From a virus, in the IMG/VR virus record IMGVR_UViG_3300017989_000057, positions 96,682-160,681 of that record: DNA of 64,000 nt; one strand, written 5' to 3'. Below the pieces are notes generated by a model that saw only the letters and a list, made by a program, of their open reading frames with translations, searched no databases and was not told where the DNA came from. Below are positions 1 through 64,000 of this stretch, one piece after another; position 1 is the first letter of the stretch, and each line of letters opens with the position of its first letter. The position numbers and the translations under genes are program-made.

Positions 1-9
1 TCCACAAAA

Positions 10-837
10 TCAGAAATTTTCGTACGCGCGTGCGATTGCTGCAAGGATGCCACCGATCTGTGGGGACATGGCCGATAACTGTCGGAACAGAGGTGTCTTG
101 ACAGCGGCCAAGATTTCTGGCTTATGGTTCCGATAACCTTTGGCACCCTGGAGTCCCCTGATGCCACCACATTCGGCCAGCCGAATATGCGTTCCATGAT
201 GGTTTGATGTTGCCAACGAGGGCCAGTATGTTTCCGATAGGTTGGCTGGTGGTTCCCCAAGGCTTGATTCCAAGACCATGTGCAGTAGGAGTTGTTCGTT
301 GAAGCCCTGTTCAGGAAGGCGAATTTGACCGGCCTTGAGCATTGGGCGATACTTGTTAATCATGGGCCGCATCGCTGCGAACCATTCTCTTGGCTTGATG
401 ACATGGATGCCGCTCATCCGTCTCGGCCCGGCCTGCGGCGGTCTGATGAAATTACTGTACGGGATTCCTAGCTGGTCACAATGTGCGAGATGCTGATCCA
501 TGTACGGTGGAGTCTCAACATAGGTTGCCATATCGACATCGCCGATAGACATGCAGTCGTACTGTTCGAAGGCTGGCTCGAAGGTTAACCACCGGAGGCA
601 TTTGATTGTATTGGCGTCCGTATGTGTGTATTCTGGAAAGGCTCGCTCTCGCACCTCGAAGTTGCCCGACAGCAAAGTGAGCATCTGGCGGATGTTGTCT
701 GCCAATGCTACGTCAAGCAGCACAAGCTTGTGGGCTTTTGGGTATGCTCTGTTGAGGAAATACAGGAACCATGGGACATATTTTTGATATGGCCGGTTGG
801 CTACTGTCATGAAGCACATCTTGCTTTCATCAGGCAT
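10..837 (-). CDS. glycosyltransferase-like protein (GT-A type, low similarity)
   Basis: Complete 275-residue frame. A hydrophobic strand followed by IGDVDM near residue 100 resembles the DxD metal/nucleotide-sugar site of GT-A glycosyltransferases. The N-terminus (MTVANRPYQKYVPWFLYFLN) resembles enzymes that start with a donor-binding strand. It overlaps the epimerase gene upstream by 8 bases and is the last gene of the glycan cassette visible here. The family is inferred from motif and context; no exact family is recognised. Confidence 0.6.
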   Translation of the reverse strand: MPDESKMCFMTVANRPYQKYVPWFLYFLNRAYPKAHKLVLLDVALADNIRQMLTLLSGNFEVRERAFPEYTHTDANTIKCLRWLTFEPAFEQYDCMSIGDVDMATYVETPPYMDQHLAHCDQLGIPYSNFIRPPQAGPRRMSGIHVIKPREWFAAMRPMINKYRPMLKAGQIRLPEQGFNEQLLLHMVLESSLGEPPANLSETYWPSLATSNHHGTHIRLAECGGIRGLQGAKGYRNHKPEILAAVKTPLFRQLSAMSPQIGGILAAIARAYENF

Positions 838-1771
838 TGGTTGTCCCCCTGTAATAATCTATGGCTCGTCGCATTCCCTCTTCGAAGCTGACAATGGGTT
901 GGTATCCAAGCAGGGATTGTGCTAGTTGTATGTCGGCGCATGAATGCTTGATGTCTCCGGGGCGTTCTTCTGTGTAGTCCGCAATTCGCTGCATACCAAG
1001 TAGATCACAAATGATATCTATGACACGATTGACCGTGATCTGCCCACCACATGCAACGTTAACCGCTTCGCCGTGCGTCTCTTGTGCCATCATGGCGAGG
1101 ATGTTGCCTATTACAACATTGTCTATGTATGTGAAGTCTCGTGTTTGCTCGCCATCTCCGTAGACTGTTGGTGCTTGTCCTCGGAGTAGTAGGGTAACAA
1201 ACGCAGGGATGGCTGCTGCGTATTGACTGTTGGGGTCTTGTCTTTCGCCGAAAACATTGAAGTACCTCAGAGATACTGTCTGCAACCCATAGCACTCGTA
1301 GAACGCTTTGCAATATCGTTCTCCGGTGTACTTTTGTACCGCGTATGGGCTGAGTGGCATTGGACAAATGCCTTCGTGCTTGGGCGATTCTACCGTATCT
1401 CCGTATGCCGAACTGCTACCCGCATAAATGAATCTTTTGGCCCCACACCATTTGGCTGCTTTGAGCATATTGAATGTTCCGTTGATATTCACTGCGTGAC
1501 TGGGATTGGGATTGTCTACTGACTTCGGAACAGATGGGATGGCCGCTTGGTGGAAGACATATTCGACCCCTTCGCACGCAATTTCGCACTGCTTCGGATC
1601 GCAAATGTCTCCATAGATGAAAGCTATTTGTTCTCGTACATCTTCTAGGTTGGTAAAATCGCCGGTAGAGAGATCATCTAGCACCCGCACCGTATGTCCA
1701 TCCTGGAGTAGTCTATGGACCAGATGCGATCCTATAAAACCGGCACCGCCCGTAACCAGCGTTACTGCCAT
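830..1771 (-). CDS. NAD-dependent sugar-nucleotide epimerase/dehydratase
   Basis: Extended short-chain dehydrogenase of the GalE/WcaG type, 313 residues, a normal family length. The N-terminus carries the Rossmann motif TGGAGFIGSH (residues 7-16), and the catalytic Tyr-x3-Lys is in SPYAVQKYTGE with an upstream Ser-rich strand (AGSSSAYGD). It should epimerise or dehydrate an NDP-sugar supplied by the nucleotidyltransferase encoded further upstream. Its start codon overlaps the stop of the preceding glycosyltransferase by one base, indicating one operon. Substrate unknown. Confidence 0.9.
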   Translation of the reverse strand: MAVTLVTGGAGFIGSHLVHRLLQDGHTVRVLDDLSTGDFTNLEDVREQIAFIYGDICDPKQCEIACEGVEYVFHQAAIPSVPKSVDNPNPSHAVNINGTFNMLKAAKWCGAKRFIYAGSSSAYGDTVESPKHEGICPMPLSPYAVQKYTGERYCKAFYECYGLQTVSLRYFNVFGERQDPNSQYAAAIPAFVTLLLRGQAPTVYGDGEQTRDFTYIDNVVIGNILAMMAQETHGEAVNVACGGQITVNRVIDIICDLLGMQRIADYTEERPGDIKHSCADIQLAQSLLGYQPIVSFEEGMRRAIDYYRGTTNA

Positions 1772-2511
1772 TAGCTTCCCACCGCCCTTCTGAACATTTG
1801 TCCGAGCAGAGATGGAGCTTCGAGCAGTTGTTGACGATTCATCCGCAGAACTGGGCTATTGTATTGCCTGAACATTTCGTGGAATAACATGCAGCCATAT
1901 GCGTCGTTGCCGCAATACTTATCTATCGGTTCTTTCCCGTCGAACCTAAATGCTTCCCACGAGGCGATTGGCATCAGCAGCCGATGGTCGAGATGATGGT
2001 ACTTGCGCCCCTTGACAGCTTGTCTGACCGTACCCGGACCCAGCGACCCCCACTTGAAGATGTGTCCAGGTGGATGGAGACTCAAAGCGTACTCAATCAG
2101 AGATACGGCTTTGGTGATCGTCGCACCGCCTTTGGTGGACAAAAGGAATCCGCTTTCTGGCTGCCCCGGAGGGAGTGTCGGTGATGCTGTGGCGACCAAA
2201 TCGATTTCCCCCTGCAAGAGATCGGCCAATGGCTTGAGGCTTCTGAACAGTATCAGGTCGCTGTCCAGCCAGATGCCGCCGTGTTCTCTAAGCAGCATGT
2301 ATCTCAGGAAGTTGGACTTGTTGTTGATTTGAGCTATCTGGAAAAAGCTCTCTGGGATGCTGGGTAGAAACTGCCTTACGTTCTCTGTGGTTACAATATT
2401 GATTTCAAAATCCTCTCCACAATGCTTGCGGATAGTTTCCCAGCATAGCTGTATGTATGCTGGTGCTTCTGTCCGTCCTGGCGGATTGTCCCAGTATAGC
2501 CAAATATGCAT
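1771..2511 (-). CDS. capsular-polysaccharide-type glycosyltransferase (GT32-like)
   Basis: 246 residues. The N-terminus IWLYWDNPPG and the central pattern NKSNFLRYMLLREHGGIWLDSDLILF match the Gly_transf_sug/Caps_synth group (OCH1-like), in which the LDSD segment is the DxD that binds a metal and a nucleotide sugar. It likely adds one sugar in the same pathway as its operon neighbours. Acceptor and donor cannot be read from sequence. Confidence 0.85.
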   Translation of the reverse strand: MHIWLYWDNPPGRTEAPAYIQLCWETIRKHCGEDFEINIVTTENVRQFLPSIPESFFQIAQINNKSNFLRYMLLREHGGIWLDSDLILFRSLKPLADLLQGEIDLVATASPTLPPGQPESGFLLSTKGGATITKAVSLIEYALSLHPPGHIFKWGSLGPGTVRQAVKGRKYHHLDHRLLMPIASWEAFRFDGKEPIDKYCGNDAYGCMLFHEMFRQYNSPVLRMNRQQLLEAPSLLGQMFRRAVGS

Positions 2512-2520
2512 TCTCTTCTC

Positions 2521-3096
2521 CTAACTGACTACCGAAAACAGCACCATGTGTCTGTGGTCCCCCATATAGACATGGACGTTGTTGATGCCCTCGGCCTTTA
2601 TTCGCTCTCGAAGTTCCTTTTCTTTGTGCTGCTGCGAAGGACTTTTCCTTACGTCGAAATCAACAAAGGTGGCTTTAACCTTCCTGTATTCACCCGTATC
2701 TAATAGGTCGCTGATAATATCGCATTCGCTACCTTCGCAATTCAACTTCAAGAACACTTCGTCATCTTCCGACATGTTCTCTCGGAACCAATCTGACGCC
2801 TTGACAAAACGACATCGCGTCACACGAGGCTCCGGGTTGCAGGTTGTTTGATAGTCGGCGTGTACTGTACCCCCTTGACTGCCTTCGTTGTGCAAGTCCA
2901 TCTCACACTCACTTGACCATAGACCGACCTTGACAATCGTCACCTTCGGGTTGGTTCCGAACTTGCGATCCAAGATATCGTGACACAAGGGCGATGGGTC
3001 AAATCCGAAGATGTGATCCACCTTGAATCTGGGTCTAAGTAGAAGTTCGATTGTCTGCCCATGATGGGCACCTATGTCCAGAAAGATACGCTTCAT
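2521..3096 (-). CDS. FkbM-family SAM-dependent methyltransferase
   Basis: About 191 residues from the ATG at 3096, which is preceded by GGAGGAAG; a longer upstream frame lacks such a site. FLDIGAHHGQTIE near the N-terminus is motif I for S-adenosylmethionine, FGFDPSP is the acidic ribose-binding motif, and LKLNCEGSECDII is the typical FkbM continuation. FkbM enzymes O-methylate sugars or other hydroxyl groups, so here it probably caps a sugar of the glycan made by the neighbours. Confidence 0.85.
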   Translation of the reverse strand: MKRIFLDIGAHHGQTIELLLRPRFKVDHIFGFDPSPLCHDILDRKFGTNPKVTIVKVGLWSSECEMDLHNEGSQGGTVHADYQTTCNPEPRVTRCRFVKASDWFRENMSEDDEVFLKLNCEGSECDIISDLLDTGEYRKVKATFVDFDVRKSPSQQHKEKELRERIKAEGINNVHVYMGDHRHMVLFSVVS

Positions 3097-3097
3097 T

Positions 3098-3943
3098 CTA
3101 CTTCCTCCAGTCTGTGTAAACAAAGCGGGCCAAAAAACAATCGTCGTGGATGTGGAAGGCGAATTTCAGTTTCGGGAGTAATCCTGTGACCCTCAATTGT
3201 TTGAGTGCAAATTCATGATTGGAAGGAACACCTTGCCGCAGAAAGGTACCAAGATTGTCGTACAAATCGCCGAACTTGTCCATAATTTCAGAGCCGCCGA
3301 AGAACCAATAGTCTGCCAGTGCCGGGTAATGTGGGTCATGTGGGTATCCAATATGAACATGCCTGAGTGTTGGATCATTCTTCTTGTTCCATCCGTGGAA
3401 GAACCAATCTTCGTGTCTGATACCATGCCCATTTGGAAGCTTCATGACACACCAGTTGGATGCATAGAAGTGGTTCGGGTCAAACTTGCTGAAATAGACA
3501 TCCACCATCCATGCAACATCGAAGCGGCCAATCATTACCATGTCGTATCGAAAGCCATGTTCCTCTTCGTATTGCCGTTTGAGGTGCATACACTTTTGAA
3601 CGCTGTACCATCGGGCGGCGGTAATCTGAGTTTTGGATGTTTCGCCATCCGGGTAACCTACGTCCACCTTGCCCCCAACGAAACTGAATTTGGGGTCTGG
3701 TTCAAAGATCGCTGCCTTGGGTTGGTAAGCATCCCTTAGTTCTTGCTCCACTTGGACACTTGGGGTGTGCATGAAAACATCCACCTGATCATTCTTGCTA
3801 AATAGATGTCGTTGATAGTGTTCTAGCCCCTTGGTCCATTCCACCGGAGTTCTTTTGCCGTTATGTCCGTTCCACATTTGGCCACCCACGACCTTCTTGC
3901 CTGGGTGCATTGCCATTCCACTCAAACAAAGTGCGACTCTCAT
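3098..3943 (-). CDS. predicted glycan-modifying protein, glycosyltransferase-like
   Basis: 281 residues, no firm family. The start MRVALCLSGMA and the mid-protein sequence YDMVMIGRFDVAWM (an RxD in place of DxD after a hydrophobic strand) are reminiscent of nucleotide-sugar-binding folds found in phage and bacterial surface-polysaccharide loci. It is rich in His and aromatic residues. It sits between two methyltransferases in the same operon, which supports a role in glycan assembly; the reaction is not known. Confidence 0.5.
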   Translation of the reverse strand: MRVALCLSGMAMHPGKKVVGGQMWNGHNGKRTPVEWTKGLEHYQRHLFSKNDQVDVFMHTPSVQVEQELRDAYQPKAAIFEPDPKFSFVGGKVDVGYPDGETSKTQITAARWYSVQKCMHLKRQYEEEHGFRYDMVMIGRFDVAWMVDVYFSKFDPNHFYASNWCVMKLPNGHGIRHEDWFFHGWNKKNDPTLRHVHIGYPHDPHYPALADYWFFGGSEIMDKFGDLYDNLGTFLRQGVPSNHEFALKQLRVTGLLPKLKFAFHIHDDCFLARFVYTDWRK

Positions 3944-3952
3944 GCGATCCTC

Positions 3953-4546
3953 CTACTCCAAGACGCGGACTATCTTGCGCTCTTCGCCAGATGGTGTATG
4001 ATCGACAAATGGTACAATTTCACAGCGACGACCGAATGCTGCTACCCATTCGTTGAACGCTCGCTGTTCATGATCATCATACTGAGCATCGTGTTTGTAG
4101 AACCATTCGTCGAAGACGATGATCGTGCCCTCGACGATGTAGTCGTTCAAGGCCCACAACACCTCTTTGGCAGAGCTATAGAGGTCAGAATCAACGTGCA
4201 ATAACGCAATTGGTTGTGCTACTTTGAGATGGTCTGGCAATGTATCCGAAAACCATCCGGCGTAGAACTTTACATTTGGAACATTGGGGATAACACCGTT
4301 GGTCGAAAAGTATTCTGGTGGAACCACAACGACCCCGTGCTTGTCTATCCAAGCCTCTGGTAGTCCCACGAATGAGTCAAACCCAAATACCTGGAATGAA
4401 TCATCTAGTGTCTGTCGTATAACCCTGATTGTCTCACCACGACAAACACCAAATTCCAAGACGTGCTTGTACCTGCTATCCAACAACGTTAGTCCATGCT
4501 GTAGGCTAGAGCGTATCACGGCCACACCTTTCTTTGTATGTTTCAA
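3953..4546 (-). CDS. TylF-like class I methyltransferase
   Basis: Up to 197 residues. VLEFGVCRGETIRVI is SAM motif I, VFGFDSFVGLPEAW is the TylF/MycF-type motif following strand 2, and LLHVDSDLYSS plus IIVFDEWF supply metal-binding acidic residues typical of macrocin O-methyltransferase relatives that act on sugars. The longest start is a TTG inside the upstream sulfotransferase gene; an internal GTG seven codons in has a better-placed AAAGGT and may be the true start. Confidence 0.8.
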   Translation of the reverse strand: MKHTKKGVAVIRSSLQHGLTLLDSRYKHVLEFGVCRGETIRVIRQTLDDSFQVFGFDSFVGLPEAWIDKHGVVVVPPEYFSTNGVIPNVPNVKFYAGWFSDTLPDHLKVAQPIALLHVDSDLYSSAKEVLWALNDYIVEGTIIVFDEWFYKHDAQYDDHEQRAFNEWVAAFGRRCEIVPFVDHTPSGEERKIVRVLE

Positions 4547-5174
4547 ACAACTGGCTGAAACTAGCCAGAAATTCCTGGTCCTCCGTTGAGACTTCGAATG
4601 GTTGGTTGTTTAGAGGGTGCCAGCCCACTGTTTTAGTTACTGGGTCCAGAGATTTTCTTTTCCATCCCAACCGTTGCTGAACACTGTCCAAAACAACTTC
4701 CTGATCCTGTTGCATCTGTTCGTATGTGATAGTCCAATCTGCGTATGTTAACCAAAACATGTTGGTCAATAGCCACAGTTCGGGTGGCGTTGCTAATTGA
4801 TCTTGTATCCAACTTCTCCTGGGTTGAGATACGATCTTGTCGTCGAAGTAGATTTTGCATTTACCAATCACTCTTGGCATCTTCCTGTATGGCGTTCGGA
4901 TGAAATCCGAGAAGTCAGCCAGCTTGATACCATTACGTTCTCTCATTCTGAACACAGACATCAAAACAGGTTGTATGCTGCGACTACAGTGGAGGATGTG
5001 AGCACGCTTATAATGCTCTCGTATCTCTGTGTCGAACTTGTGGCCACCAAACATATCCATATACTTGGTATACGGAGTGACAAAACTATCGAAGATAGTT
5101 CTAAGCACCCAATGTGTTCCACTGCGTGGGTGAGTCACTAGCCGCAATCTGTCTTTCTTAAATTTCCGTGCCAC
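4506..5174 (-). CDS. sulfotransferase family protein
   Basis: 222 residues. THPRSGTHWVLRTI near residue 14 is the 5'-phosphosulfate-binding loop of PAPS-dependent sulfotransferases (normally YPRSGTTW-like). A second Ser/Arg segment (ILHCSRSIQPVLMSVF) corresponds to the 3'-phosphate-binding motif. It would transfer sulfate from PAPS to a sugar hydroxyl. It overlaps both neighbours, so it is translated with the glycan cassette. The carrier (phage glycan, host envelope or small molecule) is not visible. Confidence 0.8.
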   Translation of the reverse strand: MARKFKKDRLRLVTHPRSGTHWVLRTIFDSFVTPYTKYMDMFGGHKFDTEIREHYKRAHILHCSRSIQPVLMSVFRMRERNGIKLADFSDFIRTPYRKMPRVIGKCKIYFDDKIVSQPRRSWIQDQLATPPELWLLTNMFWLTYADWTITYEQMQQDQEVVLDSVQQRLGWKRKSLDPVTKTVGWHPLNNQPFEVSTEDQEFLASFSQLFETYKERCGRDTL

Positions 5175-6744
5175 TGTTTTCCTCCAAGAGATTGTGCAAC
5201 ATCAACTTACCAAGGTGGAACAACATCTCGGCGTATGGTTGGTGATGCAATGCTGCGATATTTAGATATATCAGTGCTGTCAACACCTTGACCTTGTGAC
5301 AATCATAATGATGCCGTGTCAAATATCGTTGTAACCATGTTTCACAATCGATGAGAATTTGTCGCCTCAGAAAATCGAAGTTGACTGTAGTTCCATCGAT
5401 ATCTATTTCGTATAAACCACGGTGGATAATGCCGTGAGAAACTATCAGGCCATGCCACAGTTTTGCCAGATCGTAGTATATGTCGCCATAGTCACTGAGT
5501 CCACCAAAGTTCTGTCGCCAGTCGAGCAAGCTGAAGGCACTGCCTGTGTCGATCGTGTTCTCGAAGTGGAGATCACCATGAAAGCGAACCGGAATACCTT
5601 CGGATATCCATGTCCAATCGACATGTTCCAGCAACTCTGCCGCAGATGGTACATTCACTCCGTTAATGCACTGCGCCGAATCCTCGTATCCGAATCGGTC
5701 GAAATAAGCCTGCACTCGTTGAATGGTTTTGTCTTGGTAGAATTTGCGGTATGCCTCTCTTACCTCCACAGTCAATAATTGTCTATCACCCCATAGTCCC
5801 TCCAGCCACGCCAAAAACTCTTTGAACCGCAGCATGGTAACTGTGTCGGATAGCACCCTACCCTCAACCATAGGATAACAATACATGTTGGCGGTGCTGC
5901 CCTCAATTTCGGGGACGTATCCATCGAGCGAAGTCTTGGCCCTGGCAACTCTTTGAGCAATGAAATCCCGATCTGTTGAGAACTTCACCACCCTACCATT
6001 GCAGAACCATATATGCTCCTGAGCCTTCGGTAGAATATTGGGATCATCTTCTGTCCCGAACACCTGATTAGCGTACGACAGGGCCTCTACTGTCCCTGTA
6101 TCGTACCATGTGAACTTGACACCCTTGACCGACTGTTGCTTGACCATCGAAGCCAGGGCAAATGACTCCCCCTGGTTCGTCGTGCCCTCTTGGAGCGCTC
6201 TATCCATAGCCGCCCAGAAGGCTTTGTAGTCGTTGACGCCGCAGATGCCAATGTACGCCTTCGCCTCTGGGTGGACCCCCTTTTCCCCCAAGTCCTTGAC
6301 AACGGTATCATCCCACGAGTCAGCTACGACAGAACGATAATCGTTACCAGCCCGAATGTCTGCATATCCTATCCAGTCATGATCGGGGCGAGGGATACTT
6401 TCTGTGACGATAGCGTCGTTGGTAAAGAAGATGAATGGACATTGCAACACATCTCGGTAGTCGCATAAATCTGCGGTTAGACCTTTTCGGTTAGCCCAGA
6501 TGAATGTGAAATTGCGATCTGGGTATGCTAGCGTGAGAAACTCTTGGACCAATTCCCCCTTGTGTCCCAGGTCGATGATGAGTTCCACATCTGGCGGAAA
6601 CTTCTCGACAATGTAGGAAATAATTGGACGGTTGGCCACAGGAACCAATGTCTTGTTAACATGGTCACAGTGGTTTCCCAATCGAGAACCTACTCCAGCG
6701 GTTGGAACTAGAACTTTGTACGACTTATTTTCTTCCGTAGTCAT
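5158..6744 (-). CDS. sugar nucleotidyltransferase fused to a choline/aminoglycoside-kinase-like domain
   Basis: 528 residues in two domains. Residues about 8-240 are an NTP-transferase: VLVPTAGVGSRLG with the following LVPVANRPIISYIV is the signature that binds NTP and sugar-1-phosphate, and FTNDAI supplies the metal-binding Asp. Residues about 290-520 are a protein-kinase-fold small-molecule kinase: RFHGDLHFENT is the Brenner catalytic motif and LLDWRQNFGG the DFG-like metal site. One chain could phosphorylate a sugar or amino-alcohol and then activate it as a nucleotide derivative. It overlaps the sulfotransferase gene by 17 bases. Confidence 0.87.
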   Translation of the reverse strand: MTTEENKSYKVLVPTAGVGSRLGNHCDHVNKTLVPVANRPIISYIVEKFPPDVELIIDLGHKGELVQEFLTLAYPDRNFTFIWANRKGLTADLCDYRDVLQCPFIFFTNDAIVTESIPRPDHDWIGYADIRAGNDYRSVVADSWDDTVVKDLGEKGVHPEAKAYIGICGVNDYKAFWAAMDRALQEGTTNQGESFALASMVKQQSVKGVKFTWYDTGTVEALSYANQVFGTEDDPNILPKAQEHIWFCNGRVVKFSTDRDFIAQRVARAKTSLDGYVPEIEGSTANMYCYPMVEGRVLSDTVTMLRFKEFLAWLEGLWGDRQLLTVEVREAYRKFYQDKTIQRVQAYFDRFGYEDSAQCINGVNVPSAAELLEHVDWTWISEGIPVRFHGDLHFENTIDTGSAFSLLDWRQNFGGLSDYGDIYYDLAKLWHGLIVSHGIIHRGLYEIDIDGTTVNFDFLRRQILIDCETWLQRYLTRHHYDCHKVKVLTALIYLNIAALHHQPYAEMLFHLGKLMLHNLLEENSGTEI

Positions 6745-7072
6745 CGCTCACCCTTATAACATCGTCTTGCTCTGGAGTAGACGCTTCTAGATAAATAGTA
6801 TCAGTTATCCCATACATACGGTGTGTTCTGCCTGCGGGAATTGTATAATGTTCTCCTGGCATTAATTGTATATCTTCCCAGATAGAATCTGAACCAGAAA
6901 AATTAGTAGTAACGATTAGTATTCCACTTATTACTATAATAGTCTCGGTTTTGCGTTCATGATATTGTAAACTACAACGATTTCCAGCTTTCATAAATAA
7001 GCGCTTTACCATATAATTATTATTTACTTCTAACATTTCTTCCCTACCCCATGGCTTTTCAACGACTTTCAT
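6725..7072 (-). CDS. cupin-domain sugar isomerase/epimerase-like protein
   Basis: 115 residues from the ATG at 7072. The pattern VEKPWGREEM at the N-terminus and QYHERKTET, with a later GEHYTIPAGRTHRMYG, gives the His/Glu metal ligands of the cupin barrel seen in the C-terminal domain of mannose-6-phosphate isomerase/GDP-mannose pyrophosphorylase. Alone it probably binds a phosphosugar or nucleotide sugar. The gene is visibly more AT-rich than its neighbours, suggesting separate acquisition. Confidence 0.75.
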   Translation of the reverse strand: MKVVEKPWGREEMLEVNNNYMVKRLFMKAGNRCSLQYHERKTETIIVISGILIVTTNFSGSDSIWEDIQLMPGEHYTIPAGRTHRMYGITDTIYLEASTPEQDDVIRVSDDYGRK

Positions 7073-8075
7073 TATCCCCCTCCAAAGCAAAAAGGTAGTG
7101 TTCGATGACCTTGGTTACTTCGTGGATAATTCCTTCGCGGACACTGATCTCTTTGGATAGCTGGTCGGCAAGTTCCTTGTATGCCGGTCCATTGAAGTGA
7201 TAGTGTCCCGCAACGAGTACGACCAACATCTGTTGTAGGGCATGGGACGCATTGACCCACTTTTTCCATCGGCCACCTTCGGTTACCTCATCGACAAATG
7301 GCTGTGTGTCTATCCCATATAGCAATGCCTGGGAAAGAATGTAGTTTGTCTGCACCACCCCAAGTTGCGGAGCTATGTTGACAGCATCTACAATCCCACG
7401 CCGTAGTTCTAGTTGTTCGCGGCTCAGATAATCGGCATTGTGTTCCTTGAGCTTGACCCCACACCCAGAGATTGCCCGATACATCTCGCCGACAGCATTG
7501 GCGTCAAATGTTCCTGTGTTGTGTGCTTCTCTGACGAGACTACCTGTTTGCACGACGTAGAAGACAGGGGTGGCGACCTGTTGGCACGCACGGACCCCAG
7601 CGACTATCTTGCCTGTGTCGGTCTCTGTGACGCCCACATTCTCATCGGTGCCGATCTCGAACATGACATTCGGGTTGATACCCAGAGCGAATTGCATCAA
7701 CTCGGTTGTGAGGCGTATCTTCTGATCGTGTTCAACCTGCATGTGGCACAGGTCTAAATGAATCAAATCAAAACCGTTCTCCAAATCACACCGGATGGTC
7801 CGTCGTGTTTGATCCAGGTCGTGTTCGGGTTTCAGTCCGAATCCAGGCCCACAATGGTCTCGGCATATTACAACGTTAGCTTGCGGATATGATCTGCGCA
7901 AATGATCAATATACTCTGTGTATTGTGGGGTCGTGAATACGTATCCATGATCAGCGTCTACCTGATTGCGCGAACAGATGAGCATTAGTTGTACGCCAAA
8001 CTTGTGGGAATAGCGAAAAACCGCTTCGATGACTTCATTGCTCATTGGCCCGCACGCCAGACTAGATGTCAACAT
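7059..8075 (-). CDS. GatZ/KbaZ-like tagatose-bisphosphate aldolase subunit homologue
   Basis: 338 residues forming a TIM barrel of the class II tagatose-bisphosphate aldolase group. Visible hallmarks are VICRDHCGPGFG (residues about 70-82), LIHLDLCHMQ and FEIGTDENVG. GatZ/KbaZ proteins normally stabilise a catalytic GatY/KbaY partner; no partner is present in the window, so it may act alone on another ketose phosphate. The ATG at 8075 follows a GGGGATGG site and overlaps the end of the HAD phosphatase gene. Confidence 0.75.
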   Translation of the reverse strand: MLTSSLACGPMSNEVIEAVFRYSHKFGVQLMLICSRNQVDADHGYVFTTPQYTEYIDHLRRSYPQANVVICRDHCGPGFGLKPEHDLDQTRRTIRCDLENGFDLIHLDLCHMQVEHDQKIRLTTELMQFALGINPNVMFEIGTDENVGVTETDTGKIVAGVRACQQVATPVFYVVQTGSLVREAHNTGTFDANAVGEMYRAISGCGVKLKEHNADYLSREQLELRRGIVDAVNIAPQLGVVQTNYILSQALLYGIDTQPFVDEVTEGGRWKKWVNASHALQQMLVVLVAGHYHFNGPAYKELADQLSKEISVREGIIHEVTKVIEHYLFALEGDNESR

Positions 8076-8436
8076 TTTCCATCCCCTTGTTTCGCTCGAT
8101 GTTCACACACGCAGCCGTTTTACCCTTCCGGCCCGGTTTCACATCGTTAATAACCACACGCTGTCCTCTGGGTAAGTCCATAATCAGATGGTGATAGTAA
8201 AGCCCCGCTTCTCCTATCTGTTGTTCAGTCAGTTGTCGCAGACTCTCTGGCCGTCCCGTGGTCAGAACGACCGTATAGCCTTTGTAGGCCCACTGTTTGA
8301 ACGCCTCTCTGGCCCCAGGCAGTAACTCACATGGGTTGGTCAGTATTTCAGCTATATCCCCGTGGTGCTTGAAAACGCAACCATCCAGATCGCAAAATAC
8401 GGTCTTGATATATACAGCATGATCAATCTGTGACAT
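8062..8436 (-). CDS. HAD-superfamily sugar phosphatase-like protein
   Basis: About 124 residues from an internal ATG at 8436 that overlaps the polymerase stop. VFCDLDGCVFKH is HAD motif I (nucleophile Asp and general acid Asp), VVLTTGRPES is motif II, and VINDVKPGRKGK carries the motif III/IV Asp and Lys region. It is short and capless, like phosphatases of heptose or nucleotide-sugar pathways. Probably dephosphorylates an intermediate of the adjacent glycan pathway. Confidence 0.8.
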   Translation of the reverse strand: MSQIDHAVYIKTVFCDLDGCVFKHHGDIAEILTNPCELLPGAREAFKQWAYKGYTVVLTTGRPESLRQLTEQQIGEAGLYYHHLIMDLPRGQRVVINDVKPGRKGKTAACVNIERNKGMENVDI

Positions 8437-10762
8437 CGACCAATCCTTCGTCAAGAACCTCATCTTCGTCGGTGCCGTTTATCAAGTCCTGCGCTTTCCA
8501 GAGCTTGTCCAGGGCAACTACTCCCAGGAAGTCAAACTTAACGGCACCCATATCCTCTGCATTGTACATCTCCAGACCCACCACGCGATCCTTATTTCGT
8601 GCATCATAGGCCAGCGGCATAAATTCGACAATGGGTCTATCTGCGATGACGACTCCAGCCGCGTGCTTGGACTGAGATTTCTTGGTGCCCTCAATTCGCA
8701 TGGCTTGATCAAACAACGGCTTAAACCACTCATACGCATCCTGGACCTGTTCCACATTGTGAACAGCCCACTGTAGAATGCCGTAGTCGTCACCCTGTTC
8801 GGCCCGTGCCTGCCGCAACTCATCTGCGATGCTGGCTTCGTCGGGTATATACTGCGTTATGTCATTGCATAGGTCGTGCGGTGTCATGTTGATGTCGTCA
8901 GCGTCCTTACCCTCTTTCACAGCCTTGACCTTCATCAAATGTCTGACTGTATCTGGGTGAGCCCGAAATACTTCCTTGAGAGCCGCTTTGCCTTGTAGGC
9001 GACCGAAGGTGATCATTTGGGCGACATATTCCTCTCCCCATCGTTCTTTGAGGTAGGCGATGACTTCGTTGCGGAACACAACTCCGATGTCGGTGTCGAT
9101 ATCCGGGAGGCTGATGTGTTCGTCATGGGTTTTGACCTTGCGGCTGACATCCAATTCGTCGCGGCCCGCCAGAGTCAGACCCAGCCCATAAGCCAAGTGT
9201 GAGTTCGATGGGTTTTCTGCTGGCTTGTCCTGGATCATATCGTACAGATACATCCACATACGAGGATTCTTCTCGTCGATCCATTCCACCTCTTCCCTCA
9301 TCATGTCTGTGAATTCGACCTTCCCCTGCTTCATCCGTCTGGCTAGGTGCGTAGCCACCGCCTTCCGCTCGGCATCTGTGTCACGAGTATGCAACATCTC
9401 AAAGTTGTCGGACATCCATGACATGAAATCCGTCTGCCCGACATCAAAGTGGGGAGGGATATTCCTGCTCATATTGTAGAATCGTTCAAAGTACAGCCCG
9501 TATTCGATTGGATCGATGCCTGTAATTCCCGTCAGATAGTTGACCAGTGAGCCAGCACCAGAACCTCGCCCCTTACCTCGGGGGCCATTCCTTTCGTCCA
9601 CAAAGCGGCACGCATCCCACACGATAAGAAAGTAGTCAGCCAGTCCGGCTTCCATGATGACAATGAGTTCCCTCTGTAGGCGTTCCCAATAGGTTCGCTT
9701 CTGCTGTGCGTCGAGATGTGCCAATTTCGTCTTAGCACCCTCGATACATAGGTGTTTTAGATATTCATTCGAATCGAGGCCAAGGGTCTTTGACTCTTCG
9801 TTGGTGAAAATCGGGAGATAAGGATTGTGGCCCAGAGATGAATATTCGATCTGATCAGCAATGTCTAGTGTGGTCTGTAGTTCTGCCTCGGTGAAGTGTT
9901 TTCTCATCTCGTCATAGGACGGGATGTAGTACCTATCCGAAACCATGAAATCCATAACGTCGCCGGTCTGTTGCAGTTTGCGCTCCTGCTCTTCTTTGGT
10001 CGTGTGTAGCTGTGCATACAACAAGAGTCTCTGGTCCTCAGCCTCTTGTTGCTTGCAATAGTGTGCATCGATGGTGGCTACGGTTGGTACTCCCGTTTCT
10101 TCACTGAGTTCCCGCAGACACTCGACGACCAGCGTTTGAATACCCATACCTTCATCTTGTAGCTCAAGATAATAGTTGCCCTTGCCGAATGTGGCTAGGT
10201 GCTTGTGGATGATAGCTTTGCCAACGTCCTTCCAGTTGGGTCGCAGATACTTCCTTGCCCCGCTGGCGTTGCCATTCCTGCCTGCTATGATTGCTGTACG
10301 AAAATCTGTAAACAATGCCATCGGCAATTCGCCTGCGATACATGCGGTGAGGAAAATCAGATTGCCACGCTTGGCAAACGGGGCAATACCAGCGAGGTGG
10401 ATACGTGGTCTGCGGTAGAAATAATCTGGTCTATTTGATTCGCTGACCAGAGCCATCAGGTCTTTGATTCCCTGATCGTTTCTGGCGAGAACAATTAGGT
10501 GGTGTCGCCTGTTGTTGTCAGAGTTCTTGATATCTGCCTCTTTTTCGCAGACATACATTTCACACCCGATAATGGGTTTGACTTTCTTTTTCTTGGCAGC
10601 ATCATAGAAGACTTTCATGCCAGCAATATTGCCGTGGTCAGTCAGTGCGCACGCCGGTAACCCAAGCTCGGCACATCGGGCCACAATGTCCTTGGGCGAA
10701 CAGAGTCCGTCCAATAGACTGTAGAAACTGTGAACATGAAGGGGCGCATATGTCTTACTCAT
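8423..10762 (-). CDS. dnaE: DNA polymerase III alpha, N-terminal PHP and palm portion only
   Basis: 779 residues against roughly 1,100-1,200 for bacterial DnaE. The N-terminal PHP domain keeps its metal-binding signature (LHVHSFYS, ALTDHGNIAG, GCEMYV). The palm begins at GRGSGAGSL (residue about 398); catalytic Asp554 and Asp556 lie in SLPDIDTD and the third, Asp744, in VKFDFLG. About 110 extra residues lie between FERF (426) and the first catalytic pair. The chain stops 35 residues after the third Asp, so fingers, beta-clamp-binding and OB domains are missing. The end is a clean TGA overlapping the next gene, so a second half may be encoded elsewhere. Confidence 0.92.
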   Translation of the reverse strand: MSKTYAPLHVHSFYSLLDGLCSPKDIVARCAELGLPACALTDHGNIAGMKVFYDAAKKKKVKPIIGCEMYVCEKEADIKNSDNNRRHHLIVLARNDQGIKDLMALVSESNRPDYFYRRPRIHLAGIAPFAKRGNLIFLTACIAGELPMALFTDFRTAIIAGRNGNASGARKYLRPNWKDVGKAIIHKHLATFGKGNYYLELQDEGMGIQTLVVECLRELSEETGVPTVATIDAHYCKQQEAEDQRLLLYAQLHTTKEEQERKLQQTGDVMDFMVSDRYYIPSYDEMRKHFTEAELQTTLDIADQIEYSSLGHNPYLPIFTNEESKTLGLDSNEYLKHLCIEGAKTKLAHLDAQQKRTYWERLQRELIVIMEAGLADYFLIVWDACRFVDERNGPRGKGRGSGAGSLVNYLTGITGIDPIEYGLYFERFYNMSRNIPPHFDVGQTDFMSWMSDNFEMLHTRDTDAERKAVATHLARRMKQGKVEFTDMMREEVEWIDEKNPRMWMYLYDMIQDKPAENPSNSHLAYGLGLTLAGRDELDVSRKVKTHDEHISLPDIDTDIGVVFRNEVIAYLKERWGEEYVAQMITFGRLQGKAALKEVFRAHPDTVRHLMKVKAVKEGKDADDINMTPHDLCNDITQYIPDEASIADELRQARAEQGDDYGILQWAVHNVEQVQDAYEWFKPLFDQAMRIEGTKKSQSKHAAGVVIADRPIVEFMPLAYDARNKDRVVGLEMYNAEDMGAVKFDFLGVVALDKLWKAQDLINGTDEDEVLDEGLVDVTD

Positions 10763-10763
10763 C

Positions 10764-11711
10764 TTATGCCTCCGCTGGTTGACCGAGAGCTAACTGGCTT
10801 TCGCAATCCAGATTAGCGTAACGATCCTCTACGTATTCGCCGCCTAGTGTGTGTAGATCGCTCCACACACGGTGGCAGACGCCGTTTTTGTTGAAGTTAC
10901 ACATTCGGCAAGTCCACCAACGATTACGTCTCATCAGGGTATCCTGTCGGATGGTTGTAAAGAAGCGGTGGAGTGCCGCTATTGTCATAGCAACATCTTC
11001 CTGGGACAAAGCAATGGTGACGGGGCCACCGTCATTGGTATAATAGAAGGTAATCAATATGTTTTTGTACTTTGGATAGAGGAAGTATGCTGCCAAGTGG
11101 TACAACCTCGGCTGAACCTCCCTCATAAGCAAAGCTTCGTCGATGGGCTGTTGAGTGTAGAAATCTTTCCTGCTGCCTGTTTTCCAGTCTACAATCTCGA
11201 TGGTATCGGCGTCAATCTCGTGTACAAGGTCGATAAAACCACGCACGGTGAACTGGTGCAGTTTGCCATCTTTGTCGAGGCATTGCCATTCGTCGCCCGG
11301 CATTTCAAGCGCAAACCACCGCTCGGCGTCAACCACATTGGGCAATTGATATGGATTGTAATATGGATCAGCCAACACTGTTTCTAGGGCGACCCGGCAC
11401 TTCTTGAAGTCAGCCGCTTCTTTGAAGTCACCCGTATCTTTGTCTATGCGGGTGGTTACTTTGCGAATTTCGATATCTGATTTAGCCGTCAGTTCATCCC
11501 ACGCTCTATTGAGCAACCACATCGGGTCAACGTTCGTCTTGCCTCGCTTGCGCAGCTTAATCATCCACTCCAGAGCTTGGTGAACGATGCTCCCCTGGAG
11601 TGCCGCCTTGCCCGCTCTCGATTCCATGCCAAGAATATACTGCATGAAATACGAGAAGGGGCAATGGTTGTACAACCCAATTGCACTAGCGCTGCATTTA
11701 ACTACCCGCAT
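10764..11711 (-). CDS. PD-(D/E)XK nuclease of the RecB/Cas4 type
   Basis: About 315 residues from the ATG at 11711, which follows GGGGAAGG; a longer frame upstream lacks support. GFIDLVHE and IEIVDWKTG are the Asp...Asp-x-Lys core of a RecB-family nuclease. One Cys near the N-terminus (YNHCPFSYF) and three near the C-terminus (CRMCNFNKNGVC) match the four ligands of a Cas4/AddB iron-sulfur cluster. It probably resects DNA ends during replication or recombination. It lies between the polymerase and the DUF5664-type gene with small overlaps. Confidence 0.82.
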   Translation of the reverse strand: MRVVKCSASAIGLYNHCPFSYFMQYILGMESRAGKAALQGSIVHQALEWMIKLRKRGKTNVDPMWLLNRAWDELTAKSDIEIRKVTTRIDKDTGDFKEAADFKKCRVALETVLADPYYNPYQLPNVVDAERWFALEMPGDEWQCLDKDGKLHQFTVRGFIDLVHEIDADTIEIVDWKTGSRKDFYTQQPIDEALLMREVQPRLYHLAAYFLYPKYKNILITFYYTNDGGPVTIALSQEDVAMTIAALHRFFTTIRQDTLMRRNRWWTCRMCNFNKNGVCHRVWSDLHTLGGEYVEDRYANLDCESQLALGQPAEA

Positions 11712-12099
11712 TGTCCTTCCCCTGCCGATTACGGTGAGCAAACCATTCCTTGACTCGCGGGGTGATGTCGTCCAAATCATCTCTGCCGCACTCCTGGAAA
11801 TGCATGATAGAATTGGCGTTGAAAACCACCGCCGCCAGATGGTCTTCGTCGGTTTCCCCTCGTTCAAAAGCGGCTACGTGCCTTTTCAGACTCGCCAAGA
11901 ACCGACTGAACGGCATTCCCTTCGCCCAGTTCCACTCGTCGTACTTTTTCGCACCGCCGCCATAGTGCAGGGCAACTCGTTGTTCTGCCAGCGGTGGTAT
12001 TAAGTCAAACCGTGGTTTCCCATCATCGGTGTCACGAACTGCTCCACCATCGAAATTCTGTCGCTCCCCAGAATCTTTGATTTCAAACTGCTTCGCCAT
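11698..12099 (-). CDS. DUF5664-type (dATP/dGTP diphosphohydrolase N-terminal-like) protein
   Basis: 133 residues. The pattern GKPRFDLIPPLAEQRVALHYGGGAKKYDEWNW then GMPFSRFLASLKRHVAAF and EDHLAAVVFNANSIM matches a helical family common in phages and annotated as dATP/dGTP diphosphohydrolase N-terminal domain, related in fold to MazG-type nucleotide hydrolases. Glu and Asp pairs in the helices could hold magnesium. Its place between primase and nuclease suggests control of a dNTP pool. No activity can be assigned from sequence alone. Confidence 0.7.
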   Translation of the reverse strand: MAKQFEIKDSGERQNFDGGAVRDTDDGKPRFDLIPPLAEQRVALHYGGGAKKYDEWNWAKGMPFSRFLASLKRHVAAFERGETDEDHLAAVVFNANSIMHFQECGRDDLDDITPRVKEWFAHRNRQGKDNAGS

Positions 12100-13255
12100 C
12101 TACGTTCTCCACTGCGTAACCGTCAGAGAGCATTGCTGCTCTCGACGCCTTTTCCAGAATAGGACCAATCTTTGCCGCAATATCATCGGCAAACATATCA
12201 CCAACATCGTTCACGGTATCCGGTGTCACACAGAACACGCGAAAATAGTGAGTCAAGTCTCTCTCCAGTTTCCTCATTGCTTCCTGACCAGCCTCATCGT
12301 TGTCGAATGTGCAAACAACCGTTAGCGCCCCAGCATTCTGGAGCATCAGTCGTTGCTGCTTTGACATATTGAGACCCAACAGGGCAACACTGTTCCGAAT
12401 GCCAGCCGCTTCGTATGCCCACACGTCTCCCGGCCCTTCACACAGAATGGCCGTGCCAGTTTTGCTTATGAATGGCTTGGCATACCATAGATTGTACAGA
12501 CACAATTCACCACGGAAATCCTTAGAGTGCTTCCATTTGGTGTACACACCACCATACTGCGGATCAGGGCACGATGGCCGTTCTGGATGGTGATGCATAC
12601 CGCACTTTGTACACTTATCGTAGATACTTCTCCCCGACCACCCCATTACGTATCGCCCAGTCGCATCCAAAATCGGGAAGAAAGCCCTTTTGTACATTGG
12701 CTTCCCCTTGGTGTTGCAAAACGATACATGATAGCGAGCTATGATTTCAGGCGAAACACCACGGTTCGGGTAGTATACCTGATCGGCTTTTAGGTGTGGC
12801 AGCATGGTAGCCAACGGGACACCTTGTCCCTGCGTGGCAGATTGTTTTTTGCGGTGTTGCTTTATGATCTTCGCAATCTCTATATCTTGAGCGGTCGCCG
12901 CATCTCCACTACACTGTTCGAGCCCCAATACTTGGACCACGAAGTTTACGGCTTGCTTGAAGCCCCACTCTTTTCCTGTCTTGCGGGTCATGGCACCACG
13001 CACAAGCCCGAAAACACTGCTCGACGGACCAGTAATGGGGTCGCAATGACACCCTCTGGTTTTACACTGCCAATGGCTGGACCGGATAGCCCAGAACATA
13101 GCCCTCTGATTGTCCCCCTCGTGGACGGGACAAGCGGCCTGTAGATAATCGTGCCGTTCAACGTAGTCGATACCGAGTGCGTCGAACACTTCGGTTATTC
13201 TCTCGCAGGCACGAGCCTGGATGAACGGAATGTCTTTGGAGCTAAACCGCCTCAT
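12083..13255 (-). CDS. dnaG: DnaG-like primase
   Basis: 390 residues. An N-terminal zinc-binding module (ACPVH at residues 41-45, then QCKTRGCHC at about 63-71) resembles the CHC2 finger of DnaG. A Toprim domain follows, with AILCEGPGDVWA giving the catalytic Glu and VVCTFDNDEAG the DxD pair. It is shorter than cellular DnaG because the C-terminal helicase-binding domain is minimal. It overlaps dnaB by 14 bases, so primase and helicase are co-translated. Confidence 0.88.
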   Translation of the reverse strand: MRRFSSKDIPFIQARACERITEVFDALGIDYVERHDYLQAACPVHEGDNQRAMFWAIRSSHWQCKTRGCHCDPITGPSSSVFGLVRGAMTRKTGKEWGFKQAVNFVVQVLGLEQCSGDAATAQDIEIAKIIKQHRKKQSATQGQGVPLATMLPHLKADQVYYPNRGVSPEIIARYHVSFCNTKGKPMYKRAFFPILDATGRYVMGWSGRSIYDKCTKCGMHHHPERPSCPDPQYGGVYTKWKHSKDFRGELCLYNLWYAKPFISKTGTAILCEGPGDVWAYEAAGIRNSVALLGLNMSKQQRLMLQNAGALTVVCTFDNDEAGQEAMRKLERDLTHYFRVFCVTPDTVNDVGDMFADDIAAKIGPILEKASRAAMLSDGYAVENVDGEAV

Positions 13256-14684
13256 TCGCCTGATTCTCCAAAGCCGATTGTGTCACCATCGAGAATGGTT
13301 TTCCCTCAGACAGCTTGCCCACTTCAAGCTTGTCTACAACATTGATGTATTCGCCGCTTTCCATGCCAGCACCGAATCTGGTATCCGTGACCACCAATTT
13401 CTTGGTACCGTTCGACGGCGGGTCTTCGTTGAGTTCAGTCTGAATCTTTTTCTTGAGAATTGTGAAATTGGAACACAACCACACAATTCTATCAGACCCG
13501 GAGACCACTTCGGCCCCTTCTTTTTCAACGCCATCTCTGTTAAGCTGCACTGTTGCCAACACGGGGAGTTTGAACTTCACGGCAAAGTTGTGCAGAGCAG
13601 TAACAAGGAAACCAAGCAACTGATATTCTTGTAGGTTGTTTTTGAATCCACCGTCATCCATCAGCTTCAGATAGTCATAAACAATGAGACACGGCTTAGC
13701 CGCCCCACTACTGGTGAATCCCACGGTCTTGGACAACCATCTTCTAGCAATGGACATGATGGCGTGTGGAGCTAGACCGGCCACCGAGAAGTGATCGATG
13801 GGAAGTCCCTCAATGTGCTCTTGGCAACCCCAGATAGCTTCCGATTCATGAGGGTTACCAGCAAACTGACCCGTTTCCACATGGTTCAAATCTACGCCCG
13901 ACACCAAAGAGGTGAGGCGATGCAATTGGGTATCGCTTGTAAGCTCCGTGTCTAGATACAGTACCGGAATACCATTCTCCGCAACATTGCGTGCTACGTT
14001 AATACAGAAGAACGACTTACCCTGTTTGGGGCGTGCCCCTACAACGTTCACCGTGGCCGGTCTTAAGCCGCCGCCTATTGCCGTATCCCACGCTGGAAAC
14101 CCGGTTGGTAGTCCGATGATGTCTTGTGGGGTTTCGGATAATGCCGCCATCACATTCTTGAATCTTTGTCCCAGAGAGACTACGCCTGCGCCTTGAGATA
14201 CAATTTGGCCGGTGAACTCAAATATCGGTTCTTCGATTTGACCGATGATGGTATCTACATCTTCTGCGCCGGTGACTTTCCTGAGATTGTTCTGTACTGC
14301 TTTTGCTGCAAGGTAACCACGGCGAGCTAATGATAGCTTGTAAACTGCGACGACAAGTGATCGAACGTTATCTTTGGACGAACCCACCTCTTCAACGACG
14401 GCATCGAGGTACTCAGAGTGCTTGCCGCCGCTGACAAAATCGTTGTGTCCTAGCACTTTAGCCGCTGTTTGTATATTGGGAATGTCGAACGTTTTGGCAT
14501 CTTCATGGTGTACCAAGTGAGATAGGATGTTGAATAATTCTTGGTTGCAAGGCCAATAGAAGTCCTTGACACCAAGGATGTCTTCAACCTCAAAGAAACA
14601 GTCGGCACCATGCGTGGTTATCCCGGCTAGGACTGCACGCTCCATGCCCGCATCTTGTAGAATTGCGTTTGCCTTTGCGCCCAT
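13242..14684 (-). CDS. dnaB: DnaB-type replicative helicase
   Basis: 480 residues. The N-terminal helical collar (residues about 15-110) is followed by a RecA-fold motor. Walker A is GARPKQGKS at 216-224, the motif 1a segment is VLYLDTELTSD, Walker B is PCLIVYDYLKLM, and LPVLATVQLNRDG is the helicase motif with the conserved Gln. It should load on single-stranded DNA and form a hexamer ahead of the polymerase. Start ATG at 14684 abuts the upstream stop. Confidence 0.93.
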   Translation of the reverse strand: MGAKANAILQDAGMERAVLAGITTHGADCFFEVEDILGVKDFYWPCNQELFNILSHLVHHEDAKTFDIPNIQTAAKVLGHNDFVSGGKHSEYLDAVVEEVGSSKDNVRSLVVAVYKLSLARRGYLAAKAVQNNLRKVTGAEDVDTIIGQIEEPIFEFTGQIVSQGAGVVSLGQRFKNVMAALSETPQDIIGLPTGFPAWDTAIGGGLRPATVNVVGARPKQGKSFFCINVARNVAENGIPVLYLDTELTSDTQLHRLTSLVSGVDLNHVETGQFAGNPHESEAIWGCQEHIEGLPIDHFSVAGLAPHAIMSIARRWLSKTVGFTSSGAAKPCLIVYDYLKLMDDGGFKNNLQEYQLLGFLVTALHNFAVKFKLPVLATVQLNRDGVEKEGAEVVSGSDRIVWLCSNFTILKKKIQTELNEDPPSNGTKKLVVTDTRFGAGMESGEYINVVDKLEVGKLSEGKPFSMVTQSALENQANEAV

Positions 14685-15265
14685 TAAGAGAACCTACTCT
14701 TCTTTTCCTTGAGACACGAAGGACACTTCTGTCCCATCTCACCACTTTGACGATCAGATTCGAACTGTTCTCCGCATTCGTTGCACTTGACCTTGTATTT
14801 GCGCGCGGCTTTGCGACCCAGTTGGGCTTTGTTCCTCTGTGCTTTCTCGGCCTTCGCCTTGTTCTTTTCCACCTCATCCGGGTCAGGCTCGTTGGTAATC
14901 AATCGAGTGCCACCGGTTTCCTTCTGCACCGCCGTTTTCTTATTATCGTCCAACTGGAGTGTCGGATCATCTTCTTCGGCGGTGGTTTTCTTCTTCTTTT
15001 TCTTCCCACTCCCCTTGGGACGACCTCGCTTCTTTTTCTTCGGCTCAGGTTCGACAGTGGTTGATTGAACCACGGTTTCCCCCTCCGGGAGAATCTCGGA
15101 AGCGATAGCGACTATCTGCTGTAGAACTTCATGGGCCTTCCGCACTTCTCCAGGTCGTTCGACCGGCAAGGGCAGGGCAGTGCCCGTCAGCCGTTCATAC
15201 CCCTCACAGACCTTTTCCCAGTCACCTTCTTTAATTCCCTCTTCGATGTATTCGAGTGGACTCAT
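14684..15265 (-). CDS. AT-hook and zinc-ribbon protein in the replication operon
   Basis: 193 residues, low complexity. The centre holds KRGRPKGSG followed by a run of lysines, a classic AT-hook that binds the minor groove of AT-rich DNA, flanked by acidic and basic stretches. The C-terminus carries CNECGEQFES and CPSCLKEKK, a CxxC...CxxC zinc ribbon. Its site between the helicase and a helical protein suggests a DNA-binding accessory such as a helicase loader or single-strand-region organiser, but no family is recognised. Confidence 0.7.
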   Translation of the reverse strand: MSPLEYIEEGIKEGDWEKVCEGYERLTGTALPLPVERPGEVRKAHEVLQQIVAIASEILPEGETVVQSTTVEPEPKKKKRGRPKGSGKKKKKKTTAEEDDPTLQLDDNKKTAVQKETGGTRLITNEPDPDEVEKNKAKAEKAQRNKAQLGRKAARKYKVKCNECGEQFESDRQSGEMGQKCPSCLKEKKSRFS

Positions 15266-15681
15266 CGGTTGCTCCCTTCATTGTATCTCGCACGGACTAA
15301 GCCGCCGATGCTCTGTCCCACCAGTTCTATCCGACGAGCGAGATATTGTATCCGCTCTAGCCTCAGTTCAGCCTGTCGTACCCATTGGTTCAGCTTCGGG
15401 CGATCATCTCCGAGCAAACGGTTCATCACCTGACCGGCCCACTTGATGAATGTCTGACACTCATTGGCTTTCTGTTGCAGGAACAAGGCATATTGGGCCA
15501 GGAGGACCGTATCCTCAGATAGCTGGACCGACGATCTTTCTCTAAGTGCGTCTCTCGTAAACTCAAGGATAGCTTCGATCTCTGTATTGGACGGTTGATG
15601 CTGTGGCAATCCAAGTGCCACAATCCACTTATCAAGCTGGTCTCTGTATGCCGTTGTTTCATCGCTCAGTTTACTCATCAT
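15262..15681 (-). CDS. hypothetical helical protein
   Basis: About 139 residues, unrecognised. Predicted mostly helical with long amphipathic stretches (LLAQYALFLQQKANECQTFIKWAGQVMNRLL) and no cysteine cluster or signal peptide. It overlaps both neighbours by a few bases (start region overlaps the end of the nuclease gene; its stop overlaps the AT-hook gene start), so it belongs to the replication operon. Two adjacent ATG codons at 15681 and 15678 are possible starts. Confidence 0.65.
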   Translation of the reverse strand: MMSKLSDETTAYRDQLDKWIVALGLPQHQPSNTEIEAILEFTRDALRERSSVQLSEDTVLLAQYALFLQQKANECQTFIKWAGQVMNRLLGDDRPKLNQWVRQAELRLERIQYLARRIELVGQSIGGLVRARYNEGSNR

Positions 15682-16030
15682 AAATCTCGACAAGCCGGAA
15701 TCCGTTCAGTTCGCACCAGTCCCGCTTCCTCTGGTCGGTATCTTGCTGATTGTGAAAATCTACTTTGGTCTTGTGGAAGTGTGGTACGTGTTCGGTGTGC
15801 TGTCGTCCATGACATTCAACCACCAAATCCAGCGACGGGATAAAAAAGTCCAATATGAATCCATCGCCCGGTACTCGCACTTCCTCGAAAATCATGTCGT
15901 GGGGGTACTCAGCCACCAATCGCTGTCCCACCTCATACTGAAATTGCGACTTCGATTTCCCTTTGGTTCGAAGCCGCTTATTGCTTAGGCGTAGCTTAGC
16001 GGTGCCACCCTTGAGTAGTCGTACTTCCAT
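15671..16030 (-). CDS. DUF559/Vsr-like endonuclease-fold protein
   Basis: About 119 residues from the ATG at 16030, which directly follows the deaminase stop. FILDFFIPSLDLVVECHGRQH is the Asp...Glu-x-Gly-x-Gln-His core of the DUF559/very-short-patch-repair endonuclease fold, and DWCELNGFRLVEI is the usual C-terminal strand. An N-terminal basic region (KLRLSNKRLRTKGKSK) could bind DNA. Likely a single-domain nuclease acting in replication, repair or host DNA attack; the target is unknown. Confidence 0.72.
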   Translation of the reverse strand: MEVRLLKGGTAKLRLSNKRLRTKGKSKSQFQYEVGQRLVAEYPHDMIFEEVRVPGDGFILDFFIPSLDLVVECHGRQHTEHVPHFHKTKVDFHNQQDTDQRKRDWCELNGFRLVEIYDE

Positions 16031-16031
16031 G

Positions 16032-16586
16032 TCACACCGGAATATCTTGGCCGTTGAATCTTGTTGTGACTCCAACAACTCCATCATACAAGTCGCACTG
16101 CACTCCAGCCTCATGTAATACGTCCCATGCATCAGTAATAGACTTCACCCAGGTAGTGTGTGCCGATGCAAGCGCCATCAGTTGGGCGTGACCTACCACC
16201 CTGATTACACCGCCTTGAACAATCGCTTTGGCACATTCCGAACATGCATAGAATGGGCAGTATAGTGTTGCACCATGCACTACCTTTCCGTGTCGGGCTG
16301 CGTTGAAGATTGCTCCGTTTTCTGCATGAACAACCAGCCGATACTTGGTCTCTTTGTCTGTCAGACGCTTTTCGGTTTCGGCGACACCGGTCGGGAAACG
16401 ATTAACCCCATACGTTAACACATTCCCGTCTCTGCCGATTAAGACAGCGCCATTTTTTGTACTCGGATCGGGACTGGTTTCGTTGGCATGTTGATATGCC
16501 TCACTCAACAGCCTTCGGTCGGTCTCGCTCGTTGTTAGCGTTAGGGGGCGAGGCAACCATTCCAACCCTTTTCGGATATCACTCAT
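16032..16586 (-). CDS. deoxycytidylate/cytidine deaminase-family protein
   Basis: About 184 residues from ATG 16586, which overlaps the recA stop. VVHAENGAI provides the zinc-ligand His and proton-shuttle Glu, and PFYACSECAKAI the two Cys ligands, giving the HAE...PCxxC deaminase signature. An N-terminal segment DPSTKNGAVLIG is also typical of the dCMP-deaminase group. It would feed dUMP to the ThyX thymidylate synthase encoded at 30323-31147. Confidence 0.85.
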   Translation of the reverse strand: MSDIRKGLEWLPRPLTLTTSETDRRLLSEAYQHANETSPDPSTKNGAVLIGRDGNVLTYGVNRFPTGVAETEKRLTDKETKYRLVVHAENGAIFNAARHGKVVHGATLYCPFYACSECAKAIVQGGVIRVVGHAQLMALASAHTTWVKSITDAWDVLHEAGVQCDLYDGVVGVTTRFNGQDIPV

Positions 16587-17628
16587 CTTCCTTTTCCTGC
16601 GGGAGCACAACGTCCCTTATCTCCGCTTCAAGCTGTTTCAGCTTGTCCGGGTGCTCTTTGAGGAAATTCGACAACCGAGCAAGCCCCTGGAATTTTGGTG
16701 GGTCACCTTCCCCGGCGAACATTGGGATTGAATACCATGCACCCGCCTTTTCAATCAACCCCAAATTTTCGGCTGTGATTACGATATCCTTGACCACATC
16801 GATTCCTATGCCGTATCGCAACGGGAGGACGCATGGCAACAGCGGTCTTCCCATTGCTGATGATTGCACTGTGATGTGCATATCATGTCCATCGGGTGCG
16901 TTTGTTTCTGTGTTCCTTTCCCACTGTTGGGTCCAGGTAACTTTCAGCCAGACAGAACATGCATACTGAACAGCTACGCCACCCTTTTCGACGTACTTTG
17001 GGCCGCGTGGTTCACGGTTGCTCATCATCTGAGAGATGAAAATCAAAATCACGTCTTGTGCATCGACCATCTGTTGTGCCCGCCTGAAGAACGCGGACAA
17101 CAACTTAGCTGGACCAGCCATGTCTTTGCTGGAGCCGATCTGTTCTTCCTGTTCTGTCATTGTCGAAAGTGCGGCGATACTGTCAACAACAATGACCGCC
17201 TTCTTTTGTGTCTTGGCGATACGTTCGATGATATTCAGATAGTCTTCGGCAGTGAGCGGCTTGTCTATTTGATGGGGTACAACCTGGAGTTTCGCTGGGT
17301 CTAATCCCTGGATAGTCGCCAGCAGTGCAGGGGTACATCTCTTTTCGATGTTGATGTAGAATGTCGGACGCTCTAGTATCTGGGCGTTTTTGAGTAGTTC
17401 GAGGCAAAGTGTTGTCTTGCCGCTTTTCGGTTTCCCCGTGATAAGACATATCGTGCCATCCGGGATTCCACCGCTGAGCGCAATATCCAGAGATAACGGG
17501 GTGTTTAACACACCTCTGGATCGTGGCGGCAGTGCTTCGGACGCTGGTGCTATAATGCCGTCGCCGTGCATACGTGTTAGAAAAGCATCTAATGATTCAC
17601 TGTCTATCTTGGGTTTCCTCTTAGCCAT
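16579..17628 (-). CDS. recA: RecA-type recombinase
   Basis: 349 residues, the usual RecA length. Walker A is GKPKSGKT at 65-72 and Walker B VIVVDSIAALS, followed by the loop-1 region with EEQIGSSKDM, and VILIFISQMMSN is the motif before loop 2. It should form filaments on single-stranded DNA for repair, recombination-dependent replication or ring pairing. It overlaps the downstream deaminase gene by 8 bases and the upstream hypothetical gene likewise. Confidence 0.92.
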   Translation of the reverse strand: MAKRKPKIDSESLDAFLTRMHGDGIIAPASEALPPRSRGVLNTPLSLDIALSGGIPDGTICLITGKPKSGKTTLCLELLKNAQILERPTFYINIEKRCTPALLATIQGLDPAKLQVVPHQIDKPLTAEDYLNIIERIAKTQKKAVIVVDSIAALSTMTEQEEQIGSSKDMAGPAKLLSAFFRRAQQMVDAQDVILIFISQMMSNREPRGPKYVEKGGVAVQYACSVWLKVTWTQQWERNTETNAPDGHDMHITVQSSAMGRPLLPCVLPLRYGIGIDVVKDIVITAENLGLIEKAGAWYSIPMFAGEGDPPKFQGLARLSNFLKEHPDKLKQLEAEIRDVVLPQEKEDE

Positions 17629-18091
17629 TCTCTGCTTCCCTCACCTTTGCTAACCTAGTCTTTTCTCCAGTGTCAACAAAGATGGCATTCTTTTTGGGAT
17701 CAATCGGTGCTTGTGGCTGTTTTGTTGCTAGCGATGCACGATGTTCCTTGAGGTTTGCAAGGCGACCACGAGTCCATCGAACAACTTTGTCTTTTGTCTT
17801 CTTGGCCACCAATGCTTTAACGCGGTATTCTTTGATAACCTGGACCAATGCTGTTTGTGTCAAGGTGTCAGACAGGTCTAGCTCTTTGCCGAGATTAGCA
17901 ACGCCCCTAACCTCTCGTTTGTACTTCGGTGCCCAGTAACTTTGATCTGACCAAAATCTAGGACCGATTTTGGGATTGGTGTTGAGGCACACCAATTCGA
18001 TGATGTAATCACGGAATGCCACATACAGCCCCGGAGTAGTTGGGGATGCGTAGGGGTGCTTTTCGCTTTGTGGTTGGTGCCTTGCTGCCAT
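17621..18091 (-). CDS. hypothetical basic protein
   Basis: 156 residues, unrecognised and rich in Lys/Arg toward the C-terminus. There is no cysteine cluster or membrane segment. The middle part (WSDQSYWAPKYKREVRGVANLGKEL) contains aromatic and basic residues that could contact nucleic acid. Its stop overlaps the recA start and its start abuts the next gene, so it is probably co-expressed with recombination functions. Confidence 0.6.
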   Translation of the reverse strand: MAARHQPQSEKHPYASPTTPGLYVAFRDYIIELVCLNTNPKIGPRFWSDQSYWAPKYKREVRGVANLGKELDLSDTLTQTALVQVIKEYRVKALVAKKTKDKVVRWTRGRLANLKEHRASLATKQPQAPIDPKKNAIFVDTGEKTRLAKVREAENG

Positions 18092-18516
18092 TAACCATTC
18101 TGTATCAAAAGAAAACCAGCACTTTCCACAGTTCTTTCCTCGGTGAAAGAATGGTCAAACCTGGGTTGTCTATACCAAGCAACGTTGACCTTGCTTCCGT
18201 CGTAATAGCCTACACCGATGTAGTTGTACTGTGGGCCACCCCAAACGGCGTGTTGCTTCTGGCCGAAGAAGTATCCCTTCTGGCCCGGTGGCATCTTGAT
18301 GTCTATCCCTCTTGGACCTTGGAGTCGCAGGCCAGTTATAGTAATCCCCTCGTTTGCTTCCAGCCATTGTGCAAGTCGAGCCCAGGCGTGCCTCTGGTTG
18401 GGACGATCATCTTGGATCACCGTCCGACCATCGGATAACGATGCCAAGAATCGCATCTTTGGTGTATACGGAACTGTGGTGAACGATACCAGATTGTCGT
18501 TAACTGTTTCACTCAT
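18091..18516 (-). CDS. hypothetical protein
   Basis: 141 residues, no recognised family. A Gly- and Tyr-rich segment (KGYFFGQKQHAVWGGPQYNYIGVGYYDG) suggests a compact beta-sheet fold. No signal peptide, no metal motif. It sits in a run of small genes between recA and the FmdB-like gene, with one- to eight-base overlaps on both sides, so translation is coupled. Confidence 0.6.
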   Translation of the reverse strand: MSETVNDNLVSFTTVPYTPKMRFLASLSDGRTVIQDDRPNQRHAWARLAQWLEANEGITITGLRLQGPRGIDIKMPPGQKGYFFGQKQHAVWGGPQYNYIGVGYYDGSKVNVAWYRQPRFDHSFTEERTVESAGFLLIQNG

Positions 18517-18847
18517 TCTCCTGTCCTTTCTTGCGGTCTCCGTAGGGAGAACGATTCAACTGTTCATCAGCCCTCATGGATTCGCTAGGGGTCATTGCGT
18601 GGACACCCTTGCCAATGTCAAGAGCCCTATTGCGATCTGTGGGCTTGACACACAGCACTCGGTCGCTCATGTTGTCGGCGACTGGCTGTTCGGGTGTTTC
18701 AGCAACATCTCCAGCCACGAATGCATCGAATTTGGCACTCGCGGTATCCAAGAAAGCTTGCCGTGTCTTGGTTGTCCTGCGACCCAAATTCACCGTTGAA
18801 CTTTCCAGGAACGCCAAAAAGTCTGCCTTGAATTCATCGAAAGTCAT
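18509..18847 (-). CDS. hypothetical protein
   Basis: 112 residues, unrecognised. The N-terminal half is helical and charged (MTFDEFKADFLAFLESS), and the C-terminal half is polar and probably disordered. It overlaps the genes on both sides. Function unknown. Confidence 0.55.
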   Translation of the reverse strand: MTFDEFKADFLAFLESSTVNLGRRTTKTRQAFLDTASAKFDAFVAGDVAETPEQPVADNMSDRVLCVKPTDRNRALDIGKGVHAMTPSESMRADEQLNRSPYGDRKKGQENE

Positions 18848-19145
18848 TTCGAAATCTCCGTTGCGCCAAGAGGTATGGTGTCCTGTTCTTGCTGCGTAGG
18901 AAGGTGGTGTACTGCTGATAACACTCCTGGCTACATGTTCTCAGCCTCCAAAATAATCCGCCACGTTCTCTGTCCCGCTTGTGAATGTTGTCGTTGGTAT
19001 CCAGTGGGTTGAACAAGTCACCGTCGTTGGAAGCGAGGACAAGATATCTCTCGCCCGACCATCGTGCCAACACATCGAAGTCTGGCTGGACACCCTTCTC
19101 TATTTCGTGCGGTGTCCCGTTGATGTCAACGACGATTACTTTCAT
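18834..19145 (-). CDS. hypothetical protein
   Basis: About 103 residues from ATG 19145, whose last bases form the TGA of the upstream gene (ATGA overlap); another ATG lies three codons earlier. The N-terminus (MKVIVVDINGTPHEIEKG) looks like a beta-hairpin and the remainder is charged with two Cys (CSQEC). No family recognised. Confidence 0.55.
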   Translation of the reverse strand: MKVIVVDINGTPHEIEKGVQPDFDVLARWSGERYLVLASNDGDLFNPLDTNDNIHKRDRERGGLFWRLRTCSQECYQQYTTFLRSKNRTPYLLAQRRFRNDFR

Positions 19146-19474
19146 TTCTTCCATGCCTTGAACAACACGTCGGCCTCTGGGGCACCAGTATCGTCGTCTG
19201 ATATGTCAAATGCCATGTCGTCACTTGGGGCACCGGGATAGAGCTGTCCTGGCACCTGCTGGACATAGGAAAAGCCATTGCACAACCCACACTTGACCGC
19301 CACCCTGGTCAAAACCTGGGCCTGCGTATCGCCCTTGATACTCGCCAGTTGCAGACACAACAGAGTTGTGCCGCAGTCGGCGCAATCAAGATTCACGATT
19401 CCCTCGTTTGCCAAACCCTTCAGTTCTCGGTCACGGCCATCGGTCTGTCCAGTGCGAATTTCCGACTTGTCCAT
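19142..19474 (-). CDS. small zinc-binding protein
   Basis: 110 residues. DCADCGTTLLC and KCGLCNGFSY give two CxxC pairs about 40 residues apart, a plausible zinc ribbon. The acidic C-terminus (DISDDDTGAPEAD) suggests a soluble protein. It abuts the FmdB-like gene upstream and overlaps the downstream gene by four bases. No specific role can be read. Confidence 0.6.
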   Translation of the reverse strand: MDKSEIRTGQTDGRDRELKGLANEGIVNLDCADCGTTLLCLQLASIKGDTQAQVLTRVAVKCGLCNGFSYVQQVPGQLYPGAPSDDMAFDISDDDTGAPEADVLFKAWKK

Positions 19475-19815
19475 CAGTCCACCCTTCCTTCCTTAATGTA
19501 TCTCTCTGGATTTTTCAGCACATCTTTGTTGACTGGGCCATCTCTCCAGGGAGGCATCTCACCTTTATTCTTTCCCTCGCCAAGCCTATCAACTTTCTTG
19601 GGGGTCATACGCTGCTTCTTTGTTGTCCCGCCGCCCCTGTTGCCACGACACGGCGTTTCTGTCCCCTTGATGATGACAGCAGCACCACAGCAGATCAGCT
19701 TGACCAACTTTGGTTCGTGGCACTCAGGGCATTCTACGAGCGGTTCCGCCGACATGGCGTGAAACGCCTCAAACCCATGACCACACGCTTCGCACTCGTA
19801 TTCGTAGGTCGGCAT
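19474..19815 (-). CDS. FmdB-family zinc-ribbon protein
   Basis: 113 residues. MPTYEYECEACGHGFEAF with VECPECHEPKLVKL is the CxxC...CxxC ribbon of the FmdB putative regulatory family, typically with an ordered first 45 residues and a low-complexity basic tail as here. The ATG at 19815 lies only five bases after a perfect TATAAT on the same strand, so the transcript from that promoter would be essentially leaderless. Confidence 0.85.
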   Translation of the reverse strand: MPTYEYECEACGHGFEAFHAMSAEPLVECPECHEPKLVKLICCGAAVIIKGTETPCRGNRGGGTTKKQRMTPKKVDRLGEGKNKGEMPPWRDGPVNKDVLKNPERYIKEGRVD

Positions 19816-19820
19816 ACCTT

Positions 19821-19849
19821 ATTATACCTCCGAACGTGGCTTTTGTTCC
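19821..19849 (-). promoter_or_regulatory. promoter motif copy 1 (GAACA-N17-TATAAT)
   Basis: On the minus strand a GGAACA box and a perfect TATAAT are separated by 17 bases, followed by AAGGTATG in which ATG is the start of the FmdB-like gene. Three other sites in the window share box sequences, spacing and the downstream AGGTAT (see 30275, 43738, 45128). The motif overlaps the 3' end of the preceding lipoprotein-like gene. Confidence 0.75.
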
Positions 19850-20403
19850 GCGAAAGTTCCTTTTTTCTTAGCAAAGTATCCAAGATTTTGACGGTCCTTC
19901 TCGGTGAACGGACCACCGTTGGATAACTCGGCCTTCAGTTGCTCTTTAATGGCCTGTACAGCTTCCGGTGAACGTTTTCCAACCTTCTGAACCGCACAGG
20001 TTAAGAGGGTAAGCAGATTGCCACGCTTCATGAACGCTCGGACCAGCAGGAAACCAGCCCCAATGAAGATCAGGGCCATCACCCCAGTTCCAGCCACAAC
20101 CCAACCAGCACCACCGTAATTGATAGTATCCGCCTGCACGCTTTTTCTCCAGACGGACAATTCCTCAGCAAGCTGCGTCGTCTGCTCAATCTTGTTGTTG
20201 ATTTCGTCTACCTGATCGGCTACTACAGTGTTGTCGGCTTTCTGGTCAACGATCTTCTCAAGCTGCCCCATATCATTACGGATACCCTGAATCTCCGTCT
20301 TGACGGCTTCGGGTGCTACGCACCCTGGCCTGACGCAAAAGAGTAGGGCTAGGATCGCCGCCGCAAGTCCTTGCGATGCTGTTTTCGTTTTTGCTTGGAA
20401 CAT
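19822..20403 (-). CDS. membrane-anchored coiled-coil protein, possible lipoprotein
   Basis: 193 residues. An N-terminal hydrophobic stretch (QGLAAAILALLFCVRPGC) could be a signal peptide with an imperfect lipobox ending at Cys. Residues about 35-90 are a predicted coiled coil rich in Glu, Gln, Val and Ile. A second transmembrane helix follows (WVVAGTGVMALIFIGAGFLLV), and the C-terminus is basic. The layout resembles envelope-spanning lysis or exclusion proteins, but no family is assigned. Confidence 0.6.
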   Translation of the reverse strand: MFQAKTKTASQGLAAAILALLFCVRPGCVAPEAVKTEIQGIRNDMGQLEKIVDQKADNTVVADQVDEINNKIEQTTQLAEELSVWRKSVQADTINYGGAGWVVAGTGVMALIFIGAGFLLVRAFMKRGNLLTLLTCAVQKVGKRSPEAVQAIKEQLKAELSNGGPFTEKDRQNLGYFAKKKGTFAEQKPRSEV

Positions 20404-20807
20404 TTTCCATTTCTCCTTTCAAACACCTCGTTTACCAAGGCATCTGCTCGTTTATTGTCTTTACGAGGCACCCACTTGATCGTGTGGTCTTCTAGTTGCT
20501 CTAACAACTCCAATACACGATCTCTATGTCTCTTGAGTTCTGGTTTGTTGACCTTGAACACCTTGGTAACTTGCTTCACAACAAGCTGGCTATCTCCAAT
20601 GATATGCAGGATGTCGGCTCCAGCCTTGAGACTACCTTGTAGACCAGCTATCAACGCACGATATTCGGCGATGTTGGACGTGCCTGTACCGCACGTCCTA
20701 TGACCAGATGCTATTACTTCTGTTTCGTTTTCCGAATCAACAAGTAACCAGCCATACCCCATTACCCCTTGTCTTATACCCCCATCGAAATAAAGTGTTG
20801 CTTCCAT
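20349..20807 (-). CDS. rnhA: ribonuclease HI-like protein
   Basis: 152 residues. The RNase H active site is visible as FDGGI (first Asp), SNIAEYRALIAGL (Glu), HIIGDSQLVV (second Asp) and RADALVNE (last Asp). It belongs to the short archaeal/plant type without the basic protrusion. It would remove RNA primers or R-loops during replication. Its 3' end overlaps the coiled-coil membrane protein gene by 55 bases. Confidence 0.88.
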   Translation of the reverse strand: MEATLYFDGGIRQGVMGYGWLLVDSENETEVIASGHRTCGTGTSNIAEYRALIAGLQGSLKAGADILHIIGDSQLVVKQVTKVFKVNKPELKRHRDRVLELLEQLEDHTIKWVPRKDNKRADALVNEVFERRNGKCSKQKRKQHRKDLRRRS

Positions 20808-21325
20808 TAAATATCACCCTTCGTCGAAATCCATTTTTTTCTGTTAACAATATCACTTATGTGAGATTGATGTACTCCAAACTTTGTAGCGATTTGTTGT
20901 TGTGTATATGTGCCACTAGAATAGAGTTGTCGTATACAAATTGCCTGTTTGGGAGATAATTTTCTTTGCCCACTTTTCCATGATGTGCCATAGACAATTT
21001 TATCATGCTCATTACTAGATTGTGTTCCCCATCTTAAATTATCAGCAGCATCATTTGTTCGTACCCCATCCTTATGGCATACTTGTCCATTGGGGGGTCT
21101 AACACCGTGAAAAGCTTCACAGACTAATGATGCAATTGTTTTAGGCTTTTTCTTTAACATAATTTTGCGATAGCCGGTATGTTTTTTGTCAATTTGTGGT
21201 TTCATTAAATGCCATTTATTACTTATGTGGCTATTTTTACCTCTTGTCCAGTATGATCTAATATTGCCAAGACTAGATACTTGATATCCTGGAAAACCAA
21301 CCACATTTTTCCATTGTTCGGTCAA
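20807..21325 (-). CDS. free-standing HNH homing endonuclease with NUMOD4 and HTH
   Basis: 172 residues, markedly AT-rich against its neighbours. The N-terminal NUMOD4 motif is WKNVVGFPGYQVSSLGNIRS. The HNH core is VCHKDGVRTNDAADNLRWGT, and a C-terminal helix-turn-helix (YTQQQIATKFGVHQSHISDI) would give site recognition. It is inserted exactly between RNase H and the Cas4-like gene, with a one-base and a four-base overlap, so it is translated with them and does not interrupt either. Confidence 0.87.
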   Translation of the reverse strand: MTEQWKNVVGFPGYQVSSLGNIRSYWTRGKNSHISNKWHLMKPQIDKKHTGYRKIMLKKKPKTIASLVCEAFHGVRPPNGQVCHKDGVRTNDAADNLRWGTQSSNEHDKIVYGTSWKSGQRKLSPKQAICIRQLYSSGTYTQQQIATKFGVHQSHISDIVNRKKWISTKGDI

Positions 21326-22275
21326 AACGGAGTTTCCCCCTCTCCGACTTCAGTCTTTGCACCTTCACACATATCTCTGAAGAAACATCTCGTACACGCA
21401 TGTTCGTTGTCAGTCCTCTGGAAATAAGCTGGATTGTCTTTGTTTTCGAACGCCTCAGTGAGCAGCGGATATTCACTGCGGATGATACCCGCTTGTCTTT
21501 TCATGTGCTGCATGGTCACATCCAGATGCGGGGTTGCCCGTTCTCCAAGGTCTGCGTAGGCTGCTAGATACACAGGAATGATCACGATATCATCCGGCTT
21601 CTTTGCCCATCCTTGCTTCAATGCGTACATGGCATAGGTTGTGAGTTGGTCTATTACCGAATCACTCACTTTGCCAGTTTTCCAATCCAGCAGATATATC
21701 TTGCCTTGGTATCTGAACCCGCAGTCTATCTTTACCGTTACTTCTTCACCGGTATCAAATGTAAACTTCTGGAAATCCTCGATGGTCAGCCAATCTTCTT
21801 TCTTGAGTTCTTGCATGATTTTGAATAGTGGCATATCATAGAATGCCTTTAGCGATCTCAGAACCTTCTGTTTGTATGAATCTAATCGGGCTGGGTCTAT
21901 CTCTTCCTGATAGAAATGTTCTGCTAGGTTCACACTCTGCTTAGGGCTTACTTCCCACCTGCGATCCTTTGACTGCTTCCAGCCCTTCCGAAGTCTTTGA
22001 ATGGCATCTTCTTGCGATTCCTTTAGTGTTTTCCATTCACCGGTTTCTCTGCCGGATTTGATGATTTCTTCTATTACGTCGTGGACCACGGAACCCACAA
22101 ACATGGGGAGATTTGTCATGTTCTTGAGCATATAAGCTCGACGTTTCTCTTGGGGTGCAGAATTCAACCATCCAAGCCAGGCCAGAAAATAAGTCAGATA
22201 GTATTTCCATCCACATTCACGCAAGCATTTGACCCTTGATTCACTCCACGCATAAGTCTGTTTTATTTCACTCAT
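21322..22275 (-). CDS. PD-(D/E)XK nuclease of the Cas4/RecB type (second copy)
   Basis: About 317 residues from the paired ATG codons at 22278/22275. VTVKIDCGFRYQGKIYLLDWKTG is the RecB-family core with its catalytic Asp and Asp-x-Lys. Cys residues in VKCLRECGWKYY and ACTRCFFRDMC provide a likely iron-sulfur cluster. It is not close to the copy at 10764-11711 apart from motifs. Likely role: DNA end processing. It is flanked by two HNH genes. Confidence 0.82.
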   Translation of the reverse strand: MSEIKQTYAWSESRVKCLRECGWKYYLTYFLAWLGWLNSAPQEKRRAYMLKNMTNLPMFVGSVVHDVIEEIIKSGRETGEWKTLKESQEDAIQRLRKGWKQSKDRRWEVSPKQSVNLAEHFYQEEIDPARLDSYKQKVLRSLKAFYDMPLFKIMQELKKEDWLTIEDFQKFTFDTGEEVTVKIDCGFRYQGKIYLLDWKTGKVSDSVIDQLTTYAMYALKQGWAKKPDDIVIIPVYLAAYADLGERATPHLDVTMQHMKRQAGIIRSEYPLLTEAFENKDNPAYFQRTDNEHACTRCFFRDMCEGAKTEVGEGETPF

Positions 22276-22828
22276 CATTGTGACCTTTCCACAGCTTACG
22301 TCGCTTGATGGCACTAATGGTAGATTGAACAACATTAAATTTTCTGGCTATAGACACCTGGGTATGCGTCTTCAAAAGTTTCCTGATTTCAGTTACGTCT
22401 CTAGCCGTCAATTTGCTACAACCATGTTCTTCTCCGCTCGCAGGATTCTTGGGGCACACTGATCTTCCGTGTCTGACAATATCTGCTTTATTATCAAGAT
22501 TGTCCCCCCACGCAAGATTACCAACATGATTATTATGTGGATTGCCATCCAAGTGTCTTATCTCCGGTTTTCCAACGGGTGGAGGACCTATAAAAGCTCT
22601 AGCGACCAGACGATGAATTCGTTTATTTACCTTATGGTTAAACCCATCGTACATAGATACCATTAAATATCCCTTTGAGGTTTTCCATGGACGGAGAATA
22701 CGACCCACAACTGCACCACCATAACGGCCTATCCTTCGGACTCTGCCGCAATCCGAAACTTCATATATGCCCTCGTATCCCACTACTGGCTTCCAAGTTT
22801 CCCTAGTCACCTTTTTGCAACCTTTCAC
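22268..22828 (-). CDS. free-standing HNH homing endonuclease (NUMOD4-HNH-HTH)
   Basis: Up to 186 residues. The domains are NUMOD4 (WKPVVGYEGIYEVSDCGRVR), an HNH core (IRHLDGNPHNNHVGNLAWGD) and a C-terminal HTH (QVSIARKFNVVQSTISAIKR). The start is ambiguous: GTG codons at 22828 and six codons later are both usable. Its ends overlap the metallophosphoesterase and Cas4-like genes, typical of a homing gene that exploits host translation signals. Confidence 0.85.
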   Translation of the reverse strand: MKGCKKVTRETWKPVVGYEGIYEVSDCGRVRRIGRYGGAVVGRILRPWKTSKGYLMVSMYDGFNHKVNKRIHRLVARAFIGPPPVGKPEIRHLDGNPHNNHVGNLAWGDNLDNKADIVRHGRSVCPKNPASGEEHGCSKLTARDVTEIRKLLKTHTQVSIARKFNVVQSTISAIKRRKLWKGHNDE

Positions 22829-23996
22829 CGATACCGTCTCTGTTGATGTAATATGTTCTGTCCCAAAATGGGAAGAATTCTGGTGAAAAACGAGTGATGC
22901 TTCCCTTGATATCCTGTTGCAAGGTTACGATACAGAATCCAACGTGGGCCGCTAGTTTTCGCTTACGCATAAACCGCGTTTGATCCTGAGTGCAACCAGC
23001 CTGAACACAGTGGACGTTGCGGGGGAAGCAATACTCCTGCTTGTGGTAGTGGCCTATGATGCAAACCGCTGGCTTCTCTCCACCCTGGAACGACTCGACC
23101 AGCTTTTGGCTGGCGTATGAAAACGCATACGAGCTACCACCTCCAGCGTGAATCACCTTGACGATGGCTTTCCCTTGCGGTGCCCTCAGTTCAAAGTCGG
23201 CCTCCATATAGCCCATATAGATCAAGTCGTTGCGACCCTGCGCCTGAGCTTCTAGCATGAGGAAGCGACCAAATTCGATTCCTTCCCTCTGTTGGAACCA
23301 ACCTTCGTGATCGTCGCCGTCAACGAAGTAGGTGTTGATTCCTGGACGCGAAGGCCAATTGTCGATAGCATACTGGCACTGGTCGGCAATGCCGTGGGCC
23401 AGAAGTTCATGTGTGTTGAAACGGCATTCGCCGTCGATATAGTTGCCTGGGCAGAAGACAGTCGTGATGCCTCTTTTGGCAAACTCATCGTATGCTGCGT
23501 TGAGGACATCTAGTCTTTCTGCCTTGCTGCATAGGTGCATGTCGGCAACTACGCCGAATGAGATCGGCTTATCGTGGAAGTGATTTTCAAAAATAATACC
23601 CTGACCAGCTTGCTCTGCGGATTTGCCAAGCTGGATGGAACTGCCTCGCCGCATGATGATGTAGCCGCGCTCTTCCATGTCCTGGATAACCGCCAGCACA
23701 TCTTCCTCGGTCGAATGCATCTGCTCAGCGACCTTGGCTGCCGTTGTCTGCTTCTTGATCCGCCTTGCCACCTCTGACCTAAACAACGGATCACCTGGAT
23801 CAATGCCGACCTGGGGGATTCCAGCCATAATGGTTTCTGCCTGAGTGATCAGCTTCCTGGCCTTCCAGATCGTTACCCCCAGTTCCTTCGCCACTTCTTC
23901 CCGAAGTGTCCCAGTGCTGCCTGCTCGGTTATGTAGTCGAATGAGCCTGATTACTTCCTGAGTCTGTTCGTCTAGTTGGGGCTTCGCATTAGCCAT
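22803..23996 (-). CDS. winged-helix plus calcineurin-like metallophosphoesterase
   Basis: 397 residues. The N-terminal third contains two HTH-like segments (LREEVAKELGVTIWKARKLI and AAKVAEQMHSTEEDVLAVIQD). The C-terminal domain shows metallophosphoesterase motifs: VVADMHLCS (D-x-H), FCPGNYIDG (a GNxxD variant of GDxxD), VDGDDHEGW and IIGHYHKQ (GHxH). Could be a DNA-binding nuclease or a nucleotide phosphodiesterase. Its stop is followed by an HNH gene. Confidence 0.8.
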   Translation of the reverse strand: MANAKPQLDEQTQEVIRLIRLHNRAGSTGTLREEVAKELGVTIWKARKLITQAETIMAGIPQVGIDPGDPLFRSEVARRIKKQTTAAKVAEQMHSTEEDVLAVIQDMEERGYIIMRRGSSIQLGKSAEQAGQGIIFENHFHDKPISFGVVADMHLCSKAERLDVLNAAYDEFAKRGITTVFCPGNYIDGECRFNTHELLAHGIADQCQYAIDNWPSRPGINTYFVDGDDHEGWFQQREGIEFGRFLMLEAQAQGRNDLIYMGYMEADFELRAPQGKAIVKVIHAGGGSSYAFSYASQKLVESFQGGEKPAVCIIGHYHKQEYCFPRNVHCVQAGCTQDQTRFMRKRKLAAHVGFCIVTLQQDIKGSITRFSPEFFPFWDRTYYINRDGIGERLQKGD

Positions 23997-25778
23997 TTAG
24001 CTACCACCTTTCGTTATCTCACACACACCACTCGGGCAATCGTTAACCGCCGCTTCCTCTTCCATTTGTCCCAAGTGTTGTTTTGCTTCCGCTAAGGGCA
24101 ACGGGATCAATGGTGACTCGCCCTTGCTGCCATCCCGGTACACTGTGATTCCCTTGAGTTCTGCTATGTACTGTCTCATCTCCTGAGACAATTGATCGAC
24201 AGAATAATCTGTTGGAAGATTGATTGTCTTGGATATAGAATTATCGATATGTCTCTGGCATACCGCCTGCATGGCCAGATGTGCGCCTGGTTCTATGTCG
24301 TGGGCACCCTGGAAGTGTTTGGTTGATCTCTTGGCTTCCAAGAACCGCTTCAGTAGCGGATGAACAACCACCTCGACAGCCCTGTCTCTTTCCTCGTCCT
24401 TATGCATATCTTTGTGCTTATTGAATCGCCTCTCGTAAACTGGTTGGAATAGCGGCTCAATACCTGATGAGCAACCTGCCACGATTGATATTGTTCCGGT
24501 GGGTGCGATTGTTAACAAAGCACAATTACGAATACCATGTTCTCTGATCAGCCGATGATGCCTGCGGGGCAGGCACTTTTTTACGAATCCTGTTTTGACG
24601 TGCTGATCTATATCGAATGCATGGAATGGACCCTTCTCTATCGCCAAAGTGATGCTTGCATGGTAGGCTTGTTTCTTGACAAAATCCATCACCTTGTCTA
24701 CGATTTCTCTCGCATCTTCGCTCGAATACTTCAGACCCAATTCTAGCAGCATATCGTGGAGCCGCATTACACCGAGACCGATTCGACGATACTTCTGGCA
24801 GGTTTCCTGAATAATTGACATCGGATAGTTATTCTGGTCGAGCACGTCATCCAGGAACCTTACACTCATCGCCACGGTTTCTTCGAGTAAATCCCAGTCT
24901 ATCTTTCCATCGATTATATGGGTATGAAGATTGACCGCACCAAGGCAGCAACAATCATACGGTGGCATCCAAATCTCACCACACGGATTGGTGCTTACCA
25001 GATCATGGCGGTAAGAAATGGTGTTCATGGCATTAGCAAGACCGATGTTCAACACCCCTGGGTCTCCACTCTCCCACGCATTGTGGACAATCTTATCCCA
25101 GATGTCTTTCGCTGCAATCCTGCCACGCTCTTCGCCTTGCCATCTGAATACCACCTCATCTTCTTCGTCGAGCAACTTCAGAAAGGCGTCATCGATACAA
25201 ACAGATATGTTGGCGTTATTGAGTTCCCCTTTGTCTAGTTTCGCTTCTAGGAATTCCATAAGGTCTGGGTGATCGTAGCGGAGACAAAACATTAGCGCCG
25301 ATCTACGACCGCCGCCCTCACGCAATTCATTGCAGACAGCGTTGATGGCTCGCATGAGACTAACCGCGCCGGTAGCTTCACCGCCAGTACTACGGATGAG
25401 ACTACCTCTTGGACGTACTCGTGAAAAGTTAATCCCGACACCGCCACCGGTACCGGAGATAATTGTAACTGCTCGTAGTGCATCGCCCCACCCCTCTCTG
25501 GAATCCAGGTCGTCCGTCCACACAAAACAGTTCAACATCTGCCCTCTTGGTCGTCCTGCCCCACGCCATATTCGTCCACCAGGAGAGAAACGATTTGTTT
25601 GCAAAATCTCCAGAAATCTGGTAAAGTATTCGTCACGTTTCGTCCCCATCTCGGCATCCGAAATTGATCTTGCGACCCGCTCACAAGCTTGTCCGAATGT
25701 TTCTTCTACGTGAATAGCATATCTATCCTGAAAAATTTGCAAAGCAAATCCCTCTGGATTGTATACTGGCACACTCAC
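23997..25778 (-). CDS. nrdJ: adenosylcobalamin-dependent (class II) ribonucleotide reductase
   Basis: 593 residues. Cys84 in MLNCFVW and Cys266 in STNPCGE correspond to a substrate-side redox Cys and the thiyl-radical Cys region with its Glu. The glycine-rich GTGGGVGIN segment near residue 110 and LRYDHPDLMEFLEAK are typical NrdJ signatures. The C-terminal DCPSGVC (Cys581, Cys586) is the swinging redox pair. No small subunit or glycyl-radical activase is nearby, fitting a B12-dependent enzyme. It overlaps the HD gene upstream by four bases. Confidence 0.93.
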   Translation of the reverse strand: MSVPVYNPEGFALQIFQDRYAIHVEETFGQACERVARSISDAEMGTKRDEYFTRFLEILQTNRFSPGGRIWRGAGRPRGQMLNCFVWTDDLDSREGWGDALRAVTIISGTGGGVGINFSRVRPRGSLIRSTGGEATGAVSLMRAINAVCNELREGGGRRSALMFCLRYDHPDLMEFLEAKLDKGELNNANISVCIDDAFLKLLDEEDEVVFRWQGEERGRIAAKDIWDKIVHNAWESGDPGVLNIGLANAMNTISYRHDLVSTNPCGEIWMPPYDCCCLGAVNLHTHIIDGKIDWDLLEETVAMSVRFLDDVLDQNNYPMSIIQETCQKYRRIGLGVMRLHDMLLELGLKYSSEDAREIVDKVMDFVKKQAYHASITLAIEKGPFHAFDIDQHVKTGFVKKCLPRRHHRLIREHGIRNCALLTIAPTGTISIVAGCSSGIEPLFQPVYERRFNKHKDMHKDEERDRAVEVVVHPLLKRFLEAKRSTKHFQGAHDIEPGAHLAMQAVCQRHIDNSISKTINLPTDYSVDQLSQEMRQYIAELKGITVYRDGSKGESPLIPLPLAEAKQHLGQMEEEAAVNDCPSGVCEITKGGS

Positions 25779-26413
25779 GAAACCTCTCCCCCTTTTATTT
25801 GCATACTCCCGGCCCCACCGGGAGCTTCAAACGTTGGCTGATCTGTGCCGGGTTGTTGTGCAAGATATGACGCGACCAATTTCCTGAACGGCTCTATGAA
25901 ATGGCTACGATATTGTTGTTGGGCAGCATATGAACGAGAATCGGCGATTCGCAAAGCGAACCAATTGTCGATATTGGTTGGGCCTACCTCCGCTATGAAT
26001 TTGCGTATTGTTTTTTCTTTGGCGGCGATACTAACATCATACATATGCATTGTAACCAGACGGACCACCTTGTCTATTAAATCAGGTGATGCTTGCCACT
26101 CAGCCAGCTTGATTTCTGCGATGTTTGCAGATTCTATGGCGTGGCCTGGGAAGCGAGGCAGGGAAGGATCATCCATTGGTTGTACGCAGCATTTGCCAAG
26201 GTCATGGAACAGGCCCGACAACAAAGTGATGGGGTTCTTGGGCGTAACCAAGTCGATGACAGACATCGTGTGTTCCCAAACCGATTGGCCATTCCGTTGC
26301 ATAATCAGACGGCTAGCCTCTAATTCTGGAAACTCCCCATCCGGGGTAGCCCAGTAATCACTCGGCAAGCCTGAAGCTTGCATCCCACGGATGACTTCAT
26401 CTACTTTGCTCAT
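25775..26413 (-). CDS. HD-domain phosphohydrolase
   Basis: 212 residues. His in VWEHTMSV, the HD pair in LLSGLFHDLGKC and a later His/Asp in LVTMHMYD fit the metal-dependent HD fold, close to the HD part of tRNA nucleotidyltransferases. Probably hydrolyses a nucleotide or nucleic-acid phosphate. Its position between ribonucleotide reductase and a protease with four-base overlaps suggests nucleotide metabolism, but the substrate is unknown. Confidence 0.8.
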   Translation of the reverse strand: MSKVDEVIRGMQASGLPSDYWATPDGEFPELEASRLIMQRNGQSVWEHTMSVIDLVTPKNPITLLSGLFHDLGKCCVQPMDDPSLPRFPGHAIESANIAEIKLAEWQASPDLIDKVVRLVTMHMYDVSIAAKEKTIRKFIAEVGPTNIDNWFALRIADSRSYAAQQQYRSHFIEPFRKLVASYLAQQPGTDQPTFEAPGGAGSMQIKGGEVS

Positions 26414-27297
26414 GGACAGGTTACCGCATTTTGGTCAATGAAATCCCTTGCGACTCCGACCGAAATTGCGTGTGCTAGGTGCGGAACAATCTGGCCATTA
26501 CAAGCTATAGCGACACGGAACGGAATACCTATCATATAATAGTGGCCATCGTATTTCTTAAACAATCCACCCCCACTTGATCCTGGAGTGATTTGTGCCG
26601 TGTTGCCGTAAATGACCCATTCCTTTTCCCCATTGTTGCCAGTGATGATTTGTGATATAATGCCGGTAGTTGGTGATGGAGCATTACCAAGTTGGCAGCC
26701 AATTGCGAAGATTTCATCGAAGACACGTACCTGGCTGAGCATATCGTCGTCTGCGATTTTAGCAACGGAGAACTCGTGTTTCGAACGAAAAGATAATAGT
26801 GCCAAATCATACCGCATGTCTTCGGCGATCACTGTCGCATTGTGTGGGAACCAATCTCGTTCTGTGTGGTTAAAGGCAATGACGCCGCAACCAGTATCGA
26901 TCCTTTCGGACTTTACCTTGCCGGTAATTGAATCAACCCCACGCAAAATAGTAATGAATCTACTGTAGGTGACATGGGCGTTGGTGAGTACCAGATACTC
27001 ACACAATCCATCTGTATCCGTTTCAAGGCGATCGATAATGGTCCCCGAACCACTGCCTTGGCGAGTCTGCACGAAAACCGTGGTGTCTCGCATTTCCCTC
27101 TGTTTCAGTTCAATCTCATCGACTACTGGTGGTAGAACCTTCTTCTCTGTTGTTTCTTCAACTGTTACCTCTGCCGCCTCGACTACTGTGGTTTCTTGTG
27201 TATGATTTTCACCACTCCAGTTCGGGGTCATGGCTACCATACCGATACAGAAAAAAAACATCACGATTGAGACGAAGCAGGCGTTCCATTTACACAT
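26410..27297 (-). CDS. exported trypsin-like (S1/DegP-type) serine protease
   Basis: About 295 residues from ATG 27297, preceded by GAGGGGAG. An N-terminal hydrophobic segment (FVSIVMFFFCIGMVAM) would export or anchor the protein. The catalytic triad is visible as His in VLTNAHV, Asp in MRYDLALL and Ser in TPGSSGGGLF. No PDZ domain follows. It probably acts in the periplasm or at the cell surface, for example on envelope or exclusion targets. Confidence 0.85.
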   Translation of the reverse strand: MCKWNACFVSIVMFFFCIGMVAMTPNWSGENHTQETTVVEAAEVTVEETTEKKVLPPVVDEIELKQREMRDTTVFVQTRQGSGSGTIIDRLETDTDGLCEYLVLTNAHVTYSRFITILRGVDSITGKVKSERIDTGCGVIAFNHTERDWFPHNATVIAEDMRYDLALLSFRSKHEFSVAKIADDDMLSQVRVFDEIFAIGCQLGNAPSPTTGIISQIITGNNGEKEWVIYGNTAQITPGSSGGGLFKKYDGHYYMIGIPFRVAIACNGQIVPHLAHAISVGVARDFIDQNAVTCP

Positions 27298-27317
27298 AAC
27301 TCTAACTCCCCTCGGGA

Positions 27318-27354
27318 AAAGAAAGCGGGGTGACCCCCGACCGAGAGCCACCCC
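27318..27354 (-). terminator. possible intrinsic terminator downstream of the lipoprotein gene
   Basis: Read on the minus strand, GGGGTG and CACCCC can pair around a G/C-rich loop and are followed by CTTTCTTTTCCC. It lies between the lipoprotein stop (27370) and the protease ribosome-binding site. The loop is long, so strength is uncertain. Confidence 0.45.
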
Positions 27355-27369
27355 ACACGTTTTGTCGCA

Positions 27370-27819
27370 TTATCCGGCGAATTCTTCCACGGCTTCGAGT
27401 GCGCCCTCGATAGCCGATGATATCAGGGCTGCGATCAATTCCTGGTCCTCTGTGATATTAAGTTCCGCCGATCGGAGATATCGCTCAATCACATCGATGA
27501 TGGTTAAACCGTAGACTTGATACTTCTGTGGGAGCTTTACACTCACCAGATTCCTCGCGCCAGTAAAGTCTGGCTGACCGGGCACCGCCAAAAGGTCTCT
27601 CAGGGCCACCAAGTACCCCTTGACAACCTCCACATCCTCCGCTGGCATCTTCGCCTCGGTCAAGGCGATTCGAGTCGCCAGCTTGGAGAACATATTGATG
27701 TCGGCCTTTAGTCGAGGAACATTGTCCTGCCACCTGCCGCCGCCACCGAACGTAGCACAACCCGTCATAGGTAGCGATATCGCCACCAACAATACCGAAA
27801 CGATCCACCACTTGCTCAT
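27370..27819 (-). CDS. small lipoprotein
   Basis: 149 residues. The signal peptide WWIVSVLLVAISLPMTGC ends in a clear lipobox (MTGC, Cys21). The mature part begins with a Gly-rich linker and is otherwise helical and acidic. It should be acylated and anchored in the inner or outer membrane. Possible roles are superinfection exclusion or envelope modification; no family recognised. Confidence 0.78.
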   Translation of the reverse strand: MSKWWIVSVLLVAISLPMTGCATFGGGGRWQDNVPRLKADINMFSKLATRIALTEAKMPAEDVEVVKGYLVALRDLLAVPGQPDFTGARNLVSVKLPQKYQVYGLTIIDVIERYLRSAELNITEDQELIAALISSAIEGALEAVEEFAG

Positions 27820-27893
27820 TTTTCCACCTTCCTATTCATCAGGAGACCAACAGACCCGTTAAAGGTTTATACACCGTGGACCGATCACTCTGA

Positions 27894-28211
27894 TCAATCT
27901 CTTTGCCATCTTTCACGACGCCGATCTTTGGCTTGTTTGTTTTCGTTTCCCTCTTTTTGACGACCATACTTCCATGTGCGCTTTGGACGCCGGGGGCCAC
28001 CCTGCTTCACAGCCGAACGATCGACCTGATAGCATTCACTACACTCGACTCTTCCAATCTTTGGATTCGTGTGGACTTCTCTACACTTCCCATGACATCG
28101 CAACTGGTGCCCACCGCCACAGGCACACAAGTCAATCCCAAGCAACCTCTTCAGTCGCTCAATCTTTTTCTGTTCTCTCTTCTTTTTGTTGCGACCTCTC
28201 TCGTTCGCCAT
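27894..28211 (-). CDS. small basic zinc-binding protein
   Basis: 105 residues with very basic ends (GRNKKKREQKKIERLKRLL and KDRRRERWQRD). The middle carries CACGGGHQLRCHGKC and VECSECYQ, enough Cys/His for one or two zinc sites. Likely nucleic-acid-binding. It lies four bases from the sigma factor stop, in the same operon. Confidence 0.65.
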   Translation of the reverse strand: MANERGRNKKKREQKKIERLKRLLGIDLCACGGGHQLRCHGKCREVHTNPKIGRVECSECYQVDRSAVKQGGPRRPKRTWKYGRQKEGNENKQAKDRRRERWQRD

Positions 28212-28214
28212 GAC

Positions 28215-28727
28215 TTACTCCTGCTCCGTTTCGCACTTCTGCCTCATCTTGTCGATCGCCCTACCCTTGATGCGGCAGATCGTGGAAGGGACAACGCCCT
28301 GATCTTGGGATACTTCTCTCATTGTCTTTTCGTCAAAGAACAACCCGGCTATGACTGCACGTTCCTCTTCTGTCAGGCACGCCATCAGTTCTTCTACCAT
28401 GATGCGTGTATCCACATCGGTGTTCGGGCCAGCTATGCTCGACATCGCATCCAGCGACATAATCTGGATGCGCTTGGCTCTGTTCTCCACATTTCTCATG
28501 TGTCGGAAGATTCCGCTCAGACGGCCATGGAAAAATGTGATGAATGACCCGCTGCGCCTGTAGCAGATCATACACCTGAGTAATTCTTCCTCGGCTTGGG
28601 CTTTCAATTCCTCATTTTGTGTGTCGTCTATCCCGATTTGGAAAGCTAGCTTGTGAATCAGCGGAGCATACTGACGACGGGCCAGATCAAAGTATGCTTT
28701 AGTGATGCGACGTTGCCGTTTCATCAT
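28215..28727 (-). CDS. sigma-70-like RNA polymerase sigma factor
   Basis: 170 residues from ATG 28727, which overlaps the ClpP stop. A helical region-2-like part is followed by LTEEERAVIAGLFFDEKTMREVSQDQGVVPSTICRIKGRAIDKM, the region-4 helix-turn-helix pattern of ECF-size sigma factors. It could direct host RNA polymerase to the conserved GAACA-N17-TATAAT sites found in this window, although the TATAAT box also fits the housekeeping sigma. The similarity is clearest in region 4. Confidence 0.72.
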   Translation of the reverse strand: MMKRQRRITKAYFDLARRQYAPLIHKLAFQIGIDDTQNEELKAQAEEELLRCMICYRRSGSFITFFHGRLSGIFRHMRNVENRAKRIQIMSLDAMSSIAGPNTDVDTRIMVEELMACLTEEERAVIAGLFFDEKTMREVSQDQGVVPSTICRIKGRAIDKMRQKCETEQE

Positions 28728-29383
28728 TTCCCAAATCCTTTGCTTACCGCCTGTTCCATGCGTGGTGTCCAGATGCCATCGATCATGCCGACCTTCACAG
28801 CCTGCTGCGGTGACATCCACTTGGTTTCGCTCATTAGCTGTAGCAACTGCTTCGTGGTGACCTTCATTCTCCTGGCAAGAGCAGCCACCTTTCTCTTGTA
28901 GTCCTCTTCGAGATACCCCGTCATCTGGCCATGTCTTTCTATCGAATCTGGGGAACTCTGAATAATCACTGAATGCAACATCATAGACGAGTTGGGCGTT
29001 GCGTATCGATGCCCCTTTGCTCCGAAGGCAGCGATCATTGCGGCCATCGAATGACTCTGGCCGCGAACAATCGTGTGGATAGGACACCGACATGCCAGCA
29101 TTTGATCGATGATGGCATACCCAGAGGCGAGACATCCACCTGGGCTGTTAATGTACATATACACCGGCTCTTTGCGCAAAGAGAATAGTTGTAGGTAGCT
29201 ACAGATGTGTGTGGATGCTATTTCGTTGATTTCACCTACGACCAACAGCCTCCGCGTTCTGACCATGAACTCTTCGACTATCTCATCCAACTGGATCGGC
29301 ATAGCTAGTTCTGGCTCGACAGGGCATTCGGTTTCGGGCTCGCCGCCATTTTTGGGCTTCTCGGTGTAACGACTATACCTCAT
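28724..29383 (-). CDS. clpP: ClpP-like protease, catalytic Asp apparently substituted
   Basis: 219 residues from ATG 29383, preceded by GGAG. YMYINSPGG is the oxyanion-hole region, Ser112 sits in GQSHSMAAM and His137 in MMLHSV. The position of the usual catalytic Asp (ERDFWMS in the family) reads SETKWMS here, so Asp appears to be Thr with a Glu next to it. It may be a weak protease, a ClpR-like regulator of host ClpP, or use the Glu. Overlaps the sigma factor and recombinase genes. Confidence 0.85.
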   Translation of the reverse strand: MRYSRYTEKPKNGGEPETECPVEPELAMPIQLDEIVEEFMVRTRRLLVVGEINEIASTHICSYLQLFSLRKEPVYMYINSPGGCLASGYAIIDQMLACRCPIHTIVRGQSHSMAAMIAAFGAKGHRYATPNSSMMLHSVIIQSSPDSIERHGQMTGYLEEDYKRKVAALARRMKVTTKQLLQLMSETKWMSPQQAVKVGMIDGIWTPRMEQAVSKGFGK

Positions 29384-30257
29384 GTTTTTCTCCAAAGGGG
29401 TGACAACGCCTATGAACTTCCGCAAGTCGATCATGACTAATTGCCAGATAAGTCTGCGTTGTCGATAGGTGTTGATGACCCAGCAGAGCTTGCACGAGTT
29501 CGAGTTCCACACCACGATTCATAAGTGATGTGGCACAACTTCTACGCAACATGTGGGCTGTGGTGTGTTCCACACCAGCCCGACGCGAAAGGGACATCAG
29601 CATATCGCTGACGGCACGGCGGGTCACCCGCTGCCCATTGGATTTTACGAACACAGCTTTGGTGTTGGATCGGCGCTCTGAATCCAAATATGCCCGTATT
29701 GCTTCAACACACCTTGGGGTAGTCGGAACTATTCTCTCACGACTCCCCTTGCCTTTGACTCGTATCTCTCGCCTGGAGAGGTTGATATCGTTGATGTTGA
29801 GTCCACACAATTCAGATACCCGAAGACCACTGTGGTATAGAGTCAAGACAATAGCGACATCGCGGCGAACGTTAGTGGCTCTGCATACGGGTACACGCTT
29901 TTCCACAGTGGCCACAAGAGCATCCACAGCTTCAGGTTCCAGGGCATCTGGTGTTCTCCTGCTGGTACGTACAGAATCAATCATATCCAGGGTGTTGGGG
30001 TCGAGCAGACCGAGACTGATGAGATGATGACACAGGCATCTTACAGACATACACTTACGACGCACCGTAGTCGGCTTCCGCCCACGGTGTCGCAGATTGC
30101 TAAGGAAGGTTTCAATTGATTGGGCAGTCAATTCTTGTGTCCCGATAAAATCAAGGAATTCCTGTGCATCTCTAGTGTACGCTGAAAGCGTCTCCTGTGA
30201 CAAACCAAGCTCAGTGCGGATGTATGTTTCAAAGCCGTCTATAATGGCTGTAGACAT
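29373..30257 (-). CDS. tyrosine recombinase (XerC/D-like integrase family)
   Basis: 294 residues. An N-terminal SAM-like core-binding domain is followed by a catalytic domain with Arg146 (YHSGLRVSEL), Lys near 170 (VKGKGSRER), His235 and Arg238 (AHMLRRS), His261 (LLGHQ) and Tyr270 (TTQTYLAIS). All catalytic residues are present. It may resolve genome multimers or integrate the genome; no attachment site is evident near it. It is transcribed from the promoter at 30275-30303. Confidence 0.9.
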   Translation of the reverse strand: MSTAIIDGFETYIRTELGLSQETLSAYTRDAQEFLDFIGTQELTAQSIETFLSNLRHRGRKPTTVRRKCMSVRCLCHHLISLGLLDPNTLDMIDSVRTSRRTPDALEPEAVDALVATVEKRVPVCRATNVRRDVAIVLTLYHSGLRVSELCGLNINDINLSRREIRVKGKGSRERIVPTTPRCVEAIRAYLDSERRSNTKAVFVKSNGQRVTRRAVSDMLMSLSRRAGVEHTTAHMLRRSCATSLMNRGVELELVQALLGHQHLSTTQTYLAISHDRLAEVHRRCHPFGEKHEV

Positions 30258-30274
30258 CGCAATCCTCTCGTCTT

Positions 30275-30303
30275 ATTATACGCCCAACTCCGACATCTGT
30301 TCC
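30275..30303 (-). promoter_or_regulatory. promoter motif copy 2 (GAACA-N17-TATAAT)
   Basis: Minus-strand GGAACA, 17-base spacer with GTT at positions 10-12 and CG at its end, then TATAAT followed by AAGACG. The recombinase ATG lies 17 bases after the box with GAGAGG as ribosome site, giving a short leader. It marks the start of the recombinase-ClpP-sigma operon. Confidence 0.75.
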
Positions 30304-30322
30304 ACATATTCCATTTTTTTTC

Positions 30323-31147
30323 TTACACCCGACGATGCTTGGATTCGACACCCTCCGTTCCGTCCTCAAGATTGACAATTCCGAGACCGTGGGCAAACAG
30401 CGGGGCTTTATCCTGTAGGATGCGGTAGACCTTAACAGCAAGAGCACGAATTTCAACATCCGCTGCCGGGTTGGCTCGAAGCTCGATCAGGTGTCGGACA
30501 GCCCTGGCGTTCATACTGACGACAATCTTCGTCTCAGTAGCGTTTGGCAGGACCGACCGCGCCGCCTGACGCGCCTTCTTGCGTCGTTCCAACCTGCTTT
30601 CGATATCTCCGTACATCTCAGACAGCTTACCCGTCAGTTCTTCGTAAAGCTCCCTAGACCGCTCGCAGTGCGCGACCCACTTCAGGTAGGAATCCTGGTC
30701 TGTCCTGGCCAACTCTTGGATTGCGGGCGGAACGATGAAGGCGACGTTGGACGAATCCACATACCGCTGACTCAACTGAGAGTACGACGCAATCCGATGT
30801 CGCACCAACTCATGTGTCAGACTTCGAGAAACGTTCCACATCGCAAAGTTGAATGTTGCATGTTCGATGCAGGCCCCATGCCCAACCTCGATCAGATGCT
30901 TGATGTGGTCTTCGTGAGACCTTCCCTTTGCGGTCTCGCCCTGCTTGGGCCACGACTGGTAGCACATGCGCCCGGCAAATTCAACGAGCCACTCTCCGTC
31001 GTCGTCTCCAAGACTCATCATAGATTCGAGCTTCTCCGTAAGCTCTGGCCATTCATACCCGTGTTCCTCAAGGAATCTCATGATTCCATCGATTTCCAAT
31101 ACTGGCTTTCCAACCAATGCAACTTCTGGCTCAGTTACAAAACTCAT
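30323..31147 (-). CDS. thyX: flavin-dependent thymidylate synthase
   Basis: 274 residues from ATG 31147. The ThyX motif RHRxxSxxxxSxRY is present as RHRIASYSQLSQRY at residues 116-129, and MNARAVRHLIELRANP is the second conserved region that binds dUMP and FAD. It makes dTMP from dUMP, complementing the deaminase at 16032. It follows the BrxL-like gene with one base between them. Confidence 0.92.
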   Translation of the reverse strand: MSFVTEPEVALVGKPVLEIDGIMRFLEEHGYEWPELTEKLESMMSLGDDDGEWLVEFAGRMCYQSWPKQGETAKGRSHEDHIKHLIEVGHGACIEHATFNFAMWNVSRSLTHELVRHRIASYSQLSQRYVDSSNVAFIVPPAIQELARTDQDSYLKWVAHCERSRELYEELTGKLSEMYGDIESRLERRKKARQAARSVLPNATETKIVVSMNARAVRHLIELRANPAADVEIRALAVKVYRILQDKAPLFAHGLGIVNLEDGTEGVESKHRRV

Positions 31148-31148
31148 T

Positions 31149-32606
31149 CTATTCTCCCTTGATCTCATAAGACAGCTTAACTCCGCTGAATTCACTCGGC
31201 AGGATCACGGCGAGTTGGTCAACGACCCTCTGCCTCAAATCCACCGCCACATCCAATACCACCTTCAATTCGTCTGGGGTGACCGTCTTGGCCGTCCTGT
31301 GCGGGAACATCAGCTTCAACAAACCAGACCCTATCCGAACCAACGATCGCTGGTTACGCTGAGACATATCACCGAAACACACATTCTCTGTGATCACCGG
31401 CGCATAGTTGCGGTCTCTCATCCGGTGCATGATTTCGCTGACATAATCTGCCATGAATCCAGCACCCTTGGCTAGCTTTGACTCTCTTATCTGAGGTATC
31501 TGCCATCCAGGAATGAATCCATGGATACGGTCAAGGAAAGCACGGTCTTGACTGACTGCTTGTGGCAGCGGAGCAAACAGGCTGCGATACCGAGCGGCCA
31601 CCGCCTTTTTCTGCCTGTCGCAGTCAATGTTGCCAGCGAACATGATGGAACACCCAGACGCAAACTCTGCCGTACCACGCCCGAAGCGTCCACTGTTCAT
31701 GAAGTCTTTGAGCATATCGATGAGATCGCCCTGACCAGACCACTTGTTACCGTTGTGACCACCAGCAAACTCATCGAACATCACCACATCTCGATATCCG
31801 ACCAAGCCCAGTTGACGCCGCAACTTATCGTAGAACAGAGAAGCGACAGTGGTTTGACCACCAGAGACAACGAAGCCATAAGAGCTAAGGGACTGGTAAG
31901 CGAACGTCTTGCCTGTTTCCGGTGGGCCTAGCTCACAGAAATTTACGTTGGCTTCAATGAAGGGCACCAGCCGCACCATATACAACAGTTTCTCTTGGTG
32001 CGACAGAGCTTCGGGGTCAAAGCCGACACTGGTGATCATCAGGTCAAGCCACTCATCGTCTGTGAATCGCTCACGACGCTGAATCCATGTGTCGAGGTTG
32101 ATCCCGGTGATTTGCATAGGTCGGAATTCGGTGACCAGGAATGGGTACAGCTTTTTCCGCATGACGTAGGATTCATCGTACACGATTTTGAAGACACCCC
32201 ACGCCCCGGTTGTCAACAACGTGTCCCCGTACTCGGCTATGAGGTGCGGATTGATCCTGACATACTGGTTACCCAGCGCCGTGACATCAACCCAATATTC
32301 ATCCTTGCCCTCGTCGAACCGACAGCGGATACGACCAATCAGAGTGTATTCGCCTTGCTCCCTGATCCGACTTTTGACCAGTTCCTTTTGGTCCGATTCC
32401 ATGAAGTGATCGGTAAGCAGTTTGCTGATACGTTCCAGGCCGGGGGTTGGGTCTGTCGGGGTGACCATCTCGGAAATCAGGTAGTCCACCACAAATGCCG
32501 GGAGCTTGCGGAATTGCTCGCTGAGACACGCGAGACCTTTGTTTACAATAATTCCACGCTCACTGAAAACAGCGGCGGCTTTGTGTTTTGTCTCGATTCC
32601 GGTCAT
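31149..32606 (-). CDS. brxL: BrxL-like AAA+ ATPase lacking the Lon-like C-terminal domain
   Basis: 485 residues versus roughly 680 for BREX BrxL. Walker A is GPPETGKT (227-234), followed by the BrxL signature GFVVSGGQTTVASLFYDKLRRQLGLVG; Walker B is VVMFDEFAGG, and GRFGRGTAEFASGCSIMFAGN and FLDRIHGFIPGWQIP are further BrxL hallmarks. The N-terminal 150 residues match the BrxL DNA-binding region. The chain ends near FSGVKLSYEIKGE, where full-length BrxL continues into a Lon-like domain. No other BREX gene is in the window. Confidence 0.87.
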   Translation of the reverse strand: MTGIETKHKAAAVFSERGIIVNKGLACLSEQFRKLPAFVVDYLISEMVTPTDPTPGLERISKLLTDHFMESDQKELVKSRIREQGEYTLIGRIRCRFDEGKDEYWVDVTALGNQYVRINPHLIAEYGDTLLTTGAWGVFKIVYDESYVMRKKLYPFLVTEFRPMQITGINLDTWIQRRERFTDDEWLDLMITSVGFDPEALSHQEKLLYMVRLVPFIEANVNFCELGPPETGKTFAYQSLSSYGFVVSGGQTTVASLFYDKLRRQLGLVGYRDVVMFDEFAGGHNGNKWSGQGDLIDMLKDFMNSGRFGRGTAEFASGCSIMFAGNIDCDRQKKAVAARYRSLFAPLPQAVSQDRAFLDRIHGFIPGWQIPQIRESKLAKGAGFMADYVSEIMHRMRDRNYAPVITENVCFGDMSQRNQRSLVRIGSGLLKLMFPHRTAKTVTPDELKVVLDVAVDLRQRVVDQLAVILPSEFSGVKLSYEIKGE

Positions 32607-32616
32607 TGGTTTTCTC

Positions 32617-32874
32617 CTACAGGCCCAAAAGTGCTAGCGCATCCGAGCGCTGCACCATCGACTCTTCCTCAACAGGCTCAGGAACCGCCGTATTTGGCGT
32701 TCTCGTGGCCTCTGCTGGATTTGCCAGACAAGATAGGTGTACGGCACCCACCAGTCCCTCTGACGCCCCTGAGTAGCTACAATCGCTTTCTCCGTGACCG
32801 TCGCACTCCATCTGGCTACCCCAGAATACTTGTTCCCCAGGCTTTATTTTTTGACGGCAGACCAGACATTCCAT
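32617..32874 (-). CDS. small zinc-binding protein
   Basis: 85 residues from ATG 32874. MECLVCRQKIKPGEQVFW then CDGHGESDC and HLSCLAN give two CxxC-like pairs plus His, typical of a short zinc finger. The C-terminal third is acidic and probably disordered. It lies ten bases upstream of the BrxL-like start, so it is probably co-expressed with it. Function unknown. Confidence 0.6.
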   Translation of the reverse strand: MECLVCRQKIKPGEQVFWGSQMECDGHGESDCSYSGASEGLVGAVHLSCLANPAEATRTPNTAVPEPVEEESMVQRSDALALLGL

Positions 32875-33250
32875 TTTTGAGCCCTCCGCGCGCACCGCCG
32901 TTTTTTTTCTATACTGTTCTTGAATTCCTATCTGCTGGAATCTTCGATTCGGAGCACTGTATCGAATTGCTTCGACTAGAACCAATCACATCCTGTCTAC
33001 CAGTTAGTAAATCATTGGTAATATCAGCGCTAGACGAGGAAATGTATGGGTTGTTAGAATAGTCAAGCACATCTGTACGGTGGTTAGTCAAGACCATCGC
33101 TCCGATTCGATGACCTGTTGCGCTGGCGATCCGATACGAAAGAAAACTATGATACTCTGTAAGTATAGAGAGTCCAAAATCGCAAAAGCGCTCCAAAAAA
33201 ATCGTGAAAATCTTTTTTTTATCTGATATCTAACATAATTTAAGCTATTA
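32875..33250 (-). promoter_or_regulatory. intergenic region, possible promoter for the BrxL-ThyX operon
   Basis: 376 bases without a convincing gene. On the minus strand TTGGAC (33172-33177) and TATCAT (33149-33154) are 17 bases apart, a plausible but weak sigma-70 promoter reading toward 32874. Runs of A and T occur at 32900-32910 and near 33200-33220. A weak open frame with a TTG start exists here but has no ribosome site and no recognisable product. Confidence 0.35.
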
Positions 33251-33865
33251 TTATTGATTGTCAATTTTAGCTTTAGTTTTGTGTGTCAAAGACCTTTTGA
33301 TGGACCATCCTGCTTTTAGGCGATATAGGATAGTTTGTATTGAAAGTCCTGTTTCTCTCGACCACTCGGAAACAGTTTGTTTTTTATTGTTGAATGTAAT
33401 CCAGCGATTATTTCTTTTGTTTCTACTCTGCTCCAGCATAGTTGACCACTTACAATTTTCTGGGCAATAATGTCCATTATTATCAATTCGATCTATTGTG
33501 TGTCGAGATGTTGGTGGCAAACCCATGTCGGCCAAGAAGTTGACGAATTTTTTCCATCTATCACACACTACGATTCCACGACCACCGTAGTTGGAATAAT
33601 GTCTATGCTTTTTATTAGTGCATCTTTGAATCATTAATGACCATGCTTTATAGATTTTTGATGATTGTTTGTTTTTTGAATGGCCGTGTTTCACGCGATT
33701 ACAACCACAACTTGTTGATAAACCCATCTTCAATTTGCTAGACTGAACAATTGTTGTGTTACCGCAATCACATATACATAACCATAGTACGTGACGGTTA
33801 CTGGCGGTTCCAGCCCTTTTTATCACTGTCAGTTTACCAAATCTAAGATTTTTTAGATTCAACAT
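33251..33865 (-). CDS. HNH-type homing endonuclease (zinc-ribbon/HNH phage family)
   Basis: 204 residues, AT-rich. An N-terminal treble of Cys (LWLCICDCGN, STSCGCNR) forms a zinc module. SNYGGRGIVVCDRW, FLADMGLPP and IDRIDNNGHYCPENCKW are the hallmark of a free-standing phage HNH family. The C-terminus carries an HTH-like segment (TVSEWSRETGLSIQTILYRL). It is the paralogue of the gene at 37523-38182. Confidence 0.85.
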   Translation of the reverse strand: MLNLKNLRFGKLTVIKRAGTASNRHVLWLCICDCGNTTIVQSSKLKMGLSTSCGCNRVKHGHSKNKQSSKIYKAWSLMIQRCTNKKHRHYSNYGGRGIVVCDRWKKFVNFLADMGLPPTSRHTIDRIDNNGHYCPENCKWSTMLEQSRNKRNNRWITFNNKKQTVSEWSRETGLSIQTILYRLKAGWSIKRSLTHKTKAKIDNQ

Positions 33866-33877
33866 GAGGTATTCCAG

Positions 33878-34369
33878 CTAAGAAACAGTGTTTCCTAACA
33901 GGGTGCGCAGCGCATCACGGTTAGCGAGCGTGTCGTCTCGTCCCATGTTGTCGATGATCAACTTTCCGTCGAGATGGTCAATTTCGTGTTGCCAAATCCT
34001 GGTTGTGTTTCCATCTCCTATAAATCTCAGCGGCTTACCATTGAGACCCTCGCCAGCCAAGGTTGACGATGTTGCCCTCTGTAGCGTTACGTTCACCTTT
34101 GGCAACGATAGACATCCTTCTGTTGATTCGATGCAACCGCTGACACAACTCAGCATGGGATTCCAGATTGCCTGATCCTGCCCGTCGTGGCTCCAGACGA
34201 ACATGCGGATGTTGAGACCGACTTGGGGAGCAGCTAGCCCGACCCCACGGTTCTTACGCATGATTTTCCACATCTTGGCTGCGAGGCGAGCCCTATCTTC
34301 CTGCGACTGTTTTGGTGCTTCGACGCAGGTGGCCAATAATCTCGGGTCTGGGTAGTAGACTAATCGCAT
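33878..34369 (-). CDS. def: peptide deformylase
   Basis: 163 residues from ATG 34369. All three PDF motifs are present: GVGLAAPQVG, EGCLSLP (Cys metal ligand) and WQHEIDHLDG (His ligands and catalytic Glu). It removes the formyl group from N-terminal methionine of new proteins. The C-terminal tail after motif 3 is short, as in phage deformylases. Its start overlaps the end of the previous gene (ATGCGATTAG). Confidence 0.93.
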   Translation of the reverse strand: MRLVYYPDPRLLATCVEAPKQSQEDRARLAAKMWKIMRKNRGVGLAAPQVGLNIRMFVWSHDGQDQAIWNPMLSCVSGCIESTEGCLSLPKVNVTLQRATSSTLAGEGLNGKPLRFIGDGNTTRIWQHEIDHLDGKLIIDNMGRDDTLANRDALRTLLGNTVS

Positions 34370-34593
34370 TTCGCTTCCTCCAACAGATGCACTCCGAACC
34401 ACTTGGACGAATGGCGGTAGAGATCAAGCCAGTCCTGGAATTGCTCATCGCTTGCTTTTGCGTCTGGCAACTCAAGCTCAGACACCGGACCAAACCACAG
34501 TTGCCGGAATACGTCTGATATCTCGCAGTGACGAACCTCGACTGTGGTATCGCCGAGACGACATCTAACGACTGTCGGGATCAGATCGTCCAT
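34360..34593 (-). CDS. hypothetical protein
   Basis: 77 residues from ATG 34593. Acidic, one Cys pair not close together, with Trp-rich segments (FRQLWFGPVSE, FQDWLDLYRHSSKWF). No family recognised. It overlaps the deformylase start and the gene upstream, so it is part of the same operon. Confidence 0.55.
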   Translation of the reverse strand: MDDLIPTVVRCRLGDTTVEVRHCEISDVFRQLWFGPVSELELPDAKASDEQFQDWLDLYRHSSKWFGVHLLEEAKCD

Positions 34594-34747
34594 TGCTTTC
34601 CTTCCTTGCAAGTAGCGTGCCAGTGATTCTTTTTGCGGCACTGCCTATCAGAAGTTTTGTTATCGGACCATGAGCGCGTATTGTTTCGCGCAGGCTACCG
34701 ACTACGATTCTGTTAATCCGTTGTTTCTCTGTTTCCTTTCTGCCCAT
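34565..34747 (-). CDS. hypothetical small basic protein
   Basis: 60 residues, ATG at 34747, overlapping the next gene by 29 bases. Basic and helical (RINRIVVGSLRETIRAHGPITKLLIGSAAKR). No recognised motif; the coding call rests on spacing and frame. Confidence 0.45.
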   Translation of the reverse strand: MGRKETEKQRINRIVVGSLRETIRAHGPITKLLIGSAAKRITGTLLARKESNGRSDPDSR

Positions 34748-34758
34748 GCCTCACCATC

Positions 34759-35172
34759 CTAGCAACTGATCTTCTCCGTCAGCCTTGCGACACCTTCCTG
34801 GTTCGTCTGTTTCTCTGGGTATGCGAAGTGCTTATGGACGAGTTTCCCGTTGAAGAAAACGCCGTAGTAGCGGTCATCGACTATCCCCACCATGAATTCA
34901 GGCAGGCCGTCTGGGAAAAACTGGGCGACGAACTCATCCACCTCATCTTCATCATCCAGCAGCATATCGAGGTAGTGACCCTCTTTGGTCTGGAGTTCTG
35001 GACAACTCAGGTTGTCCCCTTCGACGACCACCTCGCCAGTGCAGGACTCACCCCACCCTTCGTACAGATGGTCTTGATGCCACGCTGCGAGTTCTTCTGT
35101 GTCGAAAAACCTGGGGTATGCAGAACCGTCCCCACCGTTGTCCACAGAGTAGTAAAGCGTCAACTAAGCCAT
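34759..35172 (-). CDS. hypothetical acidic protein with an in-frame amber at codon 3
   Basis: A GGAGGG ribosome site precedes ATG-GCT-TAG-TTG in one frame, after which 134 codons stay open. Either TAG (35164-35166) is read as an amino acid, giving a 137-residue product, or translation restarts at the TTG. The protein is acidic (DEDEVDEFVAQFFPDG) with a beta-rich start; no family recognised. An element similar to the repeated upstream element lies at 35190-35210. Confidence 0.6.
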
Positions 35173-35189
35173 TTTGTTCCCTCCGAAAC

Positions 35190-35215
35190 ACATACACAGT
35201 AAACTGGTTGTGGCT
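35190..35215 (-). promoter_or_regulatory. weak copy of the repeated upstream element
   Basis: Minus strand reads AACCAGTTTACTGTGTATGTG just before the ribosome site of the acidic protein. It resembles the AACCAGTTTGGCCTGTGTGTG half of the element at 49414, 55051 and 63665 but lacks the distal CTGC...AAAGTC half. Confidence 0.35.
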
Positions 35216-35251
35216 GATGCCTACAAATCGAATGGCGCAAAGGCCGAACAC

Positions 35252-35340
35252 CGATTGGGGGACTTGAACCCCCAATACGGGCGAGACGCCGCAGACCACA
35301 GCCCGGCAGTCCTTAACGTCCCTTGGCTATCCCCGTATCG
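35252..35340 (-). ncRNA. tRNA-like sequence with an intact T-arm
   Basis: Minus strand contains GGGGGTTCAAGTCCCCC, a perfect T-stem/T-loop, and upstream a D-arm-like ATAGCCAAGG...GTTAAGG. However, ATACGGG pairs with CCCGTAT on the wrong side of the T-arm and no good anticodon stem or acceptor stem closes. It may be a decayed tRNA, a tRNA with an unusual long arm, or a tRNA mimic. Confidence 0.35.
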
Positions 35341-35360
35341 CACCATGCATCGGCAGCCGT

Positions 35361-35549
35361 TTAGAGCTTGAAAGTCTTACCGATAGAGGGGCACCGCTGC
35401 ACCTCTTCGATGATCCAAGCTCGTAGTCTTGCTTCGAGCTTCTCAAGAGCATCTTTCGACACCCTGGTAATTGGCATTCCGGGACGCATACTTTTGAACT
35501 TCGCCAGGATGAACTTCTTTGTCGCAGCTTGATTAAGGATGCTCGACAT
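35361..35549 (-). CDS. small protein with weak histone-fold-like pattern
   Basis: 62 residues. The stretch PITRVSKDALEKLEARLRAWIIEE followed by GKTFKL loosely resembles the central and last helices of minimal histone-fold proteins, where a basic residue precedes SKDAL and GRKT closes. Basic overall. The resemblance is weak and could be chance; otherwise it is a hypothetical helical protein one base upstream of the DUF2997 gene end. Confidence 0.5.
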   Translation of the reverse strand: MSSILNQAATKKFILAKFKSMRPGMPITRVSKDALEKLEARLRAWIIEEVQRCPSIGKTFKL

Positions 35550-35755
35550 TACCTACCTCCCACTTGACGGTTCCGGGTACTTGTGGTGCGCCGCTGGCGA
35601 TACTCAGGCTTGTCTTTTTGCGACACTCGCTTTCCCAGAGCCTCTTCGATTTCGCCAATGAAAGACGAGCATTCTGGGCCAATAAATCCTTCTCCGTCTA
35701 TAGAACAGTTGCCATCATGATCAATTTCAATAACAATTTGTTTTTGTTGTCTCAT
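35549..35755 (-). CDS. DUF2997-family protein
   Basis: 68 residues. KQIVIEIDHDGNCSIDGEGFIGPECSSFIGEIEEALG is the DUF2997 pattern: two beta strands, a GPxC turn and a helix ending EALG. From memory such genes are often found next to DUF1257 and a Ycf46-like AAA+ gene; both occur here at 39589 and 41620, separated by inserted genes. Role unknown; possibly a small partner or substrate adaptor of that AAA+ protein. Confidence 0.75.
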   Translation of the reverse strand: MRQQKQIVIEIDHDGNCSIDGEGFIGPECSSFIGEIEEALGKRVSQKDKPEYRQRRTTSTRNRQVGGR

Positions 35756-35757
35756 AT

Positions 35758-36270
35758 CTATTGCCTTTCAACTTCTTTGTATGTTTTTCCGCTTTTGATT
35801 TCACTAATTATAGAGTGGCTGACGCCCAGTCTTTTTGATATGGATGTGACAGTCTCGCCATCGACAATGGCAAGCAGTATGTTTTTTACTTGCTCTACCG
35901 AGAACTTCGCCTGTGCATTTTTGCTACCCGTAGTAGCGGTTCCATGGCGAATAGCATCTTGCATATTGTCTGATCTTGTTCCCCAGGCTAGGTTGCGACT
36001 ATTATTGTTCGTTTTGCACCCATCGAGATGCAGTACTTCGTGTTTATTAGAAGGGCGTGGGCCAACGAATGTTTCGGCAACGATGGTGTGTACCCTCTTT
36101 CTGGTCCTTTTCCCATTTCGATACAAACACACCATCAAGTAGTTTCCATTGTCTGGCATCTGTGACAAAATTGTATTGGGTTGTGCTCCTTGACCGCCTT
36201 TGATGCGTTTAATACTGCCGGTATCGGATACTTGGTATATACCTTCATATCCAACCACATCTTTCCACAC
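35758..36270 (-). CDS. free-standing HNH homing endonuclease (NUMOD4-HNH-HTH)
   Basis: 170 residues. NUMOD4 (WKDVVGYEGIYQVSDTGSIK), HNH core (VLHLDGCKTNNNSRNLAWGT) and C-terminal HTH (VTSISKRLGVSHSIISEIKS). Two bases separate it from each neighbouring gene. It splits the small-gene run between the DUF2997 gene and the gene at 36273. Confidence 0.86.
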   Translation of the reverse strand: MWKDVVGYEGIYQVSDTGSIKRIKGGQGAQPNTILSQMPDNGNYLMVCLYRNGKRTRKRVHTIVAETFVGPRPSNKHEVLHLDGCKTNNNSRNLAWGTRSDNMQDAIRHGTATTGSKNAQAKFSVEQVKNILLAIVDGETVTSISKRLGVSHSIISEIKSGKTYKEVERQ

Positions 36271-36272
36271 AG

Positions 36273-36875
36273 TTACTTCTCCGCTTCGTGTAGGAGTTCT
36301 TCGAAGTATGCCTGACTTTCTGCTTCGGTCAGACGACCCTTGAGATTCTTTTTGCGCTTGGCTGCTAGTGCCAAGACATCGGATGCGTCACATAGGCAGT
36401 CAATAGCCGACTTGAAACTACCCAGGTCTGCCTGGATTTGTGCTAGTCCCATGACACGTTTTTTTCTACGTTGCGTTATGATCTCTGTTTCCGTGTATAT
36501 GGATATACTGACACCTGATTCCCATTTTGCCGTGATACAAACGCCTTCGTGACCCCAGATTCTAAGATAGTAAGTTCGTGGTTTCAATAGACGTTTGAGT
36601 TCGGCTACCGCCGCAGCTTTGGTGAAGGTTGACTTTGCGCCAACAGGGACGAAACCACGTCCGGTTTCCAGGATAACTCCTGGGGACTTTGAGCACTGCA
36701 TACACTCGTTGTCCGGTTTCATACTGAAGTCACAGTGGGTGGTTGGGATGCGTCTACCACACACAGTGTGTGCCATCTGACGATCATTAAGAATCGAATC
36801 GACGTGACGAACACGGTGCCACACAGCCCCTTTGCGACTGAGTGATTTCCGGTACCATCCTCTGAACACTTCCAT
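36273..36875 (-). CDS. hypothetical protein with zinc-like cysteines
   Basis: 200 residues. Cys/His residues in HTVCGRRIPTTHCDF and NECMQCSK could bind zinc near residues 37-62. The remainder mixes beta strands and a helical acidic C-terminus (LTEAESQAYFEELLHEAEK). No family recognised. Confidence 0.6.
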   Translation of the reverse strand: MEVFRGWYRKSLSRKGAVWHRVRHVDSILNDRQMAHTVCGRRIPTTHCDFSMKPDNECMQCSKSPGVILETGRGFVPVGAKSTFTKAAAVAELKRLLKPRTYYLRIWGHEGVCITAKWESGVSISIYTETEIITQRRKKRVMGLAQIQADLGSFKSAIDCLCDASDVLALAAKRKKNLKGRLTEAESQAYFEELLHEAEK

Positions 36876-36876
36876 C

Positions 36877-37080
36877 TTACTCCCCTTCTACGAGTTTCTG
36901 TAGGAGTCTGGCGAACATCACCTCACCGGCATCCCTACCCCCTGCATAGGCATCGTCTATATTGCCGCCACAGTAATCGTAGACCATGAATTCTGGATCG
37001 TCAGGCCAGCACTCTCTTGTAGCCGTTTCCTTGATCAATGTGAATATCGCATCAAGTCTGTCTTTGCTGTCGTCGCCCAT
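36877..37080 (-). CDS. hypothetical small acidic protein
   Basis: 67 residues from the ATG overlapping the previous stop (TAATG). Acidic with a helical start and a Gly/Asp-rich middle (YDYCGGNIDDAYAGGRDAGE). No family recognised. Confidence 0.55.
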   Translation of the reverse strand: MGDDSKDRLDAIFTLIKETATRECWPDDPEFMVYDYCGGNIDDAYAGGRDAGEVMFARLLQKLVEGE

Positions 37081-37301
37081 TATTCGTCCCACTCCGATCC
37101 GCCGAATTCATCGGCGATATGAGATGCCAACGAAACGATCCTCTTGGCGGTCTCAACCTGCTTCTGTTGATCCTTGACCTTCCCCTTCCAGCGGGCAACC
37201 GAAAGCTCAAGGGTGCTAACTCTGCGCTGTAGCCGCTTGAGTTCTTCCCTGACAGCCTTGTTGATCGATTTGTCGTTTACGTCAACTGTCACTCTCGCCA
37301 T
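37080..37301 (-). CDS. small coiled-coil protein
   Basis: 73 residues. Residues about 12-55 form a heptad-like, highly charged helix (VREELKRLQRRVSTLELSVARW), predicting a coiled coil. Likely a dimeric small phage protein; function unknown. It overlaps both neighbours. Confidence 0.6.
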   Translation of the reverse strand: MARVTVDVNDKSINKAVREELKRLQRRVSTLELSVARWKGKVKDQQKQVETAKRIVSLASHIADEFGGSEWDE

Positions 37302-37548
37302 CGTATCGGTCTCCCCCAGGTGAGAAATGTTCTATTTCCCACTCGATTGCTGTTTCTCGGTTCGTATGAGTGTACAAGACTTCTCCGCTGAGAGATAATA
37401 CTTCCCAGCTTTGCTTTGCCTCGTTGAACTCAACGTTAGACGCCTTGCGCACTTTGACAATTTCCCCGATGGAATATAAATCGATGATGTCGGTATATAG
37501 GCACCTAACATTCCCATCCTCGTCAATCTCCAGTGTTGTTTTGTTCAT
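37282..37548 (-). CDS. hypothetical protein
   Basis: 88 residues from ATG 37548, which follows GGAG by eight bases. N-terminal beta strands (TTLEIDEDGNVRCLYTD) resemble the start of other small nucleic-acid-associated phage proteins. Acidic C-terminus. It overlaps the end of an HNH gene by 26 bases. Confidence 0.55.
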   Translation of the reverse strand: MNKTTLEIDEDGNVRCLYTDIIDLYSIGEIVKVRKASNVEFNEAKQSWEVLSLSGEVLYTHTNRETAIEWEIEHFSPGGDRYDGESDS

Positions 37549-38182
37549 TTGGTTTTGCTCCATTCGCTTTTGTTGTTAGCGCTTTGGCAACAGACCAGTT
37601 GTATCTAAAAATACGACACCAAAGAGTGTGTCTATTTATGCCCAACTCTTCTGACCACTCAGGCAGACTTTTGGTTTTGCCATCATATGTTAAGATACAA
37701 TTGTTCCGTTTGTTCCTGGCATTTTGTTGTGGTTCTACCCAGCGACAATTTCCAGGTTTATAGTGATCATTATTATCTATTCTATCTATTTGACACGAAA
37801 CTGTTGGTGGCTCACCCATGTCTGCTAGAAAATTTTCGAATTTTTTCAACCTTCGACACACCCCAATCCCTCTCCCACCGTACAGATAATAATACTGATG
37901 ATTTGGATTTTTACATCGGGAGATAATGTTTTCCCATGTTCTGTACGTCTTGCTTTTCTGATTGTTTTTTCTGTGGCCATGTTTTGTGAATCTGGTTGCA
38001 GATTTTTCGTTTTTAAGACAACCACAGCTTTTTGTGTGCACGCTTCTTAGGCTATAACCAGACACAAGATGGGTGTTGCCACAACAACACCTACATAACC
38101 ACATTACTTCTTTGCTGTGGCTACTACCACACCGTTTCATGACCACAAGCCTGCCGAATTTCTGTCCAGTCAGATCAATCAA
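37523..38182 (-). CDS. HNH-type homing endonuclease (zinc-ribbon/HNH phage family), paralogue
   Basis: 219 residues, paralogue of the gene at 33251 with the same order: Cys module (MWLCRCCCGN, TKSCGCLK), LYGGRGIGVCRRL, FLADMGEPP, IDRIDNNDHYKPGNCRW, then an HTH-like segment (SLPEWSEELGINRHTLWCRI). AT-rich, lying immediately before the IMPDH-family stop/start junction, so it has entered between cotranscribed genes. Confidence 0.85.
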   Translation of the reverse strand: MIDLTGQKFGRLVVMKRCGSSHSKEVMWLCRCCCGNTHLVSGYSLRSVHTKSCGCLKNEKSATRFTKHGHRKNNQKSKTYRTWENIISRCKNPNHQYYYLYGGRGIGVCRRLKKFENFLADMGEPPTVSCQIDRIDNNDHYKPGNCRWVEPQQNARNKRNNCILTYDGKTKSLPEWSEELGINRHTLWCRIFRYNWSVAKALTTKANGAKPNEQNNTGD

Positions 38183-39196
38183 CTAACTATCCTTTGGCAT
38201 TGTTTCGCTGAGAGATAGTGGGCTCACCACAACGTACTTCACAGCAGACCGTAGTTGGTCAAGATTCTCAGCGCCACCCATCGCAAGACCAGACCTGATT
38301 CCCTTGATGTACTCGCCCACGACTTCTTCTGTCTGGCCTCTGTCCCCCATCTCGATCTCGACACCCTCTGGGGCAATGTCTGGCCTACCGGAAACGGCAC
38401 GACTGCTCATTCCACGGTACATCTTACGACCGTCAATACGGGGGGTCGCATTCGTTCCAGCCAACATGTACCCGATCATACACGCATCAGCGCCAGCCCA
38501 AAGAGCCTTGACCATATCTCCGCTGGTTCTAAGTCCACCATCAGCGATAATAGAAATGCCGCCATATCCAGCTTCTAGAGACTGGTATGCTTCTTGGATG
38601 GCTGCTAGCTGTGGATAACCAAACCCAGTGACTAGTCTGGTAGTACAAGCTGCTCCAGGGCCGATGCCGACCTTAATGGCATCCACACCATGATCTGCGA
38701 ATTTGCGGGTGGCCTCTGGGGTACACACGTTGCCAGCCATAATGATGAAGTGGTGGTGATCTTTCAGTCCTACCAAAATCTTGATGGCTTCATACATCTT
38801 TTCGTGATCGCCATGAGCCACATCCAGACAGATGACGTTGCATCCAGCGTTGAGTAGTAGCTGTGCCTTTTGGCCTACGTCCCCCTTGATGCCGATTGCA
38901 CACCCAATGTTGTTTGCCCCTTGGTTGCGAGCCCAATGGATTTCGCGTATTTGTCTACCCATCTCTTCGTCTGGGTCAAGATTGATGTGACGGCTGAGGA
39001 TACCGAGACCGCCGATCTTGTCCATGACTACGAGCATATACTTCCCGGTAATCGAATCCATTGGGGCGGAGATAAGTGGAGACCTCAACTCCAATTTGCC
39101 AAGATGCGTTGACACATCCGGCACTGTCCGCGAGTCCAGTTTGGAGTATTGCGGGACGAGCAAGATGTCGTTGAAACACAGCTTTCGATCCTGCAT
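38183..39196 (-). CDS. IMP dehydrogenase / GMP reductase family enzyme
   Basis: 337 residues, the length of GMP reductase or a CBS-less IMPDH. LCFNDILLVPQYS and APMDSITG open the barrel; IKVGIGPGAACTTRLVTGFGYPQL is the catalytic Cys loop, in a form close to GuaC; IIADGGLRTSGDMVKALWAGAD binds phosphate, and KMYRGMSSRAVSG is the flap region seen in both. It interconverts guanine and inosine nucleotides; direction (GuaB or GuaC) is not decided by sequence alone. Confidence 0.88.
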   Translation of the reverse strand: MQDRKLCFNDILLVPQYSKLDSRTVPDVSTHLGKLELRSPLISAPMDSITGKYMLVVMDKIGGLGILSRHINLDPDEEMGRQIREIHWARNQGANNIGCAIGIKGDVGQKAQLLLNAGCNVICLDVAHGDHEKMYEAIKILVGLKDHHHFIIMAGNVCTPEATRKFADHGVDAIKVGIGPGAACTTRLVTGFGYPQLAAIQEAYQSLEAGYGGISIIADGGLRTSGDMVKALWAGADACMIGYMLAGTNATPRIDGRKMYRGMSSRAVSGRPDIAPEGVEIEMGDRGQTEEVVGEYIKGIRSGLAMGGAENLDQLRSAVKYVVVSPLSLSETMPKDS

Positions 39197-39205
39197 GGGT
39201 TACTC

Positions 39206-39583
39206 CTATAGTTCGATTCGCCGCACAGACGAATGCTTCCTCTTCTCAGTTGGTTTGGTGATCGGCTTTGGCTTCTTGATCCTGACCTGACTGATTTGCC
39301 CGTCACCATTAGATACAGTCACAGCACCGCACATCATAAAAAACTGAGATGGGCTGATAAGGTCAATACCCATAGACCTGGCCTTCTCAGCTTTGATAGA
39401 CTTACTATTCGCATCAGCGATAACCAGGATGGTGGTCCTGTTGGTGACAGAGTTGGTTACATCTGCGCCAGCGCCGAGTGCGATAGCCTGCATTTCCGAC
39501 CGTGGTCTCGGGGACTTACCGGTGAAACAAAAGACAGCTTCTTTCAGCTTGCCGGTGTCTTCGTTGATGAATTTCAAGGCCAT
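39206..39583 (-). CDS. BRCT-domain protein
   Basis: 125 residues. KEAVFCFTGKSPRPRSEMQAIALGAGADVTNSVTNRTTILVIAD with KAEKARSMGIDLISPSQFFMM is a single BRCT domain of the DNA-ligase/replication-factor-C type. The C-terminus is basic. No ligase core is attached or seen in the window, so it may be a stand-alone BRCT that recruits proteins to DNA ends. Confidence 0.82.
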   Translation of the reverse strand: MALKFINEDTGKLKEAVFCFTGKSPRPRSEMQAIALGAGADVTNSVTNRTTILVIADANSKSIKAEKARSMGIDLISPSQFFMMCGAVTVSNGDGQISQVRIKKPKPITKPTEKRKHSSVRRIEL

Positions 39584-39588
39584 GATCT

Positions 39589-40002
39589 CTACCTATAACC
39601 AGTGACAACGACTCTCTGACGACCACCGGGACATCTTTCTCTGGTGACTGTACGACCACGCGATTCCTGCTCGCGTCGTACTTTATGGAACGCATAATTG
39701 CCTTTGAGTTGTCCGACCCACTGCTCACCATATCGACCTCGATCATACGCAGATATGATTGCTGCGTAGCTTCCTTCGTCATCCTTGACGAACCCAATGT
39801 CGTTAGAAGCACTGCCGACATGCTTCTTTCTGATAATTACGTGTGCAGTCTCAGGGCGCTGATCTCCACGATATCCAAATAGATGCTGAGGAACCTGGTG
39901 GACTTCAATTTGCTGACGAGTCCACTCACCAGTTTCCATTAGAGCATCTACGAGAGCGGCCTCATCTTTGAATTGGGTTTTGACGGTGCAGTATCTAGAC
40001 AT
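39589..40002 (-). CDS. DUF1257 (Ycf35-like) protein
   Basis: 137 residues from ATG 40002 (TAATG overlap with the upstream stop). The N-terminus CTVKTQFKDEAALVDAL, the segment LFGYRGDQRPETAHVIIRKKHVGSASNDIGF and ISAYDRGRYGEQWVGQL fit the DUF1257 family, which includes the plastid/cyanobacterial Ycf35 protein. It is three genes downstream of a Ycf46-like AAA+ protein. Molecular role unknown. Confidence 0.75.
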   Translation of the reverse strand: MSRYCTVKTQFKDEAALVDALMETGEWTRQQIEVHQVPQHLFGYRGDQRPETAHVIIRKKHVGSASNDIGFVKDDEGSYAAIISAYDRGRYGEQWVGQLKGNYAFHKVRREQESRGRTVTRERCPGGRQRVVVTGYR

Positions 40003-40583
40003 TAGAGTTCTCCACGAGCTTTCAACCACCTCGCCCTTGCGAACGCATTCATCGAACGAAATGTGTCTGCGATAAATTCATCATCGAACTTATCGCAACC
40101 ACAGCCAGGACAGTCGTCGTCGTCGTCATCGTCTTCGTCGTCCGACTCATCCCAACATCCACACGTATCTGGATCGAGACCGCAGTGAATACATTCGTCG
40201 TTGTTACAAAGACAATCTTCCCATGGCTGTTCACACTCTGGACAATAAGTGTCCAGACAATCTTCACACAAGAGTTTGCCATCTACACGATCGCAGCATC
40301 CACACTGATCACACCCTGCGTTGCCGGTATCTTCTCCGTCGCCATCTAGTTCGACGATACGAACCGGCTTAAGCGCTATAGCGAATTTGGGAACATCACG
40401 AGATGGATCGTGGTTCTCACGCATCTTCCTTAGCTCTGCTGCAACACCGCCGTTAATGCCAGAGTCAAATGTGGTAAAAATCTTGTCGTGTAATTCGATA
40501 CACCGACCGCCTGCGTAGTATCCGATTCCCCACGCAACTCCAGAGTGGTAACAACCACCCATCTGAATATCATGTTCACACAT
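40002..40583 (-). CDS. cysteine-rich acidic zinc protein
   Basis: 193 residues. The first 80 residues lack a known fold. Residues about 90-155 contain many CxxC pairs (CDQCGCCDRV, CEDCLDTYCPEC, CIHCGLDPDTCGC), then a run of Asp/Glu and a final CPGCGC. The style resembles the Cys repeats of the E2-like protein at 52091 but without regular spacing. It lies between the DUF1257 and DUF3150 genes in one operon. Confidence 0.65.
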   Translation of the reverse strand: MCEHDIQMGGCYHSGVAWGIGYYAGGRCIELHDKIFTTFDSGINGGVAAELRKMRENHDPSRDVPKFAIALKPVRIVELDGDGEDTGNAGCDQCGCCDRVDGKLLCEDCLDTYCPECEQPWEDCLCNNDECIHCGLDPDTCGCWDESDDEDDDDDDDCPGCGCDKFDDEFIADTFRSMNAFARARWLKARGEL

Positions 40584-40598
40584 TACGCTTTCTCCAGT

Positions 40599-41609
40599 TT
40601 ACAGTACGACCCGCCTCTTCAATTCACCAATGAACTTACTACCACTTTGACCCTCGGCAGCAGCCTTATTCCTAATGGCTTCGAGTGCCTTCGTGACGCT
40701 GTTCTTGACGGTAGCAGATTCGAAATCCTGCGGCGCAACACCGGCATCCAGGAATGTGTCCCTGAATTCAGTCAACATATTCTCAATTTCTCCGTCGCCA
40801 AAGATGTTCATCGACCGGAAGCGATCGACGTAGTTTCGGAAACAAGAGATTGACTTCGGAGTCAGCCGCTTACTGTCTGTTTCGTCGCCAAATGGTTTCC
40901 CGTTGATTCTGGCGGTCATCAACTCACAGAATCGCACAGTTTCATCACGCATAGCAGTGACATACTCGCCGACGAACTCACCAACTTCGTTCTGCATCTG
41001 CCGACGAAGTTCTGCCTCTTTCTCGTCTTGCACCTTCTGCCGGGCGACCACTTCCTCGGCGCTGGTGGCCTCGATAGACCCCATTCCAGCGATACGGAAC
41101 GTGAACCAATCGAACTGGAACCTCTCCCGCAGGGCCTTCGGATTTGGCGGGTAGTGACCCTTTAGACACTTGTCCCAAAATTCTGGGTGTGCTTCCCTGA
41201 CCGTCTTGACAAGATCATCGAACCTGACGATGAAGCTATCGACACGCTGGAAAAACTCTTCCTTGAGCCCAGCAATCTGTTGTTCGACTGTCGGCAGCAT
41301 CTTTGCCGGAACGAAGTGGGCGTTGGCAATACCAAACGGCACCGACCACCGTTCAAGCGCCTTACGGGCACGCTGCTCGATCTGTGTAAGGGCCTGGAGT
41401 TCCGACTTCGGAACCATCAGCTTCCTGCCGAGATTGACAATCTCTTCAGGGAGCCTATCAGGATCATACCCCACACGGACCAGATCGTGTCGGGTTAACA
41501 TCTTGCGGCCCGACCACATCTTGATCTTCAGGTTTACCAAACAACCAACTTCAAACAGGTTGATGGCATCCTGATCCGACTTCGGTTTCTGTGCTGTAGC
41601 CGTACTCAT
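40599..41609 (-). CDS. DUF3150-like protein
   Basis: 336 residues, mostly helical. The N-terminal segment NLFEVGCLVNLKIKMWSGRKML and later FDDLVKTVREAHPEFWDKC fit the DUF3150 family, usually encoded beside an AAA+ ATPase, as here (Ycf46-like gene ten bases upstream). Probably a substrate or partner of that ATPase. The assignment rests on pattern memory. Confidence 0.65.
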   Translation of the reverse strand: MSTATAQKPKSDQDAINLFEVGCLVNLKIKMWSGRKMLTRHDLVRVGYDPDRLPEEIVNLGRKLMVPKSELQALTQIEQRARKALERWSVPFGIANAHFVPAKMLPTVEQQIAGLKEEFFQRVDSFIVRFDDLVKTVREAHPEFWDKCLKGHYPPNPKALRERFQFDWFTFRIAGMGSIEATSAEEVVARQKVQDEKEAELRRQMQNEVGEFVGEYVTAMRDETVRFCELMTARINGKPFGDETDSKRLTPKSISCFRNYVDRFRSMNIFGDGEIENMLTEFRDTFLDAGVAPQDFESATVKNSVTKALEAIRNKAAAEGQSGSKFIGELKRRVVL

Positions 41610-41619
41610 GGGTACCTCC

Positions 41620-43179
41620 TTAGCCTAGTGAGACTTTCCTTCCGCCGATCTTGGGTGGCGGACTCTTCTTCGGTGGGTTAGCAGGCTTAGCGTGGCGCTC
41701 GCACCACTGCTTAGTATCTGCAATACGCTGTGCTTCCGTCTTTGACAACGGAATGATTTCTGGGACAGCACGATCCAGGTGTTTCTGTTCGAGTTGTCCA
41801 CCTTCTGCGAATGCCATCTTGAGACCGAGCTTGATGATTTGCTCAATATCAGCCCCGGTGTATCCATCTGTCGCCTTTGCCATTGCCTCAAGGTCGAACG
41901 ACTTGGGTTTCCTACCTCTCTTAGACAGGTGGATACAGAAGATTTCCTGTCGTTCGGTGATGGTAGGAAGGTCGAGCCCATAGATTTCATCGAAACGACC
42001 CTTACGACAAAACTCCGGTGGTAGCGATTGCACTTGGTTCGCAGTGGCAATCGCATAGACTGGGGAACTTCTGTCGTTTAACCACTTGATGAACGAGCCA
42101 AAGACACGACGGGACGCACCGCCGTCCATGTCTCCCGCACCGCCGAAGCCCTTCTCGATCTCGTCAAGCTGCAACACACATGGGGCTATGCTCTCCAGCA
42201 TCTTGATTGCTTCCCTCATGTTCTTCTCAGACTCGCCAACAAACTTGTCCATCAGATTGCCGACATCCATTGCAATAAGAGGAAGTCCAAGCTCCGACGC
42301 TATCGCCAGAGACAGCAGTGTCTTACCACAGCCTGGGATACCAACAAGCATAAGACCCCGTGGAAACTCAATGCCGAACTCCCGTGCTTCGTGTGTGAAG
42401 CAGGGCTGGTCGAGCAGAACATGCTGTTTCAATGCGTCGTAACCACCGACTATCGACAATCCGCCCTTCGGCGGTTCTACATATGTCAATAGACCTGATG
42501 CCCTGATTACACCCGCCTTCTCCCTAACGATGGTTCGCACGGCGTCTGGATTCAAGTCCTTGTGCTTTCGCAGTGCCAATGCGACACGATCTACTGTCTG
42601 TTGGGAAGTCATGCCGCGACACGCATCGACGATTTGTGGTATCATATCCTTGTTCGGTTTGAACTTGGTTCCATCCGCCTTGGTAACGTCGCTACACACA
42701 AAGCCGATCCGCTCATTGATCTGATCGTTTCCCGGCAAGGCGAAGTCGATCTGAGTGATGTCATGTAGCAGAGGCTTTGGGACATCGAAGTCTGGCCCGA
42801 CGAAAACGATGGTCTGACGAACAGACGCCACGATACGACGAAGCTCATCCAGCCATCCGATGACGATATCGTAACCTGGGTAGGTTTCGTGTTTCAGATA
42901 CCCACCGAAGTCACGCAACACACAAATGACGCCCTCCGGGAAGTCGAGGATTGCCCGGAGTTGGTCTTCGACTGGGGCCGTTTCCTTGACATCACAAACT
43001 GACGTGCCCTTCACATCCGTCCACCCCTGAGCGATAGACCAGATGTAGACTTTCCGGTCGGTAGCCTCAGCAACGTCTGCGATCTCGCTGATAGCACGAT
43101 CTTTCTCAAAGGTGTCTACGTGCAGCAGAGCGTGACCTGAACAAACATAATCGCAGATATCTGTTTTGAAATCAGACAT
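41620..43179 (-). CDS. ycf46: Ycf46-like AAA+ ATPase
   Basis: About 519 residues from ATG 43179, eight bases after GGAG. The N-terminal 200 residues match the Ycf46 domain (LLHVDTFEKDRAI, YIWSIAQGW). The AAA+ module follows: Walker A GIPGCGKT, Walker B CVLQLDEIEKGF, sensor 1 YAIATANQ, Arg-finger region CRKGRFDEIY, and GYTGADIEQIIKLGL is the sensor 2/lid helix. CDC48/FtsH-like remodeller without protease domain. It is encoded with DUF3150, DUF1257 and DUF2997 genes. Confidence 0.85.
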   Translation of the reverse strand: MSDFKTDICDYVCSGHALLHVDTFEKDRAISEIADVAEATDRKVYIWSIAQGWTDVKGTSVCDVKETAPVEDQLRAILDFPEGVICVLRDFGGYLKHETYPGYDIVIGWLDELRRIVASVRQTIVFVGPDFDVPKPLLHDITQIDFALPGNDQINERIGFVCSDVTKADGTKFKPNKDMIPQIVDACRGMTSQQTVDRVALALRKHKDLNPDAVRTIVREKAGVIRASGLLTYVEPPKGGLSIVGGYDALKQHVLLDQPCFTHEAREFGIEFPRGLMLVGIPGCGKTLLSLAIASELGLPLIAMDVGNLMDKFVGESEKNMREAIKMLESIAPCVLQLDEIEKGFGGAGDMDGGASRRVFGSFIKWLNDRSSPVYAIATANQVQSLPPEFCRKGRFDEIYGLDLPTITERQEIFCIHLSKRGRKPKSFDLEAMAKATDGYTGADIEQIIKLGLKMAFAEGGQLEQKHLDRAVPEIIPLSKTEAQRIADTKQWCERHAKPANPPKKSPPPKIGGRKVSLG

Positions 43180-43189
43180 TGACATTCTC

Positions 43190-43462
43190 CTATTTAACGT
43201 GTTTCCAGCTTTGGCCGTTTTTAATTTTTTGGATGGTTGTGCGGCCAACACCGAACAGTTTCCCTATTTCTTTCTGTGTGTGCCCATCGTCTAACATCTC
43301 CCGTATTTGTGGGATCATCTTTTCCGAAAGTTTAGACTGTCCATGACTAGAACCTCGCGTTTCTACCCGACTGCTACCACCGACAATTCTTTTAACTCGT
43401 CCGAAATCAGAAACCTGGTAAACACCTTCATATTGTGGTATATCTTTCCAGGTTTCATTCAT
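43190..43462 (-). pseudogene. HNH homing endonuclease remnant: NUMOD4 plus HTH without HNH core
   Basis: 90 residues. WKDIPQYEGVYQVSDFGRVK is NUMOD4, and SKLSEKMIPQIREMLDDGHTQKEIGKLFGVGRTTIQKIK is the DNA-binding tail. Compared with the paralogues at 20807, 22268 and 35758, about 80 residues covering the HNH site are missing in frame. It is open and has a start, so it may be kept as a DNA-binding protein or be a deletion product. Confidence 0.7.
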
Positions 43463-43516
43463 ATTCTTGTCCCCTTAAACCAAGCGACTTATAAAAAAAA
43501 GAGGCGGCTGTCATTC

Positions 43517-43732
43517 CTACTCTTCGAGTAGGCAGCGTACCTCAAACAGTTCGTTCCGAGTTGCTGCGACATCGAATCGCAGATCGGTGACCAGGAGCGA
43601 AACGTGCTCCAACAGAACTTCCATCTCGTCCTCATGCCGTGACGACTTTTTCCTGTTGATCATGCCGTCAGAATCGACATCGGCCCGATCCAGGATAGCT
43701 CTCAGCTTGGCTAGGATTTGCTTCCTGTTCAT
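43517..43732 (-). CDS. hypothetical small helical protein
   Basis: 71 residues, helical with heptad-like leucines (EVLLEHVSLLVTDLRF). The ATG at 43732 lies five bases after TATAAT of promoter copy 3, so its mRNA would be leaderless or nearly so. A CCTACTCTTCGAGTAGG hairpin covers its stop codon. No family recognised. Confidence 0.6.
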   Translation of the reverse strand: MNRKQILAKLRAILDRADVDSDGMINRKKSSRHEDEMEVLLEHVSLLVTDLRFDVAATRNELFEVRCLLEE

Positions 43733-43737
43733 ACCCT

Positions 43738-43766
43738 ATTATACGTTCAACCAAGCTGTTTGTTCC
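43738..43766 (-). promoter_or_regulatory. promoter motif copy 3 (GAACA-N17-TATAAT)
   Basis: Minus-strand GGAACA, 17-base spacer containing GTT at positions 10-12 and CG at its end, TATAAT, then AGGGTATG with ATG as start codon. Same box order and spacing as at 19821, 30275 and 45128. The site lies between two small genes. Confidence 0.75.
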
Positions 43767-43775
43767 ACAAAAAGC

Positions 43776-43970
43776 CTAATCTTTTTCAGTGGTGGTTATC
43801 GGAACTACAGCGCCACTCTCGTTCCTGACTAGGCCGATCTTCTTCAGCAGCCTCTTTTCCGTCTTGCAGTCTGCCTCACAAAGCTGTTGCCAATGATCGG
43901 CACAAACGTCGTGGCCGATATACCCGAATTCGGCGTACTGTCTACACCGAGGAAACTCGCACACGTCCAT
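43776..43970 (-). CDS. small zinc-finger-like protein
   Basis: 64 residues. CEFPRCRQYAEFGYIGHDVCADHWQQLCEADC supplies four to five Cys and two His, arranged like a short treble-clef finger. The C-terminus is basic then polar. It overlaps the downstream part of the gene at 43942 by 29 bases. Function unknown. Confidence 0.6.
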   Translation of the reverse strand: MDVCEFPRCRQYAEFGYIGHDVCADHWQQLCEADCKTEKRLLKKIGLVRNESGAVVPITTTEKD

Positions 43971-44700
43971 CGTTCAGTTCCCCAGCAAGGATCAGGTTGA
44001 TAATCGGCTGCTTTCGCCGCCGCAAGAACGACCTAATATGCGATTGTGTCATCTCGCTGACTCTGCCGTTCATCGCATCTTGGCGGATCATCTGAAAGAC
44101 CAACGATGGGTCTCGGAAGTTGAGATTTCGTATGGCGAAGTAGACCCAGATGAACCCAGGACTCCCGCCGCGCCCGGATGTCTCGGTGAGTACAGCATCC
44201 CACAGTTTTTTCAGGTGTTGTCGGCTGGTATCTCGTGGCACGGTATGGTTGCGAAATGACTCCCAAGTTCCGACATCATGACCACGCATTGTTTCGACGA
44301 TGAGCTTGAAAAACTGATTGAACCGCCGATCGACGTGTCGCTTCAGCTTCCATATTTCGTCCATCGTGTGTTTTGGTTGGTCGTCGATTGGATTTCCTTC
44401 GGCATCGATCAGCATACCTTCGTAGAACGGAGTGTCCCCGACATGCCACATGTCGTTGGTTTGACTGAGGAAGCAGGGGGAGAACCTGCGGATTCGGTCT
44501 TTGGTAGTCAGGGTATACCACCCTCCGCTGTAGAGACGATACGTGCCGTCGGGGCGGATCATGACTACATCGGTGTCGTGATACCTAACAGCAAAAGCCC
44601 GTCCGCGCTGCTGGAGTCTGGTGTTATTACCAAGACGATATCCCTTTGCCTTGTCTCTGCACCTTTTGAATTTTTGCGCCGCTTCGTTGTGGGTCATCAT
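43942..44700 (-). CDS. hypothetical protein
   Basis: 252 residues. The N-terminus (FAVRYHDTDVVMIRPDGTYRLYSGGWYTLTTKDRI) is a recurrent phage pattern of antiparallel strands; the rest is helical and basic with Arg-rich segments (SFLRRRKQPIINLIL). No enzyme motif seen. An intrinsic terminator lies upstream, so it starts a new transcription unit or relies on read-through. Confidence 0.6.
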   Translation of the reverse strand: MMTHNEAAQKFKRCRDKAKGYRLGNNTRLQQRGRAFAVRYHDTDVVMIRPDGTYRLYSGGWYTLTTKDRIRRFSPCFLSQTNDMWHVGDTPFYEGMLIDAEGNPIDDQPKHTMDEIWKLKRHVDRRFNQFFKLIVETMRGHDVGTWESFRNHTVPRDTSRQHLKKLWDAVLTETSGRGGSPGFIWVYFAIRNLNFRDPSLVFQMIRQDAMNGRVSEMTQSHIRSFLRRRKQPIINLILAGELNDGRVRVSSV

Positions 44701-44713
44701 TGTCCCCTACGTA

Positions 44714-44747
44714 GAAAAAACGGGGTCGGGCTTTACACCCGACCCCA
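44714..44747 (-). terminator. intrinsic terminator
   Basis: Minus strand forms GGGGTCGGG - TGTAAAG - CCCGACCCC, a nine-pair GC-rich hairpin, followed by GTTTTTTC. It terminates the gene at 44774-45061. Confidence 0.85.
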
Positions 44748-44773
44748 CACTCACAACCACAATTCGGCTGTTC

Positions 44774-45061
44774 CTACTCGTCGATCTGGTCCGTCACGAG
44801 ATTGGGGTCCAGGTCGGTCTTACTGACATCGCCGCCATACTGGACATCGCCGCAATCAGACAGGACGTAGCCCATCTTGCGAAGGATGCTCGCACCCTTC
44901 CTCTGGTTGCTGGTGTTCTTCAACTGGTTGGCCATCGCGCCAATGATACCCTTCTGGATCACGAGAATCGTCTCACCAGTCGCGGTGTTGACTTCGATCA
45001 CCTCAAACGCCGGATCGTTCCGAACTTCCTTTCCCTGTTCGACCTGCTGTGTCTGTGACAT
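44774..45061 (-). CDS. hypothetical small acidic protein
   Basis: 95 residues with a strong GGAGCG ribosome site. Beta-rich N-terminus (EVIEVNTATGETILVIQKG) then a basic helix and acidic tail. It forms a monocistronic unit between promoter copy 4 and a strong terminator, suggesting high expression. No family recognised. Confidence 0.65.
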   Translation of the reverse strand: MSQTQQVEQGKEVRNDPAFEVIEVNTATGETILVIQKGIIGAMANQLKNTSNQRKGASILRKMGYVLSDCGDVQYGGDVSKTDLDPNLVTDQIDE

Positions 45062-45127
45062 CTTTATCGCTCCTGTTCTTTGACAGAACTCTGCAACCGG
45101 CCATACATAACCGGTCCCCTATACCTC

Positions 45128-45156
45128 ATTATACGCCGAACTATCCAGTTTGTTCG
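45128..45156 (-). promoter_or_regulatory. promoter motif copy 4 (GAACA-N17-TATAAT)
   Basis: Minus-strand CGAACA, 17-base spacer with GTT at positions 10-12 and CG at its end, TATAAT, then GAGGTATAG. It lies 66 bases upstream of the gene at 44774-45061, leaving a normal leader with an ACCGGT palindrome. Confidence 0.75.
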
Positions 45157-45196
45157 ATGCATCATCAAAGATTCTCTGTTTTCGTGTCAGCGCTTT

Positions 45197-45358
45197 CTAC
45201 CGCTGAACTGCCAAGAATTCTAGTTCTTCGACCCAATAGCAGCCACGCCGACCGTCGCCCCACTGGACAGAGACGAGCGGGTCTCCCGTATCGTAGCTGA
45301 CTTCCGTTATTTCTCCTGTGCCGAACTTAGGATGTTCGACTATGACATCAGTCTCCAT
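45197..45358 (-). CDS. hypothetical small beta-rich protein
   Basis: 53 residues from ATG 45358. VEHPKFGTGEITEVSYDTGDPLVSVQW with ERF-like turn spacing resembles small SH3/Tudor-like barrels found in UvrD/PcrA C-termini (FGxGxV...). Such domains bind nucleic acid or RNA polymerase. Identification is tentative. Confidence 0.55.
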   Translation of the reverse strand: METDVIVEHPKFGTGEITEVSYDTGDPLVSVQWGDGRRGCYWVEELEFLAVQR

Positions 45359-45566
45359 CGTGTGTGCTCCTGATACCGAATCTCGATTTGACCCAGAGCC
45401 GCTCGTGGCAATAATAAAGCAGCACCTTAATAACAAAGTCTGCTGGCCCGAAAATGAGGCCGACCCTCAAATCGCCACTGATTGCCCATACCATCAAAGC
45501 GTTGGCTGTGCTTCCCAACAGACGGTAGCTGACGGCTTTCGCCAGATGCCTTTTTCTCGAAACCAT
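45348..45566 (-). CDS. DUF2061 membrane protein
   Basis: 72 residues from ATG 45566. RKRHLAKAVSYRLLGSTANALMVWAISGDLRVGLIFGPADFVIKVLLYYCHERLW is the DUF2061 signature with two transmembrane helices and a C-terminal HERxW motif. In bacteria these lie near sulfur-assimilation genes; here no such context exists. Likely inner membrane. Confidence 0.8.
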   Translation of the reverse strand: MVSRKRHLAKAVSYRLLGSTANALMVWAISGDLRVGLIFGPADFVIKVLLYYCHERLWVKSRFGIRSTHDGD

Positions 45567-45609
45567 GATCCCAACTCCGTGGTGTATAACCGGGTAGGAG
45601 GTTGTTGTT

Positions 45610-45831
45610 ATGCGCAAGAGTTTTGCGACACTACTGTTGGCAGTTTGCCTGTTGGTCATCCCGATTTCGGGTTGCGCCATTGGCACTCAGGGAGAGGCAA
45701 GTTGGGAACTGTATGCTGGGTTTCGGACCCGACAACACAGCGAAGAACCTGCCAAGATCACCGTAGAGTCAAGCGTCGTTGACAAGATCGTCGATTCGCT
45801 GACTGACGGTGAAGTCTCCGAAGCTGAGTGA
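45610..45831 (+). CDS. small lipoprotein on the plus strand
   Basis: 73 residues. The signal peptide LLLAVCLLVIPISGC ends in a lipobox (ISGC, Cys22); the mature part is acidic and about 50 residues. TAGGAGG precedes the ATG. It is divergent from the DUF2061 gene, separated by 43 bases, and one of only three plus-strand genes in the window. Possibly an envelope or exclusion factor. Confidence 0.7.
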   Translation: MRKSFATLLLAVCLLVIPISGCAIGTQGEASWELYAGFRTRQHSEEPAKITVESSVVDKIVDSLTDGEVSEAE

Positions 45832-45841
45832 AGGGCACTTC

Positions 45842-46126
45842 TCAAGGTACTGTGGTGGGCTGCCCAGTGGTACTTTGAGATTCCTGGTCTGTGGGACTTG
45901 TTCTAGTTTGTGCGGTTAAACTGCGCGCTATAGCTGTTACCTGTCCCGTCACTTCCACACTTTTCAGTCGAAAGTCGTGACCACTCAAGCTGCCCACAAT
46001 CTCATCAACGGCCTCCCTAGCGTCATCTCTAGCGACGACCACATCTTCCTTGTCTTGCCAATCCCCCTGATGAGTCGATGGCCCAGCCTTACGGAGGGTC
46101 TGATACGTTATCCGGTACGCTGTCAT
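45842..46126 (-). CDS. hypothetical protein
   Basis: 94 residues from ATG 46126. Mixed alpha-beta (AYRITYQTLRKAGPS, EAVDEIVGSLSGHDFRLKSVEV) with a Thr/Ser/Pro-rich tail. It converges on the plus-strand lipoprotein gene. No family recognised. Confidence 0.55.
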   Translation of the reverse strand: MTAYRITYQTLRKAGPSTHQGDWQDKEDVVVARDDAREAVDEIVGSLSGHDFRLKSVEVTGQVTAIARSLTAQTRTSPTDQESQSTTGQPTTVP

Positions 46127-46325
46127 TGTCACACTCCCTCTCCGACTTCAGTTGCAGAGTAAGCTCGGCTTCACCGTCATCGACGGCTTTGACGAATTTG
46201 ACCACGAACGCATCTGGCCCACCACACGCCTCACCGGTCATACACTTGAGGCTCATGTGGGTGCGTAGCTCGGCCAAAACCCTGTCACTGACTTTGACGA
46301 CGATTGTTTTCACTGCGCACTCCAT
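46089..46325 (-). CDS. hypothetical protein
   Basis: 78 residues from ATG 46325. N-terminal strands (TIVVKVSDRVLAELRTHM), three Cys (SLKCMTGEACGG) and an acidic tail. Overlaps the genes on both sides. Function unknown. Confidence 0.5.
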   Translation of the reverse strand: MECAVKTIVVKVSDRVLAELRTHMSLKCMTGEACGGPDAFVVKFVKAVDDGEAELTLQLKSERECDNDSVPDNVSDPP

Positions 46326-46600
46326 CCAGCCGCCCGCACCATCGCGTCGTACTGGTTTTCGTGGACATGAATATACATACCCCCCAAAGGCCGCTTCGGT
46401 TGACCACCGAATATCATCCTGACATCGACCCCAAAGGCTTGCTGATGGTTCAGCACGAGGTTTCCCAGCGCTTCGGCGGGAGACTTGCCTGTACACCACA
46501 TGTCCTTGTTGCCTTCTGACCCAGCCCAGATATCATCCCACATCGGGGCTACGACAATGACTCTTCTGCGTCTGCATGTACTGAATAACCAACGCAGCAT
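46310..46600 (-). CDS. hypothetical protein
   Basis: 96 residues after a TAGGAGT ribosome site. CTGKSPAEALGNLVLNHQQAFG resembles small phage proteins that begin with a Trp-rich, weakly hydrophobic segment (VAPMWDDIWAGSEG). No motif recognised. Confidence 0.55.
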   Translation of the reverse strand: MLRWLFSTCRRRRVIVVAPMWDDIWAGSEGNKDMWCTGKSPAEALGNLVLNHQQAFGVDVRMIFGGQPKRPLGGMYIHVHENQYDAMVRAAGWSAQ

Positions 46601-46610
46601 AGGACTACTC

Positions 46611-46844
46611 CTAGTCCCAATCCAACGGGGACTGACAATCTTGCCTGCCCTGCTCCAGCCATCGCTCGTAATCCCAGGAGTAGATTGCCAAGGTTCCGTC
46701 GTCCAGGATCATACCAGTCTGACCAGTGAACCACGCACCAAACGTCTCAACTTCGGCTGGGGTGTGGTGCATTTCGATCATCTGCATCGTGACGACTCGA
46801 CACCCATGAGCCTCGATGTATTCGTTTTCGGGGATTCTTCCCAT
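46611..46844 (-). CDS. hypothetical protein
   Basis: 77 residues, GAGAGG ribosome site. Acidic with several His and Met (TMQMIEMHHTPAEVETFG), then a beta-hairpin (GMILDDGTLAIYSWD). No family recognised. Confidence 0.5.
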   Translation of the reverse strand: MGRIPENEYIEAHGCRVVTMQMIEMHHTPAEVETFGAWFTGQTGMILDDGTLAIYSWDYERWLEQGRQDCQSPLDWD

Positions 46845-47053
46845 TACAACCTCTCTGACATAGAGACAATCTTCTTCCTGGGGATGGTCTCGACCGGACG
46901 GTCCTCGTAGTATTCTCCGGTCTCCCTATCCTTTTTCATTCCTGCGAAGTACGTGACCGTAACGTTCTCTTTGCTCATAGCAACGATCTTGCACGTCGAA
47001 TAGATCGCGTCCTTCGTTCGTAGAACGACTGTGCTGCCCTTACCGATAGCCAT
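46844..47053 (-). CDS. hypothetical small beta-barrel-like protein
   Basis: 69 residues. GKGSTVVLRTKDAIYSTCKIVAMSKENVTVTYFAG suggests a small SH3- or KOW-like barrel with a basic C-terminus. One-base overlaps with both neighbours. Confidence 0.5.
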   Translation of the reverse strand: MAIGKGSTVVLRTKDAIYSTCKIVAMSKENVTVTYFAGMKKDRETGEYYEDRPVETIPRKKIVSMSERL

Positions 47054-47307
47054 TAGTCCTGATCCTCCAACATCATGCGAAGCTGATCCCGTTCACGACG
47101 GGTGGCTTCTAGGTCAAACGCCATGTACTTCATCACAAGGCGCACGAATTGTAACGATTCTGAGATGTCGCCGACGATCTTCCCTAGTTCCTTCACGGCT
47201 GCGTGTCTTTGAGCCATAGCCGTTAGGACATCGAGATGACTACCTGGACCTTCCTCCAGTTTCGCCATCACCTGCGACATCATCGTCTCGAACTGTTCTT
47301 CGGTCAC
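47053..47307 (-). CDS. small helical coiled-coil protein
   Basis: 84 residues. Nearly all helical, with heptad-like leucines and charges (FETMMSQVMAKLEEGPGSHL, LEATRRERDQLRMMLEDQD). Probably dimeric. Function unknown. Confidence 0.55.
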   Translation of the reverse strand: MTEEQFETMMSQVMAKLEEGPGSHLDVLTAMAQRHAAVKELGKIVGDISESLQFVRLVMKYMAFDLEATRRERDQLRMMLEDQD

Positions 47308-47318
47308 GTTCTTTTCTC

Positions 47319-47591
47319 CTAGTAGTCAGCCGACAGGTGCAGCTTTTTAATACATTCATTGAGTTTGTCTGGGTCAATACTAAGCACGGGCTGCCTCTTA
47401 GACGGGAAGAACTCACACTCGAATTCCTTTTGGAAATACCCGTATGGATTTTTGAACGCCGTCTCTTCCCGATTGACACACTCACACTCCCGAGCAGATG
47501 TAAACAGGACTATCTGTCCAGCGCCCTTGCACTCCTGACAGCCAGGATCAGGTTTCCCGTTCGGCATTACGTTAATCCCAGTAGCCGTCAT
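47319..47591 (-). CDS. DnaJ-type zinc-motif protein (paralogue A)
   Basis: 90 residues. DPGCQECKGAGQIVLFTSARECEC contains CxxCxGxG and a later CxC, like one half of a DnaJ zinc centre. The same motif occurs in the next gene upstream, indicating a tandem duplication. No J domain. Confidence 0.65.
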   Translation of the reverse strand: MTATGINVMPNGKPDPGCQECKGAGQIVLFTSARECECVNREETAFKNPYGYFQKEFECEFFPSKRQPVLSIDPDKLNECIKKLHLSADY

Positions 47592-47904
47592 ACTCTACGG
47601 CGTTGTATCCTTCGTCATTATCCTTTTCGAATCTCGACAGACACTTACACGGAGAGCTAGACGTGAACAGCGTGATCACCCCCGTCCCCTTGCAATCAGG
47701 ACAGTCTGGATCAGGCTTGACTTCACTATCTGGCACCTCCATGTAGATGCCGACGAGGTTCATGACTTCCAGTTCCGCGACAGACCACGGGCCATCCGCT
47801 GAAGGCCGACCAATTAAACACACGTTCCCGGAGTTCGACTCCATTTCTTCCCGGAATTCACGGGCCTGTGCTCTATCTGCGTTGGCGACCCATTTGCGGT
47901 ACAT
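47572..47904 (-). CDS. DnaJ-type zinc-motif protein (paralogue B)
   Basis: 110 residues from ATG 47904. DPDCPDCKGTGVITLFTSSSPCKC matches paralogue A almost position by position. Ahead of it an acidic segment (WSVAELEVMNLVGIYMEV) is unique. Probable zinc-binding adaptor; function unknown. Confidence 0.65.
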   Translation of the reverse strand: MYRKWVANADRAQAREFREEMESNSGNVCLIGRPSADGPWSVAELEVMNLVGIYMEVPDSEVKPDPDCPDCKGTGVITLFTSSSPCKCLSRFEKDNDEGYNAVEYDGYWD

Positions 47905-47905
47905 A

Positions 47906-48361
47906 CTACGCCCCCTTGTTCTGTCTTGCCTCCCTTGCCGTCTGTTGTTCCGCTGCCAGCTTGGCTTTCTTGCGGTTATTAACAGCGGTGACAATGGCTG
48001 CTATCAACAGCCCGACGAGGAAGATGGCCAGCGCAACTACGCCGAAGATTGTGAGGACGACAAGGACCAGTGCGGCTGGACCCCACAACGGCGCTGTAAT
48101 CCACCACCACGACCAACCCATGACCGCCGTCTCAACGACGCCGACCTTCAAAAGAAGCAGGATGATGAACAGGAGTCCGCAGAATCCGATTCCCTGCTTC
48201 GTGACTACGACTTTCTGGATATTATCCGACATTGGTTTTCTCTCCCGAAAGTAGCTTTCGCATCCAAAAGTGTACACGAATGCCATAGCCACCAAGCACA
48301 TGATGACCATAGCGTCACCCAGGTTTTCCCTGCCGATAAAATCGGCTATTTGCTCCATCAC
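47906..48361 (-). CDS. integral membrane protein
   Basis: 151 residues with three to four predicted transmembrane helices (MVIMCLVAMAFVYTFG, GFCGLLFIILLLLKVG, ALVLVVLTIFGVVALAIFLVGLLIAAIV) and a basic, helical C-terminus. An internal ATG at residue 44 could start a shorter form. Could be a holin-like or envelope protein, but no lysin is adjacent. Confidence 0.65.
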   Translation of the reverse strand: MMEQIADFIGRENLGDAMVIMCLVAMAFVYTFGCESYFRERKPMSDNIQKVVVTKQGIGFCGLLFIILLLLKVGVVETAVMGWSWWWITAPLWGPAALVLVVLTIFGVVALAIFLVGLLIAAIVTAVNNRKKAKLAAEQQTAREARQNKGA

Positions 48362-48591
48362 CCACCGAGCAGAGTGCGCAGGTTGGTTGCAATCGCCGCT
48401 GCACGCTTGACCGACGTGTCGAGGACGCCATCCCGCTGGTTTAGCGATTCGATCTGAGCCCTGATGCCCTCACGTTCAGCCTTGCAGTCGGCAACACCTT
48501 CATCCAATTCTTCGATCATGGTGGTGAAGCGACCGGCCACTTCGTCGATCAGTTCAATACCACGAGCCTTCTTCTTTCCCATACCTAGCAT
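48358..48591 (-). CDS. small coiled-coil protein
   Basis: 77 residues, helical and charged throughout (ELIDEVAGRFTTMIEELDEGVADCKAEREGIRAQIESLNQRDG). ATGA overlap with the membrane protein gene, so the two may work together. Confidence 0.55.
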   Translation of the reverse strand: MLGMGKKKARGIELIDEVAGRFTTMIEELDEGVADCKAEREGIRAQIESLNQRDGVLDTSVKRAAAIATNLRTLLGG

Positions 48592-48624
48592 GTCATCACC
48601 TTTCTTGTTAGGGGCTGTTAAGGA

Positions 48625-49389
48625 CTAAGCCTCCCTACATCGGGCGGCTTCGACTGTTTCCATACACAGGTGGCAGTTCATTCCCTCCGCAAGTTTTTCC
48701 GACCGCCACCCCCACACATACTCCTGAGCGTCACCCCAAATGGTTTCGCTGAAGTGTTTCCACGGGAAGTACCCGAACGGGCATCTCCCTATCATCCCAT
48801 CCTCCGTGATGATCATGTTGCACATTCGTTCACAGGAACACTGGACGGTTCCACGAGGCGCAAGACCGTTATCCCACGCCCTGCCGATTGGTATGATGTC
48901 GTCTATGCCCAAGTCTCCAGTCTGGACAAGTTCGACACCAAGATCATTTTCGTCTAGTAACTTGACAGCACGATCACCTGGAGAGCTATGCCACTGATCT
49001 TCGGACACAGCAACCTCAATGTGTTCGCACACAGCGACCAGTTCCTCCATTGCGCCAACGAATCTGCCTATGTCGGCGACTGTGTTTGCGAAGAATCCGT
49101 TGGTGACCAACCTAATCCGGTCTCGACCGCTGGATAATGCTACCAGCATTTCCGGGTAGTTGTCCAAAACGGTTACTTCGCCGCCCATGATATTTAGTAC
49201 GATGGTCTTGGGCACCTACCGATTGATTGCTGCACAGGTTTCGAGAGACATTTGACCCACACACTCAGGGCCAGACCGAAAACAGCAATGCCGACATCTT
49301 TGGCTACACTGATTGGTTACTCGCAGTATACAGGCGTTCGACGCGGTATCGCCGTTCCATCTCTGAAACCACTCGTCGTGACTGGTCAT
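48625..49389 (-). CDS. radical SAM protein with an in-frame amber codon
   Basis: Starting at ATG 49389 (GGGGGCAACCGAG upstream), codons 28, 32 and 35 give TNQCSQRCRHC, the radical SAM CxxxCxxC iron-sulfur motif. Codon 58 is TAG (49216-49218) and the frame continues without break from GTG-CCC into KTIVLNIMGGEVTVL, the second conserved radical SAM strand, then LVTNG and a C-terminal SPASM-like Cys set (CSCERMCNM, GRCPFG, CHLCMETV). Read through, the product is 254 residues. The amber may be suppressed, or the enzyme may be split or dead. Confidence 0.8.
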
Positions 49390-49413
49390 CTCGGTTGCCC
49401 CCTCTTCACCAAA

Positions 49414-49461
49414 TCACACACAGGCCAAACTGGTTCGAGTTACACGACTTTCCCGCAGCCC
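49414..49461 (-). repeat. repeated upstream element copy 1
   Basis: Minus strand reads GGGCTGCGGGAAAGTC, then about 14 bases, then AACCAGTTTGGCCTGTGTGTG. The same order occurs at 55051-55099 and 63665-63709. It overlaps the last codons of the gene at 49440 and lies just before the radical SAM start, so it may be a promoter or leader signal. Confidence 0.6.
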
Positions 49462-49757
49462 ATTTCCTCCACAATCTCCAGCGTTGACCCAAGAAACCAC
49501 ACCCCGCCCTGAGATTCTGGCCGGTGGAGCGTTTCTCTATGGGTAAAGCGGACCTTACACCAGACCCGCCCCTTTTCAGACAGATGCGGAGCGTGTGGCC
49601 TGCGGCAGATGTGCCACCCAAGACGGAACGCATACCCTTTGCGACGATGACTTTCGGCTTGGTATACGACCCCCGGCACCAACTTCTGACGACAGTTGAT
49701 GAACAGGGGTCCATACGTACCATCCTTGCGCTTACGGAGAAGCTTGTACCCGATCAT
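49440..49757 (-). CDS. conserved phage-type hypothetical protein
   Basis: 105 residues. YKLLRKRKDGTYGPLFIN and HLSEKGRVWCKVRF with RPESQGGVWFL form a pattern I recall from many phage and bacterial small proteins of unknown role. Its ATG directly follows the amber stop of the E1-like gene in the same frame (ATG-TAG-ATG), so it is coupled to it. The last codons overlap the repeated element. Confidence 0.65.
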   Translation of the reverse strand: MIGYKLLRKRKDGTYGPLFINCRQKLVPGVVYQAESHRRKGYAFRLGWHICRRPHAPHLSEKGRVWCKVRFTHRETLHRPESQGGVWFLGSTLEIVEEMGCGKVV

Positions 49758-50417
49758 CTACATTGCTCCCATCTCATTCGTCAGCAGGTTGACATCGATT
49801 TCCTTATCGACATCACACCCACGCAACCACTTGGCGAACTGTGCGACCCTCAATCCTGCCGAGACGTTAGCACAGTAGATGGTTGTCTTCGCAGTACACG
49901 CTCCCTGGTACGCCTCCGCTGCTGGGAACAGTGTGGTCGCATAGTGCTCACGGGAAGCCTCGTCATGAACGGTGAAGATTCGCACATACTCTGCGCTCAT
50001 TCGACCGTCGATGAAAAGGTCTGCCCGATTCCTGACTGCCTCGAAGATGGCTTTCCTGGTGTCGATCTTGTCAACACAGCAGAACATGACGCCACCAGTA
50101 AAGTCGATCGATCTGAACTTTCGGTTGATGACTTCGATCTGGATTGCCGAGTTGATAGAGACACACAGGTCTCTCGTGGCTTCGACCTTCGGCCTGCCAA
50201 GATCAGCCTCGTGGTATCCCTGCGCCGCAAGATTCTCTGGGCGTACCGTATCAGGATCGATGAGAGTAATCCTTGGTACCCCGATGGCTGCCAACTGAAG
50301 TGCTACCTGACGACCGCCAGCACCGACGCCGACCACCGTTACCCTCGTGGTTTGCAGCTTCTCTGGCGGAATCAGTTCTCTCTGACGGATGTCTCTATTT
50401 TCGATTACTGTACTCAT
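49758..50417 (-). CDS. ThiF/E1-like ubiquitin-activating enzyme
   Basis: 219 residues from ATG 50417, which overlaps the JAB gene stop (GTATGAG). VTVVGVGAGGRQVALQLAAIGV (Gly loop at 30-35), DPDTVRPENL (Asp54/Asp56, Asn62) and DLGRPKVEAT (Lys77) form the adenylation site. Cys174 in QGACTAKTTIYCANV is the candidate thioester Cys. It lacks the zinc CxxC pairs of MoeB/ThiF and has no UFD domain. It would adenylate the Ubl at 53775. Minimal single-domain E1. Confidence 0.88.
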   Translation of the reverse strand: MSTVIENRDIRQRELIPPEKLQTTRVTVVGVGAGGRQVALQLAAIGVPRITLIDPDTVRPENLAAQGYHEADLGRPKVEATRDLCVSINSAIQIEVINRKFRSIDFTGGVMFCCVDKIDTRKAIFEAVRNRADLFIDGRMSAEYVRIFTVHDEASREHYATTLFPAAEAYQGACTAKTTIYCANVSAGLRVAQFAKWLRGCDVDKEIDVNLLTNEMGAM

Positions 50418-51364
50418 ACCGCTTCCTCCATTGCCAGTTCGCGTTCGTCTGCGTACCTGTTGGCCCACAACACGACTTGCGTTACCCAGTGTTCGTTCGG
50501 AGGGGTTGTTTCGATGAACTCGTCATCACCCTCCAGGTCTTCGACGTACCACTGTTCCCTGATGGGGTCATAGAAAAACCACACACCATCTTCGTCATCC
50601 CAGTATGCAACGTCGCCGTTGGAGTCCCAATGACAATCGATGTCGTCTACGGTAGAACTCCCATCGCCTGCTGCTGCAATCTGTCGATCAAGTTCTTCCT
50701 GTTGGGTTGTCCACCTGTCGTGTTCTTCACACCACCAGAGGGGGTCTTCGTAGCCGTTGGCTGGAAAGGAACCAGCGCCACTAGACGCCGCACCTTCCTT
50801 TCCTGTCATGCGGAACTTCTGTTCCACGACCTTGGCCTTGTACTCCGTTTCCCATGCCTGCGTGTCGGTGCCACCGAACGGGACTGTCCAATCGACGGCG
50901 ACTTTGATTTCTTTGATCACTCCAGGCCCGACGTTGACTTTCAGACGACAGTACGCCGCGCCACCCTCGGCGATGATGAACATGATCGCCCAGTTCGGGT
51001 GAGAAAACGCTGCTACGAAATTCTTCTCGTCTGTACCTGACGGGGTGGGACTGTTCCCCGGATGTGTGTGGATGAGGATGTTGGAATAGGCCCACGGTGG
51101 GAGCCCAGTATCGAGCATCCTGTCCATATAATCAGCGCCATCTTCTGGGTCGAGGTCGAAACTAGCACCTGTGCATTCCTGTTTGATCAGGACGAAATCG
51201 GTCACTAGTAGTGGGTCTTCCGTGGCTGTGACACCGTATCCGGCGACTTCTGTATCCCCACGGTCCCTCATCCACAAGAGTTTCGCCCAGGCGTATGGCG
51301 TGAACCGTAGCTGTTCTCCGAACGTCATTTTCGGGGTCATGAACTCAGACATTTTTGTCTCCAT
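50414..51364 (-). CDS. JAB/JAMM (MPN+) isopeptidase
   Basis: 316 residues. Glu39 in DTEVAGYG and His99, His101 and Asp112 in ILIHTHPGNSPTPSGTDE form a complete JAMM motif (HxH-x10-D with Ser105). Residues about 190-290 are an extra acidic, Trp-rich C-terminal region (EDPLWWCEEHDRWTT, DDEDGVWFFYDP) not part of the core. Expected to trim the Ubl C-terminus or remove it from targets. Co-translated with the E1-like gene through an ATGA overlap. Confidence 0.9.
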   Translation of the reverse strand: METKMSEFMTPKMTFGEQLRFTPYAWAKLLWMRDRGDTEVAGYGVTATEDPLLVTDFVLIKQECTGASFDLDPEDGADYMDRMLDTGLPPWAYSNILIHTHPGNSPTPSGTDEKNFVAAFSHPNWAIMFIIAEGGAAYCRLKVNVGPGVIKEIKVAVDWTVPFGGTDTQAWETEYKAKVVEQKFRMTGKEGAASSGAGSFPANGYEDPLWWCEEHDRWTTQQEELDRQIAAAGDGSSTVDDIDCHWDSNGDVAYWDDEDGVWFFYDPIREQWYVEDLEGDDEFIETTPPNEHWVTQVVLWANRYADERELAMEEAV

Positions 51365-51381
51365 TGTGGTTGTCCCTGGTG

Positions 51382-51387
51382 TATAAT
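51382..51387 (+). promoter_or_regulatory. -10 box for the plus-strand HNH gene
   Basis: Perfect TATAAT in CTGGTGTATAATACAG, 35 bases before the GTG start. The plus-strand gene at 56077 has the closely similar GATGGTGTATAATAGAC. No clear -35 box; TCTCCA lies about 18-19 bases upstream in both. Confidence 0.55.
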
Positions 51388-51421
51388 ACAGCAGGCGGAT
51401 TTACTGCCAGGGAGGTTGATT

Positions 51422-52099
51422 GTGAGAACCAAAGCAAGCAAAGAAAAAGAAAAGGCTCGACAAAGACAGCAGTACCAAGAACGACTAGCTCAAGGTCTGT
51501 GCCCCAGATGCGGCGGAACGCCCGCCACTGAAAAAAAGTTTTGTGCTTCTTGCTCCACAAGGACGTGTGGTCGAGATAAGCAGCGACGACTTGACCGTCT
51601 GGCGAAGGGGTTGTGTCCTCAATGTGGAAAACGAGAATGTGCCCCAGGTCGGAAGAAATGTGTCGTCTGTGGTGAAGCCGGTCGCAGGAACGTGAAAGCA
51701 CGAGAATCCCGACTGGTGAACGACGGTCTTTGTACTCGTTGTGGCCAACATCCGTTTCTTCAGTCCATGACCGACAGGACTTCTCGGTATAGAGAATGTC
51801 AGGAGTGCTACCTAAAGCGCACTGCCAAGAACAATCTGGGTTCTGAAGATTTTGCGCCATTACTGCTGGCCAAGTTAGAGGCCCAGCAGTGGATGTGTCC
51901 CTATACCGACGAGATATTGGTTCTCGGGCACAACGACTCGATTGACCACATTCTCCCAAGGTCAAGATTTCCTGACTTGGCGACTGACCCAGAGAACGTC
52001 CAGTGGGTGTTGCGTGATGTCAATTCAATGAAGAACCAACTCACCAACGATGAGTTCCTGGGACTTGTTGCCATCATCTACCGTCATCGGTTACGATGA
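51422..52099 (+). CDS. plus-strand HNH endonuclease with tandem zinc ribbons
   Basis: 225 residues from GTG 51422, six bases after GGGAGG. Three Cys-rich repeats (GLCPRCGG...CASC, GLCPQCGK...CVVC, GLCTRCGQ...CQEC) precede an HNH core with CPYTDEIL, SIDHILPRSRFPDL and NVQWVLRDVNSMK. It is inserted, in the opposite orientation, between the JAB and E2-like genes and overlaps the E2 3' end by nine bases. Probable selfish endonuclease or restriction-like nuclease. Confidence 0.85.
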   Translation: MRTKASKEKEKARQRQQYQERLAQGLCPRCGGTPATEKKFCASCSTRTCGRDKQRRLDRLAKGLCPQCGKRECAPGRKKCVVCGEAGRRNVKARESRLVNDGLCTRCGQHPFLQSMTDRTSRYRECQECYLKRTAKNNLGSEDFAPLLLAKLEAQQWMCPYTDEILVLGHNDSIDHILPRSRFPDLATDPENVQWVLRDVNSMKNQLTNDEFLGLVAIIYRHRLR

Positions 52100-53410
52100 C
52101 TCATTGGTCACTCCCTCTAGTAGACAGTTGTGTTCACGCTCGCAGGAACCGCACATTGGAGTCCCACAGTGCTCACATGAGTTATCGTTACACCTATTAC
52201 AGACGGTCTTGTCGCATTCAGAACACGTCTCCTGACACCCCTTGCAGATGTCCTGGCTACATTCCTCGCATCTTTCATCGACACAGGCCGAGCAACACTC
52301 GTCTCCACAACACCCGCATGTGATTGTGCAGTCCTGACACACGGAATCTCCGCAGTACGCACATGCCGACTTGCACTCGTCACAATATGCCCCGACGCAG
52401 ATAGCGCATCCGCTCACACACGACGAACACATTTGGTTATCGCAATCATGACATGTGCTTCCACATCCATGACAGAGTGTCTCTTGACAACCATAACACG
52501 TTGTGCTACATTCACCGCAACGCCACTCGCCGCATTCCGTGCAGCATCCACCACCGACATCGCAATACTCGCAGTAGTTGTTCTGACATCCTTCGCACCA
52601 GCAACCGCTTTCGTAGCTACGCCACTCTTCGCATCCCTCACAGTAAAACTGACCCTCATGATCTGGATCGTACCATTCACTCAATCGTTCGTATGGCGAA
52701 GCCTCGTTATACGTTCGCAGAACTGCTTCGATGACCCTGAAGTAGTCCTCTAGCCGTCCTTGACACAGAGCATCCTGAGAAGGAAGGCCACCAGCGCCGA
52801 TACAGAGCTTACCGCCGGACACATGTGGATGAGAGTATCCGCCTGGAGATTCAATTTCGTTGATCGATTCGATACGAAGACTGTCCAGGGGATGTGAGAG
52901 GTTGACGTGTATCCAGAAATCCCCCAGGAACACTTCCTCGTGCTCATCGCTCAGGGTAACATCCTTGACCAACACGGACAGGACATTGCACCTGAACTTG
53001 ACTTCTGGCCACGCGCTGTTTATTATCCGAATTTCGTCGATTGCTTCTTTGGGCGACAGCACGGTGACGATCTGTTTGGTTACCAATGACTTGAGCATTG
53101 CTGTGGCACTCTGTGTGCCGTGTATGACATCATACCCAAGGTCTGGGATCAGAGCGGTGGCGATTCTCTCATACGCCGATGCACAGACAATACCCATGTG
53201 TGGTTCTGTGTCCCACTCGTTTTGCTGGATTCTCTGCGTTGAGCCAGTGAAGAACCTTCCAGCCCACATCTCCATCTGTGACGCTTTGTCGTTCACCCTA
53301 CGGAGACAGTCGAGGATAGACGTTTTCCCAGAATCCACAGGAGACCGGGCCTGAGACAGCAACCAATCCCTGTATTTTATGGCCGCACGCCGTATCAGCT
53401 TTTCGTTCAT
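52091..53410 (-). CDS. E2-like ubiquitin-conjugating enzyme fused to tandem zinc repeats
   Basis: 439 residues. The UBC-like core (about 135-245) shows the strand pattern FLGDFWIHVNLSHPLDSLRIES and then GYSHPHVSGGKLCIGAGG, matching HPN...G-x-CL of E2 enzymes, so Cys203 is the predicted catalytic residue. Residues about 257-288 hold irregular Cys pairs, and 290-423 are nine tandem units of C-x2-C-x4-C-x2-C about 15 residues long. The array could act as a fused E3-like substrate binder. The first 130 residues are of unknown fold. GGGGA precedes the ATG. Confidence 0.85.
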   Translation of the reverse strand: MNEKLIRRAAIKYRDWLLSQARSPVDSGKTSILDCLRRVNDKASQMEMWAGRFFTGSTQRIQQNEWDTEPHMGIVCASAYERIATALIPDLGYDVIHGTQSATAMLKSLVTKQIVTVLSPKEAIDEIRIINSAWPEVKFRCNVLSVLVKDVTLSDEHEEVFLGDFWIHVNLSHPLDSLRIESINEIESPGGYSHPHVSGGKLCIGAGGLPSQDALCQGRLEDYFRVIEAVLRTYNEASPYERLSEWYDPDHEGQFYCEGCEEWRSYESGCWCEGCQNNYCEYCDVGGGCCTECGEWRCGECSTTCYGCQETLCHGCGSTCHDCDNQMCSSCVSGCAICVGAYCDECKSACAYCGDSVCQDCTITCGCCGDECCSACVDERCEECSQDICKGCQETCSECDKTVCNRCNDNSCEHCGTPMCGSCEREHNCLLEGVTNESS

Positions 53411-53427
53411 GGTGAATCCCCTTTATA

Positions 53428-53471
53428 CAGGCTGATGAGCCTAACTTTGCCGAAAACAGGCTGATTCGCCT
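53428..53471. promoter_or_regulatory. paired palindromes upstream of the E2-like gene, possible operator
   Basis: CAGGCTGATGAGCCT (53428-53442) and CAGGCTGATTCGCCT (53457-53471) are near-identical, each with an AGGC...GCCT palindrome, 29 bases apart. They fill the 64-base gap between the E2-like start and the preceding stop. Likely a protein-binding site or a pair of RNA hairpins controlling E2 expression. Confidence 0.45.
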
Positions 53472-53474
53472 GAC

Positions 53475-53696
53475 CTATTCTGGTTCGTCTGGCCTAGCCA
53501 AGCACTCCGCGAGCCCATCTACATAATCTTCCAAGTGTAGAAGGACTTCGCTGTATCCGAACGCATGACCATCTTCCCATGCCATGTGGGACAGCCACCC
53601 ACGGAATTTCTTGGGGACTCGCGCCAGAAGCTTGGTTTGCCTTCGTGTAAACTCTTCCTCAGTCATTCGGGGTACTGGACCGCGTTGCTGGGTCAT
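53475..53696 (-). CDS. hypothetical small helical protein
   Basis: 73 residues from ATG 53696 (GGAG upstream). Basic helical first half (TEEEFTRRQTKLLARVPKKFRGWLSHMAW) and acidic second half. It lies between the E2-like and Ubl genes, so it may belong to the conjugation locus, but no known fold is recognised. Confidence 0.55.
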   Translation of the reverse strand: MTQQRGPVPRMTEEEFTRRQTKLLARVPKKFRGWLSHMAWEDGHAFGYSEVLLHLEDYVDGLAECLARPDEPE

Positions 53697-53710
53697 TATT
53701 GACTCCGAAG

Positions 53711-53745
53711 AAAGAGGGGCGGGGGGTGCGTTCCCCCCGGCCCCC
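53711..53745 (-). terminator. strong hairpin between the Ubl gene and the downstream genes
   Basis: Minus strand GGGGCCGGGGGG and CCCCCCGCCCC pair around AACGCA, followed by TCTTTCTTCGG. The U-tract is interrupted, so it may be an attenuator: strong expression of Ubl with lower expression of E2, JAB and E1 genes beyond it. Confidence 0.6.
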
Positions 53746-53774
53746 GCCTCCACCAGACGCCCTACGGCGTCATT

Positions 53775-54008
53775 CTACTCACCCTCGACCTTCGTCGGAG
53801 CGAGAGAAACCCGATCGCCGTCCTGGAGCACGTAGTCCCGGTGCGCCTCGACGGTCGTGCCGTTCGCACGAACCCGAATCGTGAACTCATCCGGGTCGCC
53901 ATCGAAGGAAACCTCCAGGAACTTCTCAAGAGTCGTACCCTCGACCACAGGAACACGCACGGGCAGGCCCGCTCCATCATTCGTTACCAGCGTTACCTCG
54001 ATCATCAT
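53775..54008 (-). CDS. ubiquitin-like beta-grasp protein (MoaD/ThiS-like)
   Basis: 77 residues. IEVTLVTNDG forms the first hairpin, GTTLEKFLEVSFD the helix, FTIRVRANGTTVEAHRDYVLQDGDRVSLAP the last strands of a MoaD/ThiS-type beta-grasp. The C-terminus is KVEGE: one Gly followed by Glu, so removal of the last residue (by the JAB enzyme) would expose a C-terminal Gly for adenylation. No sulfur-carrier or molybdopterin genes are nearby, which argues for protein conjugation. Starts at one of two adjacent ATGs. Confidence 0.82.
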   Translation of the reverse strand: MMIEVTLVTNDGAGLPVRVPVVEGTTLEKFLEVSFDGDPDEFTIRVRANGTTVEAHRDYVLQDGDRVSLAPTKVEGE

Positions 54009-54078
54009 CGATCTCCCAAAAAGACGGGGCTATGTTTACCCCTTTGCCATAGCGACTACACGTCGCCAAACCATCCGA

Positions 54079-54258
54079 CTATCTCTGGTTTGAAGGGTGG
54101 AACACCCACCCACATTGACCACAACGTTCTTTGAGTGCCTTGATTTCCTGCTGCAATCCTGCGACCGTTGCCGGTTCGCCCGTCTGCTCCCGCTCAAGGA
54201 ACATGTAAAGCAGGCTCAGATAAGCGCGAAGTTCAGCTTTTGTCCTTGGACTTGCCAC
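54079..54258 (-). CDS. small helical protein with a CxxC motif
   Basis: 59 residues from GTG 54258, with GGAAGGGG upstream. ELRAYLSLLYMFLEREQTGEPATVAGLQQEIKALKERCGQCGW is a helical repeat ending in CGQC. It overlaps the basic protein gene. Encoded immediately upstream of the Ubl, so possibly part of the same unit; family unknown. Confidence 0.5.
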   Translation of the reverse strand: MASPRTKAELRAYLSLLYMFLEREQTGEPATVAGLQQEIKALKERCGQCGWVFHPSNQR

Positions 54259-54496
54259 GCCTACGCCCCTTCCTGTCGGTTTTTGCCCGTGGCTTCGGCT
54301 TCTCCGGTTCCTGTTCGGTCTTCAGGATTTCGACCTTCCGCGCCTGAGTAGCCCGGTCCCACTTGCGACGAGTCTTATCGCTGGCATACTCATACGTCGT
54401 CGCCTCTACCGCCAGTGCCAGCAGTTCATCGCAACTCTTGGCTTGCTTGATCCGATCCAACATACTGACTGGCTTGAACTCGACTGCTACCGACAT
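54233..54496 (-). CDS. hypothetical basic protein
   Basis: 87 residues, GGAGGT ribosome site. Helical N-terminal half (KPVSMLDRIKQAKSCDELLALAVEA) and a very basic C-terminal tail (KPRAKTDRKGRRRGKSKDKS) that could bind nucleic acid. No family recognised. Confidence 0.6.
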   Translation of the reverse strand: MSVAVEFKPVSMLDRIKQAKSCDELLALAVEATTYEYASDKTRRKWDRATQARKVEILKTEQEPEKPKPRAKTDRKGRRRGKSKDKS

Positions 54497-54606
54497 ACCA
54501 TACCTCCAATCATGTAGGCCAAACCCCGCCGAATGGCCAGGAATCCCATAGGGCTGCGCCCTTACCGGTTCCAGAGCGTCCCCACCCTTGCCCAGTCGGA
54601 ACGCTA

Positions 54607-54780
54607 TCAATTCATGACGTAGAAGTCCATGTCGTCACCACATTCGGGACAGATGTGGAATCCGGCGGTAGACATCTCACACAGAATGTCGTTGATTGTC
54701 CCCTCGAACGTGGTGGTTTCCTGACACTCGTCACATCTGTATTCGATTTCGAACACGTAGTCAGCAGGATGTGTTGACAT
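54607..54780 (-). CDS. small zinc-ribbon protein
   Basis: 57 residues from ATG 54780. EYRCDECQETTTFEGT and FHICPECGDDMDFY make a CxxC...CxxC ribbon. Downstream on its strand, 110 bases without a gene contain an AGGGCTGCGCCCT palindrome. Confidence 0.6.
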   Translation of the reverse strand: MSTHPADYVFEIEYRCDECQETTTFEGTINDILCEMSTAGFHICPECGDDMDFYVMN

Positions 54781-54782
54781 GG

Positions 54783-55034
54783 TTACTCTCCGTATTCTTT
54801 GTATGACATGTTGAACCAACCTTCACGGAAGGCCAGGGCGACCGCTTTCCAGCCAGCCATCTGAACCACTTGGTGTGCTTCACCAACTTCGTAGTGCTGC
54901 GCCACTTCGGTTGACCAGACTGGCAAATCCCAAACCCCAGTCCGTTCCAACTTTTGCAGATCACGACAGACCTGATCCGCTTCGGTGATGGACAGGACTT
55001 GTTTGTGGATGATTTTTTGTCCAGTGCTCATCAT
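54783..55034 (-). CDS. hypothetical protein
   Basis: 83 residues from ATG 55034, two bases upstream of the zinc-ribbon gene. Contains Trp-rich amphipathic segments (LERTGVWDLPVWSTEVAQHYE). The repeated upstream element copy 2 lies directly before its ribosome site. No family recognised. Confidence 0.55.
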   Translation of the reverse strand: MMSTGQKIIHKQVLSITEADQVCRDLQKLERTGVWDLPVWSTEVAQHYEVGEAHQVVQMAGWKAVALAFREGWFNMSYKEYGE

Positions 55035-55050
55035 GTTCGTTTCCCCTAAA

Positions 55051-55099
55051 ACACACACGGGCCAAACTGGTTCAGATCACGAGACTTTTTTGCAGCCCC
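55051..55099 (-). repeat. repeated upstream element copy 2
   Basis: Minus strand GGGGCTGCAAAAAAGTC, about 14 bases, then AACCAGTTTGGCCCGTGTGTG, matching copy 1 in both halves and in spacing. It overlaps the last codons of the isochorismatase-like gene and precedes the gene at 54783-55034. Confidence 0.6.
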
Positions 55100-55674
55100 A
55101 TGACCAGCAGAGACTCAATGCTGACTTCCCTCTCCGGTGGCTCTGGAGGACCATAGTCCTGACAATAATCCGACTCGTATTCCGGCGTCACTAGGTCGGT
55201 AACCACATCCACTTCAACGAGGTCGCTGTGCTCGAACAACCCCTTCACCGTAGCCGGGACACAAGCGTCACCGTAGACGCCGCAGACGAGAAGATGGTTG
55301 GACCACTTCGGATGCCCCCTCAGACAATCGACGACTTCCTCGCCGCCGTCCTCACAGTTCTTAATGACCGTATCGACGTGTGGGTAGTCGCCAATCTCAT
55401 CCACGATCTGTTGCGTCGTGCGACCCAAACCACCAAACTCAACCAGAACGATTCCCCACTGGTTGGTTTTAGCCAGACGCACCAAGTCGCAGGTTCCGAT
55501 GATGAGTTCCTGGAATGAACCATCATACCCTCGGCAAGAATCTTTGCCGATGAAGTAATCCTGCATGTCTACGATTACGACTGTTCTTTCCGGTGTGTGT
55601 TCGGTGCTGTCGCTAGACATCATCTTGCGGAGCCGCTGATGCGCCAGATACCGAGCCCTCTCGAATGCGTGCAT
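55072..55674 (-). CDS. isochorismatase-like cysteine hydrolase
   Basis: 200 residues from ATG 55674 (AGGGGA upstream). VVIVDMQDYF gives the catalytic Asp, a Lys lies in DTVIKNCEDGG, and LLVCGVYGDACVPATVKGL holds the nucleophilic Cys of the isochorismatase/nicotinamidase fold. Likely hydrolyses an amide such as nicotinamide, carbamoyl compounds or an isochorismate analogue; substrate unknown. In phages such enzymes may alter NAD-linked defences. Confidence 0.78.
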   Translation of the reverse strand: MHAFERARYLAHQRLRKMMSSDSTEHTPERTVVIVDMQDYFIGKDSCRGYDGSFQELIIGTCDLVRLAKTNQWGIVLVEFGGLGRTTQQIVDEIGDYPHVDTVIKNCEDGGEEVVDCLRGHPKWSNHLLVCGVYGDACVPATVKGLFEHSDLVEVDVVTDLVTPEYESDYCQDYGPPEPPEREVSIESLLVMGLQKSLVI

Positions 55675-55700
55675 AGTTAGTCCCCTATGGAGCGCCTTAC

Positions 55701-55925
55701 TTACCCGTGCGGTGAGAAGAACAACTCTTCTTCTCCGTTGATATATGACGACAGTGCGTCGAGGGTTTCCACTGAATTGTCCGGCAGAGACAGCAATTTG
55801 CCTATCTCTCTGATCTGCTGTTTCTCTTCTTCGGTACGATTCCAGTAGCCGTCGCCGACGATACACTGAAGTTCATCCGCCGCTCTATCTTTAGCGACCT
55901 GGACCTTCTGTTCAATTGTCAGCAC
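55701..55925 (-). CDS. hypothetical small helical protein
   Basis: 74 residues, helical, acidic (TEEEKQQIREIGKLLSLPDN). No family recognised. Upstream a 150-base divergent region contains an AGCCCACC/GGTGGGCT inverted repeat with a 27-base loop and the plus-strand promoter at 56052. Confidence 0.55.
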   Translation of the reverse strand: MLTIEQKVQVAKDRAADELQCIVGDGYWNRTEEEKQQIREIGKLLSLPDNSVETLDALSSYINGEEELFFSPHG

Positions 55926-56051
55926 AGTGAATCTCCTAACAAAAGAAGTTGGAAGCCCACCCTTTGTTTACACACCCTTTACCGCAGCGGTGGGCTACTG
56001 CGTCGTGGGGTGAATATTCATTTTTTTCTCCAAAATCGAACCCAGATGGTG

Positions 56052-56057
56052 TATAAT
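56052..56057 (+). promoter_or_regulatory. -10 box for the plus-strand HTH/LAGLIDADG gene
   Basis: Perfect TATAAT in GATGGTGTATAATAGACAC, 19 bases before the ATG of the gene at 56077, with a GAAGGAGG ribosome site between. Similar to the plus-strand box at 51382. A CGAAC/TTCG inverted repeat flanks it. Confidence 0.55.
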
Positions 56058-56076
56058 AGACACGAAGGAGGTTCGA

Positions 56077-56754
56077 ATGAAAACGAAAGAAAAATTAGAA
56101 GCTAGACGGATAAGAATCGAGGAGCAGCTTTCTATCAAGGCGATAGCCGCTCGACTCGACGTTGCCAAGAGCACGGTTAGTCTTTGGGTGCGAGACTTGC
56201 CACTTTCGGAAGAGATACTGCAACAGAAACAGTTAGTCGGTGCTACCAGAGGGGGCAAAACTCGTGCCGACAACGCCAGAGCTATCAGGAGAGAATACCA
56301 GCAGGCTGGGAGAGAAATGGCCATTAGCTTGGAAGATGATCCTCTTTTCGTCGCAGGATGTATGATGCATTGGGCAGAGGGTGATAAAAATAAGAACCTA
56401 GCTGGGATCAGCAACACCAGTCCACATTTTCTTCGCTTTTGGTTAAGATTTCTGCGACGATTTTTCGAGGTAGAGCCTAAAGACATGGCTCTCCATATCT
56501 ACTGCTACCTTGGCAACGGCAAGACGCAACAGCAGATCGAGCGATACTGGCTGAAGCAACTCGACCTGCCACGGTCATGCTTGAGGAAGACGACAGTTGT
56601 GACCAAACACAGATTCAGCACATTTGCCAAAAAGAACAAACACCCGTATGGTGTTGCCCATCTGAGGACGGGATCAACAGAAGTGGTCCAAAAGATATGG
56701 GGGGCTATCAAGCTACTTGCAGACATTGACGAAGAAGACCAATGGTTAGATTGA
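56077..56754 (+). CDS. HTH plus LAGLIDADG-like endonuclease-type protein
   Basis: 225 residues. An N-terminal HTH (LSIKAIAARLDVAKSTVSLWVRD) is followed by two repeats resembling LAGLIDADG halves: FVAGCMMHWAEGDKNK...PHFLRFWLRFLRRFF and YGVAHLRTGSTEVVQKIWGAI. Proteins of this layout occur as mobile single genes in bacteria and phages. Plus-strand, immediately upstream of a minus-strand tRNA; a likely selfish insertion. Confidence 0.75.
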   Translation: MKTKEKLEARRIRIEEQLSIKAIAARLDVAKSTVSLWVRDLPLSEEILQQKQLVGATRGGKTRADNARAIRREYQQAGREMAISLEDDPLFVAGCMMHWAEGDKNKNLAGISNTSPHFLRFWLRFLRRFFEVEPKDMALHIYCYLGNGKTQQQIERYWLKQLDLPRSCLRKTTVVTKHRFSTFAKKNKHPYGVAHLRTGSTEVVQKIWGAIKLLADIDEEDQWLD

Positions 56755-56755
56755 A

Positions 56756-56828
56756 TGCCCCTGACCGGGTACGATCCGGTATCTGCGGCTTGAAGGGCCG
56801 CTGTCCTATCCATTTAGACGACAGGGGC
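56756..56828 (-). tRNA. tRNA-Glu (anticodon UUC)
   Basis: 73-base cloverleaf on the minus strand. Acceptor GCCCCTG pairs with CAGGGGC, the D-arm is followed by GCGGC-CCTTCAA-GCCGC with anticodon TTC, and ACCGG-ATCGTAC-CCGGT is the T-arm. Discriminator base A, CCA not encoded. The T-loop has ATCGTAC instead of TTCGANT, a phage-like deviation. Confidence 0.9.
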
Positions 56829-56832
56829 AAAG

Positions 56833-56946
56833 GCGTGAGTGCTGGGGTCCGTAGCGCGCATCCACTTTCCCCCTTGGCTGACCGATGGATCGAAAAGGGG
56901 TAAACGATTCCAACTAGGTCAGTTTACTACCACTCACGCTCTTTTT
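56833..56946. ncRNA. candidate structured RNA or processing site
   Basis: GCGTGAGTG (56833) and CACTCACGC (56931) form a perfect nine-base stem enclosing 89 bases. Inside, CCCCTT pairs AAGGGG and CTGACC pairs GGTCAG in an interleaved, pseudoknot-like order. A CTTTTT tract follows the outer stem on the plus strand. It lies directly upstream of tRNA-Glu. No open frame. Confidence 0.4.
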
Positions 56947-56948
56947 AC

Positions 56949-57149
56949 TTAGATTCCTGCTCCGATTTCGGCTGGTTCTTTGACTGGTTCGGCAAGTCCG
57001 AATCTGATTATCAGTTTTGGGCTGTTGAACACGAGTTTTTTTACGGTTCTAGGCCACTCGTGCATATGGGCGACGAATTCTTCATCGCTTCCATACCGAT
57101 TGCGGACTGAGTTCAGTTTGCTCCACAATTCCGGTCTGTTGATGTACAT
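56949..57149 (-). CDS. hypothetical small protein
   Basis: 66 residues. Aromatic and basic start (MYINRPELWSKLNSVRNRYG), acidic end. No family recognised. Confidence 0.5.
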   Translation of the reverse strand: MYINRPELWSKLNSVRNRYGSDEEFVAHMHEWPRTVKKLVFNSPKLIIRFGLAEPVKEPAEIGAGI

Positions 57150-57160
57150 GATGTTGTTCT

Positions 57161-57448
57161 CTACAGAGAGACAGCGTACCCGTCGTCATCCTCAACAGGC
57201 GTATCGCTAGCGGGGTGATACATGCGACACCACACGTCTACCCAGTCAGCACCACACTTACGACAGGACACCTTCTGTTCAACCATCGGATTGCCGTGGT
57301 CATCTTTCAACCCATGGACATTGGGCTCTAGTGGCCCAATCGGATCGACCGTGTGTTTTGCGCCACAACAGACACACGTATCTTCACACGCCGTCCACCC
57401 ATCGAACAGCTTGGTTGCCGTTCGTCTTTCATACAGTCTTAACTCCAT
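57161..57448 (-). CDS. small zinc-binding protein
   Basis: 95 residues. CEDTCVCCGAKHTVDPIGP and SCRKCGADWVDVWC provide two CxxC clusters separated by a loop, like a zinc ribbon. Acidic tail. Overlaps the small membrane protein gene by 20 bases. Confidence 0.6.
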   Translation of the reverse strand: MELRLYERRTATKLFDGWTACEDTCVCCGAKHTVDPIGPLEPNVHGLKDDHGNPMVEQKVSCRKCGADWVDVWCRMYHPASDTPVEDDDGYAVSL

Positions 57449-57596
57449 CTGACACCCCTTCCGGTTGTTTGACCATGTTTTGGAGAATCTCCATCATGGC
57501 ACGATACCTGCGCTTACACTGCATATAGCCAAACCAGTACCCGACGACGAATATCAGGATTCGGATGGCAGCAGCGACTTCTGGTGAATCCATCAT
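57429..57596 (-). CDS. small membrane protein
   Basis: 55 residues from ATG 57596 (GGGG upstream). One transmembrane helix (AAAIRILIFVVGYWFGYM) followed by a basic stretch CKRRYR, so N-out/C-in is likely. Coupled to the 34-residue peptide gene by a one-base spacing. May form a holin-like or toxin-like pair with it. Confidence 0.55.
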   Translation of the reverse strand: MMDSPEVAAAIRILIFVVGYWFGYMQCKRRYRAMMEILQNMVKQPEGVSDGVKTV

Positions 57597-57597
57597 C

Positions 57598-57702
57598 TTA
57601 TACACCCCAAAGAGCAGAAACGACAAGGTAAATCAAGTACCACATCAAAAGGGCCACTGGCAAACCAACGATAAGCCCCTGGAACACGCCATTTGGCCTC
57701 AT
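57598..57702 (-). CDS. 34-residue single-helix membrane peptide
   Basis: Starts at ATG 57702 with GGGAGG upstream. FQGLIVGLPVALLMWYLIYLVVSALWGV is one transmembrane helix preceded by a short N-terminus. ATGA overlap with the upstream gene. Function unknown. Confidence 0.55.
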   Translation of the reverse strand: MRPNGVFQGLIVGLPVALLMWYLIYLVVSALWGV

Positions 57703-57848
57703 GATACTTTTACCTCCCAGTCTACGACGCTGTACATATACGGGTCTTTTTGATTTTCCACCCACTTGTAAGCCAATTCCTTGGTGCTGAAGACTTCGAC
57801 TACATAGTAATCCTCAACACCGTGCCGTTCGACCAACCAAACGGTCAT
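57699..57848 (-). CDS. hypothetical 49-residue protein
   Basis: Beta-strand start (MTVWLVERHGVEDYYVVEVF) then a helix (TKELAYKWVENQKD), like short viral small-molecule or nucleic-acid binding folds. ATGA overlaps on both sides place it in the run with the membrane peptides. Confidence 0.5.
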   Translation of the reverse strand: MTVWLVERHGVEDYYVVEVFSTKELAYKWVENQKDPYMYSVVDWEVKVS

Positions 57849-58189
57849 GACATTCCCCCTATCGGTGCCGACTGTAGCTTACGGAGACCAGACAGGACTA
57901 CCCCGACCATCGTCTCGAATGCTTCGTCGAGCGTGCGCCTCTCTCCGACATATGGTACTCCGGTCTCGAACCAGTTTCCGTAGACAACAAAACAGTGGCC
58001 ATCGATTCCTGGCGCTGTGTGACCGACGACGATCCAGCAATCCTTCCCGTTGAACATCTCGTGTGCGCTACTGAGCGCCCAGCGTGGTACTTGTAGAGGA
58101 TGTACCGAGACGCATACCTCAAGCGACCGTTCCTTTCTTGCACGATTGAGCCACTTGACCCGACACTGAAAGCCGTGGAATTCGACCAT
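57845..58189 (-). CDS. hypothetical protein
   Basis: 114 residues from ATG 58189, one base overlapping the arginase-fold gene. CRVKWLNRARKERSLEVCVSVHPLQV and CWIVVGHTAPGIDGHCFVVYGNWF suggest a beta-rich fold. No family recognised. Confidence 0.55.
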   Translation of the reverse strand: MVEFHGFQCRVKWLNRARKERSLEVCVSVHPLQVPRWALSSAHEMFNGKDCWIVVGHTAPGIDGHCFVVYGNWFETGVPYVGERRTLDEAFETMVGVVLSGLRKLQSAPIGGMS

Positions 58190-58815
58190 CACTTGCTCAC
58201 TTTCATAGGACGCGGTGCCATGCGCCACCCGCACAATAGACAGGGATCGTAGTCTGGTAACCGCAACGGTGCTTTCGGCAACTTGAAATGACGGACCACG
58301 ATTTCAACGATGCGATCGATCTGATCGCACATCTCTTGGTCCAGGTAGTCTGGCGAGACACAAAAGACAGCAGCAGTGATCGGCGTTTTCAACTCCGACA
58401 GACGATGTTTGCCACGAACGGAATGTACTATACCTCTGTCGGACAACCATGTTTCTGCTTCCGGCCAATCGCAGAATTCGCCATGCCCGTGATGGACCCA
58501 TGTATACCGACGATACCACTCTGGCGGGATTCGATATCCCCAGACGCCACAGTTGACTTCGGCCCCATCCGGGTCATATGGAGCACAATTGACATAGTAG
58601 TCGTGGTGCTCATCAATGTTGACGAGATTGAACGGGACAGGGACGGTGCCATTTCTTACCCATCTACGCAGTTGCCCGAGAAATTCGTGGTGTTCGACTG
58701 TCATGATAGTAGGGGTCTTGCGTGGAATGTGCTTGAGCAACCCACGAATCTTGCTGGCAGGATCGTCCGAGCCATTGAGCCAATCGAGATCGACACTTAC
58801 GACTGTACCTTTCAT
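58189..58815 (-). CDS. UPF0489-type arginase-fold protein
   Basis: 208 residues. VVSVDLDWLNG, TVEHHEFL and VNIDEHHDYY reproduce the metal-binding Asp/His pattern of the UPF0489 (C5orf22-like) branch of the arginase/deacetylase fold. A CLLCGW motif lies near the C-terminus. Substrate unknown. Partner gene of a phosphoribosyltransferase four bases away. Confidence 0.72.
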   Translation of the reverse strand: MKGTVVSVDLDWLNGSDDPASKIRGLLKHIPRKTPTIMTVEHHEFLGQLRRWVRNGTVPVPFNLVNIDEHHDYYVNCAPYDPDGAEVNCGVWGYRIPPEWYRRYTWVHHGHGEFCDWPEAETWLSDRGIVHSVRGKHRLSELKTPITAAVFCVSPDYLDQEMCDQIDRIVEIVVRHFKLPKAPLRLPDYDPCLLCGWRMAPRPMKVSK

Positions 58816-59297
58816 GCCACCACCCCCTCTTTGCGAAGTTGTTCCACTTCGAGAATGTCATCCATCAAAGGCGTTAGCGGAATTCCTTCGTATTGATCCC
58901 AGCTACCAAATTCAGTAAAGTTTTGGTACAGGACAATCCCCACACACTGCGTGTTGTTGTAGACTGCCTCGACAGCGTTGCGGATATTTCTGACTGTATC
59001 GCCAGACGAGATAAGGTCATCGACAATAACGTATCTGCCGAGTTGTTTGTCTGACGACTCTATCCGTCTTTGGGAATGACTTCCGCCATCCATATACGAA
59101 CTTTCCGCATCCCACAGCTTACGAACGATGGCGAAAGGAATACCAGTCCGCATTGACACAGCCATCAGGACTACTGCGCCACTGATTCCTGTACCGACTA
59201 AGCATTCAGGACGATCGAACTTGGGGTCGTTCAGCGCATGACAGATTGCATCGACAGTCGCTTCCGGCGACTGGAATGCATTGCTGAAATAGCACAT
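58812..59297 (-). CDS. phosphoribosyltransferase-family protein
   Basis: 161 residues. VGTGISGAVVLMAVSMRTGIPFAIV and GRYVIVDDLISSGDTVRNI are the PRPP loop and phosphoribosyl-binding motif (DDxxSSGDT) of the type I PRTase fold. It probably salvages a base or acts in nucleotide synthesis. Its stop overlaps the arginase-fold gene. Confidence 0.83.
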   Translation of the reverse strand: MCYFSNAFQSPEATVDAICHALNDPKFDRPECLVGTGISGAVVLMAVSMRTGIPFAIVRKLWDAESSYMDGGSHSQRRIESSDKQLGRYVIVDDLISSGDTVRNIRNAVEAVYNNTQCVGIVLYQNFTEFGSWDQYEGIPLTPLMDDILEVEQLRKEGVVA

Positions 59298-59310
59298 GGT
59301 TTATCCCCTT

Positions 59311-59466
59311 TTATTGACCGCACTTTTCTCCAAAAAAGGTATCGAGCAGGTCGTTGAGCGACTGCGTTTCATGCTCGCCCATTTGGCGATCTGACTGGTT
59401 CTCATACATCTCCCTGACCGCCAGAGTCATTTCTTGTAACATCGCATCGTACTGGCCGGAATCCAT
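59311..59466 (-). CDS. hypothetical 51-residue protein
   Basis: ATG 59466 preceded by AAAGGGGG. Helical and acidic (DAMLQEMTLAVREMYENQ). 13 bases upstream of the phosphoribosyltransferase gene start. Confidence 0.5.
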   Translation of the reverse strand: MDSGQYDAMLQEMTLAVREMYENQSDRQMGEHETQSLNDLLDTFFGEKCGQ

Positions 59467-59478
59467 AAGACCCCCTTT

Positions 59479-59616
59479 CTAAAGGTGTTTGGGAACAGAC
59501 TGGGCACCGAGTGCGGCGTCACTATGATTACTCACCTTCGCTCCGTGCGCACGGATTGACAGGTCGAGCCTTTCCCGCCGTGAGTCCACGATTAACCGCG
59601 CGGTGGCGACGGGCAT
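59479..59616 (-). CDS. possible 45-residue protein
   Basis: ATG 59616 follows GGGGGGAAA. The product (VATARLIVDSRRERLDLSIRAHGAKV) is basic and beta/helix mixed. Weak call; its frame also extends upstream into the zinc-protein gene. Confidence 0.35.
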   Translation of the reverse strand: MPVATARLIVDSRRERLDLSIRAHGAKVSNHSDAALGAQSVPKHL

Positions 59617-59671
59617 TTTCCCCCCAGTCTTTTCAGAGTGGCTAACTCCCAGTCCGTTGCCAAACACCCTT

Positions 59672-59911
59672 CTACCGAAGAGGTACTGTGGTCCGACTTT
59701 GGTCCAAACCACACACCATGTCCTGACCACATTCTTCGCACTCTGTCACAGTGATCGGCCACGCCGAGCATTGATCCAGTGTTTTAACGTGACCACACGG
59801 ACACTGGTACTTTGCCCGAAACGCAGTGTGTTCGCCACACCAACCGTAATTGGCTGTGCATGTGTGCAGTCCGACACGACGTTGACCTATCGGTTTCAGT
59901 TCGATTTTCAT
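59672..59911 (-). CDS. small zinc-binding protein
   Basis: 79 residues. CTANYGWCGEHTAF, CPCGHVKTLDQC and CEECGQDMVC give several Cys pairs typical of two small zinc sites. Four bases downstream of a 56-residue gene. Confidence 0.6.
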   Translation of the reverse strand: MKIELKPIGQRRVGLHTCTANYGWCGEHTAFRAKYQCPCGHVKTLDQCSAWPITVTECEECGQDMVCGLDQSRTTVPLR

Positions 59912-59914
59912 GGT

Positions 59915-60085
59915 CTAATCCTCGTACAAATCGAGTTCGGCGCGCAGGAAGACTGAATCGTTGTTGTCTGGGGTGAAGATTTCTTCTAACTCTCCATCCC
60001 GCACATTACAGCCGATGTCTCCTAGCACCACGATTCTGTCCTGTGGAACCGCTGACAGTTTTTCTATCAGTTCTTTGACTGTCAT
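59915..60085 (-). CDS. hypothetical 56-residue protein
   Basis: MTVKELIEKLSAVPQDRIVVLGD resembles the start of small phage proteins with an early helix and strand (DUF-type, repeated TVKELIEKLS motif). Start follows GGAGAAAACTAA. Confidence 0.55.
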   Translation of the reverse strand: MTVKELIEKLSAVPQDRIVVLGDIGCNVRDGELEEIFTPDNNDSVFLRAELDLYED

Positions 60086-60101
60086 TTAGTTTTCTCCATG
60101 C

Positions 60102-60404
60102 CTATTCGCAACTGATTCGACCGCGCACACAGTAATCGTGGACACGATCTATCACTTCCGTCTTGACTGTGAACTCGTAGGCATCATCCGGTAGTGGCTG
60201 GACAGAGAATGGAGTAGACAGCCATACCAGATAACCAGCGAGATTCTGTGCGCCAGCTTCCTTGGCGACGACAATGTGTTCAGTCAGCGAATCACCCCAG
60301 TCGCCATTGGCCAACTCAGTTATCAACTGTTTCGCGGCATCGTTGTCGCCTGCCCTGGCTTTTGCAGCAAGTTGTTTTAGGTGTTTATCCTGTCTTCTTG
60401 ACAT
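60102..60404 (-). CDS. hypothetical protein
   Basis: 100 residues, GGAGAAA ribosome site. Basic helical start (SRRQDKHLKQLAAKARAGDNDAAKQLITELANGDW) similar in feel to ankyrin/Sel1-like or HEAT helices, then a polar tail. The upstream 284 bases hold no gene. Confidence 0.55.
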   Translation of the reverse strand: MSRRQDKHLKQLAAKARAGDNDAAKQLITELANGDWGDSLTEHIVVAKEAGAQNLAGYLVWLSTPFSVQPLPDDAYEFTVKTEVIDRVHDYCVRGRISCE

Positions 60405-60688
60405 CGTGTTTCTCCAGAAAGAGAGGGGTAGGGCGGTCCAAGCGGTCGTCGGCTGACAAGGCGATCAACCCTTGACCCGCGACTTTGCCCGCCCAAACCC
60501 CAAGACTAGGAATGTGGCTGGTGGTGTTTCATTGGCGTCTCCCGTCGTGAACCGCTGCCTCTTCGATCGGCGACTCATCCTGGCCGCAATCCAACCGACG
60601 ACCCACGGTCGCCCCCGACGATCCTCGACTCCCACCTACATACTACTGTAGCCACCATTTCGCACCGCTGCGCCAGCGATGCCCCAGT
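60405..60688. other. gene-free interval
   Basis: 284 bases with no convincing frame. It contains GGGCGG...CCGCCC arms about 50 bases apart around CAAGG/CCTTG, followed on the minus strand by a pyrimidine tract, and lies just upstream of the gene at 60102. Possibly a leader or terminator; not a recognisable tRNA. Confidence 0.4.
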
Positions 60689-60838
60689 CTACTCACCATG
60701 AACATAGTCGATGGCGTCTACGATCTCAGGCAGACTACCCTCGAAGTGAAGCCCCACCATGCCACACTTCGGACAAACATCCATGTTGTCGTGATCTGGG
60801 TGGGGCACTGTTTTCGTACTACACTCTGGGCATACCAT
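60689..60838 (-). CDS. small zinc-ribbon protein
   Basis: 49 residues from ATG 60838, inside the end of the upstream gene. VCPECSTKTV and VCPKCGMVGLHFEG form CxxC...CxxC. Acidic C-terminus. Confidence 0.55.
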   Translation of the reverse strand: MVCPECSTKTVPHPDHDNMDVCPKCGMVGLHFEGSLPEIVDAIDYVHGE

Positions 60839-61046
60839 ACAACGATCTCCATGGACTGGTTGACTTGATATCCTTTTCCCTGAAGCCCCAGTCGTCTCCC
60901 CCATGCAGGTAGTAGACTGGTTCGCCGTCGATGATTTCGACAAGGCCAATCTGGAAAACCATCCCAGGAGGCGCAGGGACACCAGCCTTATAGGCTTCGT
61001 CGGTCACGATATGAACCATGTCACCGACTTTGAACTTGGGTTTCAT
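60819..61046 (-). CDS. small SH3/KOW-like barrel protein
   Basis: 75 residues from ATG 61046. KFKVGDMVHIVTDEAYKAGVPAPPGMVFQIGLVEIIDGEPVYYLHGG has the xGDxVxV start of small nucleic-acid-related barrels. No specific family. Confidence 0.5.
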   Translation of the reverse strand: MKPKFKVGDMVHIVTDEAYKAGVPAPPGMVFQIGLVEIIDGEPVYYLHGGDDWGFREKDIKSTSPWRSLYGMPRV

Positions 61047-61081
61047 TGGCCGTCCCCCCAGAAAAACAGACACACCGTAAA

Positions 61082-61270
61082 CTAGACTTCATCCATTTGG
61101 TTTTTTGCAGCCGCTTCACGCTTCCGCCGACGATGCAGGCGGTTGCCCTTACACCACTCGCAAGACCCGTGGTTCCTGCACGAACAGTCGAATGCCTTGG
61201 ATTTCCGGTACTTCTTCCGCTTTTCCTTCCCGTGCTCGATTCCCTTGTCCAGAGACATGACTGGCTCCAT
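61082..61270 (-). CDS. small basic zinc protein
   Basis: 62 residues from ATG 61270. FDCSCRNHGSCEWCKGNRLHRRRKREAAAK contains four Cys and a basic tail, so probably nucleic-acid binding. Start site uncertain (another ATG four codons in). Confidence 0.5.
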   Translation of the reverse strand: MEPVMSLDKGIEHGKEKRKKYRKSKAFDCSCRNHGSCEWCKGNRLHRRRKREAAAKNQMDEV

Positions 61271-61271
61271 G

Positions 61272-61544
61272 CTACCGACGCGAATGCTTGGGGACATTCC
61301 CCGCGTGATGAGCACCCTCAAGGTGGTTCAGACCCCGGATGCGCTTCTGACAGACAGGACACCGCTGGCCGACCTTGACCACGATATCCTTCCCTTCGTC
61401 GTCCTGCCCGATGACGATCGGCTCGCCGTGGTGGACGTTACTGCCTTGCTGGCGATGGTGAGCCTGCTCCAGATGGACGCCGCGATCAGACAGTACCTGG
61501 TGCGGAACCGGACCCTTTTTGGTGTTCTTCTGCTTTTTCGCCAT
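61272..61544 (-). CDS. zinc-finger protein
   Basis: 90 residues from ATG 61544. Basic start (AKKQKNTKKGPVPHQVL), then QRCPVCQKRIRGLNHLEGAHHAG, a C2H2-like finger. Likely DNA or RNA binding. Confidence 0.6.
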   Translation of the reverse strand: MAKKQKNTKKGPVPHQVLSDRGVHLEQAHHRQQGSNVHHGEPIVIGQDDEGKDIVVKVGQRCPVCQKRIRGLNHLEGAHHAGNVPKHSRR

Positions 61545-61570
61545 GACTTTCCCCTTTGGGTTGTAGGTGC

Positions 61571-61765
61571 CTATTCGTACAATGACGGATCGGCGACCCA
61601 ACTGATGAGCCGCAGACCCCGTTCCGTTCGCTGCGCGATGTCGTATGCCCCGCGCCTGCGCCTGACACAGAAGACTACAGCCTGGCGCATGGTGACCTGC
61701 TGACGGACAACCACGCCATCCCAAGTGACGACACAATACTTCCGTTCTGATTCGATGACCATCAT
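61571..61765 (-). CDS. hypothetical small protein
   Basis: 64 residues from one of two adjacent ATGs at 61765/61762, overlapping the upstream stop (ATGTGATGATG). Basic beta-rich (YCVVTWDGVVVRQQVTMRQA). No family recognised. Confidence 0.45.
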   Translation of the reverse strand: MMVIESERKYCVVTWDGVVVRQQVTMRQAVVFCVRRRRGAYDIAQRTERGLRLISWVADPSLYE

Positions 61766-62136
61766 CACATCCTCGGATCGATTTCCTCGTCGTCGTTCCC
61801 CGGACACCCGCCGCAGTCGCAATCGTCTTCGTTATCATCGTTCCATTGGCAGTCCTGACAGTGTTGGCACTCATCACAGCCACAGTTGAAGCCGTCGCAC
61901 TGGTGATGATCACCACACTCCTTCGGTTCATCCTGCTGGTGGACTTCCCACGTCAGACGACCCTTCGGAGTCTCCAGGATAGCCCGGTCGATTTCGACAC
62001 TGTGGATCATCCGGCCCATCAGTCTCAGCGCCGAATCTTCGGACTCGACTTCCTGCCTATCCGTGCCGTTGGCCCGAACGAATGCATTAGCATTGAAATT
62101 CGTACTCGTTTTGTTCCAGACGGTCAACACGTTCAT
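61765..62136 (-). CDS. acidic cysteine-rich protein
   Basis: 123 residues, GGGGG site before ATG 62136. The C-terminal third is packed with Cys and acidic residues (CGDHHQCDGFNCGCDECQHCQDC), similar in style to the Cys-rich protein at 40002. Possible multi-zinc domain. Confidence 0.55.
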   Translation of the reverse strand: MNVLTVWNKTSTNFNANAFVRANGTDRQEVESEDSALRLMGRMIHSVEIDRAILETPKGRLTWEVHQQDEPKECGDHHQCDGFNCGCDECQHCQDCQWNDDNEDDCDCGGCPGNDDEEIDPRM

Positions 62137-62183
62137 GGTAGACACCCCCTTGTGTAGAAAACGTTTCCACGACTTCTTGTCGA

Positions 62184-62423
62184 TCAGACGACCTGGAATA
62201 CTCGTCGCCCGTATGACGCGATATCATCCAGTTCGCGCGCATCGATCGACCCGTCAAAACATACGACCTGATACCTGACGAATGCCGCTAGGGCATCCAG
62301 TGTGACTGTGATCGGGGCGAACCCAGGCAGCGCACACCCGCTGAATATGCTGGTATCGACCCCGGACAGATCAGCGTCAGACCGTGCGATTTCGAGCGCT
62401 GTCGATAGTTCTTGCTTGGTCAT
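62184..62423 (-). CDS. hypothetical protein
   Basis: 79 residues from ATG 62423. Helical acidic protein with a hydrophobic middle (CALPGFAPITVTLDALAAFVRY). No family recognised. Confidence 0.5.
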   Translation of the reverse strand: MTKQELSTALEIARSDADLSGVDTSIFSGCALPGFAPITVTLDALAAFVRYQVVCFDGSIDARELDDIASYGRRVFQVV

Positions 62424-62428
62424 GGTTT

Positions 62429-62608
62429 TCAACCATCCTCTATGACTGTGGTTGATCCAAACCACTCAGTTATTACTGCCGCATACGGCTCACTGGTATC
62501 ACGACCAGACTCAGGACCAATGTCGATGATCCTGATCCCATTGATTCTCATCGCATTAACGATGTCATCAATGGTGAGCCTAGACAGATCGATTCCGCAT
62601 GTTTCCAT
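62429..62608 (-). CDS. hypothetical small protein
   Basis: 59 residues from ATG 62608 (AAGGAAAA upstream). Mixed alpha-beta (RLTIDDIVNAMRINGIRIID). The 143 bases upstream show no clear gene. Confidence 0.45.
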   Translation of the reverse strand: METCGIDLSRLTIDDIVNAMRINGIRIIDIGPESGRDTSEPYAAVITEWFGSTTVIEDG

Positions 62609-62751
62609 TGAGTTTTCCTTACTAATACCGAAGTCCCCACCGACCCCAGCCAAGCCCCACTTACGGACATTACGGCATCGGCACTGTGAAACTACCGATG
62701 CTATATCCAGTGACTTTCCCCCCTACAAGGGTCTTTCCTGTTATTCTACTC

Positions 62752-62955
62752 TCATCGCCCCATTCTGATTTTGTCTTCTTCGGCGAACAGTGAACGGCAG
62801 TTTGCCAGAACGACCCAGACTGCCCAGACAGACCAAACACAGACTGCTCCAGACAGCCACACCGCAGCCCAGCACGCAGCCACGAGCCGCCGTGCAAACC
62901 GCTTGACGGATTCATCGACCCCGACAGCCGGATCAGGTACAGTTTCCATTTTCAT
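62752..62955 (-). CDS. small membrane protein
   Basis: 67 residues. One transmembrane helix rich in Ala, Val and Trp (LVAACWAAVWLSGAVCVWSVWAVWVVLA) between a charged N-terminus and a short basic tail. Overlaps the upstream gene by four bases. Confidence 0.5.
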   Translation of the reverse strand: MKMETVPDPAVGVDESVKRFARRLVAACWAAVWLSGAVCVWSVWAVWVVLANCRSLFAEEDKIRMGR

Positions 62956-63497
62956 ACCGCCCCCCTCGCTTTCCGTTCGAGCCTGGCGATCATTTCCGCT
63001 CTGGCTTTGCGCTCTCTCCGCAGCATCCGGCGACGTGGTTGTTTCTTGATTCGAGCCAGTTCCTTCTGCGCCTTGACCACTTCCGGGTCACGTTGCGCCA
63101 TCTGGATTTCGGCAGACGAGACCAGACCACACCTGCCCCCATCGACCCGCCTTGGCCTACGGGTAGCCGTCGCGTTCGCCGACTTCCGCCGAACCAGCGT
63201 GTGGCGTTTCTTCTTGAATTGTCCGTCGAGCCCGACTTCCATCTGCACTTCAGACTGGCCCTTGCGCCGTGTCGTGAATCCCATCCGACCATCGCCGCAC
63301 TTGATCCTCTGCCAGTCTTCCCCGCCGAACCGCTTGCCGCCCTTGACCGGGACGCAGAACTCAGACCGGGCGAACCGATTACTCTCGGCCCACTGCCGCG
63401 CCTCCCCTTCGAGACGATTGTACCCGTACCCGTCCCCGCAGCTTGTAGCGCCGGGTTTTTCGCGTTTACAGCACCGACAAGGCTGTTTCTCGGACAT
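62952..63497 (-). CDS. basic zinc-type DNA-binding-like protein
   Basis: 181 residues. N-terminal CRCCKREKPGATSC is a Cys cluster; the remainder is strongly basic (KKKRHTLVRRKSANATATRRPRRVD, KKQPRRRMLRRERKARAEM). No family recognised. First gene of the run read from the gene-free right end. Confidence 0.55.
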   Translation of the reverse strand: MSEKQPCRCCKREKPGATSCGDGYGYNRLEGEARQWAESNRFARSEFCVPVKGGKRFGGEDWQRIKCGDGRMGFTTRRKGQSEVQMEVGLDGQFKKKRHTLVRRKSANATATRRPRRVDGGRCGLVSSAEIQMAQRDPEVVKAQKELARIKKQPRRRMLRRERKARAEMIARLERKARGAV

Positions 63498-64000
63498 TTT
63501 GTACCCCCTTTGTAGTACAAGACGTTAGCTAGCGCCACCACACGACGATAGCCCACAAGATTCAAGGAATCAGGTACGCTTTTTGTATCTAGCGCCACCC
63601 TCACCCACTCTGCCCCACGCGCCACCACCAACCCCCACCGACCAGTGCAGAATCGTATATAGGAACACACACAGGCCAAACTAGACTAGGATCGCTCTTG
63701 ACTTTGCAGTGCTTCGCAACCCCGTTTTTGACCCTGTGAGCCCCGATTTTGCGCCAGTCAGCTATCATGCCCCCACTAACAAGAACACCAAGCCCCACGC
63801 AAGCCTGAGCGAGCCAGCGTTTCTTGAAGCTCGATTTTGTACCTGCATCAGAGGCACACCAAGACTACCCCGAAAAACCCCGGAAAGTCTCAAAAAAACC
63901 CCGGATAGTTTCTCAGGACAAGGTGTAGTTTGAAAGGGTCGATAACAGCGCCAGCAGCGCAGCAAGAAATCCCTGACGAGAACGCACAGTCGATGCCGTA
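63498..64000. other. gene-free right end with direct repeats
   Basis: 503 bases without a convincing gene. AGCGCCACC occurs twice near 63531 and 63590. AAAAACCCCGGA(A/T)AGT occurs at 63873 and again 21 bases later at 63894, like paired binding sites. The third copy of the upstream element lies at 63665-63709. Possibly a promoter or replication-control region. Confidence 0.5.
63665..63709 (-). repeat. repeated upstream element copy 3
   Basis: Minus strand CTGCAAAGTC, then about 17 bases, then AGTTTGGCCTGTGTGTGTT, as at 49414 and 55051. TATATA follows it on the same strand. It faces the gene at 62952-63497 from about 165 bases upstream. Confidence 0.5.

Follow-up and report, generated by a model that had tools for sequence, protein, structure and literature searches.

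A virus contig of 160,681 bp was found to carry, on its minus strand, genes for a ubiquitin-like protein (Ubl), an E2-like protein, a JAMM/JAB metallopeptidase and a ThiF-type E1. It is likely (probability of about 0.8) that they constitute a cassette for ubiquitin-like protein conjugation, encoded by the phage and complete in itself. In this reading catalysis and conjugate formation are inferred, no biochemical data being available. What the sequence shows directly is that all four genes are present with their active-site residues, keep a fixed order and are inherited together in many phages. The window, the 64,000-nucleotide stretch of this contig that was analysed, had been described in a first-pass annotation as carrying E1, JAB, E2 and Ubl in one minus-strand locus and as more likely to serve conjugation than sulfur chemistry. 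The four open reading frames were verified at the coordinates given below, all on the minus strand; the single locus was thus confirmed and the conjugation reading was supported. An opposite-strand HNH/endonuclease VII-like gene, which interrupts the cassette between E2 and JAB, had been omitted from the four-gene list.

Active sites of the four proteins

The ThiF/E1-like adenylyltransferase (49758..50468, minus strand) matched Pfam ThiF at 9.3e-26 and BubCD was among the PDB matches of its profile (2e-12). Its probable start is Met18; the ATG of this residue (50415-50417) shares bases with the stop codon of JAB, the two forming ATGA (50417-50414). The features expected of an E1 are present (glycine-rich loop, Asp71, Asp73, Lys94, Asp133 and Cys191) and, in an alignment with a mean column identity of 24%, the Gly47, Gly49, Gly52, Asp71, Asp73, Asn79, Lys94, Asp133, Arg156 and Cys191 residues are invariant. 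Cys191 (codon 49896-49898) is the candidate thioester cysteine. The arginine of the NxxRQ motif is replaced (NLAAQ in the window vs NLQRQ in MoeB), so the earlier claim of a "complete adenylation site" held only in part and was slightly too strong. The JAB/JAMM metallopeptidase (316 aa; 50414..51364, minus strand) matched Pfam Prok-JAB at 1.3e-4, and the best PDB match of its 18-member profile was the Caldiarchaeum Rpn11-like protein (3.7e-9). Mean column identity in the JAB alignment was 23%. The JAMM deconjugase motif is intact, E39, H99, H101, S109 and D112 being invariant in the 18 sequences, which upholds the earlier claim for Glu39, His99, His101 and Asp112.

The E2-like protein (439 aa; 52091..53410, minus strand) matched no curated family. 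Its active-site pattern HP...C.G (H194, P195, C203 and G205) is invariant in 19 relatives, in an alignment whose mean column identity is 19%. A UBC-like domain (residues 120-236; 52703..53053, minus strand) was delimited by profile and predicted secondary structure, the predicted order being a helix, four strands, the HPHVSGGKLCIG loop, inside which lies Cys203 (codon 52802-52804), and two helices. When a UBC-only profile was compared with the PDB, 18 of the 20 matches were E2 enzymes, with individually weak E-values (best 0.16), and Cys203 aligned on the catalytic cysteine of these E2s. The earlier description of an E2-like protein with an HPH...KLC pattern at Cys203 held. In a Foldseek search of the PDB with the full-length model, no UBC fold was found among the top 50 matches, because the Cys-rich tail dominates this model, and the LIM, PHD, RBR and FYVE matches obtained are driven by that tail. 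The missing match does not refute a UBC fold. This fold remains a likely prediction, which rests on profile and secondary-structure evidence without confirmation by the fold search. The tail itself (residues 257-429; 52124..52642, minus strand), about which the first-pass annotation was silent, covers about 170 residues and contains about 21 CxxC pairs with a spacing of 7-8 residues. As inferred from its sequence, it is probably a zinc ladder, new in the clade of the window, and it may serve as a built-in E3, an inferred role.

The Ubl (77 aa; 53775..54008, minus strand) gave only 0.019 against Pfam ThiS. Its family profile matched PF1061, ThiS and SAMP2, ThiS being among the best PDB matches, and its AlphaFold model (pLDDT 87.5) matched MoaD, ubiquitin and SUMO in the PDB. 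This beta-grasp model together with the conserved Gly76 (codon 53781-53783) agrees with what is expected of a Ubl with an activatable C-terminal glycine, its processing being inferred. Gly76 is followed by one variable residue, Glu77; across relatives the residues after the glycine are E, AN, ATL, AVIL, A, ELN, AGR or AH, the tail is GG-IH in locus L020 and about 60 residues long in L010, and in crAss-like Ubls a long extension comes after K-x-[AS]-G. The protein had been described as "ending in Gly-Glu", which held in part; a conserved Gly76 with a non-conserved tail is the more accurate description. Such an arrangement fits a pro-Ubl which would likely be trimmed by JAB, this processing being inferred. 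The single Gly, instead of Gly-Gly, found in most of these Ubls counts against the conjugation reading, as do the replaced NxxRQ arginine of E1, the weak E-values of the E2 matches and the Foldseek result.

Conservation and genomic position of the cassette

Conservation was surveyed in the 46 phage loci, some of them near-duplicates, for which the upstream sequence was long enough. With E1 and JAB as bait, this survey reveals what accompanies E1 and not how common the cassette is. JAB was present in 46/46 loci, an E2-like gene in 45/46 and a Ubl in 43/46 (41 by profile and two, L020 and L035, by eye). The distance matrices of the four cassette proteins were correlated (rho 0.64-0.82, permutation p 0.001-0.002), and the gene order Ubl-E2-JAB-E1, on one strand, is that of the window and of its relatives. 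The co-conservation in related phages proposed earlier as a check was borne out, the four genes being kept together in dozens of phages. Carriers include crAss-like phages such as crAss001, whose cassette genes are annotated "ThiF", "metalloprotease" or "hypothetical". The relatives were recovered with the JAB protein and two-sequence alignments of JAB and E1; neither a single-protein scan of viral contigs with E2 nor a tblastn search of phage records with E2 and JAB gave relatives, and no stretch of the 19-row E2 alignment was conserved enough for scanning. A scan of genome contigs added one locus with the order E2-JAB-E1, on a 3.3-kb contig in a Shapirobacteria MAG, which may be a misbinned phage. 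At one locus, L044, JAB and E1 are split genes, where Rfam detected no introns.

The HNH/endonuclease VII-like gene (51416..52099, plus strand) is an insertion between E2 and JAB. It is absent from L004, L005 and L010 and lies outside the conserved cassette. A similar ORF, encoding a Cys-rich putative endonuclease, was observed at the same E2/JAB junction in L013. Between Ubl and E2, a small ORF of 92 aa (53475..53753, minus strand) weakly matched (8e-5) a PHROG family whose function is unknown, and no family matching it was found in three or more of the compared loci. Downstream, an AAA+ ATPase of 543 aa (41620..43251, minus strand), syntenic in the closest relatives, is a possible but unproven partner; it adjoins a DUF3150 protein (40599..41609, minus strand) that is co-conserved with it in these relatives. 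The replication genes of the window (DNA polymerase, primase, DnaB and UvsX-like) are on the same strand as the cassette, and the crAss001 cassette (Gp76-Gp79) is flanked by primase and uracil-DNA glycosylase genes. This position among replication rather than tail genes may be taken as a mild argument against a role in virion assembly.

Proposed function and rival explanations

In the proposed mechanism, JAB would cut the pro-Ubl after Gly76 and E1 would adenylate this residue, probably holding the Ubl as a thioester on Cys191. The Ubl would then move to Cys203 of the UBC-like E2, which would join it to one or more target proteins that remain unidentified. The CxxC zinc-ladder tail is inferred to replace a separate E3 or substrate adaptor, and JAB could also take the tag off. 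Because the cassette sits with replication-type genes, it most likely serves to modify proteins of the host or the phage while replication is under way (host takeover or counter-defence) and not virion assembly, but this is a guess, and so is counter-defence in particular. The roles put forward initially (tagging host defences, opposing host conjugation or modifying the virion) have no direct evidence, the replication-gene position being mildly against the last. On balance we lean slightly towards a bolder reading, in which large phages, including the gut-abundant crAss-like ones, own a complete Ubl pathway tagging host or viral proteins during replication, with E2 and an E3-like zinc ladder fused in the clade of the window.

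The rival that survives best is a counter-defence set whose main job is opposing host Bil, Bub or CBASS conjugation, JAB stripping host tags while Ubl and E2 compete with or cap host components. Host conjugation systems do act against phages (PMC10097602, PMC11153139) and the phage has its own Rpn11-like JAB. However, JAB alone would suffice for tag stripping, yet the full set is kept in 45/46 loci with invariant E1 and E2 active sites; moreover, E2 had no sequence match to CBASS E1-E2 models and JAB matched CBASS JAB models weakly. This explanation is less likely than not.

A structural role, in which Ubl and JAB act in virion assembly like lambdoid TAPI/TAPK and E1/E2 attach Ubl to a virion protein, is unlikely. 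Phages are known to encode Ubl together with JAB in tail-assembly clusters (PMC1779556), but in TAPK the JAB is joined to an NlpC/P60 domain, TAPI clusters are described without E1/E2 (PMC1779556), the cassette sits with replication-type genes both in the window phage and in crAss-like phages, and the article on the structure of the crAss001 virion does not mention Gp76-Gp79 in its main text (PMC10172136).

There is very little room for a sulfur-carrier pathway, in which the ThiF-like E1 would activate Ubl so that it donates sulfur, like ThiS or MoaD, for a cofactor or for tRNA or nucleoside modification. E1 is ThiF/MoeB-like, the Ubl profile finds ThiS as noted above, and bacterial gene clusters for sulfur assimilation can likewise hold JAB genes together with ThiS/MoaD-like proteins (PMC1779556). 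Against it, one gene of the cassette is E2-like and its active-site Cys is invariant, and no rhodanese, MoaE or ThiG was detected over threshold in six virus records that may be fragments, the window record and five related ones; the host could still supply such partners. For these three enzymes and these six virus records, the earlier claim that ThiS/MoaD partner enzymes are lacking held. One sub-threshold ThiG match coincided with a TIM-barrel IMPDH-like gene. Proteolytic targeting, in which Ubl would mark proteins for a proteasome-like unfolding route through the neighbouring AAA+ ATPase, can draw on the AAA+ and DUF3150 genes, which in the closest relatives lie a few kb downstream, and on the resemblance of JAB to proteasomal Rpn11, but is highly improbable, the AAA+ gene being not found in the record of L020, elsewhere in L009 and not found near the cassette in most of the divergent loci, and no protease chamber having been identified.

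The conjugation cassette would reverse the usual picture, as the ubiquitin-like systems of bacteria have been known chiefly for their defence against phages: the shared four-gene set suggests that phages may use protein tagging themselves and not merely be its targets. In crAss-like phages, a shared function could be given to genes whose present labels are "ThiF", "metalloprotease" and "hypothetical", and the chemistry of E1, E2 and Ubl and the way it evolved could be studied in a compact system. Since cultured carriers exist, crAss001 on Bacteroides intestinalis and DAC15 on Bacteroides thetaiotaomicron, the question can be tested directly. The open-access literature searched gave no account of a phage cassette of this kind; a prior mention in subscription papers or preprints is not excluded.

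Comparison with known systems

Lambdoid TAPI/TAPK resembles the window in being a phage-borne Ubl with JAB, but it has no E1 or E2, belongs to a tail-assembly locus and has its JAB linked to NlpC/P60. The ThiF component of the PRTRC plasmid cassette resembles the window E1 (TIGR03736, 2.3e-8). Membership of PRTRC was rejected, E2 giving an hhalign probability of 2.4% against one PRTRC protein B, from Deinococcus gobiensis. CBASS Cap2/Cap3, Bub and Bil show similarity to the window E1 and JAB, the likeness of Bil being one of gene content alone. These are bacterial anti-phage systems, whereas the present set is carried by a phage; CBASS fuses E2 and E1, which are separate genes here, and PADLOC gave no match for the window E2 or Ubl. 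The class 6d bacterial operons of Iyer et al. 2006 (Ubl, JAB, E1-like, E2-like and a helical protein; PMC1779556) share the four-component content with this viral cassette, but their E2s are without the classical conserved His, which is present in the window E2 (no direct sequence comparison was made).

The Caldiarchaeum subterraneum operon (pro-Ub, E1, E2, a small RING protein and Rpn11) is a complete set like that of the window, with a pro-peptide after the C-terminal glycine of the Ubl in both, as inferred from sequence for the phage Ubl. Its Rpn11 both cleaves a nine-residue propeptide off pro-ubiquitin and takes ubiquitin off conjugates (PMC5654768). It is a cellular archaeal set with a separate RING E3 and a di-Gly Ubl, whereas the phage-borne set has the CxxC ladder on its E2 and mostly a single Gly. 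In crAss001, Gp79-Gp78-Gp77-Gp76 (annotated respectively as hypothetical, hypothetical, metalloprotease and ThiF) follow the same order Ubl-E2-JAB-E1. The crAss001 E1 is about 29% identical to that of the window, and its E2 matches the window E2 profile with an hhalign probability of 94.6% over 65 columns around the active site. The E2 motif is HSH...CLG in Crassvirales vs HPH...LCxG in the window, and the Cys-rich tail of the window E2 was not seen in the Crassvirales sequences inspected. Both share an extended Ubl precursor, the C-terminal extension being longer in Crassvirales.

Conservation of the four-gene cassette

The phage-borne ubiquitin-like conjugation cassette is real and conserved, and conjugation is its likely mechanism (probability about 0.8), no role being assigned to it. 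The four ORFs proposed by the first-pass annotation, coding for Ubl (53775-54008), the E2-like protein (52091-53410), JAB (50414-51364) and E1 (49758-50468), were all present on the minus strand, and its core reading of a conjugation set held. In family searches, E1 was assigned to the ThiF family (Pfam, 9.3e-26), JAB alone weakly to Prok-JAB (1.3e-4) and Ubl weakly to ThiS (0.019); the E2-like protein matched no curated family.

The JAB protein alone retrieved L004, a 168-kb virus contig harboring the four genes in the order of the window. Two-sequence alignments of JAB and E1, used as queries, retrieved 6 and 43 loci, respectively, and profiles built from these loci revealed the order Ubl-E2-JAB-E1 on window-type contigs. 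The second group of relatives consists of crAss-like phages (e.g. loci L002 and L003, and the cultured crAss001), where JAB is immediately preceded by an E2-like gene whose motif is H[SP]H...CLG, and this gene in turn by a beta-grasp-like gene. E1 loci were then compared; 51 remained once the window copy and a duplicate had been set aside. Among the 46 with at least 3.5 kb upstream, JAB was found in 46, the E2-like gene in 45 and Ubl in 43 (41 by profile, 2 by reading), in agreement with the earlier expectation that relatives keep the four genes together. Several loci are near-identical, and the independent cases are therefore fewer than those counted. Correlated distance matrices for the four proteins in 15 window-type loci (rho 0.64-0.82, p 0.001-0.002) indicate that the genes are inherited together; functional linkage does not follow from this alone.

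E2-JAB-E1 was also observed on a 3.3-kb contig (L053, 2-3320) in a Candidatus Shapirobacteria MAG; the contig may belong to a phage of this lineage or have been misbinned. Second UBC-like proteins are encoded directly after E1 in locus L017 (10908-12263, plus strand) and, unlinked, in the record of locus L015 (G004, 39914-40294, minus strand).

Active sites, putative E2-like fold and Ubl C-terminus

JAB residues E39, H99, H101, S109 and D112 are invariant, and its best PDB relatives are Rpn11. In E1, the glycine loop, D71, D73, N79, K94, D133, R138, R156 and C191 are invariant and an Ala replaces the Arg of MoeB's NxxRQ, so that the "complete adenylation site" announced earlier was a slight overstatement. 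From its position in the family, C191 is the putative thioester cysteine.

H194, P195, C203 and G205 of the E2-like protein are invariant in 19 sequences. A UBC-only profile searched against the PDB (E up to 10) matched 20 sequences, 18 of them E2 enzymes (best 0.16), and HPhV...klCl was placed on HPNI...QVCL of UBE2L3; these matches are weak one by one and convincing taken together. The predicted structure, mostly of high confidence, comprises a helix (120-133) and four strands (137-140, 143-154, 159-170 and 179-182); the active-site loop follows, then two helices (205-216 and 220-231). No UBC fold appeared among the top 50 PDB matches of this model (Foldseek), which were mainly zinc-finger proteins, aligned on the tail, together with proteins of coiled or helical type. 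A 373-aa crAss-like protein was matched in the search of viral models (5.5e-4). The tail (residues 257-429) contains about 21 CxxC pairs spaced by 7-8 residues, and its profile matches were RING, LIM, PHD and FYVE zinc modules. The E2-like protein is Cys-rich (16-52 Cys) in 17/19 relatives, loci L020 and L035 lacking the tail. The obvious reading, inferred from sequence and profile matches alone, is that the pairs form a ladder that would bind zinc and act like an E3 or in substrate binding.

The window Ubl ends in KVEG-E. The Gly-Glu ending noted in the first-pass annotation is thus true of the window, but only the glycine is conserved: in relatives it is followed by AN, ATL, AVIL, A, ELN, AGR, AH or N, the L020 protein has KVKGG-IH, that of locus L010 continues for about 60 residues, and crAss-like Ubls show K-x-[AS]-G, then a long extension. 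Judged from sequence, this is the pattern expected of a pro-Ubl that would be trimmed by the adjacent JAB.

Insertions and genome setting

An HNH/endonuclease VII-like gene (51416-52099, plus strand) splits E2 from JAB in the window; in L004, L005 and L010, the two genes adjoin directly or overlap. Judged by eye, locus L013 carries a similar Cys-rich ORF at the E2/JAB junction, on the strand opposite that of the cassette, as well as an HNH-like ORF separating JAB from E1, and locus L044 has its JAB and E1 frames split around ORFs resembling LAGLIDADG endonucleases. Besides the window gene, the putative homing-type endonuclease genes lie at 2430-3167 (minus) and 4125-4820 (plus) in L013 and at 6821-7693 (minus) and 8753-9865 (plus) in L044. 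Such genes have entered several cassette junctions as well as the JAB and E1 frames, at places differing between phages; no Rfam intron was found at the split JAB and E1 genes of L044.

The source IMG/VR virus record is 160,681 bp long, the window being bases 96,682-160,681, and a terminase match lies beyond the window. The minus strand of the window codes for DNA polymerase, primase, DnaB-like helicase, UvsX-like recombinase and ribonucleotide reductase. On the same strand, the phage encodes a BrxL-like protein (31149-32606; ATPase domain 5e-104, N-terminal domain 3e-27), an IMP dehydrogenase/GMP reductase-like protein (38183-39196, 4e-80) and an isochorismatase-like protein (55072-55866, 1.4e-8). 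BrxL takes its name from the BREX defence system. Two adjoining ORFs (48625-49389, minus) may be a single radical SAM gene broken by a frameshift or stop; the first contains a CxxxCxxC-like motif and matches Radical SAM only very weakly (0.21). A tRNA-Glu (TTC) gene (56755-56829, minus) directly adjoins a plus-strand ORF (56077-56754, 225 aa) whose N-terminus is helix-turn-helix-like by eye.

Sulfur-carrier alternative and known systems

Alternatively, Ubl could be a ThiS/MoaD-like sulfur donor. Against this, no rhodanese, MoaE or ThiG was detected over threshold in six virus records, and the earlier claim that sulfur-pathway partners are absent held within that scope; the sole weak ThiG match sits at the IMPDH-like TIM barrel of L004. 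Partners could be supplied by the host, and the searched records are possibly incomplete.

As for the preferred conjugation cassette, no account of it was found in the open-access literature searched (most subscription papers and preprints were outside its scope), and a Crassvirales review from 2023 has no mention of ThiF or of ubiquitin (PMC10136315). Bacterial operons that combine Ubl, JAB, E1 and E2 were described by Iyer et al. (2006), as was a pairing of Ubl with JAB in the tail clusters of phages; the relevant passages of that paper contain no phage with E1 and E2 (PMC1779556). Those operons have the same four components as the window but are bacterial, and the tail-cluster pair shares Ubl and JAB with the cassette. 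In Caldiarchaeum, trimming of a nine-residue propeptide by Rpn11 was demonstrated, and this processed pro-Ubl resembles the glycine-plus-tail Ubl encoded beside JAB here (PMC5654768).
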